Assembly (NCBI GenBank): GCA_015178975.1
Contig: WHVD01000086.1
Location: 186,001-250,000 of the forward strand
From: Hysterangium stoloniferum
Lineage: Eukaryota > Basidiomycota > Agaricomycetes > Hysterangiales > Hysterangiaceae
DNA: 64,000 nt
Direction: 5' to 3'
The notes beneath the pieces were generated by a model that saw only the letters and a list, made by a program, of their open reading frames with translations, was not told where the DNA came from and did not search any database. How positions within the stretch are numbered: position 1 is the first letter of the stretch; each line of letters starts with the position of its first letter. Below, one piece after another: positions 1-64,000 of this stretch. A program made the position numbers and the translations under genes.

Positions 1-565
1 GTAGATGTGAGGAAAAGGTCACAAACTCACAAGCTGAGAAGATCATGCCAAGGGAGATGAGCCATGAGGTGCAGATGAGGAAGAAAAGTTAGAAACTCAC
101 ATCCTAGGAAGAGCACACCAAAGGAGATGAGTCATGAGATACAGATGGAGAGGAAAAGGTCAGAAACTCACCATCTGGGAAGAGCATGCCAAGGGAGATG
201 AGCCATGAGGTACAGATGAAGAGGAAATGTCAGAAACTTACACCCTGTGTAGAGCATGCCAAGATCAGGTGTAGATGGTGAGGAAAAAGTCAGAAACTCA
301 CAATCTGGGAAGAGCATGCCAAAGGAGATGAACCGTGAGGTGGAGATGAGGAGGGAAACTGAGAAACTCACTTGCTGGGAAGAGCATGCCAAGGGAGATG
401 AGCCATGAGGTGCAGATGGAGAGGAAAAAGTCTAGAAACTCACAAGCTGGGAAGAGCATGCCAAGGTATATGAGCCATGAAGTACAGATGAGAAGGAAAA
501 AGTCAGAAACTCACAGTCTGGGAAGAGCATAGCAAGGGAGATGAGGAATGAGGTGCAGATGAGCA
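1..565 (-). repeat. Tandem 60-72 bp units, each an intron plus one codon
   Basis: Eight units of 60-72 bp, about 85-90 percent alike by eye. On the minus strand each reads as donor GTGAGTTTCTGAC, a pyrimidine-rich body containing CTCATCTCC, then GCTCTTCCCAG, followed by three variable bases and the next donor. The three-base slots lie at 31, 101, 172, 242, 302, 372, 444 and 515 and read CTT, GAT, ATG, GGT, ATT, CAA, CTT and ACT on the minus strand. The conserved part is the intron; the slot varies. The array continues past the left edge, and to the right it passes into introns of the same length but unrelated sequence. Confidence 0.9.
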
Positions 566-3392
566 AAAACCTACATTCTGTAAACATCACCAATTATTGT
601 TCCAGCAGTCAGTTAATTCTGTGATGTTTAAATTACAAGGAAAGCAAAGAACCCTTACCAACTGCAGTCCCAGATGTGAATACCATTGAGCACCTCTTTA
701 ATTTGATATACCAAACAAAACACATACAGTCTGAGTGACACCCAGTCAATTCACTACTCAAAATGTATATAATAACTGATAATGAATATATCACTAGCCT
801 CCTAAATTGCAACCAGCACAATAAGCCCTCACATGCAACAGTGTCGGATACACTCACTCTCTGTAGATAATGAAGGGGGATAAGCATTGTTATCCAGACC
901 TTGACATTGCATGGAACCAGATAACACATACACTCTGTTGGGCACACAAATCCAAAGTATGATAAGATGAGTGCCAAACCTTGGATATACAGTGCTTACA
1001 GCCTGTCTCAAATGTACTTGTTAATGAGCGCACTAGAGTTGTTTAGGGGAGACACTCACATTAATCTTGTTCGAGGGTCACAAACAAAGTATTAGTACAT
1101 GTCTTAGTAATCAGATCTAGCCTGCATTCCAACTCACTGCCTATCACATCCAAGCAGGCAGAGAATTGCCGTGAGTGGATGTAGTATGTAATTGGAGCTC
1201 AGAGAAAATTTACATGCTTTTGAGAATGTAGAAATCATATAAGGTCAAGTCCCATATAAGCATATAGGCATACTCACGCTCTGTGCAGTTTGAAACCGGT
1301 AGGATTATACCATTATCAGCTTGCATAATGATTTGTGCGTTAAGATGTGGGCACCCACATCCTGAATAATATACAGGCGGCTGAGCTACTGAAGGAACAC
1401 GCAGTACGAAAAGACTCACCATCTGCCAGTAGGTTACAGGAACAGCTATGAGCCAGTATATGCAAAACTGAAAGACACACCCACATTCTATTGGCGGTGT
1501 ACGGGATGAAGTTCATACAGCACGGAAACAACAGCAGGAGCTTACCACCTGCCGTGCGTGTCAGGTAGGTAAACGAAAATATGAACAGGCCATGCTCACA
1601 ACCTAAAATGGGGTGGTGGACAAACTACCTTCAGCAAGATTATAATAATATTTGCTAAAATACTCGCCACCTGGAAACATAATAATAAAATAATTCAATG
1701 ATCGTGAATAGAATAGAGCAGACTGCAGTAGAAATGTGTGTTACGTACTTTCTGTGGAGAGCGGGGAGATGGGGAGATAAACGTGATGATAATACTTCAC
1801 AACGTAGACCTACATTCTGCTCAAAAGCAATGATGTTGGGTAAGTCAAGGTAATAGTAATGACAAGGATGATCAACTCGCAAACTATAAGTGAAGCCAAA
1901 ATACCGGGATCAATAATCTGGAGACATTGTCGACACATGTATGGATACTCACTCTCTACCAAAAAAAAATCAAGAAATAACATGACAAGAGGATAGCTCC
2001 AAGTCACTTACGGGCTGTTGTTACCAAGGTTAAAACATGATAGTGCAGAAGTTACAACATTCTCGCACCAAGAGATGTGGAAAACAACGCATGACCGTGT
2101 AAAACAGGGATTTTGCTTGTTCTTTTGAAAATGTGTCTGATTCTACAACAGCTGAGAAAAGTGGTGCCCGTGCGTTTAACCGTCTGTCTGGGGTTGGCCA
2201 TATCCTCCCTCACCTTTTGCCTGTGGCATAATTGTCCTTGGGCATCTATGTATTGGCAGTCTGCTTTTGAAGGCAGAGAACTAGGTAGCTCACTCATTGA
2301 TAACTTGTTTGGTACGAGATTCAATACTGTTGCGCAATATCGAGAAACAGAACAGATTCAGAGTGTCACGGTCAAGAGCGTTTGAGGTTTTCACGACCAG
2401 CTCATTACAAGAAGCATTCCATTCTTGCATGCCTGAGAGAAGTATGGCTAAGCGGGTTGTTGTGTCATCGAGACAAGAAGCAGCATACCACGGAGCTTTA
2501 CGATATAACGCGGCTTGTGTTTCACCTCGTCGAGTCGTTTAAGATATCTCTCTTTAAATATAGCCTCTGCGCGAATAGGAACTTCCTTTTTAATACTTTC
2601 AGGAGAAAGATCATCATTCCACATTAACTGGTTGCGTGCCACCTGGTCCAGAGCATCCATCTTCGTGAAAACGACGATAATGGGGACTTAGATGAATTGA
2701 GAATGAGCAGTAGCCTCAACTGATGAAGACATTTGCTGACCATTTCCTGTGCCGTTCTGAAACAGGCTCATCTCTGCATCGGTCATCCCCCTATCGTTAC
2801 TAGTTGACAAGCAGTACCTGAACCGCAAAGTCAGAAATTAGAAAAATAACGCGGAGCTTCAGCGTACCAAATGACATGCAATCGATCCTTCAATTGCTCA
2901 CTCTTGGCTCGGTTTTCGATAAAGTCTTTAACTTTTTCCAGCTCTCCAGTACCGCCCGCTTCGAACCCGCAGGAGTCATGGAAGATAAAGCCGTGAGCAG
3001 TTGGGATTTGAAACCCTTGTTCGATGTCATGGTTTCCGCGCTGAAAAGTCACAGTGAGTGCACCACCACTGGAGCGCAAGTCGATCCGACACATACCGAG
3101 GCCGACGGCTCCAACTTGGTCTAAAGCAAGTAAGTAACAAATGAATAAAGTAAACTGCATTAGGGATATTGCAGGTGGGCATGGCGCAGATCGCTCACAT
3201 CAAAATCCACCCGTGGGGGACCCAGGGGATGGCACACCTTTTCCAGAATGGTTGTCTTTCCAGCGTTGGCGTTGCCAATGACCAAAATTCGAAAACGCTC
3301 GACGCGCTATTTGCATATTAGAAAAGAAATCTGCAATTGTTATCAGTACTCCCTACAAGATTATTTAAATTCTCAAGCTGTTGTTGCGACAT
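1..3392 (-). CDS. P-loop GTPase gene with a tail of single-codon micro-exons (partial, runs off left edge)
   Basis: Fungal TRAFAC-type P-loop GTPase; such proteins bind and hydrolyse GTP, but the cellular role of this family is unknown to me. ATG at 3392. Readable exons: 3392-3357, 3306-3199, 3120-3097, 3040-2868, 2817-2741, 2686-2489, 2432-about 2312, and 2151-2069. They encode MSQQQLENLNNL, then RFRILVIG with Walker A GNANAGKT, then RGNHDIE, HDSCGFE (G3 region), DRLHVIW, and VFTKMD (G4, TKxD). Most introns are 50-80 nt with GT and a YAG end; one ends in AAG. The join between about 2312 and 2151 is not resolved. After the exon ending FYTVMRCFPHLL (2069) the frame continues through 30 tiny exons (2012 down to 31) in phase 0, with no stop. 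There is no in-frame stop in the resolved parts. The gene is divergent from a second, broken GTPase. I am confident of the GTPase call; splicing of the tail is inferred. Confidence 0.8.
566..2068 (-). other. Non-repetitive continuation of the micro-exon array
   Basis: Twenty-two further slots with acceptor (CAG, TAG or AAG), three bases and donor (GTRNGT or GCRAGT) occur at 575, 659, 728, 799, 868, 932, 1000, 1060, 1138, 1214, 1278, 1359, 1420, 1485, 1546, 1600, 1668, 1749, 1814, 1881, 1953 and 2012. The slot at 1060 is six bases long. Start-to-start spacing is 54-84 nt. Donors at 799, 1668 and 1881 are GC-type. The introns here share no visible sequence with each other. The codons, read from 2012 downwards, begin PRFNKVVVNM. 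Confidence 0.75.
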
Positions 3393-3774
3393 GAGGTGCT
3401 CGATGTTGAATGACTGAAATGATGTGTAGAGTGAGATGGTAAACGATATCGTGGATGAGACCTGGACTAAGCGCCACGGGAAGACGTGGCTGTCAATCAT
3501 GCGACAAGGGGCCTTTCCACTGGCCAATCAATATGCAGTTTCTAGCCATGGGACGGAAGCCCGTGATTGAAAAGATCGCATTTGTGACAGCGAAGCATGC
3601 AACCAGCTTGTTGGGAAGGATTTTCGCTAAGCGTCTTATGGTGCGAGCGCAGATGGAGACATTCAGTAGATGTCAATACGACCATTTCTAGATTACAAAC
3701 AAAGTATTATTGGTAATGTTTGAGAAGTTGGCCTCCTAGTTGGGAAGAGACAAATAATTGTTTACACGAGAGTG

Positions 3775-3865
3775 TTTGCAACTAACATATATTAGCTAAA
3801 CTGAATTGTTCCTAATATGAATATCAGGAACCAATTCAGTTTTGCTAATATATATTAGTTGCAAA
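3775..3865. mobile_element. Foldback MITE, copy 1
   Basis: A near-perfect palindrome of about 91 bp. The arms start TTTGCAACTAACATATATT and close around a short loop containing AATATGAATAT. An almost identical copy lies at 57625-57728. No coding capacity. It sits between the two divergent GTPase genes. Small size, symmetry and two copies suggest a miniature inverted-repeat element; the parent family is not identifiable here. Confidence 0.8.
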
Positions 3866-4455
3866 GTACATCAGCGCTTCAAGGCTGAGGCGTTTCGGCG
3901 AAACCCGAAATGAAACCAGTTCTTTTGTTTAGCTCACCGAGGTTAAACTAAGCACTTGGATTGTACTTCTTATGTATACACCGCCAAATGAATCACGGCC
4001 TGACGGTCTCTGATATGCATGTCCATAGCAACGAGAGAGCCTAGCGCTCGCGGTTTGATCAACCATCGCTTCCTTTGTTTCGAACGCGAATCAACGTTTA
4101 ATATAACCACAGCAAAACCCTATTACTGGTATAGTGTCCCAGTGATATGTCACACGGTGTACCAAGGCTTATCACAGGCCGTTCATTATTCACGGTCGCT
4201 ATCCAACATGGTCCATAACACCGATGCTCCCACCCCCAATTCTCCTCCCCCATTCGCACTCACCTTTCACTCAGTACTGAAGGTGCACGTCTGCATCCCA
4301 TATTATCCGCATATTGTTTTGGGAAAGGTATCGAATCTTGTGTTTTTCACTAGGAGTGTAGTATACCAACCAACACCCAATTTATTTCAGACGGGATGTG
4401 GGAAGTCGTCGTTGATCAACAAAGTCTTTGATGTCGACCAAGCACCCACGTTTCT

Positions 4456-5629
4456 TGGACACTAAGCCCGGACAACGAACTTCCTTTTTAGTCTTGCATC
4501 GGAAATTAACTCGGCAGCAATGACGGACTCAAATTGAATAAAACAAAATATAATATGATGCACTGCAAACATCTATGCCGTCGAACTCCAAGCAAACAGC
4601 TCACCCCAAAAATCAACCTCGAAAAAATATCTTTCGCAATGTAATGCTAATTAATAATACCCAAACCATTGATATTATTACTAGGAGCCTCGAGTTGGAA
4701 GTTGTCGATAATTAATAAAGACCCGGATACATGGAAACTAGTCATTTTCCGAAATACTATCTCGTATCTATGTAGTATACTCTACGAGTAGAACTTGAAG
4801 AACTGGGAAACTAATCAGTCCCATGCATATGTGTTCTAATTCGTCCACATGTAAATTGAAATCATATATATAGTATATCTACATGAACACATAATGGGTG
4901 CCGAGGACAATGAACTTGAAGCAGGTCAAAGGGACAAAAAGGGAGATGAGTGTGATGATGAGAGTGTGGCCACCAACGACAGTGATGAATTTGACTTTTC
5001 CGCCATTCGAGGTAGTTCGACTATGGAGGATGCTTTAGATGCCCAGAAAACTGCACGGGTCTTTTTTGAGCTTGATCAGGTGACACCGAAACTTGGACAG
5101 CTGGCTGAGTACCTCAAACATGCTCACATGACCAAATTGGACTTGACTTGTGCAGCTGGATCTCTCGGGACACTCATAACTGAGCTCAAAAGGATGATGA
5201 ATGATGTCGAGGATGACACATCATCAATAGATCCCCCGAAATCCGAGTCTCACCCCATACCTAGTGCCCCCCTCCCTTAGCCTGACACTCCTCCCCGTGG
5301 TAACAAACAAATGCATAGACAGATCATGGGACCATCACCAGAGAAGGGCAGCACGAAGAGACATAAATCTTACGGGTATCATTAATTAGCATTACATGGC
5401 AATATTGTATTCTGTTGACCACTTGCCTGAGCACTAGTTACATTGTGAAAGATATTTTTTGGAGGTTGATTTTTGGGGTGAGCTGTTTGCTTGGAGTTCG
5501 ACGGCATAGGTGTTGAGGTGCAGTGCTCATACTATATTTGGTATTATGTAAATTCAAAATCCGTCATTGCTGCCGACTTAATTTCCGACACTAGCCAAAA
5601 AAGGAAGTTCGTTGTCCAGGCTCAGTGTT
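4456..5629. mobile_element. Mutator-like (MULE) element, 1174 bp, long TIRs, 9-bp target duplication
   Basis: The 9-mer CACGTTTCT occurs at 4447-4455 and again at 5630-5638. Between the copies lie inverted terminal repeats more than 200 bp long, about 85-90 percent alike: GGACAACGAACTTCC at 4470 matches the reverse complement near 5602-5617, and GCCGTCGAACTCCAAGC at about 4577 matches the reverse complement near 5500. Long TIRs plus a 9-bp duplication are typical of Mutator-like elements. No transposase is present, so it is non-autonomous. It carries one open frame (4894-5280). Confidence 0.8.
4894..5280 (+). CDS. 128-residue acidic hypothetical protein inside the MULE
   Basis: An uninterrupted frame from ATGGGTGCCGAGGAC to TAG. 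The N-terminal third is rich in Asp, Glu and Ser (DECDDESVATNDSDEFDF). The middle looks helical (RVFFELDQVTPKLGQLAEYL and LGTLITELKRMMNDVED), and the tail is rich in Pro and Ser. No recognised domain, signal peptide or membrane segment. AT-rich sequence with TATATATAG lies about 30 bp upstream. It may be a gene piece captured by the element or a remnant of an element protein. I do not recognise it. Confidence 0.45.
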   Translation: MGAEDNELEAGQRDKKGDECDDESVATNDSDEFDFSAIRGSSTMEDALDAQKTARVFFELDQVTPKLGQLAEYLKHAHMTKLDLTCAAGSLGTLITELKRMMNDVEDDTSSIDPPKSESHPIPSAPLP

Positions 5630-6750
5630 CACGTTTCTATCGATCTTCTTCGTGCTAATCGAGCTCTCGGAGTAGGAAGTTTCTCATGATCGCTCTGGAA
5701 GAGCCGACATCCATACTGGTTTTTGTCATATCTATGTTTAGTCGATCCTGACAACTGGCGAGCAAACAAAGTGTAACAACCGATTTATCCTACATGACTC
5801 CGAAGGCTTCGAACCGAGGGAAGTTGAAAAGCTTAATAAAGTCTTTCATTGAAGAACGGACTCAGAACGGAAATGCCGGACGAAGACAAACTTTATGTCA
5901 TCTCATCTGGTGAGTTCCAAGTACCCCATCACGCTCCATGTTTCTCAAGACGCGCGTGAAATTGAGGATTTGTATATCAGTTCCCATGGTCAATGGTCGT
6001 GCCATAGAAACCGGAGTACAGGATGTTTTTAATATGGCCCGGGAACGAAGTGTTTTGTGACCTCCTTTGTGGTATAAATCACGACGATGCAGAACTCCCC
6101 GCTATTATCATATTCACGAAGTATGACCAGCTTGTCACGACAGCAATCTCCGAGAAGCTAGATGCTGTTGCTAATTTGGACAGGGAAAATATGCGGCAAT
6201 ACGGAAAGGATAAAGTAAGGCTTTCGAAATCTATGCATTGGCCCGTGGTGTGAGGCAGTTGGCAAGGTGCTGTTAAGTAGGTAATCATACCCGTTGGTGC
6301 TAACTGTATGAATAACGCACCTCTTGTCACTCGTAGCCCATCCGAGGTACAAAAATGCCATCCAGGTGGTGATACAAGCGACCGATGAAGAAATACAGAA
6401 ACAAACGGACATCTTCTCCCATATAGAACAACATTCTTTTAACTTCACTACCGCTCAAAGATTGAATACCGACATGAAAATTAACGCATCCATTGAATGA
6501 GTACTGTCTTAAGTAAGTTTGAGTTTGCGTACTGAGGTTTCGTTTGTACCTAATAGCATTGGCCGCCTAAGTATGTTTATATTCCCTTCGTGAACTTTGC
6601 GTTTGGTTTTTTTTTCTGACCACATCAACTCTGGAGCGGGTTACTTTCAAATACCGACTGCTCTGGAAAGAAACTTAAGCAATGTCTCGATGTGATCCAT
6701 CGTGATATCGTTTCTGTGTGGAACATCCGCAATTCGAATGTAGTGTTTTT

Positions 6751-7265
6751 CTTTTCTCGCACACGCCGCTATAGCCCTGATCTTTCCTCGTTGCAGTTAC
6801 TTGCTTGCGGTACATTCAAGGTGAAGCTGATGGTTCTTGTTGATGATTTGGCCTTCCAATCACCTGTCTCAATGTAGTATAAAGATCCTTCCATGTATAC
6901 TACAATTCTTTAGTTTGAATATTGACTTAGATTAGCCCTCCTCAGTCTCTTGCTTTCTTTCTCCCTGATATACCCTTAATGAGTGGTCTTTGGCAAGCTG
7001 TGACCCTCTACCCTTCTACTCTTAGTGATTTGGCCCTCCAGTCAATTAAGCTAAATGTTGATTCTCATTCATATTGTACTATCTGCTCTGTTTGAAATAC
7101 TGGAGCAACCTGACAGTTCATGTGAGGGCACAACACATAAGTTGAAGCCAAGCTCCACTACGTTTATACATAGAGTTGGACCTCCCAACTAGGATGATCT
7201 CTATCGTCGGCCCCCCAATTAACTCATTTCCTATCATTGGCCCCCCCAACTAGAGCTTTTTCCCT
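6751..7265. other. No gene seen
   Basis: Open frame on the plus strand continues to 6877 without motifs and is probably read-through of the GTPase relic. From 7150 to 7255 there are three imperfect copies of a motif like GGCCCCCCAACTAG, a short degenerate tandem repeat. Confidence 0.4.
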
Positions 7266-8110
7266 TCTTCATGGCTTAGATCTTAACATGGAGGCTCCAA
7301 AAGCACAGGCTTTTCACCTGTGGGGACAAATGCTCATTTGACATTGACTGCATTGAATACTTAGGTTTCATTTTGGGATCCAATGGACTTACGATGGATG
7401 AAAACAAAATATGGACTATCCATGAATAGCTGGAACCCTGGAAGGTCAAAGACATCCAGTCTTTTCTCAGCTTCACCAATTTCTACCATCAGTTCATTCA
7501 AAACTATTCAGATATTTTGGTTCCCCTTACTTGACTTACTCATAAGGGAACCCCATGGAATTTTATGGATCAATGCAGAATGGCTTTCCAACAGCTCAAA
7601 TATGTGTTCATATTGGTGCCAGTCCTTATGCACTGGCAACTGGACCACCTGATAATCATCAAAACTGATGCATCTGACTATGCACTAGCTGTGATCCTTT
7701 CCATTATTACATGTGATGGAGAAATTTACCCAGTTTCTTTCCTCAACAGAACTCAATTTATACTAATGTCCATGACAAAGAACTCCTTGCCATTTTTGAA
7801 GCATTCAAGGCCTGGTGTCATTACCTCAAGGGTTTGGGAATCCCAATTGACATTGTCACTGATAATAAGAACTTAGAGTACTTCACTACAACTAGGCTTC
7901 TTACTCATCAACAGGCCTGATGGTCAGAATACCTTTCTCAGTTCAACCTCATTATCCATTTTTGGCCTGGCCACCTGGGGGGTGGCAAACCTGACACCAC
8001 AACTAGACAATGGGACATCTACCTTAAAGAGGGGACCAATAATTATGCAGTAGTCACTCTGCATAATTTCAAGCCCATCATTATCTCAGAAGAACTGACA
8101 GCATCCCTTT
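7266..8110 (+). mobile_element. Ty3/gypsy fossil, reverse transcriptase / RNase H part
   Basis: Conserved blocks in order: IEYLGFILG, then SFTNFYHQFI, PVLMHW, IIIKTDASDYALAVILS (RNase H start), HDKELLAIFEAFKAWCHYL, IVTDNKNLEYF, and WSEYLSQFNLIIHF. This is the typical C-terminal RT and RNase H region of chromovirus-like gypsy elements. It is an old, broken fragment with several breaks; no LTRs can be assigned to it. Confidence 0.85.
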
Positions 8111-9049
8111 GAGCTTCTTCACTGGTCACACCAATACCTTGCTGTTGGAATATGATAAGGTTATGATTAGTACTATCTCATATCTCATCTTGTGATTGTA
8201 TCTGGTTCTGGTTCATGGATTTCTGTGATAGCAAAAATAGTTTGGTGTTAGAGTTCATGCACAGATCAGTGCACAGACTAATGCATAGACTATGTATTCT
8301 AGTATATACATAGTTAGTCCAGCTGAGTAACCATTATGAGCACCACACCTATACCTGTTCTAACCACTACCACAACCACAGCTGCAGTGGCCATTTTGCA
8401 AGAGTCACTGTATGTCACATACAAATACCCATCTCATTCTGGTTCAATGGCTGCCTATGTCAGAGCTAGGAGTTCCAGCCTCAATATTCAGGATGAGGGT
8501 ACAGATTTGGATTTGGAACCAGACGAGCTAGGAGTTCCAGCCTCAATGTTCAGGATGAGGATACAGATTTGGATTTGGCACCAGACAATTAGAAGCAGGC
8601 AGCATGGAATCCATTTCATTCAATTTTTCAGTTCACTCTGGTTTCATCTTTGTCACCCATTGTGGTTCTCTGAATCACAACTCATCTGCAATAATGGTCC
8701 TACATGTCTGCTGACTTGGCTGTTGGGGATGCTGTATTTTTTAAAGTGGGGAGGGGGGTAAGCCTGGTGAGGCTTACCACAACAGACCTTTAATATTTAG
8801 TATCTGCTTCCTTAGGTAATTAGGGTAAATGCACATAGTAGTTTTTTTCAATATCATTTTACCCACCATCACTATTGCATACTACCATCTCTGTTCATTG
8901 ACAAATATATTTGAGTCCTATCAACAATTGGACTGAGACTTAGTGAGGCTGCATTAGACAGCAGCCTTTCATGAAGTACATGATATATAGAGCCTCAGTG
9001 TGCACCATACACAAGCCTGGGTGCCAAATTTTTAATCTTGGAATATGTT
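8111..9049. other. Degenerate sequence, no gene supported
   Basis: Contains an open frame at 8336-8761 with a Thr-rich start and a duplicated 62-bp segment, without recognisable domains. The stretch around 8735-8800, with GTAAGCCTGGTGAGGCTTACC (a short hairpin), resembles the edge of a repeat. Probably remains of the neighbouring gypsy element's flank. Confidence 0.35.
8463..8586 (+). repeat. Two tandem copies of a 62-bp unit
   Basis: The units at 8463-8524 and 8525-8586 both begin GAGCTAGGAGTTCCAGCC and differ at only about four positions, so the duplication is recent. 62 is not a multiple of three, so the two copies are read in different frames, which argues against coding function. Confidence 0.9.
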
Positions 9050-9490
9050 CTAAAACTCTCAAAATTCCACAAAGACTATGGAGGCACATCCATACCCATA
9101 TCATTCAGGTGATTGCAGGCCACAGCTTCTATGGTGCCTGCTACCACCCCTTCCACCCCGACCTCTCCACCTCCTGCCCCTCTGGCACCATGGACATCCA
9201 GTCCTGCTCCACATCCTCTCCAAGTGCCCCCTCCACAAAGGCCTTGAAGCACTGACCAAGTTTATTGCTGTCTCCAATGCCTTCCAGAAGTCATAAGCAC
9301 TGCCTCACCCACCTCAGAACTCCATCAGTTCACCTCACCCCAGGCTCTTTCTCTATCTTCCCTGCCCTCCCTTCAATCCTCCTAACCCACTGCTTCCATA
9401 CCTTTCTCCTCTCTACCTACCTTTAGGGTATCTTTTCCCCTAACCCTTATGTATCTCAGTTATGTGATGTGGTATAAATGTATCAAAAAA
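9050..9490 (+). mobile_element. 3' end of a LINE-type retrotransposon (Tad-like), truncated
   Basis: The frames around 9090-9290 read HIIQVIAGHSFYGACYH, then CPSG, and in a neighbouring frame HILSKCPLHKGLEAL. This resembles the end of fungal LINE proteins, where a block like QVRTGHxYLGEYY is followed by CPCG and HILxECP. The frame slips between the two blocks. Downstream is a C- and T-rich untranslated stretch ending near 9480 in CAAAAAACAAAAAAG, which could be the poly-A-like tail. Only the 3' end is present, as usual for 5'-truncated LINEs. Confidence 0.5.
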
Positions 9491-10006
9491 CAAAAAAGAC
9501 TCATCCTGTGATATACTCTGCTATGGAAGACTGGTGGAATATTTATTTGCAATATATTCCTTCCATGTTCATCATGTTTTATAAACATTGTATATCTAAT
9601 ATTTTCATCAATATGGACTTCTAAGCCAAATATCTACACTGAAAGGTGTTATAAATAAGGGCTAGTACATGCTTCAGAATGCAAACTGATTGGGGAAACA
9701 TGATAAACCATATAAGTGCTTTCTTTTGTTTTGGCAATTTACATGTGATTATAGAACAACCAAACCCTTTTGTTTCTTTTCTTCCCTTATCTCACAATTC
9801 CTATTGTCCTCAATTGCTTATAACACCCCCAGAACAACAGGTAATACCTCAGTCAATTCCACTGACCTGTCAGCCAAGGTGTATGTAAGTTACACATTTT
9901 TACTTCTTTCATCAGACTGAATATTCTTTTCATATCAGAGATTGTATTTGTTATAAAGGGAAGAAGAAAAAAACTCCCTCAATACTCAATGCCACAATAA
10001 TGTCTT
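9491..10006. other. No gene seen
   Basis: AT-rich sequence with only short frames lacking motifs on both strands. Confidence 0.4.
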
Positions 10007-12658
10007 TGTTAACTTTTGGGAATTCAGTAATTGAGCGGCAAGGACTCAACCATACAGGGATATTAGTAAGTGGGTTACTAGGGTATATATAGATGAGACT
10101 TGTATTATAGTTCTCATCCATTTACAATGAGTTAACCATCATCTACTCAGACAAACAGAAAGTTATACAGTCTAGGAACACCACCACTGAAAACTTAACA
10201 TAAACAGATCATGGTTAGCTACTGTTCACCAAAGCTAGGTGCTGTGCAGACCACCTTTGATCTCATCACTACAAATTGCTGTTCTGCACACTGTTGTTTG
10301 TTGTGTAGACTTCACTCTTCACATACCACCACTCATTTTTATTGTCATTCTCACACGCTATACAAGGCCTTTTGCAATATCTGGGATCTCGAATATGCTT
10401 CCAATAACACTGTGGTGATCTCGCTGACTGAGGTGCCAAAGATCCTAGAGCCATTGAGCCTGAGGATGGCAACCTGACAAGTCAATTGTGAACTGGAAAG
10501 ACAGGGTGTCTTTGCCAGAGGGAATGCTATGACTGTTATGTCTTGGAGAGCTGCCATGCATCAGGATGGAGTTGCTGTAAGGAGGATCAGACTATGGGGA
10601 GAGTTGGATGGTATGGATTCTTCATTTGAGGGAGTGGGAATGGTCACTGCAAGCCCTTCATGCTTGAGGTAGTGCATTAGATTTGGGATGATGGATGGCG
10701 AGCATTAGGACTCATGGCACAACATGCATGACTGTCATGTACACAACAGCCAGGAACCACTGTCTATATGAAACACATCATGGGTGGTTCCCATTAACCA
10801 CAGCTGAACTGCAAACAATTGAGACCTCTAATTGAGATGAATTGATTTACAAAGATCTGTGGGCAGTTCCGGGCATTGAATAAAGTCCTCACCTTTTTGA
10901 GGCACCACCAATCACAACTACTGCCAATATTGCAATTGATGACAGCTGTGATAGAGATGGATGAAGAAGTATGGTGTATGGGAAAACCAGTGGATGACTG
11001 TGGTAGTGGCCAACTGCAGTCTCATCATGAGCCAGAGGGATGGAAGAGCCCTACTGGAGGGAATGCTGAACTGGGTGATTAGCTGAATGGGTGAGGGAAT
11101 GTTGGTTATAGGGTGTGAGAGATACTGTGAAATATACTCCAAAATATAGTCCAGAAGAGCCCACACTATATTTCCATTATTATTTCTATTTTCTCTCTAT
11201 CTTATCATATACATATATTTAGTTCGATGGCCTATGCATTCGGTACATTGACTCTTGTGGGCACATACGCGCCAGACTTATGTATTCTAGCACTGGTAGT
11301 TAGAACTCAGACACTTTTTACCCCACAACCACGACTTACCCAGACACCCAGTTAGTGTCCTGTAAGTTGTGATTGGGGTATCATCTCGACCATCACAGAT
11401 GGGCTTTAACTACTAGCGCAATCCAAGCTTCAAACTATACTAGTCAAAACTCAAACTGTTATCTCAATCTGCACAGACTACATCCACACTATTCTGTTAT
11501 TTGACTCCCTTGTTATTCTCTTCAACACTTGAGCAGTCATTCAGAATTGTACTTTACAGTCGATTCTCCTTTATTCGTTTTAGCTCTCTATTCTACTTTA
11601 GATAGCTAATCACTTGACTGTATTGAACTAAACAGTCAATATGTGTTTGGTCTGTATTAGACTTAGATAGTCAATACATCATCATGTTGTACCTAAATGG
11701 TTGATATTCTTTGTATATAGAACAGTTAGAACTTCCACCACTCTTCACATAGGGTGATGAATTGGAAGAAGAAAATCAAGAATTATACTTCGAGGCACAT
11801 CACACAGGATGACGACAACTGGTGACCAACTTTCTCACCAGCACACAAACTCACACATGTTGTTTCAGATCATTTGCACCTCAATGCTGCATGATATATT
11901 TTTGAGCCACTATGCTTGAAGGGGTGTGTTGGAGTATTGTGAGCACTAGGGCTTGAGTCATGATGGTCACGGACTGTCCACATCCATGATGGTCCAAGAC
12001 TGCCATGTAACCACCATATATTGCCATGTATCAAGAAACTGACTGTCCTCCTTTCAATGTCACATAACACTTATCATTTATAACACATTACATTTGTACT
12101 ATGACACTCAGTCATGCCTACATACACATAGCCACAATTCTTATGATCCACATTTATCATTGCCCACCCATTGGAAGAGCTGAATTGCCATTTTACTATT
12201 CAGGAGATTTGCCCTGGATCACTGTTGAACTTTGCCACTTGCCATTATTTCCTGTAATATCTAGGATAGGATTTGCAATTGGATTGGGAGTAGGAGTTGA
12301 AGTGATGGACAACTGTATGAGAGTACTTGGGGTTCAAGAAGAGCATTTGAGAGGGATTTAGAGGTTGTTGTGGTAGTCTCAGGGAGTTCAGGCAGATGAA
12401 TTCAGGGAACTTAGGTTTCAAGGAGTGCTATGTTTGCTGTGAGTCCCTTTTACTCAAGGGAGTGTGTTAACATTTGGGAATTCGGTAAACAAGTGGCAAG
12501 GACTCAACCATACAGGGATATTAGTAAGCAGGTAACTAGGGTATATATAGATGAGACTTGTATTATAGTTCTCATCCATTTACAACAAGTTAACCATCAC
12601 CTACTCAGACAAATGGAAAGTTATACAGTCTAGGAACAGCACCACTGAAAACTTAACA
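10007..12658. mobile_element. Non-autonomous LTR element, 2.65 kb, no gag-pol
   Basis: Two direct repeats of 194 bp, 10007-10200 and 12465-12658, both start TGTTAAC, end ACTTAACA and are about 93 percent alike. The flanking bases GTCTT and GTCCT are an almost intact 5-bp target duplication. The 2.26 kb interior has only short frames and contains a separate solo LTR (11114-11749). A non-autonomous, moderately old insertion of uncertain superfamily. Confidence 0.8.
11114..11749 (+). mobile_element. Solo LTR, gypsy-like, with TAGGG target duplication
   Basis: Starts TGTGAGAGATACTG, ends CCACTCTTCACA, and is bounded by TAGGG at 11109-11113 and 11750-11754. It is a diverged relative of the LTRs at 36392-36795, 40395-40798 and about 41039-41750, sharing the start TGTGAG, the block beginning CTTGTGGGCAC and the end CTTCACA. 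It inserted into the interior of the 10007-12658 element. Confidence 0.85.
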
Positions 12659-13614
12659 GTCCTCCCCACTTGTGATGCAGAACATCACCACAATTTTTCC
12701 AATACTCCAATTCATAACACCTAACATATGTACCCACTGTGCAGATCACGCTCAATGGTGAAATATATTGAAGTTCTTGAATCGATGCCACTTGTTCTAT
12801 TGCATCTGGAGTAGAGAATGTGTTACCCCCACATGTTGAAATAGACTCTAGCACCCTAGTATAAAGTCAAGCTTACAAGACCATGGTAATCAGTGCTGCC
12901 TTACTCTACATCAAGTTTACATGTCCATACCAAGCTGCACCATACCTTAGAACATGTATAATGTTGTCACAACTTAATGCTAGCTGTAACATATTTAGCT
13001 ACTGTACTTACATACAGTCCAATACCTCAGTTGAACCACTATTTTGTGTCGACTGAGACTATTTCTTACAGGTTACAGGCCCTGAACAAAGTTTTTAAAA
13101 CTACCAATATCAACTGGCAGAACCAACAGAACCTGATCCCCACTCATACCAAAAGTAAAATGTCTAACCAATCTACCCTATTCATGTTACCATCAGAAGA
13201 CCATTTCAACAGACATAACTGGTTTACCTGGCACAACACCATTTGGTCCACCACAGGTGCAAAAGGTGTCCAAGGATATCTGGATGGAACCATCCAGAAT
13301 CCTTCCCCTATCACCCCCAACACTGTGCCCACACTGACAAGCTACTGGGGATCCAGGAACCTCTCACCCAAGGAATGGGAACAATGCAATGCATATGCAA
13401 AAGTGATGATTGACCTGAATGTCAAAAACCCCATCGGTCATGGCATCCAACTCACAGACACTGCCCATGAGGTGTGGTCTGCACTGAAAAAATTGTATAG
13501 CATATCATCTGACATACTGTAGGTTTTCTAAATGCTGATAATGAACTCTGCACAGTCAAACATATTGATGGCATGGATATCTTAACTCACTTTGCATGAT
13601 TACAGGAATCCAGC

Positions 13615-16600
13615 ATCGACTATTACGGACTAGACAGTGAAGAGCTGAGTGGTTGGGTAGAGGAAGAGCGTTAGCTCTCCATGTGTGCGTGGGAAGACTT
13701 GCCGCTCACCTGCAAAAGGCCTGCCTACTACCATGGTGAGACTACGCCGCTCACCCAACCTAGGCAGCTGCATTTCTGGTGGACAGGTTCGATATGTGCC
13801 GTGATGCAATTTGCTCGAAGGCCCTTATGTATGTTTCATATGCTAAGGATTTCCATCTGCCCGCTAGTTGTACTATCTCGGGATCAACTCCTTGCGCTAA
13901 GAAGAAGGAGGCACCACCAATGCGAAAAGAATGGCCAAAGGTTGTTCCCCATCCACAAGCCTGGAGGACTGAATTAATCCGGTGGAGTGCTGCCTTTTTA
14001 ACTATTGGTCTGACCTCTCCCTTGTTGTCTCGCCAGCAAAATAAAGGATTGTCTGGCCCTGCTGGGACAACCTTGGCTAAATTGATCAAGGCATCAATCG
14101 GGCAGACTCCCTGTTGGTCCGTTATAAATACTGCCTGAATCTCTCCGACTTTGGCTGTCTTCGCAGATGGCAGGTCTAAATGTGCATAGTGTTTTCCATT
14201 GTTGTCACGACTAATTAGAACATCCTTTCGTTTTAGGTGTTTGGTGGTGTCAAAGTGTGGTCTGGATGTCACGGTAACCTCGCCAAAATGCATTAGTCCC
14301 CAGAAGGCGCATGAAGCCACTGCCCAAATGCATGCGTCGAATGCATCGCTCAGGTCCAGGATTGACTTCAGTGCGAATAACATCCTCAATTGTACTGGGG
14401 GTCGTGGGGGTCGTTTTCATGCCGTGCCTTGTAAGTTCTCCAATCCTCGTAGTGACCATTCAATTTTTGTGCGTTCCTCATTGGACAGCGGTGGTGGCCA
14501 GCCTTGTGCTATATGCCATGCCCTGATTGATGAGATGTATTTCCTTGTCATGCTGATGGAGATTGTCTTGAATCTGGTTCCAGCAGCCAGGCCATCTCTG
14601 AGAAATGATGGGTCTGCAGCTGCCCAGAGAGCAAAGGAATGGATCACTGGGAAGGATGCCGGTAGTCTGTCCACTTCTGCAATCGAGAAGATGTCGCAGA
14701 AGATGTGAAATTTTCATAGGCTGGTGCCGTAGGCTTTGGGTTCCTTTAAAGAGGCCTCTGACGCGATCGTTGCGATTAATTGGAGGACCGGGTGCTGTAT
14801 AGTAGCCGGCGGGGGGGTGTTGACGCCTCTCCACTTGAACAGCCTCTCTGCTGCTTTGCATGGAGGTCTCAGTGGGGATGGGGCTAGGTGCTGGTGATTA
14901 GATGATGATATATTCGATGCTCGGGTAAATGGTGCTGGTAGCAATGCCAGTGCTACGATGATTGGATCTGATGACGCAAATGGATGGGAATATCCATCTC
15001 GGCATGGGTGTTTGCCCTTGGGAAACCCCTGAGAAATTCGGTGATGTGTCCTCATGAGAGGGCGTCCGACACATTGTCTCTTGAGGGTATGTAAATGGCT
15101 TCCAAATGTATTTGGTGGGTGGCTAGTAGGCAGTAAATCTCTTTTAGGACCCTGTTTGTCTCCTTGCTGCGGGAACGACCCTTGTTTATAACGGCGACTA
15201 CCCCACTGTTGTCAGAGTGCACCAGGAACATTGAATGAGAAGGGAGATGATGGCGCAGCAAGCCATTCTGCAGTGCCAATCTCAGGCCCAGCTTTACTGC
15301 TACTGCTTCTGCCCACCCAATATCGCATTCACAGTGAGGGCCAACTTTGAAACTGGGAGCCCATTTCCAGGCAGCCCAATGGCAGTCGACGATGATGCCT
15401 ATCCCGTAGGATGAGCTGGCATCTCCCCACCAGCCGATGTCTACTACATCGGGCGATGGAATTGGGAGTTCATTTGGCAGATGCCGGAGTATGTACTGGA
15501 TCCAGGAGAGATCCGCTCGCACTGATGGGGTTGGCAGTAGGTGTGCTCTGCGAGAATGAAAACCGCTTGTGAATGCCGCGATGGACTGGAGAAAGGGCCT
15601 GATCCATGGGAAGATGGCCGACAAGTGCACCAACTTCCCATGTAGCTTCTCCGCCTTGTTTGCTGAGAACTGTGTGCCATCTGCCATCCACTGCGTGATC
15701 AAGGTGAGGGTTGCGCGTAGTTTCTCTGGTGGCACAGCAACTGTCTTGGAGTTCAAGTCCCATAGGAAGCCGATGTACTTCTGCACTGTTGCAAATGGTC
15801 ATGTTTTGCTTCTGCTCCATGGGACCCCGAATTGGGCGGACAAGGTGATGAAGTCCTCTTCTGTCCAAATCTGACCTGGAAGGCGAATGGCTAGGAAGTC
15901 GTCCACCCATTTGAGTAGCCGTCCGAAGCCTGCCTTCCGATACAGTGCTATCAGCATATCTGCAATGCTGCCAAAAAATCCGGCGCTGGAGGCCAGACCA
16001 AATGCTACTGCTCAGTCGACGTATACCAAGCTGTCCCACGAAATGCAGCAAGCGTTCTGTTGATCTGGTCTTATGGGGGTCACTCTGTATGCGGCAGAGA
16101 TGTCGAATATGGCTGCTATGCAGCCATTCGGTAAAGATAAGATTAGTGCTGCGGTGTCCGCAAAGGTGCCCCACTCTGTGGGAAAGTTGTCTGAATTTAT
16201 TCCACTGTTTATGGAAGGGTATTCTGGGTCTCCCCGGGGAAATGAAAGGTCTTGGATTAGGTGGTAAGTGTTGGAGTTTGGTTTTGGGATGAGGCCCAGT
16301 GGGGAGGTCTGAAATGGGCCGATGATCTGCTCTAGCTCTGCTGGGGTGAAGCCCCGAGAGTAGCATCCAGCCTCTTGTTCGCTCGCTATGTACTTGTATA
16401 TAAAGTCTGTGTCTAATGAAGAGGATTTGTGATTTTCGAAAAATGACAGTGCGCGATATGCAGTCCTTTACCCCAATATCAAAGCTGTTGATTAAACCTG
16501 AGATAATGTATTCCCATTTGTCGAGTATACCATATTTACTTAATGTACGTGCCGCTTCGATTGGATCAAGTGGCGTCGTGACCCCTCTTGGGTCAGAGAT

Positions 16601-18380
16601 GCTTGCAGGCTGCTGCTCCGTGGTCTTGCTCGAAGCAGATGCTGCACATGTGTGCATTGGTGCAGGTGTCACCCCACCGGCACTGTGTTCCTGTTGCCCA
16701 CTTGAAACAAAACTGCTTTCCATCGGGGAATGCCAAGGTGTGCTTGTTTCTGGCATCCCGGGCGATTGGGGCAGCGTTCTTCCCTGCTGATGTGAGTTTT
16801 GCTGTGCAGTCAGCCGGAAAGTGCCCCTGTGTCCCACACCAAAAGCAATGCGAATGTTCCCCATCTGTGCGAGGCCTCTTTCGAGGAGAAGTGGAGAGGG
16901 GTGGTGGCCCAGCTGGCCCGAGGTGTTTCGCTGGGGAGACTGAGGTGGTGCCGGATCTTGATGCCTGCAGTGCTGCCCATGTCGAGATGATTGTCAGGGC
17001 ATTGGTGTCCAGGCAGCTCAAGTTGTGGGTCGGGTTGCAGGCAGCTGCTTCATGCTGTTGCACATCGTATTCCATGGCCACTTCCCAGCTATGGGATTTC
17101 GCAATGGTTGTCACAACTGCATGGTGGGCCGAAAGTGCATCAGCTCTGGTGTCACCCCTGTGAATCCTAGTACGGTTGACTGCTGCTGCTGCCACTGAGA
17201 GCCAGTCGATGATGGAGATGCTCCTCTCATTATTGCAGTCCAACCCTTTGGCCACAATGTTGCCTGAAGGCAAGAAGGTGAATTCTTCCAAGCCTCTCTC
17301 TGCCTTCCGCCGTGCCTCCGTAGTGAGGGCTGTATAAGGGACGTAGTGTAGGTTCCTGAAGGCTTCCTCTACCTTCCGAGGAATGGCTGTGAATGGATAC
17401 AATAAAAATGAGCTGGTTGGCCCCTGACACAAGGTATAATAATGAATAGAAGGTGCGGCAAGCAATAGAAAAAGGGGGGGGGGGGGGATTGCACTGTATG
17501 ACTGGCCCAGAGCCTGGCATCAGTTGGACTGCCATGGGACTCTGCAGGCCAGCCGCATGACGGCTTAACTCATGCTCCTCCCAGGTGCCAGCGGCTCCCT
17601 GTGGTGGACTGTCTGTAATGGGGCGCCGGCCTACAGGCCGGCCCCTGAGCTGTCTGAATGATGCTGCACACTGAGAGTGCTGTGGCTGTGTCCAATTGGG
17701 CCAAAGAGAGAGATATATGGACTCACAGATCTCTAAGGCATTGGCCTTGAATCCTGGAATTATATCAGGGACTGCTGCCTTCTTGGTGGTCCTAGTGTCA
17801 CCAGCCATGGAGGCCCCTATGTTGGCCAGCTGGATCATATCCGGGTCAGTGAATAATCTCATCACACCTGGTGAGACGTCTGAAAGGACCCTGCTGCCAT
17901 GGACATCTGGTCTGCCTTGAGCCAACAGGAGGTCTCGACGTGCAGCCAATTGCGCAATTTGAGCCTCTAGTTGATCAATCTCATGAGGGGGGGAGGACTG
18001 GCGATCTCCCTGATTGTTGCTGGTGGCCTCCAGATGTGGGATGGCCGGGGAATGTGGGATACCAGCTGTCACCGAAAGAGGAGGTTCTGGTCCTGCTTCG
18101 GGGTGGGTGCCCTTGAGGGTTCAGGTTGATACCCAAGTGGGCGAACATGCCTTGAGGTAGGGATCTGGATGTCATCGAGTGAGCTTTAAAAAAAAAATTA
18201 ATTGTGTAGATATGTAGAGATAAGGATCAGAAGTCAGTGATGAGAAAACAGAAAGGACTGAGGATTGACAGTGATGTCGTACGAGAACACAAGGTGTGTG
18301 AGTCCTACATATGCTCAGCTGGACGTTGAGTGCCGAACTACTCCCGGCACACCAGGGATCGTGCGGCACTCGACACTATG
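13615..18380 (-). mobile_element. DIRS-like tyrosine-recombinase retroelement, broken
   Basis: Read on the minus strand the parts come in the DIRS order. A gag-like region (about 18.07-16.6 kb) has a zinc knuckle CFWCGTQGHFPADC and a second Cys/His cluster CTNAHMCSICFEQDH. Reverse transcriptase (about 16.5-15.8 kb) has KWVDDFLAIRLPG. RNase H (about 15.8-15.05 kb) has DIGWWGDASS and HSDNSGVVAVIN. Tyrosine recombinase (about 14.86-13.76 kb) has HSFRIGGASFFLAQG and LAGRWKS. Flanking copia gag pieces show that it inserted into that gene. There are no LTRs; a hairpin at about 18325-18377, GTTGAGTGCCG against CGGCACTCGAC, lies near its 5' end. A small number of breaks; moderately old. Confidence 0.8.
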
Positions 18381-18478
18381 GTGGGCTAAGGTTAACACAC
18401 AAGGAGGAAAAATGGATGATTCAATGTTTTGCATGATCATGATCACCTCAATGCCCAAGGTGTGGGAACTGGTCATTG

Positions 18479-20037
18479 TGTTATGACCAGAATTCCCACC
18501 AAACTCCAGGCACTAACTTATATGCACCCACACCCTATATGCACCAATTGTCAGTTTACCGGAATTCTCACTGGACTCCGTATGTCAGACTTCTCTATGT
18601 TCGACTTCGTTATGTTGTGTTTCAGTCACCAGAATACCCACTGGACTCCGTCCCTGTCTATGTCCGACCTCGTCCCATGCATCAGTCACCAGACCCCACT
18701 CGGAAAACCCATCATCCCTCAACAGAGCCCCATTCCCATTTTAGTCAAATGACCTGTCATGATTTGGACTCCGCTCCTGCTCCATTTCCCGTTATGGTTT
18801 ATGATTTGTCATGTTTCGGACTCTGTGTTAAGAACTGAAAACTGACTAATGTCGGTAGGCTGACGAGGACTGATCGGAAGGACTGGGCTTCAGCTTATGT
18901 GCTGCACCCTCGCAATTATCCGTCAGGTGTCCTTAAATTTTGGACAGGCAAAGACTAGTCCTAATGAATACCTCTCGTCAAAACTACCGATCAGAACCGA
19001 AGGATAAGTCGAGTGTCAGGCCAAGGGGTCGGAGACCGAGAGTGGGCAAGCACACACGAAGGCAGATAGTGGAGTACTTAGTATGAGACTTCTAGAAGTG
19101 TAAGAGGGTATTCTGAGTCTATATTCTGATTGCCTAGTAACTACAACTACAACAGGTTCATATACAAGTATTCGGCATCTAGGAAATACTAACTAGTAGA
19201 AGAGCGGAAAACAGTATTGACAAATAAGCTTGACTAGAAACGGGAGGTTACAATTAGTTCAGAGGCTGTGAGATAACCGAGAGTGGGATTACTAGAAGGA
19301 AATAGCCTGAGAGTTACAGGTATATATAGACATATGTGAAACATAGAGCGGAAACGGATCATCATAAAAAAAGGGACATATCAGAGTTTAACCAGATAGT
19401 ACGAGTATATTTTGGCAGGGGTGTAAACGGAGTTTGATCACCAATCACCACAAAGGCATACGTCAGCATCGGGAAACCGATGGTTTCCGATGTGAGGACT
19501 TGAACGATGACTTGAATCGTCGATGGGAGGTGATAACCTTGGGGACTGTCGGGTTGCAACACAGTTGTAACACTCCACTCCGTTCCATCCCGTTCCTAAC
19601 ACCAGATTTGGTGTTTACTATTCCCATTTCATGTTTTGCTAGTTTCATTTCATTATTACTGGATTTGGTATGTCATTCATTCCACGGTCTATATAGTCTG
19701 GCAGATGTTGTACATACAATCCAGTCAGAAAATCTGCTTAGATTCCCCCCCAGTAATCTAATACATTTTCTGCTCTATACTCCTACTTGAATCACACCGC
19801 TCATGCTAGTCAGAGCCTATGGGCTCTGGTGCATCTATCCCTACGACCTCTCAACCCACGACCTCCGACCTACAACCCCCTGACCCATGAACCCTGCCCG
19901 GACTCCCCGGGATTCCCGTCCACCTGTCTGACATTGGACAACATGATCTCGTGAGGGTGCAGCCTATAAGCTAAAGCCAAGTCCTACTGGATATCCCACG
20001 GGTTTCTCTGGAAACCCACTGTGTACGTACCCTAACA
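18479..20037 (+). mobile_element. Solo LTR with CATTG target duplication, itself interrupted
   Basis: Starts TGTTATGACCAG and ends CCCTAACA. CATTG stands at 18474-18478 and again at 20038-20042, and the copia gag frame resumes directly after it, so this is an insertion into copia gag. Without the LTR nested in it (18826-19572) it is about 812 bp. Part of it (GAGGGTGCAGCCTATAAGC) resembles the LTR at 29656-30378, so it is gypsy-related. Confidence 0.8.
18826..19572 (-). mobile_element. Solo LTR (747 bp) nested in another LTR
   Basis: Reads TGTTAAGAACTG ... GTTGTAACA on the plus strand. It is homologous to the LTR assembled from 31362-31793, 36296-36391 and 40799-41038 and, inverted, to 29656-30378. 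The orientation is minus if the gag-bearing copy at 29.6-31.3 kb defines sense. Its flanks CTCTG and CTCCA match only partly as a target duplication. Confidence 0.75.
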
Positions 20038-21622
20038 CATTGGGACACTGTTTTCACTAAAAACCTCACAGGAAGTGATCGTGAACCTTACCATATACAA
20101 TACAGCACTTGCTCAACACAGAAAACAAACCCCACAATTGGCACAAGCCCTCATGACAACCAAATCCAATCAATCCACCAACACCTGCTCCAACCTGAAC
20201 TGCAAATGCATAGGGCATACTATCAATAAGTACTTCAAACCTGGGGGGGGGGATGGAAGGCCAGTACCCAGATTGGTGGAGGAAGAAGGGGGTCATGAGT
20301 AGTGGAAACCAAGGTTCACAACAGCAGAAACCACCAAGTACCACACCCCCAAAAGAGACGGTGAATGTGGCAGTAGTGCCATCTACCCCCTTCACCTCTG
20401 GGTCTGGGGAATTTTGTCCACTTATGATGAAGGCAGAAACAGTGACATTGATGGTCATCACCTATGCAGACTCAGCAGTGAGTGACCATTTGTTTGTCAA
20501 CATAATTGATTTCACATTGTATGAGCCATCCACAGGGAAAAATGGGTCCACAGCAAACAGTGGTACTTTCCAGGTCCTCGGAAAAGTGATGGTCAACAAA
20601 CAATGTGTGTACAATGGATGTGTTATCAACCTCACCTTCAGAGATGCACTCTATTGCCCAACACCCATAATCTTGTATCCATCAGAAAACTTGACAATAA
20701 CGGTTGCTACATGACTTTTGGGGGGGGAGGGGTTACCATTATCAACCCAGCCAGTCAGCCATTCATGTATGGGAAGGGAGAAGGGGCAATGTAGAGGATC
20801 GAGATTTTCCCACCAACCAGTCCTCTCCCAAATACCACCTTGCCCCTCAATGTGACCATACACCTGACAACTGCAATCGACATACACATGAACACCCTCA
20901 CTGCCAAATCCCATGACCAGCCTACCGATATCGACACCTGGAACTGACATTTTGGTCACATCAATTACAATACCATCAAATGCATGTCCAAATGTGATGT
21001 TGTCCACGAGATGCAAATAACCACCACAGCTACTCGGCTGGGAACATGTGAAGGCTGTATAATGGGGAAACACACTCATTGCCCTTTCTACATTAATGAT
21101 GCACAAGAGACAGCAATTGGGGAATGCACCTATATTGATCTCTGGGGGCTGTCCCGAGTGCAACCCACTGGTGGCAGAAGTTACATGATGCCATGCATTG
21201 ATGGATATAGCAATCATCATGAAGTTTTTTTTCTGTCAACTAAGGAAGCAGAAGTGACTTTATTTGCATTTAAGAATTACATGGCACTAACTGAGTGTCA
21301 GACAGGAATGAAGGTGTGCTCCATATGCATGGACAAAGGCACCAAATTGTCAGGGGACCTCTGTCACAGATCCCAGGAAGTACCATTTCCTCATCTTATT
21401 GGAGTCCCTGAGTCTACAGTCCAACCCCATGCCATCCATCACTTTCCCTCTCCTTCTCATAGTAGTAGTGTTCCATTGGGGGAAAGCCCCCTGTTCTGTA
21501 ATAGGTAGAGCTATTTATTTTTAGACTACTGGGTGCCTATGGGTCACACCTTGCAGGGAGAATTCCTTCCACATCAGGAGTTACAACATTTAAGGCGGCA
21601 CCAAAATATTATCTAAACCTGT

Positions 21623-21960
21623 TTACAAAACTTTAAGTCCTAAAATGGATTTGAACTCAGTTATTACTTCAATTATAGACATAAGTTCAAGTAAGAATGT
21701 AAAGACCCGCTGATGGGCCTCATTTGATTGAGTGGGGTAGGACTTGGCAGCCAAACAACAACTTCCCAGTTGACCCATCATGCCAAACTGCAGAGATGCA
21801 TGGAAGTGAGAGGGGACCTCGGCAGAAGAACCTGGTAATGTTTCTTTGAGAATGTAGTCGGCCCAATAAGAGTTCATTCACCATCATACCTGGATATTTT
21901 TTTGAGAATGTAGTCAGCCCAATACAAGTTCATTCACCATCTTACCTGGCCTTCTGTCAA
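21623..21960 (-). pseudogene. Gene fragment preceded by a tandemly duplicated intron
   Basis: On the minus strand a frame of about 70 codons (SSAEVPSHFHASLQFGMMG, then SIIEVITEFKSILGL) follows two head-to-tail copies of a 60-bp sequence. Each copy begins GTAAGATGGTGAATGAAC or GTATGATGGTGAATGAAC and ends in CCAG, so the first copy's AG directly abuts the second copy's GT. Either two introns with a zero-length exon, or one intron with an internal duplication. The protein is not recognised. Confidence 0.4.
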
Positions 21961-22137
21961 TGCAAGACGAGGTCATGGTAATCTTCTGTGTTATCCTATT
22001 TTTCCACCAATTGGACAGTCAGGGGTGCAGTGAAGATCTGGAGACAAAGCAGACTGCGGGTGCTGATGGGGTTGAGGGAAAGGGGGGTGGGGGAGAACAG
22101 TGGCAAACAGGAGATCAATGGGAACAAGGGACACTGA

Positions 22138-22222
22138 TGGCACCAATACTGAGAGTAGAGCGATGAAGGTGACGATGCTGATGGCCCCGATACTGAGAGT
22201 AGAGTGATGAGGGTGACGGCGG
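22138..22222 (+). repeat. Two copies of a 41-bp tandem repeat
   Basis: GATGGCACCAATACTGAGAG and GATGGCCCCGATACTGAGAG begin two adjacent 41-bp units that share GTAGAG and GAGGGTGACG or GAAGGTGACG. Non-coding low-order minisatellite. Confidence 0.8.
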
Positions 22223-24198
22223 AGGGTTGTGAGTGGATATGAGCAATGACACTGACGAGAACATATGAATGGGTGACTAGGTGAGAGAGCATTTCCCTCA
22301 TGTATACATGTCAAGGAGATGTGAGTGGGAAACTAATGAGGAGGTCACTCCCTCATGGTGAACTATCATTGAATTCCTGTTTCAACAAGATGATGTGTCA
22401 AAAGAATTGCTCTGCATAGTATCAAAAACAAACCATAAATTTACTTAATCAATCAGATTCCCGATGTGTTGGTGTACTGTCAGGTATGCACCTCCTCTGA
22501 ATCTGCCCAGAGAACCAGGGAGCGACGGCTAATATCTGTCAGTAATTGTCTGGAAGGGCCTAAACATATGTAGTGGGAGCATCTGTAAAGCCAAATACAC
22601 TAAAAATAAGTTTGATACCAGCTGCTGAGTATCTCAGGACGGCTATTCTGTCTTCATTACAAATCTTATATGCTTGAAAGGATGCTTTATGGACTTTGAA
22701 GTTGGGGTTGAAGGGGCTCATGGAAGTGGCAGGTCAGGGTGTGGGATGGAGTTTGAAAGGTAAGAGTGCCTGCTTACTAAGATTTTCCTTCGTGTGTATA
22801 CACAACTGAGGCCATCCTCCCTAGCTCTTTCCACCCTTTCAGACATGTATATGTCTTTGAGGTCTTGTTCTCTAATCGCCTGACCTTCTAGGCTTCCTGG
22901 TCCCTCTAGCTCTCGTCTCCCACCTTTCCACCCGGCACCATCCTCTTAGATGTGTATACATCTAAGAAATCCTCTCAAGACACAACCCTATCACCACCAA
23001 TACTTGGTCTGGATGTCCTTGTGGGAGTGTTGTACCGATACCAGTACCACATTGCTCTTCATCTTGGTAAGCTCACCACTGTTCAGTTATGGGTAATTGT
23101 CTGATACGCATCCACCACAGTACCATCTTCATGGGTAAACGGAGTGACGAAACAATCTGCACATGTGCAGAGTGCTTAGAACAAGGTGGTGTAGATGCCT
23201 CGGGGAACTGAAGGTGGATATCTGTGGAAAGCAAACCTAAGACTATACTTCAGGTATAATTAGGCCCCACATTTAGACACTTACAACTCCTTTTAATTCT
23301 AGTTTAGACATGATCCAAACTTGTTGTTTAGGACACACTTTTACCAGATTTTTTATTCTAAGTCCAGACAAATGTTTACCCCTTATAGAAACTTCAAGTT
23401 TGAACATACTGTAGGTTTAAAAATAAAATAAAACCCTAAGTTTTGTAACAACCTTAAACTAATTGCCCACTCATTACCCACCCATTGCTCACCCATTGCC
23501 CACCCACTGGCAGATCACTGCCAGACCGTTGGCCAACCATTGCACACACTCTGCTTGCCCAGAAAAGTGTACAAGATACACAACAAGACTTTACCACCTA
23601 ATCCTCTTGAGCCTAACTTTCACTCAATGTGGCATTTATTCATTTCATTTTTTTACAACTTTAGTTATACACATAAACTGCACTAATCCTTTAAGACAGT
23701 CAGCCTGGATGCATTAATCAAATGGAAGTATATCTCACCAGAGAGAGAGATAAGACAGCAACAAACTCAGAGGTCAACACAACTTGTGCAAAGTGACACA
23801 TGACCCATTCAACTTTCACAACTTTGAGATTTGGTGACAACTCAGCAGAATACAAATCTGCCGGAAAACATATTTTACATGGAAATAACTACAGTTTAGT
23901 TTTAAAAAAACAAATTAATAACAAAATTATTAGCAAGTATTTACATAACTTGGAAAACTATATACAATAGGTTCTATTAATTGACTCTGAATTATTTAGG
24001 ATGTAATATGGAGAATTGTTTCTTATGGTTGGTGGCCAACAATATAATAGTCTCAGAATGGATACTGCTATTTAAAGATGGAGTTTTGTAAAAATAAGGC
24101 TTTTATTAATAAATATTTGATATTATAGTAATTATAAACACCCTCCTTTGGCAAGTCGGTTCTACATGGAGGAGCCCTTCTGACAGGTTCCTGCAATG

Positions 24199-26190
24199 TC
24201 ACATTCTGGTCTGCCCGAAAACTGTGGAAGGAATGGTCCAGGGAAGAGATAACACCCACACAGGGGTCAGTGGGGCAATGAGGGTCATTGGTCTCCTCAG
24301 TGTCACTGGGCAAGCTGCTTGGGTGTTGAGGATCCGTTGGATGAAGAGCCGATGTACTCCCACTATAATATCGTCCATAGGGAGGTTTGTTGATACATTG
24401 GGAAGGTGGTTATTGACTCCACGAGACTCCTGGTAATCGTCCAGGGATGTCCAGTGATGGGGAGGCTGATCTTTGGCATCGGGTTGGGGGTCAGATAGCA
24501 CCAAGGTGAGCAGATGCTGTGCACCCTCACAACACATGTCTTCTTCTTGTTCTGGAGAGAGTTCTTCATTTGCTTGTGCAGTGAAATCACTTGGTGCTTG
24601 TGTCACAGGGGAAGGATGGTTGATATGACTGATGTGAAGCTTGTACTGGAGGGAATCCCACATTTGTCTGCCCATGGCCATGTATATGCTTTTGATACTC
24701 CCAACCTGTGAAGCTTGAAATCTCACATAAGTTTGCATCCATGTTTAAATCTCTACCGTGGCACTTACATTCAAGTTCTGATAGACAACTGCACCAGCAG
24801 CTAGCAATATAGTGAGGTTAATGAACATATACCAAATGTATTTGATCACTGAGCCAAGTGTCCAGTGGCGTTTGAGGGACCTCACAGGTTTTTCTTTGTG
24901 CTGAACATGAGCCCAGAGGCAAATGGATGACTTGTGGCAAAAACCAGATGATGCTGTGATGATCATGCTTTTCCCAGCATTATCATGAATCTGTAATGAG
25001 TGCGTGTTACTTTGGCAAATATTGCAATTAGATGGGAATGGTACCATCAAGGTCTGCACTAAGCCTTCATCTGCGTGGTGAAGGACATCCAATGTTGCAC
25101 CTGTCCTCCTGTCAAACACGTACATGGCCCTATGATCACTGCTACCGACAACGACTTTAAAGTCTTCTCCAAAAGCTACTTGTTTTGGGACCCCTTTCTT
25201 TGGTCATCCTGTTTAGAATGTACGAATGTATGTGCCATCATCCAGTTGGTGTAAGCTGAAGCCATCCAAGTTGTTGTCAACCACAAACTGGTTGCATTGA
25301 TCACTGATCGCAGCACTACCCCTGATAAAGAAATTAGTGACACCATCCAACAGAGCTGCTTCCACACTTACATTCTCTGGCTGACTTCATGAATAGATAT
25401 GATCTTGCCGTAGTTGCCTCTCAATGTTTGCCTGTCTCGCACAAGTGAAAAAGATCTCCTATCACATCTTGGAAAAAAGGGGGGGGGTTCATAGATGATG
25501 CTGACTCACATTTGTCCATTAAATAGTCCAAACACATAGATGTCTTGGGTGATATTATCTGCAAATCCTAAATGCCTAGGTACAGTGATGCCTAGTTCAA
25601 CCGAAAACACCGGATGCAGCACTCCTTTTGGGTCATAGTTCCAGACCTGCACAATCTTGTCACGGGTGCCAACTGCAAATCGAACTTTTGTGTCACCTGA
25701 AGTATCACAGGCCAGCACAATCACCTCACCCCCCCAGGACAATATTTTAGCCAAGAAATCCTTGAAACCGCTCTGATTTATTCAGAAACATTTCAATAAA
25801 GAAGATAATGTGATCTCACTTCTCGAGGACCTTGTTGCCAGAAGACCATATACCCCGCCATGGTGCCAAAGCATAGGGATTCCTGCAGGTCGTCAGGGCG
25901 TGTTGCCCACATGATGCAGCTAGTTGGTCCACGCAGGCTGGTGTTCAGTTGCAGCCCCTCAATCAGCATGTATGAATCCATATTTCATAGTTTCACCCCA
26001 TCCGATCCTTACAAACCATGAGTGCTCAGTTATCACAAGGTCGAGAAAGCCTTACTGCACTTGCAAGGATATTGCCATTGGGAGAGACAGCTACACAATT
26101 GATGGCATCTGTGTGACCGTGCAATCGTGCTGCGAGTTTGTAACAAGTCGGAGAAGTGTTTGAAGAGGAGCTTTGGAGGAATTGGGACAT
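24199..26190 (-). pseudogene. WD40 beta-propeller protein with a C-terminal membrane segment, decayed
   Basis: ATG at 26190 (MSQFLQSS). Exons: 26190-26056, 26007-25820, 25772-25510, 25435-25372, 25321-about 25050, about 24995-24769, 24705-24199. WD40 blocks: LHGHTDAINCVAVSPNG, GDTKVRFAVGTRDKIVQVW, DFKVVVGSSDHRAMYVFD, and GKSMIITASSG. Near the C-terminus WYMFINLTILLAAGAVVY is one membrane helix, followed by a tail of about 170 residues. WD40 propellers are protein-interaction platforms; the helix suggests membrane anchoring. Three in-frame stops are seen: TGA at 25987-25985 where VKLW is expected, and TAA and TGA at 25215-25213 and 25206-25204. All splice sites remain plausible, so decay is recent. 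A host gene family, not a transposon protein as far as I can see. Confidence 0.7.
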
Positions 26191-26954
26191 TTTTAGAAAC
26201 TTGGGAGATTTGTCACAACTTAAATAAAGATTGCCACTGTTGATAGAGTCTCCAGAATGCACATTTGTCATCATGCTGATAATTGTTGTCTTGCTCTCCA
26301 CATTTCATTGCCATGATACAAACCTTTTTGTTTATAAGACAATTGGAATCTTATGATATGCCAAGGCAAATGATTTCAAAGCAACAATAAGTGAATAATG
26401 AATCATGTGCATCTATTGCTCTTTTGTAGTTTTTTTTTGTGTCCATAAAAGGAAGTCATGTGACTTGGCATACTCATACAAGGAGACCAGTATCTCATTA
26501 ACTAACACGCCCACTCACATCTACCACTCACATCACCCACTGGTTCTTCATCTGTGCTGGTCATCTCACTGCTCTCACCACTTGCCTCTCATCCCCACCC
26601 TAGTCTACCCTATCATTTGCACAAACTTCCTTGATGGAAACTACCAGACCGGCTGCGCTGTTCTTTGATCTGGGGTTGCCTCCAGCGGCATTGCCTATAC
26701 TCACCTCTCATACGGAACTACACTCTGTCACCCACCCCCCTTGTCGGGTCCTGGCTCACAAGGAACTGCCTCACCTCGACACCACACACTCTGTCTCCCA
26801 CCCTCCTTGTCGGGTCCTGGCTCATGAGGAACTGCCTCACCTCAACACTACACACTCTGTCTCCCACCCCCTCATCAGGTCCTGGATGCCACACATGTCA
26901 GTACCCCAAAAGCACATGCACGAACACACCCCAAAAACCCTGTAAGACCCAGGG
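26191..26954. other. No gene supported; contains a 66-bp minisatellite
   Basis: Two plus-strand frames run through a Cys/His/Pro-rich stretch that is open only because of the tandem repeat at 26735-26880. No domains. Confidence 0.4.
26735..26880 (+). repeat. Tandem repeat, about 66-bp unit, 2.2 copies
   Basis: Units contain TTGTCGGGTCCTGGCTCA, then GGAACTGCCTCACCTC, then ACACACTCTGTCTCCCACC. The unit is a multiple of three, so several frames stay open across it. Confidence 0.85.
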
Positions 26955-27520
26955 AAAGGGACATTCATATCAACCCCCACGACGATGAAGATGAGGGTGC
27001 TGCTTTGGATGACATGGAGGCTATGTTGAGATTGTCCATAGCATCCAACAACGAGGTATCCAACAATCCAGACACCAAGATCCCCAAGCCTGATGGTGAA
27101 CCTGGGCGCCCCGGTTGTTGGGGATACAACTTACAACATGCCTTGAATTGGAACGTTAGTGCCTACAACAAGCTGAAGGTAAGATGGCATGCTCATCCCT
27201 TGAAAAAGTACTGATTCTCTAGCATCCAGAAATGTGTTTTTAGACTGGTAGCAAACCACCTTGATTTGAAGAAATCATACTCAGGACAAGAGTGAGATTT
27301 GATCCATCTTGTGTGCCATGCTGTAAGTTGGGTAAAAGAACGTCTTCATCCTACATCACTAATGCATATGTAGACTAATGAAAACTTCCCAGAACTTGAC
27401 AACTATGTCAACTGTTGGCCGGTGGATGACATGATCAAGATGTGGCTCAAGTACACCTCTAGTCGTGCAAGACTCAAGGAACTAAAGAAGGTTTCAGGGA
27501 GGAATATGATCAGGTCCAAG
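26955..27520 (+). CDS. Hypothetical protein, three exons, basidiomycete repetitive family
   Basis: Exon A (about 26955-27179) encodes PHDDEDEGAALDDMEAML and GEPGRPGCWGYNLQHALNW, then the donor GTAAGATGG. Exon B (about 27231-27288) encodes RLVANHLDLKKSYSGQ. Exon C (about 27373-27520) encodes NFPELDNYVNCWPVDDMIKM, then the donor GTATGCTTG. The GxPGRP...GGY-like block followed by a helical linker and NCWPV resembles a protein family scattered in many copies in basidiomycete genomes, function unknown to me. Neither the start codon nor a stop is certain, and between exons B and C the frame is not clean. It could be a decayed copy. Confidence 0.45.
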
Positions 27521-29066
27521 GTATGCTTGCCATTGACCTGTTTAATCACCTTCTAAGTCTCCATGCAGAAGTAGAAAGGATTGGGCTAGCAGTAGTACCA
27601 GTGTTGTAATAGTCTGTCAATATTACTACTATGAATAGAATTACATGGAGACACCTCACTTGCGTATGTACATGAGTGACACACTAAAATATCAAAGACT
27701 AGGAGACAATGAACTTAAGCATGTAAGGTTATGAGTGAGGAGAGCATCCAGGAATCACACCCAATATGTCAGGTAGAGCTCCATAACGTATACATGTGCG
27801 TGTAAATTCTGAACTCCACAGATCTGAGATGCTCTATTCTCCAGTTGCCCACCCTTTGCCCACCCACATCCCTCACATGTCTACATGAAGGATCCCTGTC
27901 TTATCTCTAGTTGCTCACTTATCGCCCATTCACATCCTCATGAGCAAGATGCTCTCTTCTCCAGTTGCCCACCCTTCGCCCACTCACATCCCTCACGTGA
28001 AGGATCCCTCTCTCTTATCTCTAGTCGGCCACTAGTCACCCATTCACATCCTCATGTGTATACATGAGTGAGATGCTCTTATTCCTAATTGACCACTACT
28101 GGCTCTCAATTTTCCACCACCTTCACTACACTCAGCAAGTATCTTATCATAGGTGATGTATTGCCAAAGACTGGTATTACCGACAGGTGCGAGCTACACC
28201 CAACTGTCTGTGGAACGTTATGGAGTGTGGTACTGATCTACGTGCCCTTATGCCATTGACCCATTTACAGAACCTGTATGTCAGTGAGGAAAAGCACCAG
28301 TGTTTAGTACAATTTCCACCTACTTTCTGATCACCCAATCTGCCAGGATAGTGTCACGCTCCCGCATATTTACAAAGCTGTTGTGGTTTCTTGTGCTAAC
28401 TCTCATGACCATTACATCCCCACGAAAACCATGCCCATGATTGTCATCCTTTTCTAGGGCAACGAATTGTTGATGCTGAGGTGGCAATGTTGTTTGAAGA
28501 AAAATGCATAGTGGTAAATGTTATTCCCTCATGAACATTTACAATGCAATTGTGAACATAAGGTTGTAGGATGGTGTTGTCAAAGAAACATTCAGTATAG
28601 GGGTATTGATTTGTAAACTGCACCCGACCAGTGCAACGTGTAGGGACAGCCACCTGCCATGGCCTGTGATGACTTGTTGAATACAGATGGCAGTGTATCA
28701 TCAATTCACATGTCTAGAGAGTGTAGTGAGTACTGATGCAATTCTAAGAATTTTAAAGACTAACTTCGGGCATTGGAGGAATGTAGGTTTGGGAATTGAC
28801 TATGATAAAGAAATGAAGTTGGTATATATGGGGGGAGTTGTTATTATGAGGTGATGACGTGCAGGTTGTGAGGTACAAGTAGTACAGCAATGAGCAGGAG
28901 ACAAGAGGGGGCAATGACACCCAGTGAAGAGAGTGGGCGACGAGAGCGTGTGACAAGAAAAGGTGCAACCAGTGCAGTGAAGAGAGTGAGCGATGAGATT
29001 GGACAGAAGTAAATGCAACACATAGAGACTTTTAGCAGAAGTGGACAAAAAAAAGACAAAGGCAAT
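27521..29066. other. No gene supported; minisatellite at 27829-28078
   Basis: Short frames on both strands, none with motifs. Two of the longer ones are open through repeats only. Confidence 0.4.
27829..28078 (+). repeat. Two copies of a 120-bp tandem unit
   Basis: Each unit runs GATGCTCT...CTCCAGTTGCCCACCC, ACATCCCTCAC, GAAGGATCCCT, CTTATCTCTAGT, CATTCACATCCTCATG. The second copy is slightly diverged. Confidence 0.85.
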
Positions 29067-29577
29067 TAGTAGAATTGTAGAGCTTGTCACCTGAGATACG
29101 CAATGTGCCTTATCAATACATTATAATTACTATTACCATTATAATTCGAGAACCAAGTGATAACTTTGTGCTGGGACAAAAAGTTGCCAAGTGATAATAT
29201 GTACAAACATGGTCTCCTTGAGGATGATCCAAAGATAATATATTAAAGTCTGACAATTTCATGGACATGTCATCCCAATGATTGTTGGGGATCAAAGGAC
29301 AAAACAAAAGACAGAAGTACAAAAGCACAATTAGTCAATTAGTATAATTGTAGAGCTTGTCACCTGAGATATGCAATGTGCCTTATCAATACATTATAAT
29401 TACTATTACCATTACAATTCTAGAACCAAGCGATAGCTTTGTGCTGGGACAAAAAGTCGCCAAGTGATAATATGTACAAACATGGTCTCCTCGATGAGCA
29501 TTGGATAATCAAACAATAATATATTAAAGTCTGACAATTACATGGACATGACATCCCAATCATTGTTGGGGATCAAA
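29067..29577 (-). repeat. Two direct copies of a 240-bp unit with a 270-bp period
   Basis: 29067-29306 and 29337-29577 share GTAGAGCTTGTCACCTGAG, CAAGTGATAATATGTAC and CATGGACATG, and differ at about one position in twenty. They lie next to the gypsy gag fossil and may be part of its interior. Confidence 0.85.
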
Positions 29578-29599
29578 AAATAAGAAATGAAAAGTCTGA

Positions 29600-31361
29600 C
29601 AATAAACACAATTAGAAGTAGATTGATTACCAGACTTGTTGGCATTCTTGTTGTCTGTTACGACTGTGTCGTAACCCTTCGCAAACCGATGGCCCCCGAT
29701 GGAATACCCTCGTTATACGTCTCCGACAATACAACACCTCGGAAGCCGTCGGACCCCCGACGCTGACGTATGCTCTCCGGTCAATCAAACCCGACTACGC
29801 CTTTCTGTCTGGTTATGTTTTGATATGTCCCTTTCATCATGTTGATCCGTCTCATCTTATGTTCCACATATGTCTAACTATATTTGTAGTCCTCGAACTA
29901 TTTCCTTTTATCGTAATTTCCATTCTCGGTTATCATCGGCCTCCGAACTAATCATAAACTTCCTGTTCCTAGTCAAGCTTACTGTTAATGCCGTTTTCCG
30001 CCCTCCTCCCCATTAGTACTTTCTAGACGCCTGTTACTTGTATATGAACTCGCTGTAATTGTAGTTACAAAGCAATCAGAATATCGACTCAGAATACCCT
30101 CATACGTCTGTAGCAGTCTCACACTAGGAGAATCTCTCTTCCGCCTTCGCGTGCGCTCGCCCACTCTCGGCCCCGACCCCTTGGCCCGACACCTGACTTG
30201 TCCTTCGGTTCCGATCGGTATCTTGCCGAAAAGTTCTTCTTAGGATTTAGTCTTCGCCTGTCCGAAATTTAAGGACAACCTACGGATATTTGCGAGGGTG
30301 CAGCATATAAGCTGAAGCCAAGTCCTTCCGATTGGTCCCCGTCGGCCACCGACATTAGTCAGTTTCTAGTTCTTAACATTGTCCAATGATTTTTTGTCTG
30401 ATTTCCGAGCATTGTTCCCAGTATTGGGCATCCACGTTTTGGGCCTTTAGATGCATGAGGGGGAGAGTCTGTGGTTTGCCAGTCTCTCCTTTGGAAACTT
30501 CATCTTTGAGGTGAGACAGGAGGCCAGAGTAAAACTGGTAATGGAGGGCCGAATCGCCCCAGTCACAACGCACAGCAAGGTTGTTGAACTGGATGATGTA
30601 GTCAGTGATGCATTGGGTGTCTTTCATTTTGAGATTAGAAAGTGCGGTCTTGGCATCACCAGTTTGGTCATAGGGGCCAAAGTTTGTTTCGAGTTCCTCA
30701 ACAAAAGTATCCCAATCATGAAGCCAATTGGGATCTTTGGAAGTGAGGCCAGAAAGTGCGGGTCAAACCAGGCTGCTGCAGAGTCCTTGAGGTAAGAGAG
30801 TGCAAAATTTACCTTTCAGTCATCTGTTGCAAAGGCAGCTGGGCAGTCCCGAAAGTTGAATTGACATTGCATAAGAAATGTCAGTAATCTCTTCAGATTT
30901 GAGCCAATAAATGGTTCAGGTTTATTGACTTGGGTTTACCCAGGCTCCTTTTCCTTGGTATTGTTCTTAAGGAAATCGTTAAGGGATCCTAAGGTACCTG
31001 AGAACAATTCCCATGTTTTTTTGGGAGAGAAATCTGGTTTTTGTTTTGCAGACTTTGTAGGACCACTAGCCTGAGGTAAGGACTGGTTGCTATCCTCAGG
31101 TTCAGGTTTGGAGCTGACTGATTGTTAGCCTCTTCAGGTGCTTCAGGTTTGGTGGCTTTGGTAACTTCTTCAGCATCGTCAGTAATTTCCATGAAGCAGG
31201 ATTCTTCAGAGGGTTCTGGTTGTGGGGTTTTCGGAGTAGCTTGGGCTGTATACAGGAATGGAGATCTGAGAGTGGAAGATTCGGCTCCGCCACTTGGCTT
31301 AGCATCCTTCTTCCTCGGAGGCATGATTGATGGAAAATGTGAGTGTGAAATCAGAATATAC
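29600..31361 (-). mobile_element. Ty3/gypsy fossil, gag region
   Basis: On the minus strand the frame starts MPPRKKDAKPSGG (31324), and the classical Retrotrans_gag block CITDYIIQFNNLAVRC ... LHYQFYSGL lies at about 30600-30480. The gag tail DKNANKSGNQ resumes at about 29650-29600, beyond a solo LTR inserted at 29656-30378. Its 5' LTR is the split LTR 31362-41038. It is broken, with several breaks; old, since three later elements sit in it. Confidence 0.8.
29656..30378 (+). mobile_element. Solo LTR (723 bp) with TTGTC target duplication
   Basis: Starts TGTTACGACTGTG and ends GTTCTTAACA. TTGTC stands on both sides (29651-29655 and 30379-30383). It is in the opposite orientation to the LTR of the gypsy element it entered and homologous to it, so it is an insertion by a sister copy. 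Confidence 0.9.
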
Positions 31362-31793
31362 TGTTAAGAACAGAAAACTGACTGATGTTGGTAGGCCGAT
31401 GGGGACTGAATGGAAGGACTTGGCTTCAGCTTATGTGCTGTGCCCTCGCAAGTTACCATTGGGTGTCCTTAAATTTTGGGCAGGTGAAAACTAGTCCTAT
31501 CAAATTCCTCACAGTGAGTTCCTGATCGGAGACTGAAGGATAAGTCGAGTGTCGGGCCAAGGGGTCAGAGACTGAGGGTGGGTGAGCGCATGCAGAGGCA
31601 GGGAGTGGGACACTTAGAGTGAGGCTTATGAGAGATGTATGTGGGTGTTCTGAGTCAATATTCTGATTGCCTAGTAACTACAATTACAGTGGGTTTATAT
31701 ACAAGTGATTGGCATCTAGAAACTACTAACTAAGGGAAGAGTGGAAACTACTATTGACAAATAAGCTTGACTAGAAACCAGAAGGTTGCAATA

Positions 31794-34700
31794 TGTTGAG
31801 GAACAAAGACACCGCATATATGGATATATGGATCAGGGTCAACTGTTACCAGAATCAAGCGAACAATGGTAACAAAGGTACAAAAATAGCACACCCTTTG
31901 TTGTGCCATTATTCCCCTTTGTTCCTATGTCTCACCTCTGTGCCACTCATCTACCTATTGTTCGTCTTGCGTATATATATCGTGCAGATACCGTAGTTTT
32001 ACCTCAGTCCGTTGTACTATCATATGAGACTGATGTAAGCTAATCTTTTCCCATATCAACTGACTATTATATTAATCACACATGTATTAGATATATTCTA
32101 GGTACTTAGGTAGTCCGTTGTACTATCATATGAGACTGAGATATATTCTAGGGATTCATTTTTAACAGGTTATGGGCTATTGTATTGAAATCCCTTCATT
32201 ACATTTTTTTTGGTATCCAGCTTTTAGTCACTGCCTACAATGTCTACCAGCATCACCCCCTTGTCGGCTTCTCATATCCCATCAGTCCCTCTTTTGCGAA
32301 CGTCTATTGTTTATATGGAGACCAAGCTTGATAAGGCCGAGGGTAATTACTCTGAGTGGTATCGCAATGTGAAACACTATCTTACCATTACTGGTCTTAT
32401 TTCTTATGCCCTTGGCACCACCTCCTCCCTGGGCTCTTCTGAACCCATTGCTCTCCAAAACTGGCACTCCAATGATACTCTTGCTCATGCATTGATCCTT
32501 TCGACCCTTTCGAGGACTGAGTGGGATTTTGCTGAGCCTATACAGGGTGCCAAGCCCTGCTGGGATGTGCTTTTACTTTGTCATCGTAATGAAGGGCCCA
32601 TTCGCCAGGTCCAATTGATTCAGGAGGCCCTTACGCTCCAATGCTCGAAATCCACATCTTTATCCATCACTGCTTCTCAGATCTGCAAAGCAATATCCCG
32701 TGCATTCGAGATGGGGCAACTTACAGAAGATTTATTCAAGTGTATTGCATTACTCAACTCACTCGCCGATTTCCCTCACTTGCGTTCTATCATCACTCGC
32801 GATCTATCTGAGTCCTCTGCCTCCCTCCCATATCCATCTTCTCGCATTCTCACTCTTCTTGAAAATGAGCAGCATATCCTTGAGTCAGACACCAAGCGTG
32901 CTGCCGCTGATGCTGTTGCCCTTGCTTCTCAGGCTGCACCGTCAAAGCGCAATGTGGTGTCCTGCAGCAATTGCAAGAAGCAGGGCCACATTGTCACTTA
33001 CTGTGTGTCGCCTGGGGGGGGGTATGGCCGGGAAAGCGATTGAGGAGTCCAAGGCTGCCAGGCGGAAGGACCAGGCCAGTGTCCATGTCACACCTGATCA
33101 CCACGATTTTAAATCCTTGCGATCGATCCCTCCACGTTCTGTTAAGGGTCTTGGGGGATCGTCAGTCACTGCTATTGGCATAGGAGATGTCCACTTACAC
33201 ATCGGCAGGGGGGCACACATAGTTCTTCGTGATGTTCTCTATATCCCTACTGCTTCCGTTCGGCTTGTTTCCGTCTGGTGCATCACTAGGGATTCTAAAA
33301 TTGTTGCACATTTTAGTGATTCATCATGTTGGCTTACAAACTCCTCTGGTGCAACCATTGCATCCAGACCTTTATTGTCACAAAAAAATCTGTACTCTTT
33401 GTCCATCAAATCTGCCACAGCTGAACATGCACTTCTCACCCACGGCACTCTAGACATCGCTACTTGGCACCGACACTTAGGCCATGCCAATTACCAGTCC
33501 ATCATGGACATGATTAATAGTGGCACCATCAAAGGTATGCCAGTATCCATTCGCCAGCCTCCTCCGAAATGTGACTTTTGCATTCTTGGCAAACAGACCA
33601 AAAGTTCTGTACCGAAAGTACGAGCACAGGGGGATGGGCATAAGGCTACCAGACGTTTAGAGAAGGTCTGGGTGGATTTGGCAGGTCCTAATGATGTCCA
33701 CACAGGATCATTGTATGTAATGAACATTGTTGATGATTATTCCAGCTACCCCTGGACTATTCCCCTCAAACACAAGAGTGATGCTTTTCCTGCCTTGCAG
33801 GCCTGGGAGCTTTCTCGTGAAGTGGAAACTGGTCTGAAAATTGGCATCTATAGAACGGATAATGGGGAATTGAAGTCTAATCAAATGAAACAGTGGCTGG
33901 AATCTCGAGGTACTGTTCATCAATTTACTGCACCTCATACTTCTGCGCATATAGGCCACATTGAACGCCTTCACCGGACTCTCATGGGCAAGGCCCGTAC
34001 CATGCGCATATATGCAGGATTACCTGCCCAATTTTGGGAGGAGTTCTACCTGACTGCTACACATGTACATGCAAAAACAACAAGTCATCAACTACATGGC
34101 AAGACGCCTTGGGAGCTTTGGCATGGCCACATTCCTGATCTCTCTTATTTGCGTGAGGCTGGGTGCCGTGCCTTTGTCCTCATCCTGAATAAGCACAACC
34201 CCAAAATCTATGAGCGCTCTGTTGAGTGTATCCTTCTTGGATATGAGCCCAATATGAAAGCGTATCGTTGCTATGATCCCAAATCTAACCAAATTTATGT
34301 TTCTTATCATGTCAGGTTCCTTGAAAGTCATGAAGGCCATCCTCGTTTGCCTCCCTCCAGCCTCCCCAAGCATCCACCACCTGTACCCAATATTCCTTTA
34401 CCAACTACAATTTTATCATCTCCCCTTGAAGATCTTGACCCTATCGTCCATGTGCCTCAGTCAGCCCCACCTCCTGCAATAACGCAGTCCACTACCGGCC
34501 CTATCATCCCTGAGCCTCCTGCTGTTCCTCCAGCACCTCTTCCTGCTGAGGATGGCATTCGCCACTCTTCCCGCCTCACCACACAAATTCCCAATTGTCC
34601 CTCTCGGCTTGAAACAGCTGTTCAAGACTCCATTGCCAGTGCTGCACGTGTGCGTGCACAACGAGAACAGCACCACCTTGATTTTCAGCAGCTACACGAA

Positions 34701-36295
34701 GATTCTGGTCCACTGGCTGATACTGCCAGTGAGCTTAATATCCTTTTGGATGACTTTCGTGGCCTGGGTGACTCTGATGCTGATATCCTGGCTGCAATCT
34801 CAAATATGCCTGCATGTGATGGATCTACATCTTTTGAGGCAGACCCCCTCACCTGGGAGGAGGCTCGGAACTCTCCCCATGGAGATGCCTGGCATACTAG
34901 CTACCAAGAAGAACTTCAGTCCTTATGAGACATGGGGGTATATGAGTTGGTACCATGTTCAGAGGTCCCTGCTGGCACCAAAATCCATAAAGGAAAACCA
35001 GTCTTCCATGTCAAATGGGATGCCATGGGGGAAGTGACCCGCCGTAAAACTAGGCTTGTCTTTAAGGGTTTTGAGCAGGTCTATGGGTGTGATTACGATA
35101 AAACAACCTCACCTACAGCCCGGATGGAGTCCTGGCACCTTCTCCTGCATATAGCAGCCCATTTTGGCTGGGATGCACAGCAAATTGACGTCAAAACCGC
35201 ATTTTTGTATGGTTTACTCCCGGATGATGAGGTCCAATATATGTTCCAGCCAGACAGTTTTGAGGAGCCAGGAAAAGAGTCTTGGGTATGGCGGATTGTC
35301 CGTGGCTTGTATGGCATGAAACAGGCAGGTCGTATCTGGAACCAAACAATGCATGAGAAAATGTTGAGCTGGGGATTTACTCAGCTCTCCAGCGACTCTT
35401 GCATATACTACTGCAAAACATCACTAGGGATTGTCATTACTGCAGTCCATGTCGATGATTTTCTGTCCATTTCATTGTCCCAGGCTGAGAATGAGAGGTT
35501 TAAACAACAGATGAAAGAGGTTTGGAAAATTTCTGATCTTGGGACAGTCTGCTTTGTTGTTGGCATAGCTGTCGAATGGGACGGGCCAAATCATGTTGTT
35601 AAGTTATCTCAGACTGCTCTAATTGATCACCTCATTTCTCAGTTCAGCCAAACCGATGCTACTCCCCTTTCTATTCCTATGGTCCCTGGCCTCAAACTAA
35701 GGCATGTCATTCGGTCTTCCCTCCTGGCAGATGACCAGGACAACCTGGCCAAACTTCCATACCGTTCGCTTGTTGGCTCCCTTCTATATCTTGTTCACAC
35801 TAAGGACAACCTGGCAGACATATTCACCAAAGCATTGGAGAGCCCACAGTTTACACGTCTTCGGGCCTTTTTAGGCTTAAAATAGGCATACACAACAGGA
35901 GTGGTATTGCAGTGAGGAGGACTGTTGAGGAACAAAGACACCGCACATATGGATATATGGATCAGGGTCAACTGTTACCAGAATCAAGCGAACAATGGTA
36001 ACAAAGGTACAAAAATAGCACACCCTTTGTTGTGCCATTATTCCCTTTTGTTCCTATGTCTCACCTCTGTGCCACTCATCTACCTATTGTTCCTCTTTCA
36101 TATATATATCGTGCAGATACCATAGTTTTACCTCAGTCTGTTGTACTATCATACAAGACTGAGGTAAGCTAATCTTTTCCATATCAACTGACTATTATAT
36201 TAATCACACATGTATTAGATATATTCTAGGTACTTAGGTAGTCTGTTGTACTATCATACAAGACTGAGATATATTCTAGGGATTCATTTTTAACA
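31794..36295 (+). mobile_element. copia element, full length, both LTRs present, broken
   Basis: LTRs 31794-32167 and 35923-36295 start TGTTGAGGAAC, end TTTTTAACA and are about 96 percent alike, so the insertion is fairly young. The primer site GGTTATGGGCT follows the left LTR. Parts in order: gag (about 32.24-33.0 kb, knuckle CSNCKKQGHIVTYC), protease and GAG-pre-integrase (about 33.1-33.6 kb, TWHRHLGHANYQSI), integrase (about 33.6-34.3 kb, VWVDLAG, YRTDNGE), and reverse transcriptase (about 34.9-35.8 kb, QQIDVKTAFLYG, VHVDDFLS), ending in DNLADIFTKALE. A handful of breaks. It is inserted in a gypsy LTR. Confidence 0.9.
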
Positions 36296-36391
36296 AAATA
36301 AGATCAGAGGCCGTGATTAACTGAGATCAGAATTACAAGAAAAGGAAATAGTCCAAGGATTACAGGTATATATGGCATAGGTGAAACATAG

Positions 36392-39300
36392 TGTGAGGAG
36401 TATGCTTTTACCACAGTTTCATTATGGTAAAACACTCCTTTTATTTTATTTATATTTTACACATTTTATTCATATTTTTCTATTCTTTATATTCTTTGAA
36501 TATTGCACCATTTCATTAGTTTGAAGCTTTGTGTATACTTGTGGGTGCACTTGGCACCAAATGAAACTCAGACACACTTTTACCCAAGAACCACCACTCG
36601 TAAGACATAAACTAGGTCTACTACGAGTGGTGATCAGGGTAACGTGTCAGCTACTACATAGGTAGCAATATCTGAGCTATCTAACACTTCAGGCCTCGAA
36701 CTATAGCAGTCGAGGCCTCCACTCGAATCATCCATCTTCCCATTCTACTCATTTCTTCATATATAGAACAGTCAGAACTTATACCACTCTTCACAGTGGT
36801 GATCTGGGCCGGACCGTACTTTCCCTACGAAGAAAAACCTTTTATTCAACTATCAAATTCTAAGTACAAAAGGCTGTCTGGAACTCCTTGCATGCTGACC
36901 ATTGCAAATCTGGTTACATGGAAGGTAACTTGAACTTCGAGCAGTTGAGTCCCTTGGAAAGACAAAATGCTCACATCTTCATGAAGGATACCCTGGTCTT
37001 CCCACCAAGACAAGTTATCCTCAAACATCACGGCCAACCACTTTATTCAGAGCCTGTCAACATGAAGTGGGACTCTTACTACACTTCTCGAGTTTCAAGA
37101 GATAAGGTCATCGCTGCCATGAAGGATTACAGGACTAGATACCTATCCATGCCTATAACAGTAGCAACTTGGCTAGGTCAGTATCATGGCATCATATCAG
37201 TGCAGGACTTATTCACTAGGCCTGGAGCTCTCAATGAGGTGACAAAGTCAATACCAGAGTGGTCAAACGAAGTGGCATCCTTCCGAGAAAAGGGATTAGT
37301 GGGTATCAAAATGGAACTATTCATTCTGCTCACCGATTTGCTTTGCACACATGACGATTTACTACAGATTCTGCATGTATTGCTCGGAGGGAACCACATC
37401 TTGCCAAGGGTCGACTCGAACTTCATGTACATTCGAATGTTGGAAGAGTCTCTTCACAGAAGAGTGCTGCCAGTGTCCTTCACCTACTTCACTCTCAGAG
37501 CAAGACTGATATGCAACCTGGAGAGATGTAATGAGATGATGGTGGAATTGCTCAGTAGGTTTGATGAGCCAGCACGAACACCCTCATCCTCCAGCCCTGG
37601 TCCCTTTCATGGAGAATGTCCTGGGATCCATGCCAGATCAACCACCAAAAAAGGACAGTCATCTTTTTTAAATGTGTCTACAGCAAAGATCACAGTCAAA
37701 GTCGACTCCAGTTCCCCATCATCCTCAGGTCGAGATTCGCAGTGTCCTGACAAATCTCACCATCCATTGCCTATCCATCCTAGCCCATTTACTCCCCCGA
37801 ATGGACCCTCCCAGAAGTTCTCCAATAGCTCGAATGATTGGGACTGCGATAAAGGCTTGGGAACTGGGGAGCAGAAATCAGATGATGGTTTTAATGATAT
37901 AAAAGGCACGGGACAGAACTCACCAACAGTAAAGCCATCCCATCTTGCAGGACTCAACAAAAGCTTTCCCATGGAGATACCACTGGGAATTCATCGACAT
38001 AAATCCCTGATCCCAGAATGGGGGGTGCTGATGAAGTTTCTGCAAATGGAAGATGACCACGGACGCACCCCACTGGATACCCCTTGACAGACCAAGCCGA
38101 GGACAGATACATTTCCGTTCGACCCAGGACGCTCCCTCGAAAATTATGTCACGTGGGGGATGATTGTTATGTTGCAAGATCGTTCTGGAACAACGGTATC
38201 ACAACAGGGGCAGTATAGGAGGTATAGGAGAAGGTGCATATGAATCGTCACCTACAGCCAGTCGGAGCACACAAATGACTATGTCACCAGTCTCACCGAT
38301 GAAATGGTTGAAAGCTGGGTGCAGTGCATGAGCATGTAGCAGTACAGGTGTGCAAGCATGAAAACCAAGTACACGACTGCACTGCACGAGTGCACACAAG
38401 TGCATTCACAGGTACACAAGTATGCGACTGCACTGCACGAGTGCACAGGTGTGCTGCATGGACACAGTTTGAAGGCATGCCACGTGGGTGCACAACTGCG
38501 GGCAGGTAGGTGCACTGCGTAGGTGCGCTGCGCAGGTGCGGGCATATGGGTGTGGCACATGAACATGGATGTGTGCATGCAGTACGTGGATGGGGGCGTG
38601 CTGCGTAAGTGAAGGTGTATGGATTGAGGACGCCACACGAGTGCGCTGCATGGGTGTGCAAACGCGCTGCACAGATGTGTGAGTGCAACTGCACTGCATA
38701 GGTATGGGCATATGGGTTCAGTGCATGGATTAGGTGTGCAGCATGTGGGTACATAGTGGTGGGCACAGTTTGAGAGTACACAAGTGCACTGCAGGCGTAT
38801 GGGTGCAGGTGTATGGTACAGGCATAGCGGTGTGGGCATATGGGTACGGTGTATGGGTACGACGCATGGTGGTGGGTGCGGTTTTAGAGTATGCACAACT
38901 GCGCTGCACAAGTGCGCATAACTGCGCTGCACAAGTGCGCACAACTGCACTGCACAAGTGCATGCAACCGCGCTGCATGAGTATGCACAACCGTGCTGCA
39001 CAAGTACCCACAACCACACTGCACAACTGCGCTGCATGAGTGCGCACAACCACGCTACACATGTGCGTGCAAGTGTGGGCATGTAGGTGCACTGCGTAGG
39101 TGTGGGTGTATGGGTGCAGGGGTATGGTACAGGTGTATGGGTGCAGTCCATGGGTGTGGTTCAAGGGTGTGCTGCATGAGTGTGCAAGTGTGGCAGGGGT
39201 GTGGTTCGAGGGTGCGCCACGCGGCAGTTCAAGAGTGCGCTGTGCAGTGGTTCAAAGGTGTGCAAGTCAGTATGTGGATGGCATCACCGAGCAAGACGAT

Positions 39301-40798
39301 GCCAGAGAGGTGGACATACCTTACCCAGTCCTTCCAACGACAAGGAGATGGTGTGAGGTCGACAGTTGAGTATGAAACAGAGTAAAGGACTGACCTCCAA
39401 AACTTGTGGACACATGGCCGTGTCACCTCACAACAAAGCCTTCACACCGTCTTCTACTCTTGGCCGTGTCACCTCACAACAAAGCCTTCACACCGTCTTC
39501 TACTCTTAGCCTTCCCCTCTGCTACAGCTTCGCACTGAAATAGTTGAAGCTTTGCTTTTCTGACCTTTGCAACTTATGGGTTCGGTGCACACTGTTCAAC
39601 AAGGTCCTTCCTCATAGTTAAGGCCTCGCACTGAACTCAGTCAATCTTGCAATTTTTTCTTTTTCCTCTGGACCCACCTACCTACTCACAGCATTTCTGG
39701 ACACATTCTAGACCCACCATGGGCTAGACATTTTGGGAACACAGACCACAACCTAACTGTGCATGATAATGGTTAATTTGCGAGATTGCTGTGGAACAAC
39801 AATATTGCAAATGGAGGGTGGTATAGGGGGTATAGAGTATACTGTACATCCTGGCCAGGAAGGCTCACAGCATCGTGTATGCTGCTAGATCCCATAGACT
39901 AGCAGCATTGGAAGATCCTAATTCCAAGTCTTACACTATCTGGCCACAGTGAAGCATCATGACCTCCTCCGGTACTCATTTAAGGAGGAGGTGATTCCGA
40001 TGGACTCTAATGATAGCTTACCTTCCTAACCCCAAGATGCACTGTCCAACAAGTTATATGACAGTCTGTCCACCTACAGGACATCTACTATGAGGAAGGC
40101 CTCGTGTCCTGGAAGGAGACAATGTGGCAGTGTCTAGAAGGCTACCAAGTAGTCCATTTGCTGTTCGAGGACTGGAGGAGTGCTCGACTAGGGACTGAAG
40201 GAAAAGAATGGATCCATTTTTTTCCCCTTTCCACATCAATATCTTCCCTCACCGCCCCTAAACCCACCAGCCTCTCTTCAAATACTGGGGTCTTGGCACC
40301 TTGCAGTTTGGGGAGCTCCACACAAGACACTTGGGGGGCATCCCCGAAACTTTCCAGAACTTTGTATAGCACATCCCTTCGAACTGGGGGGCACTGTGAG
40401 GAGTATGCTTTTACCACAGTTTCATTATGGTAAAACACTCCTTTTATTTTATTTATATTTTACACATTTTATTTATATTTTTCTATTCTTTATATTCTTC
40501 AAATATTGCACCATTTCATTAGTTCGAAGCTTTGTGTATATTTGTGGGTGCACTCGGCACCAAATGAAACTCAGACACACTTTTACCCAAGAACCACCAC
40601 TCGTAAGACATAAACCAGGTCTACTACGAGCAGTGATCAGGGTAACGTGTCAGCTACTACATAGGTAGCAATATCTGAGCTATCTAACACTTCAGGCCTC
40701 GAACTATAGCAGTTGAGGCCTCCACTTGAATCATCCATCTTCCCATTCTACTCATTTCTTCGTATATAGAACGGTCAGAACTTATACCACTCTTCACA
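36392..40798 (+). mobile_element. Non-autonomous LTR element (LARD-like), 4.4 kb, CATAG target duplication
   Basis: LTRs 36392-36795 and 40395-40798 (404 bp each) start TGTGAGGAGTATGC, end CTCTTCACA and are about 96-97 percent alike. CATAG flanks both ends (36387-36391, 40799-40803). The interior lacks pol. It holds one long open frame (36888-38087, about 400 codons, whole as far as can be seen) and a GCA/TGC-rich minisatellite. The frame's protein has a helical N-terminal half and a Ser/Pro-rich tail and is not a gag I recognise. LTR type is shared with the solo LTRs at 11114 and 41039, suggesting a gypsy partner supplies its enzymes. Confidence 0.85.
38310..39280. repeat. GCA/GTG-rich minisatellite with a 22-bp core
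   Basis: From 38890 to 39070 the units resemble CTGCGCTGCACAAGTGCGCA. On either side the same words (GTGCACTGC, GTGTATGGGTGCAG) are shuffled in longer arrays. TA-containing triplets are rare, so all six frames stay open for long stretches. Those frames are artefacts of composition. Confidence 0.85.
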
Positions 40799-41038
40799 CA
40801 TAGAGTAGAGCAGATCAACATATGTAAGTAAAAGGGGACGTATCAAAGCATAACCAGATAGTATGAGTATAATTTGACAGGGGCGTAAATGGGGTTTGAT
40901 TGCTGTGAAGGTATACATCAGTGTTGGGTGGCCGATGTTTTCTGATACAATGACTTGATTAATAACTAGAAATGTCAATAGACAGTAGTATCCTCAGTGA
41001 CCATTGGTTTGCAACAGGGTTGCGACATGGTCGTAACA

Positions 41039-41750
41039 GTGAGACACAGGAGTAATATTGGTGGTATTAATAGTGGCCATGGTAGATTGGCTATTATGGG
41101 GGGTACCCTTCTTTGGGGAATGTAACCATTTCATTGTATTATATTTCCTATATTGTTTCCTTATTTTTCTACTATTTTTGGACTAAGTAATTCTTCATTT
41201 ACATTAGTTTGAAGGTCTATGTACACCTGTGGGTACATAGACTCTTGTGGCATATACATTACTGTTGTCTTATGTACACTAGTGGGCATAACTAAGAAAT
41301 TAGACACCTTTTACCCCATAACCATGACTTGCCCAAGACACCCTTTTGAAGTGTCCTGCAAGCTGTGAGTGGGGTATTGTCTCAGCCATCTCAAATGGCT
41401 ACAAGCTAGAATCTCATCTATTACTCTTAGCTTCATACTAACCATCAAAGCTCATACCTCACTATTCAAACCTGCTTGTCACTACCAACATCTCCTTGCA
41501 CTTTTCTATTCTTTCTTGTGCACTTCTTTACCTTTACTCCATTTCGTTAGACTTACTCAGTCTGAATTGTACCATAAAGGTCAATTCCTACTTGCTATCT
41601 TAATTGCCTCTAGCCACCTTACAGTTGCTTATGGCAATTAGTCCCCCTTTTTTACCTGTATTGTACTTTGATGTCAATACAGTATTAACATACCTAGAGG
41701 GTTGATATTCTTCTTATATCAAGCAGTCAGAATTTCTACAATTCTTCACA
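41039..41750 (+). mobile_element. Solo LTR, same family as 11114-11749
   Basis: Ends ATTCTTCACA at 41750 and shares TACACCTGTGGGTACA, CCCCATAACCATGACTTG and the final block with the LTR at 11114-11749. The left boundary is taken at the end of the split gypsy LTR and is uncertain; no target duplication seen. Confidence 0.6.
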
Positions 41751-43341
41751 GCTATGCTTGGACCAATCAATATTTGTTACTAACTCCTCCTCAATGATGA
41801 GCCATCCATCATACATGATGGTGTCCTGTGGTGACAAAGGGAAGGAAAGAGGGGGCAAGGAGATACATAGGAGTAGGGGGAGAAATGACCAAGTTGGCAG
41901 TAGGAGTTTCCAAAGAGGAGAAGTCTGATAAGTCCATGTTGACAATGTAGACATGGCCATCAGCACCTTGTAACCTAATAGGAACTTTTGGCACAGCAGG
42001 CCCAGGAGTGGTGGAACTGGTGGTAGTCACAGTAGAACTGCTTGATTGTGAGCCACAGGCAAGGTGGCAAGCCAGTTTGGATTCATCAAGAGTCTTACCT
42101 GCCATGCCTCCACCAGGATGGATACAGAATTCCACTTCATGGTAATTGTGTTTGCAATTAAAGCAGGTCACAGAGTTGGATTTTGAAAGGTGTTGAGCAG
42201 ACATGGTGATAGAGTCAGTAGGATGCACTTTGTCAGGGTTAAGGAGGTTTCTGTTCATTGTCCAAATAGATATGGAGTTGGGAAGATGTAAAAGGGGTTG
42301 GTAGATGCAGAGATATCCAAAGTAACAATGGATCATACATTGCCAAAATCATTTCCAAGAGAACCTAAAAGGGGAATATATTTCAAAAGGTCTTTAAAAA
42401 TGTCACCCATGTCATAAACACAATTGATTAGAGAACAAATTTTCTTGGTAGTCACAGGGAGTGGATTGGGCACAATGAGTCATGAGGGCTTCCTGTTGTA
42501 ATTGCACTTGGTGAATCGGTCCCTCACTCTGGTGGCATTTCTGGATAGCCTCCCAACAGACCCTCACACCCAGTGTACAATCAAGGTATTCTTGCTCAGA
42601 TGTCTCAACAATGGAGATGATGAGTTCAGTGGCCAAGGAGTTATTTGCCAGCCAGTTAGCCTTGGCATGAGGCTCAGTACCATCAGGTTCTGGGATTGTA
42701 CCATCAATACAGCCAGAAAGTCCAGTGAGGGTAATAGAGGTCTGTGGCATGAAGCCAAGGACAATAGTTTGATTTAATTTTGTCAAGTTTGGGTCCTGTG
42801 TAATATTGGTATGGACAAGGGTAATGGAAGGCACAAGAGCAGCCTGGAAGTCAAAGTAGTCATAGGTAAAAAAACAACATTGGTCCTGCTTAAAAATATA
42901 GGCCCATAACCTGTTAGAAAGTAAGACTAATGATAAACTCAGTCTCATATTAGTGTATAATGGACTAGCTTAGATACCTAAATAATAAACTATAATACAC
43001 ATAAGTAGACTCAAAGAGTGATGTGAGTGAAGCAGCTTATCTCAGTCTTGTATTAATGTATAATGGACTGAGGTATAAGAAAAACCTGGCGGCCACTTTT
43101 TCCTCCATGCGGTTATAGATGCTCATGCACTGTTAGTTAGCACTTATTCGCTTCCTGTTACCACATGCAAGCACATGGGTCATGTGAGAAGTACCAGTAT
43201 GTGTAATGTTTTAGAATTTCTGGGGATATGCATTGCACCTGTGTTGATTGGAACAATGTGCATCCTAGCCTTCCGTATCATCATTGATTCCACTTTGACA
43301 TATGCCATGTTCTCTTCTCCGGGTGGGGATATATTTTAACA
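41751..43341 (-). mobile_element. copia fossil: LTR and gag
   Basis: On the minus strand: an LTR (43341-42912, ending CTAACA), then GGTTATGGGCC as primer site, then gag (about 42.85-42.1 kb; LTGLSGCIDGTIPEP, then the knuckle CFNCKHNYHEVEFCIHPGGG), then sequence of the protease region. It is broken, with several breaks. Only the 5' third remains. Confidence 0.8.
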
Positions 43342-44672
43342 AGGTGACACTTCAAACGCGCCTGCCGCATATAACACTGCTCTACGAAGTTCTTCCACTT
43401 TCCCGGAAGAGCCTCCAGCTTTCCTTCCCTACTCTCCCCTTTCTGGTCTTCATCGCACTCAAGCTGTGGAGATGTTAATCATGTTGGTAATCAACCTGAC
43501 ATCCCTAGAATATTATAGAATATCTTGGAATATACTTAACATAGCTTTAGTAATATCTCTGTCATCCCTTCCAGAACTTTCTTCCCTGTAGATATATATA
43601 ATCCCCAGTAGTCTACTCATAGATACAAGCCAAGTTATATCCTAATATCTACTGTGGTCTGCGCAAGTTCCCAATAAATCAGACATCGGATTCACCATAT
43701 ATACATATGCGCTTACAGCACTTGCACTTCTCCCCAACCCTGCAAATATGTTGCTCTGGTCTACATGTGTTGGGGGAGGGGGGCATCTACGGGCGACCCC
43801 CACCCTTTCTCCGGGTTGTGGACTTGCCATAACAGTGGTTGTTTAAATGATTTCATGGCAGGAGCAAACTGCGTCAATTTTTAGTTGAGGTCTTAATCGT
43901 GCATCTGTTCTCTTTTATGTTGGTTGGGGGGTATTAACGTTACTAGCTTCAAGCCAAGTTGCAGAAAAGTACACTCTCGGCATTTCTCCGACGTCTTAGA
44001 AAAAAACTCGGAGCATGTGCTGTTGGAGTGTCCTGCTGTTGGATATTTTTCGTAATATTCCAATAGATTGATAGATTTATGCCTGCGTTTACACAAACAG
44101 ATTGGGAAGTACTCATAAGATGACTTACAGGTTGAAAGTTTCTTGACTGCTTCCGAGTTTTTCCATGTCACTTCCAGAGGGTGTTGGAATCATGTGGACT
44201 TCCTTGTGTCATCTTGGAGAGAGTACTGCAGGCGATTGAACTCTCCAAAAACCTCTTGCTAGTGATGGGTTCCCAGCCGCATTTGTGCCACAAAACGACG
44301 AGGTAGGCTGCAAGCAAGGAGTTAGGTTGCTTCCTGACTGAACTTTCCGGCTACCTTTTTATTGATTGGATGGAAGTTCCCCATTCCTATGCTTCTTACG
44401 CCGGACCTCCCAATAATAAGTATCAGAACTTTGTACACAATTGGCTCTCTAGTCCTCGCAAGGAAGTGCACAGGTTATTTTACGAGGAATACTTCCTACC
44501 TTCACGTATGTTCAACATCTCGAGCTACGTCTGATACCAGCATGTGAATGTTACTATATATTACTGGATATTTGTATATGTATAAGTCTTTAAACTATCT
44601 AACTAATTCTCGTGCATCGCATAGAGAGGTTGGAGGTGATGTCTGCGAGGCTGATAAAAGCGATCGTCTAAT
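43342..44672. other. No gene supported
   Basis: TGTTAATCATGTTGG at about 43470 begins a stretch that could be a further decayed LTR, but no partner or duplication is visible. 43890-44170 has a minus-strand frame with several Cys residues and no recognisable domain. Confidence 0.35.
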
Positions 44673-44674
44673 TA

Positions 44675-47295
44675 CAGTCGACTCTGTTATAACCCATACG
44701 TCTTGGGATAGGTCCAGGGGTATGGGTTTTGGGAGAGTATGGGTTATGAGGGAGGTTGATCATTGATGAGGCAAAGTTCACAACTGTCTACATAAATTCA
44801 AACCTACTAACATTACTGTAGGACGCAAACTATTTAGGTTCGAAATAACTATTCAATTTTGTCCTTTTCATGGATTGCATCTCAAGAACCCGTGTCCTCT
44901 TCCCTAATGAGCCCAGCATCGACTCCAACTTACGCACAAATGGATCATCGAATTCTTTGATGTATTTTCCCAAAACTAATGCCACCTGGAGTGCTTCACT
45001 GCGTGTAGGAGCCGGTTCGACAAGCCCACTGTTGCTGTCTGCTTCATTGCTATTCCCTCCACCATTTTCTTCCTGCAACGCTTTTGCATCCATTACAGCT
45101 TGGTAGATATCTTCATCAGTTGACTCGAAGATATTGTGTATCTCAGCAGCTGGGTTGAGAAGTTCTGTGATATCCATTCGGTTCGAGCGTTGGAGGGCCC
45201 CAGTAAGTTCTAAATCATCCAATGCTTCACAGACAGTGTTCTCAGCATGCACAATAGGATCACTCGGGTTGCGTAATTCGGTGGCATGGATTAGTGATGA
45301 GATGGGAAGGGACGGTTGAATGAGGGGTGATGATGGTGATTAGTTGGTGTTGGGAAGGATGTTGGCTTTACGCCAGCAGTTTCGGATCGTTGTTGTGTCC
45401 ACCTCATTCCATGCATCATCAGCAAGTTGCATAGCTTCGAGCTGATCAATGTTGTAGATTTGTAATGGGATGACACCAGCTTCATAGAGGTGGATGGCAC
45501 GGTTGATAAATTGAGCATGATATTTTGCCTTGAAACAGTGAATGATTCCCTGGTCATTGGGTTGAATGTGTGGAGTGAGGTTGGGCTTGAAATTAACAAC
45601 TTGTATGTTGGTGAGGTTCTCTGGGATGATGTGTTCTGAAAAGTTGTCCTGCAAAAGTAAAATCTTCCGCTCTTCATTCCAGAGCTTCCTATCCCAATCT
45701 AATAGCCACTCCTGATAGAGAGTGCCTGTCATCCATGCCTTTGCATTATTCCGATAATAGAAACCAAGTTGTGCACCGGTCTTGTTCTTGAATGCCCGTG
45801 GCTTTTGTGCTTTTCCAATGATAAAGAGAGGTAGTTTTTTTGAGCCATCGGCATTTGCTGTGAATAGATATGTAAGTCAAAGTTTCTTTCCTTTGATGCC
45901 AGAGTGTTGCTTGTCAGCAAGTCCACGATCTGGAGGCATACTGTAAATATTTTTAATCAAGCCTAATCAACATTCAAAAATCAAAGAGAACTCACACATA
46001 GAAGAGAGAAGATTCATCTGCATTAAAAATATTACATGGCTTGTAGCCTTCTTTTTTGATAAGCTCTTGAATTCACAGCTGCTCCTTTTCGACCGTATCA
46101 GGAGGTGCAGAGGCAGCTTCACCATGCCACTTCATATCCTTCAATCCATTGCGTGCTTTAAAACTGCTCAACCATCCATCACTCAGGTTGAGACGTTCAT
46201 CATCTGGTATACCTACAAGGTGAGCAAATGTTTTCCATTTCTGGCAAAGAACTTCGCCAGTAAGAAGCAGCTTGTCTGCCATTGCCTTTGAAACCCAAAG
46301 GTCCAACATCTCCATAACCTCTGGATGCTGTGTTTGACGAATCCTTTTGGCTGAGCATGCTGAACTTCTGCTGCTTTCATACTCTGCTCGCCATCTTGCT
46401 TCATCCTTGACCCATGCTGAGACAAGTGGCTGCTTGATTTTGAGGCTGGGATAGATTGTACAAAAACGATTTGCTGTTTTCTTCTGGACCTTACCATTGG
46501 CATTATGCCAATTTAGGATCTCAATTCTTTTTTGAAGTGTTGCATTTTCTTTTTTCTGAGATTCTGCAAATGGCTTAAGGGGTTTCCCACCAGGTGTGGG
46601 AATATCACTGGTAGTTGGGCCTACAAACAATTTACTGAGTACAACCTGCAATGTACATCTATATAACATAGAAATTTTGAAGTCTTACGCTTTCGCTTCT
46701 TTGAAGGGGCCTCATTCTTCCTACCACTCTCTGCAAGTCTCTGCAGCTTCTGTACAACTGTTTTGGCTTGTGAATCCAACCTGGCAAAGCCTTGTTCATA
46801 GTCAGATGCACTATCCAATGTCTCCACCACCCTTTCTTCATCTATCAAATTCCCATCACCATCAAGCCAGTCCTGATCAACCTCTGATATGGGTTGACCA
46901 GCTTTCAACTCGACCTCGAGCCTGGTTCTCCGTTCTTGAATCTGGTCATAAAGCTTAGTTAATCTTTTTTTAGAACCTCAACAGGTTTCATGATGAGAGA
47001 GGTTAGTATCTTAGATTGGTTTCCGGTTATTGTTGCCATTTTGGGACACATATATGTACTGTATGTAAAATCAATGATTATATAACCAAATAATTTCCTA
47101 ATGTATTATGTCAGGGTTATCCGAGTATACATATGTATGGGTTATGATGACCAAAAATCAGTATGGGTTATTGGTTATTGGAGAGTATGGGTTATCAATA
47201 CAAAATCCCTGTAAACCGACTTGGGAAATTGAAAATCCTATGGGTTATTAAGGAGTATGGGTTATATGGGGTATGGGTTATATCAGAGTTGACTG
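44675..47295 (-). mobile_element. pogo/Tigger-type DNA transposon with intact ends
   Basis: Terminal inverted repeats CAGTCGACTCTGTTATAACC (44675) and, read inward from the right end, CAGTCAACTCTGATATAACC (47295), flanked by TA on both sides (44673-44674, 47296-47297), the standard target of Tc1/mariner-pogo elements. Subterminal copies of TATGGGTTAT recur at both ends (at least six between 47040 and 47280), likely transposase binding sites. The transposase gene fills the interior on the minus strand. Confidence 0.95.
44830..46908 (-). pseudogene. pogo-type transposase (CENP-B-like helix-turn-helix, DDE catalytic domain)
   Basis: The N-terminal part (about 46.9-46.6 kb) is acidic. The CENP-B/Tc5-type HTH region (about 46.6-46.1 kb) includes KKTANRFCTIYPSLKIKQP and SDGWLSSFKARNGLK. 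Catalytic motifs follow: FNADESSLFY (first Asp), LLLQDNFSEH (second Asp-Asn) and QPNDQGIIHCFK (third Asp, about 45.55 kb). The tail runs to LNSYFEPK and stop at 44830. One intron (GTGAGTTCTC to TTTACAG) lies near 46000-45945. Two in-frame stops are seen: TGA at 45879-45877 (KKL-stop-LTYLFT, Arg expected) and TAA just after ANILPNTN near 45342. The enzyme is therefore probably dead, although the ends could still be mobilised in trans. Confidence 0.9.
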
Positions 47296-47351
47296 TAGCC
47301 TTGTGACTCCGGTGTTCAACGTGTTCCCATACATGACCGTCCATACATGCA

Positions 47352-47456
47352 CAGTCGAACCCCTCCCCACGTTGGTGGACGGTCCGAGATGGGTTATGGG
47401 GGTTATGGGATTTAAGTATACGTTATCAGAGGTATGGATGAAGAGAGGTTCAACTG
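47352..47456. mobile_element. Small pogo-related MITE
   Basis: CAGTCGAACCCCTCC at 47352 and, on the other strand from 47456, CAGTTGAACCTCTC form inverted ends around a 105-bp element containing GATGGGTTATGGGGG. The ends and the ATGGGTTAT motif echo the large pogo element 60 bp away. No clean TA duplication on the left side. Confidence 0.6.
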
Positions 47457-48228
47457 TACAACTATCACTCACGTGGAACGGCTTACGGTCGATCGGGACA
47501 AAACAAATATCCGTGAGAGAGTTTTAGATGGCATGTGGACAACGGCGGCGTCGGGACTCGGCCCTCGGAATACAGGGACGATCCTGATGTGCATTAATTG
47601 CGGATGATGAATGGTCGATCATGGACTACTAGCCCCATCTCCCTCTGACGAGGTTGTACGACCATCAGCTGGAGGAAATTCTAAGCACATGGCATAGCCG
47701 ATAGTGGGCAAATACTAATGAAGAGCAGAGCCAACCGTTTGATATTGATGTGCTGGAATGGTTGCAAACTACACTGACGTCCACCGCCACGATTTACCTA
47801 TAAAAATATTATGTAATATATTTTGAATCCATCCTACCAACGTCTGGTTGAGCTTCAATATCGGCTGCCAGTGACGATGGTGGTGGGCCGGTGCGAGACC
47901 CGGAGAAGGGAGGCTGAATTTCCCATTCACTTTTAAATATATGATACAAGTACCACCTCTTCTAACTTCTCACGATCTGCCCCATTCTTGAATATGCATT
48001 TGGCACCGAAAGATGGTGCAATTCATCAATCTGAGATGTCTCAATTTCAAGGTTTGGTGGGAATCACTTATAAGTAACTCTCTTGGCACATACAACGGGT
48101 GTGTGAAATTAAATTATTATCGAAGCTTTTCCTAAAATATTGTTGACTATTCCGTCCCATTCAGGTGAAGTGGTGGCTTAGTGCCACGCTTAAGTAATCG
48201 CCGTCACACGCATAACGGTGGTGATCAT
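47457..48228. other. Upstream region of ies2, no gene seen
   Basis: No frame with motifs. The last 100 bp contain CCGTCACACGCATAACGG, a short imperfect palindrome that could be a regulatory site. The 5' end of the ies2 transcript should lie in here. Confidence 0.35.
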
Positions 48229-50008
48229 ATGGTGCATCCCAGACTGAAACGTATCAGTGAGTCCTCTTCTGCATTTTCATCCCCAAAATACTCACCATAT
48301 TGTTCAGGTAGTTAAAATTTCCAACTTGATGTTAATAAATCTTCTCACAAACTTCCGCAGGGAAGGCTGATCCTCATTCAGAAGAACCCGAACCCGCAGA
48401 TCCCGATGAGTCCAGGTCAGATGCCGAACGAGGAGAACACGAGGCCCAAAGTCCAGGGTCCAAAATGGACATCTCAGACGAAGATGCGGATATAGACGAT
48501 GAAGCGCTGAACAACGATAAAGACGACCCAGAATCAAAAGGCAATACCAGCTCCGACCCTCACAATCCAACATCTCGCATGGCCCCTCCATCTCGAAAGG
48601 GGTCCACACCCGCTCCGAACGTCGATGATGACATTCCAGAGTCTTCAATACGCGACGAGACGCCGCCTCGTGCATCGCGCTCCCAGTCATTACAGTCTGC
48701 CAAAGGTGCAGCGACATCCAGCATTCGCTCACCAAGAGATCGAAGGGGGCTTAAAATCAGACTTACACTGCCTCGTGCGCCTTCAGAAGAAACGGAAGCA
48801 GTCGTTGAAACAAACGTTCCGAGGCCGAGGGGCCGAGGCGGCGGGAGGGGACGTGGTGGCAGGGGAAGAGGGAAAGGGAAGGCAAAGGCGAAAGAGAATC
48901 CTGCATTAACATTCACACTACCAGTTCGCAGCACTCAAGTGGTTGCATCGGAACGTACGTCCGTTCACAGTTTTGCTTCTCCCTTTTTGCCTGAACATGG
49001 AGCAGCGTCTGCTTCGTCCCAAGTCTCACCGTCACGATCTGGGTCTTCTGCGCGGTCCTCGCCAGAGTCTGAAGACGACCCGGCCGCCGAGGCTGATCTC
49101 AACGCTGACGCTGACGATGGAATGGATGTCGATCCAGCTGCACAAGGCAACGACATCGAAATTGAAAGCGAGGATGGCGACGGCGACAGCGACGATGACG
49201 ACGATGTTGCCGATGATGAAAGCGAGGTGGGACCTGGGGATATTCAAGCGAGGATGACGGCGAGGCAGGCTGTTTTGGCGAGTATGGTGGGTGCAGAGCA
49301 CGTCGAATTAGGTACGTAATGACAGATTGCCGAGGTGCATTCGAGCAACTAATGTATTGGTTAGGATCTGGAGGCCCTTCACGAAAGAAACAGCTAACTT
49401 CCGAAGAGATTGCCCTTCGTCGGGAAGAAACGGCTCGCAAACGAAAGAATTTGAACGAAAAAAAACTCGAGGACGAAAAGGTCAGTCAACTTATGTAGAC
49501 TTACTAGATCCCCGTTCCTTTAATTCCGACACATTCAATTCTATGTTTCTTACAGACCGAAACAATAAACCGCCTCCTCAAAAAGCAATCTTCCCGCTCC
49601 CGCGCCAAACGAACAGCCCTAAACTCCAGCGTGGTTCCAACCCCCCAGTCCCCACACTCGGGCAATGAAAATGAGAACGACAGCGATGCCGCAGGAGTAG
49701 GCGGCGGCGGCATAAACGCCAACACAAATACCTCAACTACAGATCCCAGGCTTCGAACGATTCCCGGCCCGGCATGGCGATGGATATCAACGCAAGAGGG
49801 ATTCATTCTCGGAATTCCGAAGGAGGTGGAACCCGTGGTAGGTGTTACTCCCGCTTCAGCCATGACGAAAGCGGAGAAGAAACCGCCTGCGCCGGCTATT
49901 TGTGATGTGAGGGGATGTAGGGAGAAGAGGAAGTATCGCCTTGTTGGTGATTTCACAAAGGGAGCTTGTGGGATGCCGCATTTGAAGCTTCTGGGGGGGA
50001 AGGTGTAA
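48229..50008 (+). CDS. ies2: INO80 chromatin-remodelling complex subunit Ies2 (INO80B / PAPA-1 family)
   Basis: Four exons: 48229-48256, 48361-49311, 49365-49480, 49556-50008; all introns are GT-AG and frames join cleanly (MVHPRLKRI into RKADPHSEEPEP). Ies2 is a nuclear subunit that activates the Ino80 ATPase for nucleosome sliding. The N-terminal half is disordered: acidic (MDISDEDADIDDEAL), Ser/Pro-rich, a GRGGGRGRGGRGRGKGKAKAK basic run, then a long Asp/Glu stretch. The family core is PAPA-1: LTSEEIALRREETARKRKNL, then DEKTETINRLLKKQSSRSR. The C-terminus has the zinc-finger-like CDVRGCREKRKYRL ... GACGMPHLKLL. No stops or odd joins. Good match in both signature regions. Confidence 0.93.
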
Positions 50009-50867
50009 GGTATATCTGTTTTCGAGAATGGTGGGTGGATAAGGATGGTGTTCTGTGATTGTATTTGAGTGTATAGATATTATTCTTAGTAGTTTTGTTG
50101 GCTGAGATCTGGATCGTCTTTGGTGTCTTGCCTTATGTTGTGACGAAACTGACTTGAGACGCATGGATTGAATATACCCCGTTTCAAGCTTGGAGGGGGA
50201 GCTGAATATCGCACTTTTATTGAAACCATGACAAGCCAGAAGCCGCACGTCTGCCAATACATTTCAAGTTGTGCAAGGAAGTTGTTCCCCCTTAATTTTA
50301 TCCAGACTTCTTGTTATTGTTCAACAAACAACCATAGTCAACTTCATTTACAACCAGGTCTCACATAAGGGATTTAAAAACTCCTAGGAATATTATCTCC
50401 AGTATATAGACGAGTTAGGCACTCCTAGATTACATAGTAAGAAATCATATTGGCCGGTAAATAGGGACTCGGAAGGTAGTGTGTGAGTCTATCTGCACTG
50501 ATGAGGACTCATACATGACCCGAGGCAATATATACAGCATATTTACTTGATATTTACTGACATTCCCCTTTCCTGTGATCCGACTATTCAAAATAAATCC
50601 TTGGATTATAGTTGATTTGCCCTTATTATGTAAAATGAGGCAGTAAATGCATAGAATAGGCTATAACGAGTGTGAACTACCATAAATGGATAACGAACGT
50701 AGAACACAAAAAATGACACTAATAGTAAGATTGAACGTCTATCCTGTGTTACGGTCTTGATCGCTCAGCCTCTCAACAATTTAAGACATCCTCAAGACTG
50801 ACACCATATCTACGCTGTAGGAAGAATATACACTGAATATCAGTACAAAATGCGCTTGCAGTGATGT

Positions 50868-51010
50868 TGAGTGAGTGTATTGATATCCAAAATTATTGCA
50901 CTGTTTTTCAGTACATCTTTGCACTGCTATTATGTGTGTAAATTCTGAAATTATTTCACTGATTTTCAGTACATTTTTGTACTTCCATTAAGTGTTTTAA
51001 CTCCAAATTT
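50868..51010 (+). repeat. Degenerate tandem repeat, unit about 75 bp
   Basis: Units share TTGCACTGTTTTTCAGTAC / TTTCACTGATTTTCAGTAC and end in CTATTATGTG or CCATTAAGTG. Confidence 0.7.
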
Positions 51011-51324
51011 GTTGCACTGTTATAGTTCAAAAATTATTGTAATATTTTTCACTTCACATATACACTTGTTAAACGGCATTTCGTATTATTTCTTAACAAT
51101 TGTGTGCACCCATCCATACTCCTCACACAATGGCATTATACACTTAGGTGAGTATATGATTGGACCCATCATCAAATTAGTATCCCCACTGGATATTACA
51201 TGCTCCGAGATTTTTTCAACATATATGTGAGTATTTAGGTTCTATCAATGTGCTTAGGAGTATTAATGATATTTTTGTGCGCGCATATATGATATTTTCT
51301 TTTGGTTTATATACGTGCGGTACC

Positions 51325-51505
51325 GGTGTGGTGGTGATATCGATGGTGACAATGGACAGTGGATGGTGGTAGCATGGATGGCGGTGACAGTGACGGACAG
51401 TGGCGGTGGCAGCGGCAGCAGTGGATGGTGGCAGATACCGGTGAAGGTGGCAGCGTGGTGGCAGTGATGGATAATAGTGGTGTGGCAGATTAGTGGATGG
51501 TACCC
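51325..51505 (+). repeat. GGTGGC/GGATGGTGGCAG low-complexity tract
   Basis: Imperfect repeats of GATGGTGGCAG, GTGGCAGTGATGG and GGTGACAGTG; strongly purine-rich on the plus strand. Confidence 0.8.
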
Positions 51506-52144
51506 AGTGTGTTTACTACTTGATATCTTAGATTCAGTGTCTTAAATACATCTTCCAACATCCGCTTAAAGGCTTGTTGCCTAGAACGCTTCAACACTAG
51601 CCATGACGCCATAGATGATTAACTACACAGGCGCCAAAGCCAATCAGCTTAGCTCTCTTGATGCGATGCCACAAGCGCGGGATTACTCATTTCGTACCAG
51701 AAACAGGTATTTCTTTCGGTTATTTACCCCTTCATTGCACTTTGATTTTTGTGTTTGCATAAGCCTAAGCAGCAGCAAATTGGTTGTAATAAGTAAAACA
51801 AAGTGGGGACTCATATAATACCACGCTTCTTTATATCCTTTTGGCAAATGTCAAACACCAGAGGACATCGAAGCCAAACACAGGTTATCATCAACTGGGA
51901 TGGTACCTCGAATCAATATGCTTTTGTTTAGTCCCCTCTTCCAAGTGACGCCTCAGTTGTCTTCCAGTGTACCCACTCCTTAAGGACCCAGAGCACTCCA
52001 ACTTTACTGCCATACATTGAAACACTCTCGACACAGATAACATGGAAATCAGCTTCTTGACCGTTGTGAGAGTTTGTGAGTCCGCATTCTCCCCCCGGAC
52101 ACTTCAACATTGTTGGGTTGAATAGCAACCGCTTAATTATTATC

Positions 52145-53788
52145 GTTCAGATTTGGCCACCGAGTTTTCTTGGGTTGCGGCAGCAACAGTGATGGTATAT
52201 GACTATGGTAAGCCGGAATGATTGCAATCAGGCTAGGAACCAACAAACTTTTTTCAACTTTTTCGGTACCTTCAGGACTGACTATTGAACACGAGGTAGT
52301 GTTCCAAATTAACTCCTGGACAAGTCCTTCTCACATCTTACAGAAAGCTATATGGCAACGACAGTGGTGCTTAGGAAAATGTCTTTATCTTTTCGTGAGT
52401 TAGGTATTTTCGGAGCCATTACACATCATTACAACAACCCTGGTTTAGACACGTTATTTAGGACTTTTCACCTCCATTTTCGACATTTCTGGTGAGTGCT
52501 CTGATATCACTGTGACCCTGACCATCTCCAACAGTTTTCTTAGTAATGTCTAGTGCGAGACCTTCAAACAAGGTGTGTCAGGTTCCAACTCCTTCACATC
52601 ATATCTCATGCGCTTTGTAGTTGTAAGGATTTTAAATTGAATCCTTACTTCACTGTAAATCATAAACGGGTTGTGTTTAAACAGTAGCTGTAGGGCATGG
52701 ATTTGGTGGAAGGTACTCTCGTGAGTTCCGACTGTTGAAGCAACATCCCTTCTGATTCTCCCTACCCCGCGAAAGTGGGTCTGCCGCTGTCATATCCGCT
52801 GAAGGTACGTTCGAAGTGACATTAGTTTTCGACGAAAGAGAAATTGATATTTTCCTACTTTCCTATATCTCGCATCAAGTTATTCTACTATGCCGGGTAT
52901 GTTTGCCTCGTTACATAAGGTGGGAATAGACGTGCTAATATCTCAAAGGTTTACGCTGTTTACCGACGGAATAACAAGTTGCTTATGATATTAGCAATCG
53001 TATTAGCACTAGGGGTATTTGCATCTTTGCTCGTCATGGGACTTAACATACATGGTGCGTAATTATATGACATGAAAATAAATCACTTGTTGATATGCGC
53101 GTAAGCCGGTTGCCTTGCCAGTGAGGGTTACGGTTTTATGCCACAAGTTTTTTGGTCTGGGATACTGTCGCCGCTAATCTACGAAACTATTCTATGCTCC
53201 CTCATGATTCTGAAGGCCATTCAAAATTATCGAGATGGATATGCATCTCCATTGTTGTCGAAAATGGTGCATGACAGGTAAGGACGGCGTTCAAACACCC
53301 CTTCAGAAGTCCGATTTAAACCGAAGCTTTATAGTGTGATTTACTTCGTTGGGTATGTCTATCACAACTCGCCCAAAGCCGTTCTCTCCATTCTGCACGC
53401 TTATTCAGCTGATGTTTCCAGCATCTTTGCGACGCTGTTTATTCAGTGCAGCTTCTATTTCCTCAAAAAGCAAGAATGGGCTCAGTTTTTGCTGGTGTGA
53501 GGGCCAATCAGTTTCACTTGTTCAATATCAACAATAAATACGCACTTTAGATGGGAGGTTTCCATATCGTGCACGATGGGATGCCGTCTCCTCGTAAATA
53601 CCATTAAATGGGCAGAAGTATCAAAAACCTATCATGACACAAAGATTACGCCAATAGGCTTCATACCGTATCGACAGACCATCAGCAATGAAAGCGGAGT
53701 GCAAATCACCACAGTGACCCATCCCATGGAGAACTCCACAAGTTCTACACTGCGGGAAGACATATATAGTAGTAATCATGTACTGTAA
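52145..53788 (+). CDS. DUF6533-like multi-pass membrane protein
   Basis: Many small exons joined by GT-AG introns. In order: FSWVAAATVMVYDYG (to 52214), GLTIEHEVVF ... WCLGKCLYLF (from about 52278), CRAWIWWK (about 52690-52718), VYAVYRRNNKLLMILAIVLA with LGVFASLLVMGLNIHG (52950-53057), GYGFMPQVFWSGILSPLIYE and TILCSLMILKAIQNYRDGY (about 53115-53278), a further hydrophobic exon, and a C-terminal exon MGCRLLVNT ... SSNHVL to 53788. The pattern (YDY-L-T near the start, CRAW, V-A-V-Y-RRN, then L-x-E-T and ASPLL) matches the basidiomycete DUF6533 seven-helix family of unknown function. Joins in 52400-52690 are not resolved; the start codon is uncertain. It may be intact. Confidence 0.65.
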
Positions 53789-53955
53789 TGCAAATCCCGA
53801 TACACTGTATTCTCTAAGTCAGGTACTACTCCATAGGCTAGTAGTGTTCATTTTTGTGGCAAATCTAAACACATTCATTCTATGCGTTATATTGATCACA
53901 TATTATGAAACTATAAGTATGACGAATCATCTTTTATAATGTGAGTGTATCAGTA

Positions 53956-54787
53956 AAATGGCATTTGATCCGGACAGCTCCCGGAGGTCTCCCCAATTCG
54001 ATGAAGCTCCTGGACGTGTGGAGCATCTGGAGCATCCACGACAGGTACCTCCTCCCAGCGCTTAATACCATTTTAATGATGTGCTTGTGGGGGATCTTGA
54101 GCTATTAGGCATCGCTCGGGAGGTTTGAATGCTGCCGGTGAGCTCTTGGCTACTTTGCGTAGTCTGCCCTCAACGGGATCTGAAGTTGAATACCGCCGAT
54201 CAAAATTGGACCGCACGTTACCTCTCCAGTTGTTTGAACTAAATACCAAGGCATCATATTGACCAGGAGTTTCCCTGAAACCCGGAGCAGACAGCCTACG
54301 GATTCGCACCGCAGGTAGGCCAGGCACTAAAAGCGAAAGGCTGTCTAGGCCCAGTTCAGGAACGCTCCATAAATTCTCTTCATGATTGTTCCTGTATGCG
54401 GGGACCCCCAGAATGCTATACTGCGGACGGTTGGTGCTCGCAATTCAGGAAGAAACTGGAACAGAAGCGTCTCTCTGGATCTAATAGGTTTTACCTCAAA
54501 GCTAGTCAGAGTCGAGTGTCAGCTTTTCAAAATGACTGGTGCCTCAAGGACCAACGTGACGGAGTCTTTAATTTCCATGCCGACCTTCTCCCCATGCGGT
54601 GTCCATGCAGCAAGACGATGGTGGATCTCAACGACATTACTCCAGACAGCTCCATCAATAAAATGGTTTTAAGCACTGGAACCTACCCCAGGCTGCTCCA
54701 GACCCTCCACAACGTCCGGATCGCCTCCTGGAGCTGCCTAGAATGGGGGGATTTCCTCCGGGAGCTGTCCGGATCAAAAACCACTTT
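53956..54787. mobile_element. TIR DNA element, non-autonomous, about 830 bp
   Basis: TTTGATCCGGACAGCTCCCG at 53964 is mirrored at the right end near 54755-54776. The inverted repeats extend about 130 bp with interruptions (left CGCTTAATACCATTTTAATG, right CATCAATAAAATGG). Short frames inside have no transposase motifs. No convincing target duplication, so the superfamily is open. Confidence 0.75.
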
Positions 54788-55813
54788 TTTTTGATGTTCA
54801 TCAAATGTCCTAGGTGGACTCGCTAGCCACTACCTACTTTCTTGGTGCTCCGACTTCGGCAGATGCAATTTCTGCGTTTGTTGAGCTTCAGCTTTGAAAG
54901 CCTTGTATCAAAATATTTGAAATGAAATGTACAGTCTTTTGTTCATACAAATTTCAAAATCATATCGATTGACTTGTATACACTCCAGGGTAGGCCTTGC
55001 ATTAACCTTGCATTTGGATAGGGGTCTACCCATGTTCCCGTGCGGCATATGTTGATGGGTGTGCTGTTTATACGTGAGTATGTAGTCTTCGAATACCACG
55101 CTTGTCTTCGGGCCCGGTGGTTCCTTTGGTTATAGCTTGGTACCTTATGGACACCGTATTGCCGGAAGAAGCGGGAGCAACTCGAAGCCGATCAGCCCAC
55201 ACAAGAAGGGTAAACGGTCTAAAGGGTTGCGACCTTAAGAGTCACTTCTTCTTTTGAACGCCTCTGTGTATCATTCTAAACAATTGAGACCCCGACTGCG
55301 ATATTGAACGACCACAATTTTCTTGAGCCACAATATCTGTGGACCCTCAACGATAGAACCCATTTACAAGTCAGTCAATTTCCTGAATATATAAACGTAT
55401 GTCTGTCATGCATTAGCTTAAAACGAGAAACGGTTGCAAATAAATCTCCTAGTTTCAAATTCGCTAGGAGGTTTCAGGTCCGTTAAAGACTTCACGGTGC
55501 TGACACTGCTCACCTTAGTTTATGGAAGCATATAGACAAAGGCAATCGGGAGATCCCCATTACCGCGGAAAACTAATGAGTTTATTCGAGAGTTGTTAAA
55601 GGAAAAGTTTTCCTGGTCCTAAACCAGGAGGAATTCCACGGAATGCGGATTTGTAGTACAAATAGTTACAAGCGATAACGCCAGGTACAACGGTGAAATA
55701 AAGGAAACTAATGTGTCATAATAAGCTTCACTAGCCCATTATTCTCTCTAGACAGAAAGCGATGGTCAGCAAGTTAACAGCGTAAGAAATAGGAAGGTAT
55801 ACATACCTAACAT
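54788..55813. other. No gene seen
   Basis: Only short frames. The fungal transcription-factor middle domain that would normally follow the zinc-cluster gene on the minus strand cannot be found here. Confidence 0.45.
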
Positions 55814-56449
55814 TCATGGTAGACGGGCAGTGAATGGTTCATGTAGCAGAGGATGTGTTTCATCAGAAAGTTTGGATTGCAGCCTTCCAACCTCTTCCTC
55901 TAGTACTTTTATACGTTCTATCATCTGTGCTACGGTGGGGATGGACGCCTTGTCGGGTGATGTATTATCCTGGTATAAGAATCTATTGAAGTCAAGCACG
56001 GCGCTCAGCTGTGGCTCTTCTTTTCATGAAGGCTCGGTACTAACCGTTGTCCTGTCATCAGGGCAACTGAAGTAACAAGACATTAATGGTGAAGAAAAGA
56101 TCAATACTTGAACTAAAAATTTACAATCTGGACATAGATGAGCGATCCCTTTGCGGGCGCAATTTCCGCAAGGCCTATAAAACTAAGTTCCATCACTGGA
56201 GAGGCCACATATAGCACCTACCATTCATTGCGAGAGCATCTGATTTTCAATCTCATGGTTTATAACTATCAGCCGACTATGTATCTTTGCTGCAGCCACA
56301 GAGGCTCACCTCCGACATTCCGCACAAGAAACCGCTTTCGATGGTCGACCAGAAGAAGTGGGAGCTGGCACTTGAATATGGGCTGTCGTGGTTGTAGTTC
56401 GTTTTATGGTTGTCGTAGCTGCGTTCTGGTTGGAACTTCCCTCCGGCAT
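55814..56449 (-). CDS. Zn2Cys6 fungal transcription factor, N-terminal part only
   Basis: ATG at 56449 (MPEGSSNQNAATTTIKR). Exons: 56449-56310, a 30-nt exon 56251-56222, 56174-about 56131, then two more down to 55814. Joined, they give a perfect zinc cluster spread over three exons: CAECRR, LKIRCSRNEW, PCGNCARKGIAHLCPD, spacing C-x2-C-x6-C-x6-C-x2-C-x8-C. Then comes LMTGQ, and a coiled coil TVAQMIERIKVLEEEVGRLQ typical of dimerising zinc-cluster regulators, then HPLL. It stops at HEPFTARLP. Such proteins bind DNA as dimers in the nucleus. Full-length relatives run several hundred residues more; this is a short form or a truncated gene. Confidence 0.75.
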
Positions 56450-57624
56450 CTCCGGTGTAATTTTACGCTTATGGGAATTTTCAATCGACTCTGCTGTGGA
56501 TGCCTGATAAGAGAAGAAGAAAACACTCCTATGAATGGCGATAGGAGCTATGTACGGTGAAGATCGAAAGGTTATGTGCTTGCTATAGTGACAAGTAGAG
56601 GAGTTCAGGCAAAGTGAAGTTCTATAAATTGAAGCCCCGACTATCTGATATTGATTCAATTGATTCTACTCCCTGATCCGCTCAGCGCTGCCGGCACCAG
56701 TCATATGTCAAACTTGGCACCCGATGAACTAGAATTACTCACCTGACGTTTTCTTCAACATCCAAATTGAATATTCGCGTACGTTTATTGGTTTGATGTC
56801 CATGATTTTTTTGGGAATGATGTATCACAAGCTATTCTTCTTTTAAAAATCGGCGCTGGCACTCGGCCATAGACATCGTATCGAGCTTCTACCGTAAGAT
56901 CTATGGTCACACGCGTTTTTTCAATGGTCCAGAAAATCCGATTGGCCACATCTCCGATATATGGTACGCAGTTACTGCGATCTTAGCTTTCACCAATCCC
57001 AAATGCTCTATGTTCGTCCGCATCAGGGATTTGAAACAAATCTATGGAAAATAGGCATATAGATTACCCAGACCGCTTAGACCATATAGTTACAATCAGT
57101 CTAGGGTAGTCGAACCGCGCTAGTGAACTAGTTAATCTAGTACTGTTAGATGAAGTAGTTGACCGGCTGTCTCGCGTAGAGGAGGCGGGTTGAATTGCAT
57201 TTCCTGATGCGGCACACAGTAGGGGGACCACACCCCTTAGGCGACAGAAGCAAGAACTGAGGACACTTGTTCCTCATGTTCAAATTTGAAATATTCAACA
57301 CATTATCAAAATTATTTCTCTTTATTTTGCCAGCCGCAACTGTATAATATTTGTATAGTATGATAAACCAAAAATTTCTTTTGTACATTATGGCAAACCA
57401 ACCACGGCAACATTTTGGACCACCCACTCCCCGGCCCCTGCCAAGGAGACGAAGCCTACAGTGTACAGAAAAAGGTCGAATACTACGGCGAGCCATATGA
57501 GACAAGAAAGGGTGTCACTGCCCTACTGTCACCTGCCAACAGCCAAACGTGATAAGCGAGGCTTACGAACAATCGAAACACTTCTAGAGGTGTTTCTAAT
57601 GTTCCTACCACTTTGCCAAGCAAT
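56450..57624. other. No gene supported
   Basis: Upstream region of the zinc-cluster gene. A minus-strand frame at 57146-57505 has Cys and Arg but no known domain. Confidence 0.4.
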
Positions 57625-57728
57625 AGAGTATTTGCAACTAATATATATTAGCTAAACTGAATTGTTCCTAATATGAATATCAGGAACCAATTCAGTTTTG
57701 CTAATATATATTAGTTGCAAATACTCTC
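57625..57728. mobile_element. Foldback MITE, copy 2
   Basis: The same palindrome as 3775-3865 with longer arms: AGAGTATTTGCAACTAATAT on the left mirrors ATATTAGTTGCAAATACTCT on the right. The loop is identical in the two copies. Confidence 0.85.
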
Positions 57729-58235
57729 TGTTAGAAACGACTGAGGCATAAACAAAAAATTTAGGTTTATGTAAGCTGGGTTCGTGACACGAGGTGATGC
57801 ATAACGTCCGATTTGATGCGAGACCATAATATCACGATAAACATTTGAATAGTTCCGGTTATCATCATATTACTAACGTCAACTTTTACAACTAGGCCTT
57901 TACACTACACGAGACTAGCCATTGGTAATAGTAATAGTAGTAGTGTATTCTGAATACAGATATATGAAAGAGAATAGACATTCTAATAGGATACCACAAA
58001 TATCTTCGGATTCTCCCTTTCTTGATTAACGATCACCAGCTCGCGAGGCCATTTCCTTTTTTTTCCTTGTTGCCACAGTCGGTTTTTTCGGCTGTAAGCT
58101 CGAAAACGACTTACCAACAGACTGAGAATGGGTAGGTTAGTGAGATCAATAGATACTGTAATTATGTACCTTTCACAAAGAATATGCGTAATTAATCATG
58201 GCAAAGTCGATGTCCACCCAACAACCATGTCCAGC
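57729..58235. other. No gene seen
   Basis: AT-rich, short frames only. CCAGC at 58231-58235 is the left target duplication of the copia element that follows. Confidence 0.4.
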
Positions 58236-61200
58236 TGTTGAAGTAACGGTGTTACATAAGCTGTATTTGTAAGCTGGAACGCAGTGTTGGGCAACTATAT
58301 AGTTGCGCTTCGCTTATGGATACTATATATGGTTGGAGACCGATCGCGTAACCTCTCAGTGAAGGTTTATCACTCACTGAGAGGTACGCATATTTCCCTT
58401 ATCTCGCATTAGTAGTTTACTTACTATTGGTTCAGTTATATTTAGGTAGATATCAATACATATCTTAGTGAAGGTTTATCACTCACTGAGAGTTATATTT
58501 AGAACTGCGCAAATATTCTCAACAGGTTATGGGCCCCGCAGAACCTAGTATCAAGAGTTTCGTTGTCCCAAAACTCGACCGAGAAGGATCGAACTGGGTT
58601 ACCTGGAAGAACCAGACACTGATGGTACTCAGTGCTGGTAGAGGTCTAAAACGACACCTTGAGGGAACTGCGAGGGAGCCGCCGCCGCCGCCGACTTTCG
58701 GGGCGAAGCATGTTATGACGGAAGACGATTGGGCCAAGGTCGAAGCTGCAGAGCAACGACAGGACGAATTTGAACAACGCGAGGCGTATATCAAAGCCCA
58801 GATCTTCACGTCCATCGAGCCGAGTCTTCAGATTGAGATTCAGAAGCTAAAGACGGCTAAGGCAGTGTGGGATGCATTATGCCTCAAACATGAGGGTAAA
58901 GCACTGTCAGTTAAAATTGATATCAGATGTCGCATGTATGAGATGAAGTGCGAAGACGACTCAGCAGTCAAAACGCACCTCGATGAACTCATGAAAATGC
59001 AAGCCCAACTCGAGGGCATGGACGCCGGTCTATCCAATGACGATCTAGTCACTGTTATACTTGGATCATTGCCGAAAACCTACCGACCAGTCATTAGCAC
59101 AATATCAATGTCCGCGAAATTCGCCGCATCACCCCTCGAACCGAATAAAGTGGTCGAAGCCATAATCGAAGAATTTGAAAGACTCACTATTGAAGAGAAG
59201 AAGCTGAAGGCTTCCGAGACTGCTATGTCAGCATCCAAACACCGCGGGAAACCCAAAAATACACAGAAAACGGATAAATCACACGAAAACATGGAGTGTT
59301 GGAACTGTGGGATTATGGGTCATATTTCAGCTGAATGCCGGAAACGAAAGAAGGGACAAGGGAAACGTGAACGGAAAGGAGAGAAGTCAAAGGCAAATGC
59401 AACAGTGTCAAGCACAGACTTCGCATTTACAACCACATTCTCCGGAACCACGCTATCCCGGGAAACGAGCCCACTTCGACACACCGAAATAGACGTATAT
59501 GATTCGGCAGCGTCGAATCATATGTCCCCTAGCCGCCATCGTTTCGTCACATTTAGAGAAACCACCCCACACCCAATAGAAGCTGCTGACAAAACTGTTT
59601 TTCACGCAACCGGAATCGGGAGCATGAAAGTCGCTATGCCAAATGGAAAATCAATGGTCAATGTGACATTGAACAATGTGCTGTACTCACCAGACCTAGC
59701 TTTCACACTAATATCACTTGCTCGCTGTGACAAATCAGGCTATTCAGCACTGCTAAAAAATCGGAGATGCACGATCAGGGACCCGGATGGGTGAAATTCC
59801 CCTTGCCGACGACGGTCTATACAAAATGGAGCACAAGACTTACCATAGTACCGCAAACATGACCTCAAAGAAAATGTCGATTGATGAATTGCACCGACGA
59901 CTAGGGCACATCGAACCCAATGCAGCAAAGAAATCAGTTCAGGATGGTCATATCCTCGGGATAGATTTGGACTTATCTAGTGAGCCAACATTTTGCACGG
60001 CATGTGTACAGGCCAAAATCACACGACTGCCCGTACCAAAAGAGCGCTCCAGCGAAATCACAGCAAACATCGGCGATAAGATCCACTCCGATGTATGGGG
60101 TCCTGCAAACCCTGAAAGCTACGACGCGAAAATGTACTTTGCCAGTTATACGGATGATAAAACCCGGTGGTCGTCACTTGCCATGTTAGGACAGAAAAGT
60201 GACGCATTTCAAGCCTATAAAGAATATGAAGCATGGGTTAGCACACAATATAATGGTAAAATAAAAATACTGCAGACAGACCGAGGTGGTGAATACTTAT
60301 CGAATGTATTCACTGAATACCTAAAATCGCAGGGAACGGAACGCCGATTGACGGTACATGACACACCTCAACAGAATGGCGTATCTGAGCGATTAAACTG
60401 CACGTTATTAGAACATGTTCGCGCCATGACAATCGCCGCAAACTTACCGAAATTTTTATGGACTGAAGCCATAAAACACGCAACCTGGCTTAAAAACCGC
60501 ACTTCAACGAGTGTCCTGGATGGACGTACCCCCTATGAAGTGTCGCGAAATGAAAAACCGAATCTGGGAAATGTTCTGGAATGGGGCGTGAAAGTTTGGG
60601 TATTAAAGGAAGAACGCGGGAAATTGGAAGCAAAAGCGAATGAAGGACGTTGGGTCGGATTCAGCGACGAAAGCAAAGGCCACCGTATTTATTGGCCTGG
60701 GAAACGCCGCGTTACAGTTGAGCGTAACGTCAGATTCAATGAATCGACCACTGTCGTTTTAGATGATGTACAGGCTGAGGGAGGGAATATGATTTCAGAC
60801 AGCCTGAACACCACGCAAAACGACATACCTACACCCCAACAACAACCACTGATCCTAAACGACACCCAGCATGCACGAATAGACCCGCTCGAAGATTTCG
60901 AAGAGACAGAAACATCCGGACGAGGACAAAGAACACGGAAACCATCAACATATGTCCGTGACATCAATACTGGCCAGGGATCTACAGAGGGACGACTGAA
61001 AGGTCCAGCATTTCCGAAAGGAATGCCAGTACCCCTCGAAACACCTCAGAAAGACTTGACGCGAGACGTTGCAGCTGTTGCAGCGATGCTGAAAATCAAC
61101 GATCAACTGAAGAGTGAGATAAATGAAGACTTACCGGCCATCTCGACATCGTTCGAGAATGCAATGGCAACAATCATACACGATATCGATGAACTGCCAG

Positions 61201-62948
61201 CGAACGTTGCAGAAGCGAAGTCTCGAAGTGATTGGCCACAGTGGAAATGTCACTTGAGAAGGAAATGCAGCACCACGTAGACGCTGGCACATGGGAACTT
61301 GTCGAACCGCAAAAAGGTATGAATGTTATAGGAAGCAAAGTCGTCATGCTATACAAGCACGGTCCAAACGGTGAGATCACGGCTTACAAGTCTAGGTTCG
61401 TAGCGCAAGGGTTCTCTCAGCAAGAAGGCATAGATTACAACGAAACGTTCTCACCTACCGCAAAATTGACCGCTATCCGCATTATCGCCGCTATCGCCAC
61501 ACGGAATGACTGGGAACTCGAACAAACAGATGTTGACGCTGCGTATCTGAACGCACCTCTTACTGAAACGATCTACATGAGGCAACCAAAAGGACTTGAG
61601 ATCCCAGGAAAAGAGCACATGGTGTGCCTGCTCAAACGCGCAATATATGGATTGAAGCAAGCCGGTCGCGAGTGGTATCAACACCTTTGCGGGATCATGT
61701 TCCGGTTTGGATTCACCCGATGCCAAGTCGAACACGCAGTCTTCTACAGGTATACTGACGAAACCACATTAATCGTTGCAGTTGACGTCGACGATATGAC
61801 CATGGCGGGGAACTCAAAAGCCATCATCTTGAAATTCAAGAGCGAACTCCGACAGGAATTCAAGATAAAGGATCTTGGCGAACTCAAGTGGCTCTTGGGG
61901 ATTGAAGTCAAACGCAATCGTACAGCTCGAACAATATCATTCTCGCAACGCTCATATATTGACAAGATTGTCGCACGATTTGGCTTACAGGATGCAAAGC
62001 CATTATCGACCCCCCTTGACCCCCATCACCGCCTTTCCCTCTCACAATCACCCAGCACACCACATCAGCTCGAAGAAATGCGTAATGTACCCTATTGCGA
62101 GGCGATTGGATCTCTTATGTACGCGGCACTCGGTACACGCCCAGACATAGCATTTGCAATATCCTTCCTTGCACAATTTATGCAAAACCCCGGTCGGCCG
62201 CACTGGGAAGCTGTAAAAAGGGTCCTCAGATACCTGAAAGGAACAAGAGATCAATGGCTGGTATTCGGAGATAAGCGAAATGACTCACGAAATGCACTCG
62301 AAGGTTTCACCGATGCAGATTGGGGCTCGCAAGAACATAGACACTCGATCTCGGGCTATGTCTTTACCATAGATGGAGGAGCTGTATCATGGAGCTCGAA
62401 AAAGCAGAACGTTGTTGCATTATCAACGACGGAGGCAGAATATATAGCTGCGACTCACGCTACGAAGGAGGCCCTATGGATTCGGGCATTCATAGCCGAA
62501 ATCGCTCGTTCGCTTACTCGCCCTATCACGGTCCACTGTGATAATCAATCCGCCATATCGATTGTAAAAAATGATGAATTCCACGCACGCACCAAACACA
62601 TTGACATCCGATATCATTTCATTCGCGAAGTTGCCAATAAACAACTAGTGTCAATGCACTATGTACCTACGGACGATAACCCTGCCGATATGCTAACAAA
62701 GCCATTAGCCAGGCCGAAGGTCGAAAGGTTCTCATATCTCGTTGGACTACGTTCCGCTTAAGGGAGGGTGTTGAAGTAATGGTGTTACGTAAGCTGTATT
62801 TGTAAGCTGGAACGCAGTGTTGGGCAACTATATAGTTGCGCTTCACTTATGGATACTATATATGGTTGGAGACCGATCGCGTAACCTCTCAGTGAAGGTT
62901 TATCACTCACTGAGAGTTATATTTAGAACTGCGCAAATATTCTCAACA
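58236..62948 (+). mobile_element. Young copia element, nearly whole
   Basis: LTRs 58236-58524 (289 bp) and 62769-62948 (180 bp) start TGTTGAAGTAA and end ATTCTCAACA. The length difference is a repeat-copy difference around GTGAAGGTTTATCACTCAC. The shared part differs at about three positions, so the insertion is very recent. CCAGC flanks both ends. Primer site GGTTATGGGCCC at 58525-58536; polypurine tract AAGGGAGGG before the right LTR. Parts in order: gag (knuckle CWNCGIMGHISAEC near 59.3 kb), protease (DSAASNHMSPSRHRF), integrase (ELHRRLGHIEP; TDRGGEYL), reverse transcriptase (about 61.2-62.0 kb; DVDAAYLNAPL, VDVDDMTMAG) and RNase H (DADWGSQEH; STTEAEYIA). It looks almost whole, with about two breaks. 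Confidence 0.95.
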
Positions 62949-62953
62949 CCAGC

Positions 62954-63451
62954 ATCAAGATAGCGAGTGCCTTTGTAAAATCCTTCCCTCGCTGGACTTC
63001 GTGAGGGACGAGGGATTTTCTGTTTGTGTTGGCTCGAGCTTTGTTTCTTAAATGTGAATAAGTTAATATAAAGAGGGAATAAAATATGTATGCCACCTTT
63101 ACAACAATCGCCCTCACAAGTCTAGCGCTGCACGCTGACTACCGCTAAGATGAATAAATTAATCAAAAAGCAAAACCTAATGATGCTTATGTCATAGGGA
63201 AAATAGTCTCAGTTGCATATCTTTGAAAAATATAACATAATATAGGCTATATAAGAAGGTTTTAAATTCTTGTTGTTAATTTGGACAAAAATAATTTGTC
63301 CACATTCTCTAAAGGAGGCACATGATTATTCTGCACCCATGTTAACAACATGGCCAACTGGGCCCACTCCACCACTGCAGGCCTCGAAATCCTTGCCAAC
63401 TGTATCCACAGCCTTAGTGTAGCCAATGCCAGCCTCCTATACCACACTATT
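62954..63451. other. No gene seen
   Basis: A minus-strand frame (63576-63262) overlaps the following LTR and has no motifs. Confidence 0.4.
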
Positions 63452-63751
63452 TGTTGGAATGTATACATCATGAACACTCGGGTATAGACACCCGACACCA
63501 CCACCATATCATTGATGGTGCCTGGTGATGGTTGGACCTGCAGCATATATAAGCTAGTTGACCATTGTAGTGTCACCTCAGTCCGTTATACATATACGTG
63601 ACTGAGGTGAGTCAAGATCCTAAGCTAATCACTGATACTGTAACTAATAGTTGCTTTATTAGTTATATTACTATTAGGTACAAAATATATTAGTCCCTTA
63701 TACATATACGTGACTGAGTTATATTACTATTAGGGACTATATATTTTAACA
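63452..63751 (+). mobile_element. copia LTR at the right edge
   Basis: Starts TGTTGGAATGTATAC, ends ATATTTTAACA, and is followed immediately by GGTTATGGGCCCC, the same primer site as the other copia elements. Internal repeat CATATACGTGACTGAG occurs twice. The following 249 bp show no gag start, so it may be a truncated element or one continuing past the window. Confidence 0.75.
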
Positions 63752-64000
63752 GGTTATGGGCCCCAGTCGCGCCAGATAACACGAATGATGAAACACCGTC
63801 CAATCGTGTTTTCAAGCCACAAGACCCTTTCATACATTCTCATACCTAATCGAAACAAAATTTCTGCACAGGCTGCAAATTCATCTTCAAAATGCTCTTC
63901 ACCCCACATTCCCTTTAGGGGACTCAAAGTTCTTACACATGGTGTCAATCACCCATTCCTACCATGTCGCCATGACAATTATCATTTGAACATACGTCCA
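63752..64000. other. Sequence after the copia LTR
   Basis: Begins with the primer-binding site. The only frame of note (minus, 63948-63754) has no recognisable domain. Confidence 0.35.

Follow-up and report, generated by a model that had tools for sequence, protein, structure and literature searches.

A predicted train of at least 30 codon-sized exons in the tail of a GTPase gene of Hysterangium stoloniferum

What kind of structure is formed when a splice acceptor, three bases and a splice donor follow each other again and again behind a gene? This question is raised by the minus strand of positions 1 to 2069 of the window, a stretch of 64,000 nucleotides from the basidiomycete Hysterangium stoloniferum (contig WHVD01000086.1, positions 186,001 to 250,000), where this pattern lies directly downstream of a GTPase gene. 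An initial annotation had read it as the tail of that gene, cut into at least 30 consecutive single-codon exons, and had considered such a run to be new. The anatomical part of that reading holds, the claim of newness does not, and the annotation had missed a tandem repeat at 9-563 that points to an origin by duplication, the hypervariability of the slots, and the read-through ending that results if the first intron is kept. We think it probable that this is a genuine train of single-codon exons, which would grow by tandem duplication of an intron together with its codon and would be selected for codon diversity.

The host gene was modelled by hand as nine exons on the minus strand, from 3392 to 2069 (290 codons), with eight ordinary introns of 48-78 nt. 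Exon 1 (3357-3392) starts with the ATG at 3392, encodes MSQQQLENLNNL and ends at a GTAGGG donor, from which a 50-nt intron leads in frame to AAATAG. Exon 2 (3199-3306) contributes the P-loop GNANAGKTT and is followed by exon 3 (3097-3120), exon 4 (2868-3040) with the G3-like FHDSCGFEAGG, exon 5 (2741-2817), exon 6 (2489-2686) with the G4 motif VFTKMD, exon 7 (2294-2432) and exon 8 (2214-2245). Exon 9 (2069-2151) ends with FPHLL in phase 0 at the first donor of the train, GTGCGA, which is weak; if it is left unspliced, the GTPase stops 12 codons later, after VRECCNFCTIMF. The spliced model thus contains GNANAGKT, DSCG and TKMD in the order that we used to define a TRAFAC-type GTPase (P-loop GxxxxGK[ST], DxxG-like, [NT]KxD). 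The best models for the protein, GTP_EFTU of Pfam (E 1.3e-4) and small_GTP of NCBIfam (E 9e-6), both stay under their curated cut-offs; with an E limit of 1, ten Pfam models match, all of them GTPase-type or P-loop, and NACHT and ankyrin are not among them. The N-terminus, MSQQQLENLNNLRVERFRILVIG, runs directly into the P-loop, and by eye a signal peptide is not obvious.

Behind exon 9 the train sets in in phase 0 and comprises 30 introns, 29 slots of 3 nt and one slot of 6 nt, before it leaves the window at the left edge. Its introns measure 51-81 nt (mean 64.8), and 23 of the 30 contain an in-frame stop when read from the first base. Counted from the GTPase on the minus strand, the putative microexons 1 to 10 are CCC (P, 2012-2014), AGA (R, 1953-1955), TTT (F, 1881-1883), AAT (N, 1814-1816), AAA (K, 1749-1751), GTG (V, 1668-1670), GTT (V, 1600-1602, donor GTGAGC), GTG (V, 1546-1548, donor GTAAGC), AAT (N, 1485-1487) and ATG (M, 1420-1422). 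Microexons 11 to 21 are GAT (D, 1359-1361), AGC (S, 1278-1280), CAT (H, 1214-1216, weak sites on both sides, AAG and GTAAAT), GCA (A, 1138-1140), the sole six-base slot ATTAAT (I N, 1060-1065), GCT (A, 1000-1002, donor GTAAGC), AGT (S, 932-934), AGA (R, 858-860), GAG (E, 799-801, donor GCTAGT), ACT (T, 728-730) and TTG (L, 659-661, donor GTAAGG). The distal part consists of microexons 22 to 30, namely AAT (N, 575-577), ACT (T, 515-517), CTT (L, 444-446), CAA (Q, 372-374), ATT (I, 302-304), GGT (G, 242-244), ATG (M, 172-174), GAT (D, 101-103) and CTT (L, 31-33), and the last of these is followed by a GTGAGT donor that starts another intron running out of the window. In phase 0 the slots give the peptide PRFNKVVVNMDSHAINASRETLNTLQIGMDL, and both this peptide and its phase behind FPHLL agree with the initial annotation. 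The slot positions given there, each as the low plus-strand coordinate of a minus-strand slot, were right in 29 of 30 cases, 868 having to be replaced by 858-860. Its argument that only phase 0 is open was set aside as weak, because 31 random codons are stop-free with a chance of (61/64)^31, or about 23%, and the two remaining phases add no independent evidence.

A train of this kind arising by chance is ruled out by shuffled sequences, a comparison that had been suggested with the annotation. The strict motif, which consists of an acceptor (CAG, TAG or AAG), three bases and a donor (GTRNGT or GCRAGT) on the minus strand, has 23 sites in 1-2069, against a mean of 0.19 and a maximum of 3 in 2000 dinucleotide shuffles. 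Outside the repeat found by TRF (564-2069) there are 15 strict sites, compared with a mean of 0.21 and a maximum of 3 in 2000 shuffles. This motif, in the form first stated, describes 23 of the 30 slots exactly, including all nine distal ones (575-31) and 14 of 21 proximal ones; the remaining seven, all proximal, need relaxation (microexons 7, 8, 13, 15, 16, 19 and 21), the weakest being microexon 13 with AAG-CAT-GTAAAT. Since a motif with a 3-nt slot picked the boundaries, slot sizes in multiples of three are partly built in, and the unbiased test of slot size is a scan over slot lengths in 1-2069, in which only length 3 is enriched and every other length from 0 to 15 gives 0 or 1. Elsewhere in the window (61,931 bases, minus strand), the strict motif has 8 sites, which lies inside the range of 5-11 obtained with other slot lengths. 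With a looser motif, YAG-k-GTR, there are 25 sites at k=3; the 11 sites at k=7 form a second peak, and we explain this one by GTNNGTR donors that register a second time, four bases further on. A conventional exon within the train was considered and rejected, as the longest minus-strand open reading frame (120 codons, 995-636) is matched by a first-order Markov null in 245 of 1000 cases; by eye, the base composition of this open stretch has no clear codon periodicity. The sequence itself strongly supports a GTPase tail divided into at least 30 codon-sized exons, and from it we infer that they are spliced.

Several splice-signal trends accompany the train. In the 19 nt upstream of the acceptors AG occurs 4 times, compared with 10.6 times after shuffling (a count this low in 6 of 1000 shuffles), and for the 21 proximal introns the values are 4 and 9.9 (18 of 1000 as low). 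A branch-like CTNAY is found in 20 of the 30 train introns versus 13.4 expected (10 of 1000 shuffles as high) and in four of seven ordinary introns; in the 21 proximal introns by themselves this enrichment is not significant (11 versus 8.0, 106 of 1000 as high). Position +6 of the donor is T in 25 of 30 train introns and in one of seven ordinary introns (Fisher p 0.0012), or in 17 of 21 if only proximal introns are compared with the same seven (p 0.003), an excess that is partly built in because the motif picked the boundaries. There is no pyrimidine tract above the intron background (65% versus 64%).

The distal part differs from the rest by its repetitive nature. TRF and alignment identify a tandem array of eight units of about 70 bp on the minus strand at 9-563 (77% matches, 5% indels), in which each unit is an intron plus a codon slot; this array is apparently the young part of the train. 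As the repeat spans them, the distal slots are not independent of each other. Among the 21 proximal introns, none of 210 pairs exceeds a Z of 4 (mean Z 0.11), and the chain of acceptor, slot and donor runs unbroken across them despite this absence of detectable mutual similarity. Between the nine distal units, intron divergence amounts to 0.17 per site, yet the codons differ in 35 of 36 pairs. The codon is thus identical in 1 of 36 pairs, versus 59% on average for non-overlapping three-column windows, the lowest value of 64 windows, and the pairwise diversity at codon positions 1 to 3 is 0.72, 0.75 and 0.42 compared with the intron mean of 0.17. This estimate of hypervariability is based on nine units, in which the variability of the slot columns is equalled by that of one intron column, and a three-column window next to a gap comes near the slot value (7% identical pairs). 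The third codon position is T in 18 of the 31 train codons compared with 84 of 290 GTPase codons (p 0.0019) and in seven of the nine distal slots; restricted to codons 1 to 22, of which 11 have T there, the bias is not significant (p 0.053 versus the GTPase, 0.12 versus the T content of the array).

According to the reading that we prefer, the 3' part of the GTPase gene would consist of 30 or more phase-0 microexons in a row, of which 29 carry a single codon and one carries two, with short ordinary fungal introns between them, and would encode at least 31 residues of the C-terminal tail of a cytosolic-looking GTPase, the train extending past the window. Each intron would be recognized by intron definition and the train spliced stepwise, so that with each intron removed the growing exon gains one codon at its end and the next donor becomes usable. 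As each donor must function behind an arbitrary codon, its strength would sit inside the intron. Because all cassettes are multiples of three, any of them could be skipped in frame, and skipping could yield a large combinatorial set of tails. Tandem duplication of the intron-plus-codon unit would lengthen the train, and the duplicated codons would then be pushed apart at positions 1 and 2 by selection rather than by mutation, as would be expected of a surface that serves recognition and is subject to diversifying selection. A more far-reaching version, which we put forward tentatively and regard as rather less likely than not to be correct, would be a germline codon-cassette system, in which every cassette supplies one codon of the tail, cassettes are added by tandem duplication, codon positions 1 and 2 are diversified by selection or directed mutation while T is mostly retained at position 3 (codons of the form NNT can specify 15 amino acids and never a stop), and in-frame skipping multiplies the repertoire. 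This would amount to an evolvable, combinatorial, receptor-like tail with single-residue resolution.

Other explanations have to account for the same observations. The unlike codons between like introns would also be explained if the tail had formerly been one ordinary exon, into which near-identical, introner-like introns were inserted between successive codons; the codons would then be an old contiguous peptide, mutually unrelated, and diversifying selection would be unnecessary. One article, PMC3584928, describes a basidiomycete gene with massive intron gain. Such insertion would nevertheless require a head-to-tail run of the same element in one orientation, exactly one codon apart and always in phase 0, whereas a search with two units as queries found no further copy of the repeat in 564-64000 of the window, and the predominance of T at the third position of the distal codons looks as if it had been copied with the unit. 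We consider intron insertion unlikely. It is also quite improbable, in our view, that read-through of the weak donor produces the normal end of the GTPase (FPHLLVRECCNFCTIMF, stop), with the array being a relic, or a 3' UTR or decoy splicing region used rarely or for regulation. The weakness of GTGCGA, the 12 open codons beyond it and the in-frame stops within the train introns fit such an ending, and partly spliced RNAs would carry premature stops. A relic would, however, be expected to lose the 3-nt slots and the site pairs as its introns diverged, and the proximal units, 14 of 21 of them strict, retain both; a non-coding decoy would need neither 3-nt slots nor amino-acid-changing diversity.

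The idea of a non-spliced tandem repeat or an array of protein-binding sites, resembling splice junctions by accident, can draw on the distal 555 bp, which are a true minisatellite, and on CRISPR-like and coding repeats of bacteria and phages, which can yield long trains of the same motif. For comparison we used 127 bacterial and viral loci, of which 103 were retrieved with a three-unit version of the motif (23 loci in viral_contigs, at least 80 in genome_contigs), while a search of viral_contigs with the repeat core gave 24 loci with a single match each, taken as chance and also included. Slot variety was assessed for the 14 longest control trains (6-28 sites), which hold one or two distinct slots each, whereas the longest strict train of the window has 8 distinct slots of 9. 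As the 15 strict sites outside the repeat, moreover, lie among introns lacking detectable mutual similarity, and the train begins in phase behind a gene, this idea is already largely refuted and hardly credible. One control locus, L029, is a 27-bp coding repeat; another, L104, was read as CRISPR on the basis of its spacing and constant slot only.

The single-codon-exon train that we favor has relatives of different closeness. Recursive splicing at ratchet points, where AG is directly followed by GT and a zero-length exon allows a long stretch to be removed stepwise, shares with it the nearly adjacent acceptor and donor and the stepwise removal, but a ratchet point adds nothing, whereas each step here would add one codon. 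Schistosoma micro-exon genes contain many consecutive symmetric microexons of about 6-36 nt and encode variable, secreted proteins; the present locus shares the many consecutive symmetric microexons and differs in that 29 of 30 exons are only 3 nt long and the GTPase looks intracellular. Introner-like elements are near-identical short introns dispersed over many genes of one genome, whereas the near-identical short introns found here occur head-to-tail only, are confined to the array within the window and carry a codon each. The closest likeness is to the immune-type nank (NACHT-ANK) genes of the truffle Tuber melanosporum (Iotti et al. 2012), which, according to articles citing that work, have tens of alternatively spliced, codon-sized (3-bp) microexons, described as a mechanism of diversification via alternative splicing (PMC4986451, PMC3689799, PMC10197012). 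Judged by these citing descriptions, tens of consecutive 3-bp exons are common to both, known here from sequence anatomy alone, and the hosts differ. Because the GTPase has no match to the NACHT or ankyrin parts of a STAND protein, the locus would work like the nank genes without being one of them. They also provide a fungal example for the splicing of trains of this kind. In the fungal literature surveyed for exons of one codon or of codon size, the nank reports were the only close ones, and a GTPase with such a train was not found there. Codon-sized microexons were thus already known; new compared with nank are the GTPase host and the signature of duplication plus diversification.

A train of at least 30 one-codon exons probes how short an exon the spliceosome can still join, and also how neighboring introns with only 3 nt between them stay out of each other's way. 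Should the codons indeed be diversified, a protein would evolve residue by residue, through unit duplication and exon choice, outside the truffle receptor genes. Standard gene finders and short-read aligners are expected to miss such exons, and such tails may therefore be common and unseen.

Relatives of the host protein were sought as well. Among PDB sequences there was no useful one (three weak matches, best E 0.044); in viral_contigs, a protein search for a GTPase homologue matched the pattern in two stretches, neither of which was confirmed, and a degenerate FHDSxGFEA pattern had no match. As regards a large paralogous family, a mark of genes of the nank type, the window itself contains one decayed relative, at about 5750-6500.

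The train of codon-sized slots, short pieces lying between an acceptor and a donor (1-2069, minus strand), continues the 5' part of a GTPase gene that was modelled by hand as nine exons on the same strand, which start with the ATG at 3392, end at 2069 and total 870 nt in frame. The model contains the P-loop GNANAGKT and the motifs FHDSCGFEAGG and TKMD, and its profile matches are all sub-threshold (Pfam GTP_EFTU, E 1.3e-4; NCBIfam small_GTP, E 9e-6). Presumably it resembles the G-domain proteins that form a large family in mushrooms (Agaricomycetes). Exon 9 closes in phase 0 at the weak donor GTGCGA, and if this donor is left unused, the protein ends VRECCNFCTIMF. As the weak donor is combined with an open read-through, short and long forms of the GTPase are both possible.

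The strict motif (C/T/A)AG-NNN-(GTRNGT or GCRAGT) matches 23 times in 1-2069, while slot lengths of 0-2 and 4-15 give only 0 or 1 strict match each in the same scan. The remaining 61,931 bases of the minus strand hold 8 matches at slot length 3, which is inside the range of the other lengths. A looser motif finds 25 matches in 1-2069 at slot length 3 and a second, smaller peak of 11 at slot length 7, which is taken to be GTNNGTR-type donors scored twice. The shuffled-sequence check proposed in the initial annotation bore the train out: in 2000 dinucleotide shuffles the mean number of strict sites was 0.19 and the highest 3, and with the tandem repeat excluded (564-2069), 15 sites compare with 0.21 in shuffles. 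Seven extra slots with slightly weaker splice sites, all among those nearest the GTPase exons, close a chain of 30 introns of 51-81 nt, in which 29 slots measure 3 nt and a single slot 6 nt. The previously listed 30 slots were thereby confirmed, except that the one placed at 868 lies at 858. The concatenated slots encode PRFNKVVVNMDSHAINASRETLNTLQIGMDL, and their 31 codons comprise 21 distinct ones and represent 17 amino acids. Since the donor behind the last slot starts a further intron that crosses the window edge, 30 slots are a minimum.

Splice-signal tests support, with uneven strength, the view that the slots are exons. AG occurs in the 19 nt upstream of the acceptors 4 times in 30 introns against 10.6 in shuffles (6 of 1000 as low), and 4 times against 9.9 in the proximal 21 introns alone (18 of 1000). 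CTNAY lies within branch-point range in 20 of 30 train introns against 13.4 (10 of 1000 shuffles as high) and in 4 of 7 ordinary GTPase introns; in the proximal 21 the excess is not significant (11 against 8.0; 106 of 1000), so that it stems partly from copied repeat units. No excess of pyrimidine tracts was found in the train introns. Donor position +6 is T in 25 of 30 train introns and 17 of 21 proximal ones, compared with 1 of 7 ordinary introns (p 0.0012 and 0.003), from which the initial GTPase intron (GTAGGG, also without +6 T) was left out, and it must be considered that the chain was first chosen by eye using a motif that favours +6 T. This excess fits donors that would need independence from the three exonic bases. 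The proximal introns have no detectable likeness to each other (0 of 210 pairs with Z above 4; mean Z 0.11), and still an acceptor, a short slot and a donor keep recurring through them at ordinary intron spacing, strictly in 14 of 21. We regard this persistence of site pairs despite dissimilar introns as the strongest argument for putative exons.

The distal part of the train consists of a head-to-tail repeat (9-563) with a unit of about 70 bp, one intron plus one slot, in 8.0 copies with 77% matches. In the nine-unit alignment, pairwise divergence is 0.17 per site in the introns but 0.72, 0.75 and 0.42 at codon positions 1, 2 and 3, and 1 of 67 intron columns equals the slot columns in variability. 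Just one of the 36 unit pairs shares its slot codon, the lowest value among 64 three-column windows, while non-overlapping windows average 59%; as the runner-up among these, at 7%, adjoins a gap, alignment noise can approach the slot value. Selection for amino acid change would leave such a pattern, in which positions 1 and 2 are saturated and position 3 has changed less. Third-base T is found in 18 of 31 slot codons against 84 of 290 GTPase codons (p 0.0019 overall, 0.004 for the nine distal codons and 0.053 for the 22 proximal ones). In NNT codons, no change at position 1 or 2 yields a stop, and this protection may be the reason for the third-base T. Insertion of similar introns between pre-existing old codons would likewise account for the codons, but it demands a series of exactly spaced insertions, all in one orientation, and no additional copy of the unit was detected elsewhere in the window, so that we think this course of events is rather improbable compared with duplication followed by diversification.

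Introns this short are generally considered to be recognized as units, and two splice sites separated by only 3 nt are probably not both bound at the same time, so that stepwise joining is the likeliest course, in which the train introns would be removed one by one and each step would add a codon. Skipping any cassette would leave the reading frame intact; of the 30 train introns, 23 would bring in a stop if retained. By analogy with Tuber genes, the encoded tail may serve as a recognition surface.

The initial annotation considered a run of this many one-codon exons to be new, which is not supported, because passages of three papers describe multiple or tens of alternatively spliced 3-bp microexons in NACHT-ANK genes of Tuber melanosporum and credit them to Iotti et al. 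2012 (PMC4986451, PMC3689799, PMC10197012). Codon-sized units are thus common to both systems, here as read from DNA, whereas the host is a GTPase instead of a NACHT-ANK gene. The abstract of Iotti et al. 2012 reportedly likens the Tuber genes to the micro-exon genes of Schistosoma. What the window adds is the GTPase host and the pattern of duplication plus diversification; in the literature searched, mostly outside subscription papers, there was no report of a GTPase with such a train.

As controls, public viral and bacterial sequences were scanned for three successive units of the motif, which gave 23 and at least 80 loci, respectively; 127 loci were checked for trains (the 23, 80 of the bacterial ones and 24 matched separately). 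Among the loci listed, the 14 longest trains have 6 to 28 sites with one or two distinct slots each, compared with 8 distinct ones among the nine distal slots, which form the longest strict train in the window. One of these control trains, for example, is a coding repeat of 27 bp in a phage-like contig. The bacterial locus L104 has 28 consecutive matches at about 66-70 bp spacing with one constant slot and is CRISPR-like, and L089, also bacterial, has 13, mostly at 72-bp spacing; both arrays call for caution in searches built on motif trains.

A decayed GTPase relative (about 5750-6500, plus strand, divergent to the first gene) retains FILHDSEGFEP and IIIFTKYD. Its kinship is supported by a G4-like motif with 2 matches in the window, one being the GTPase gene, against 0.01 expected. 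One of three tested peptides, from the FILHDSEGFEP region, matches with 45% over 29 residues, at E 6e-5 against the GTPase gene alone and only 0.20 in a whole-window tblastn. No strict slot-3 sites occur in 5401-9400, and there is no codon-sized exon array behind the relative.

Just upstream of the GTPase gene lies a short foldback (3775-3865; 34-nt arms, 94% complementary, 23 nt apart), and between the divergent GTPase sequences a nested inverted repeat (4456-5631; arms of 77 and 72 nt, 96% and 88% complementary), possibly a mobile element. RVT_2 or Retrotran_gag_2 matches mark Copia-type parts at 34932-35885, 42412-42948 (under Pfam's cut-off), 58529-59794 and 61232-62761, and three overlapping ORFs in 58529-62761 suggest a nearly intact Copia-type element. 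ORFs at 13760-18072 (minus strand) look by eye like a DIRS-like retroelement with tyrosine recombinase and RNase H, but the three that were run against Pfam gave no match at E 0.001. A Tc5-type transposase DNA-binding domain is located at 46073-46669 (minus strand), and low-complexity repeats with overlapping 13- to 69-bp periods occupy 38279-39151, where the minus strand is open for 290 codons.
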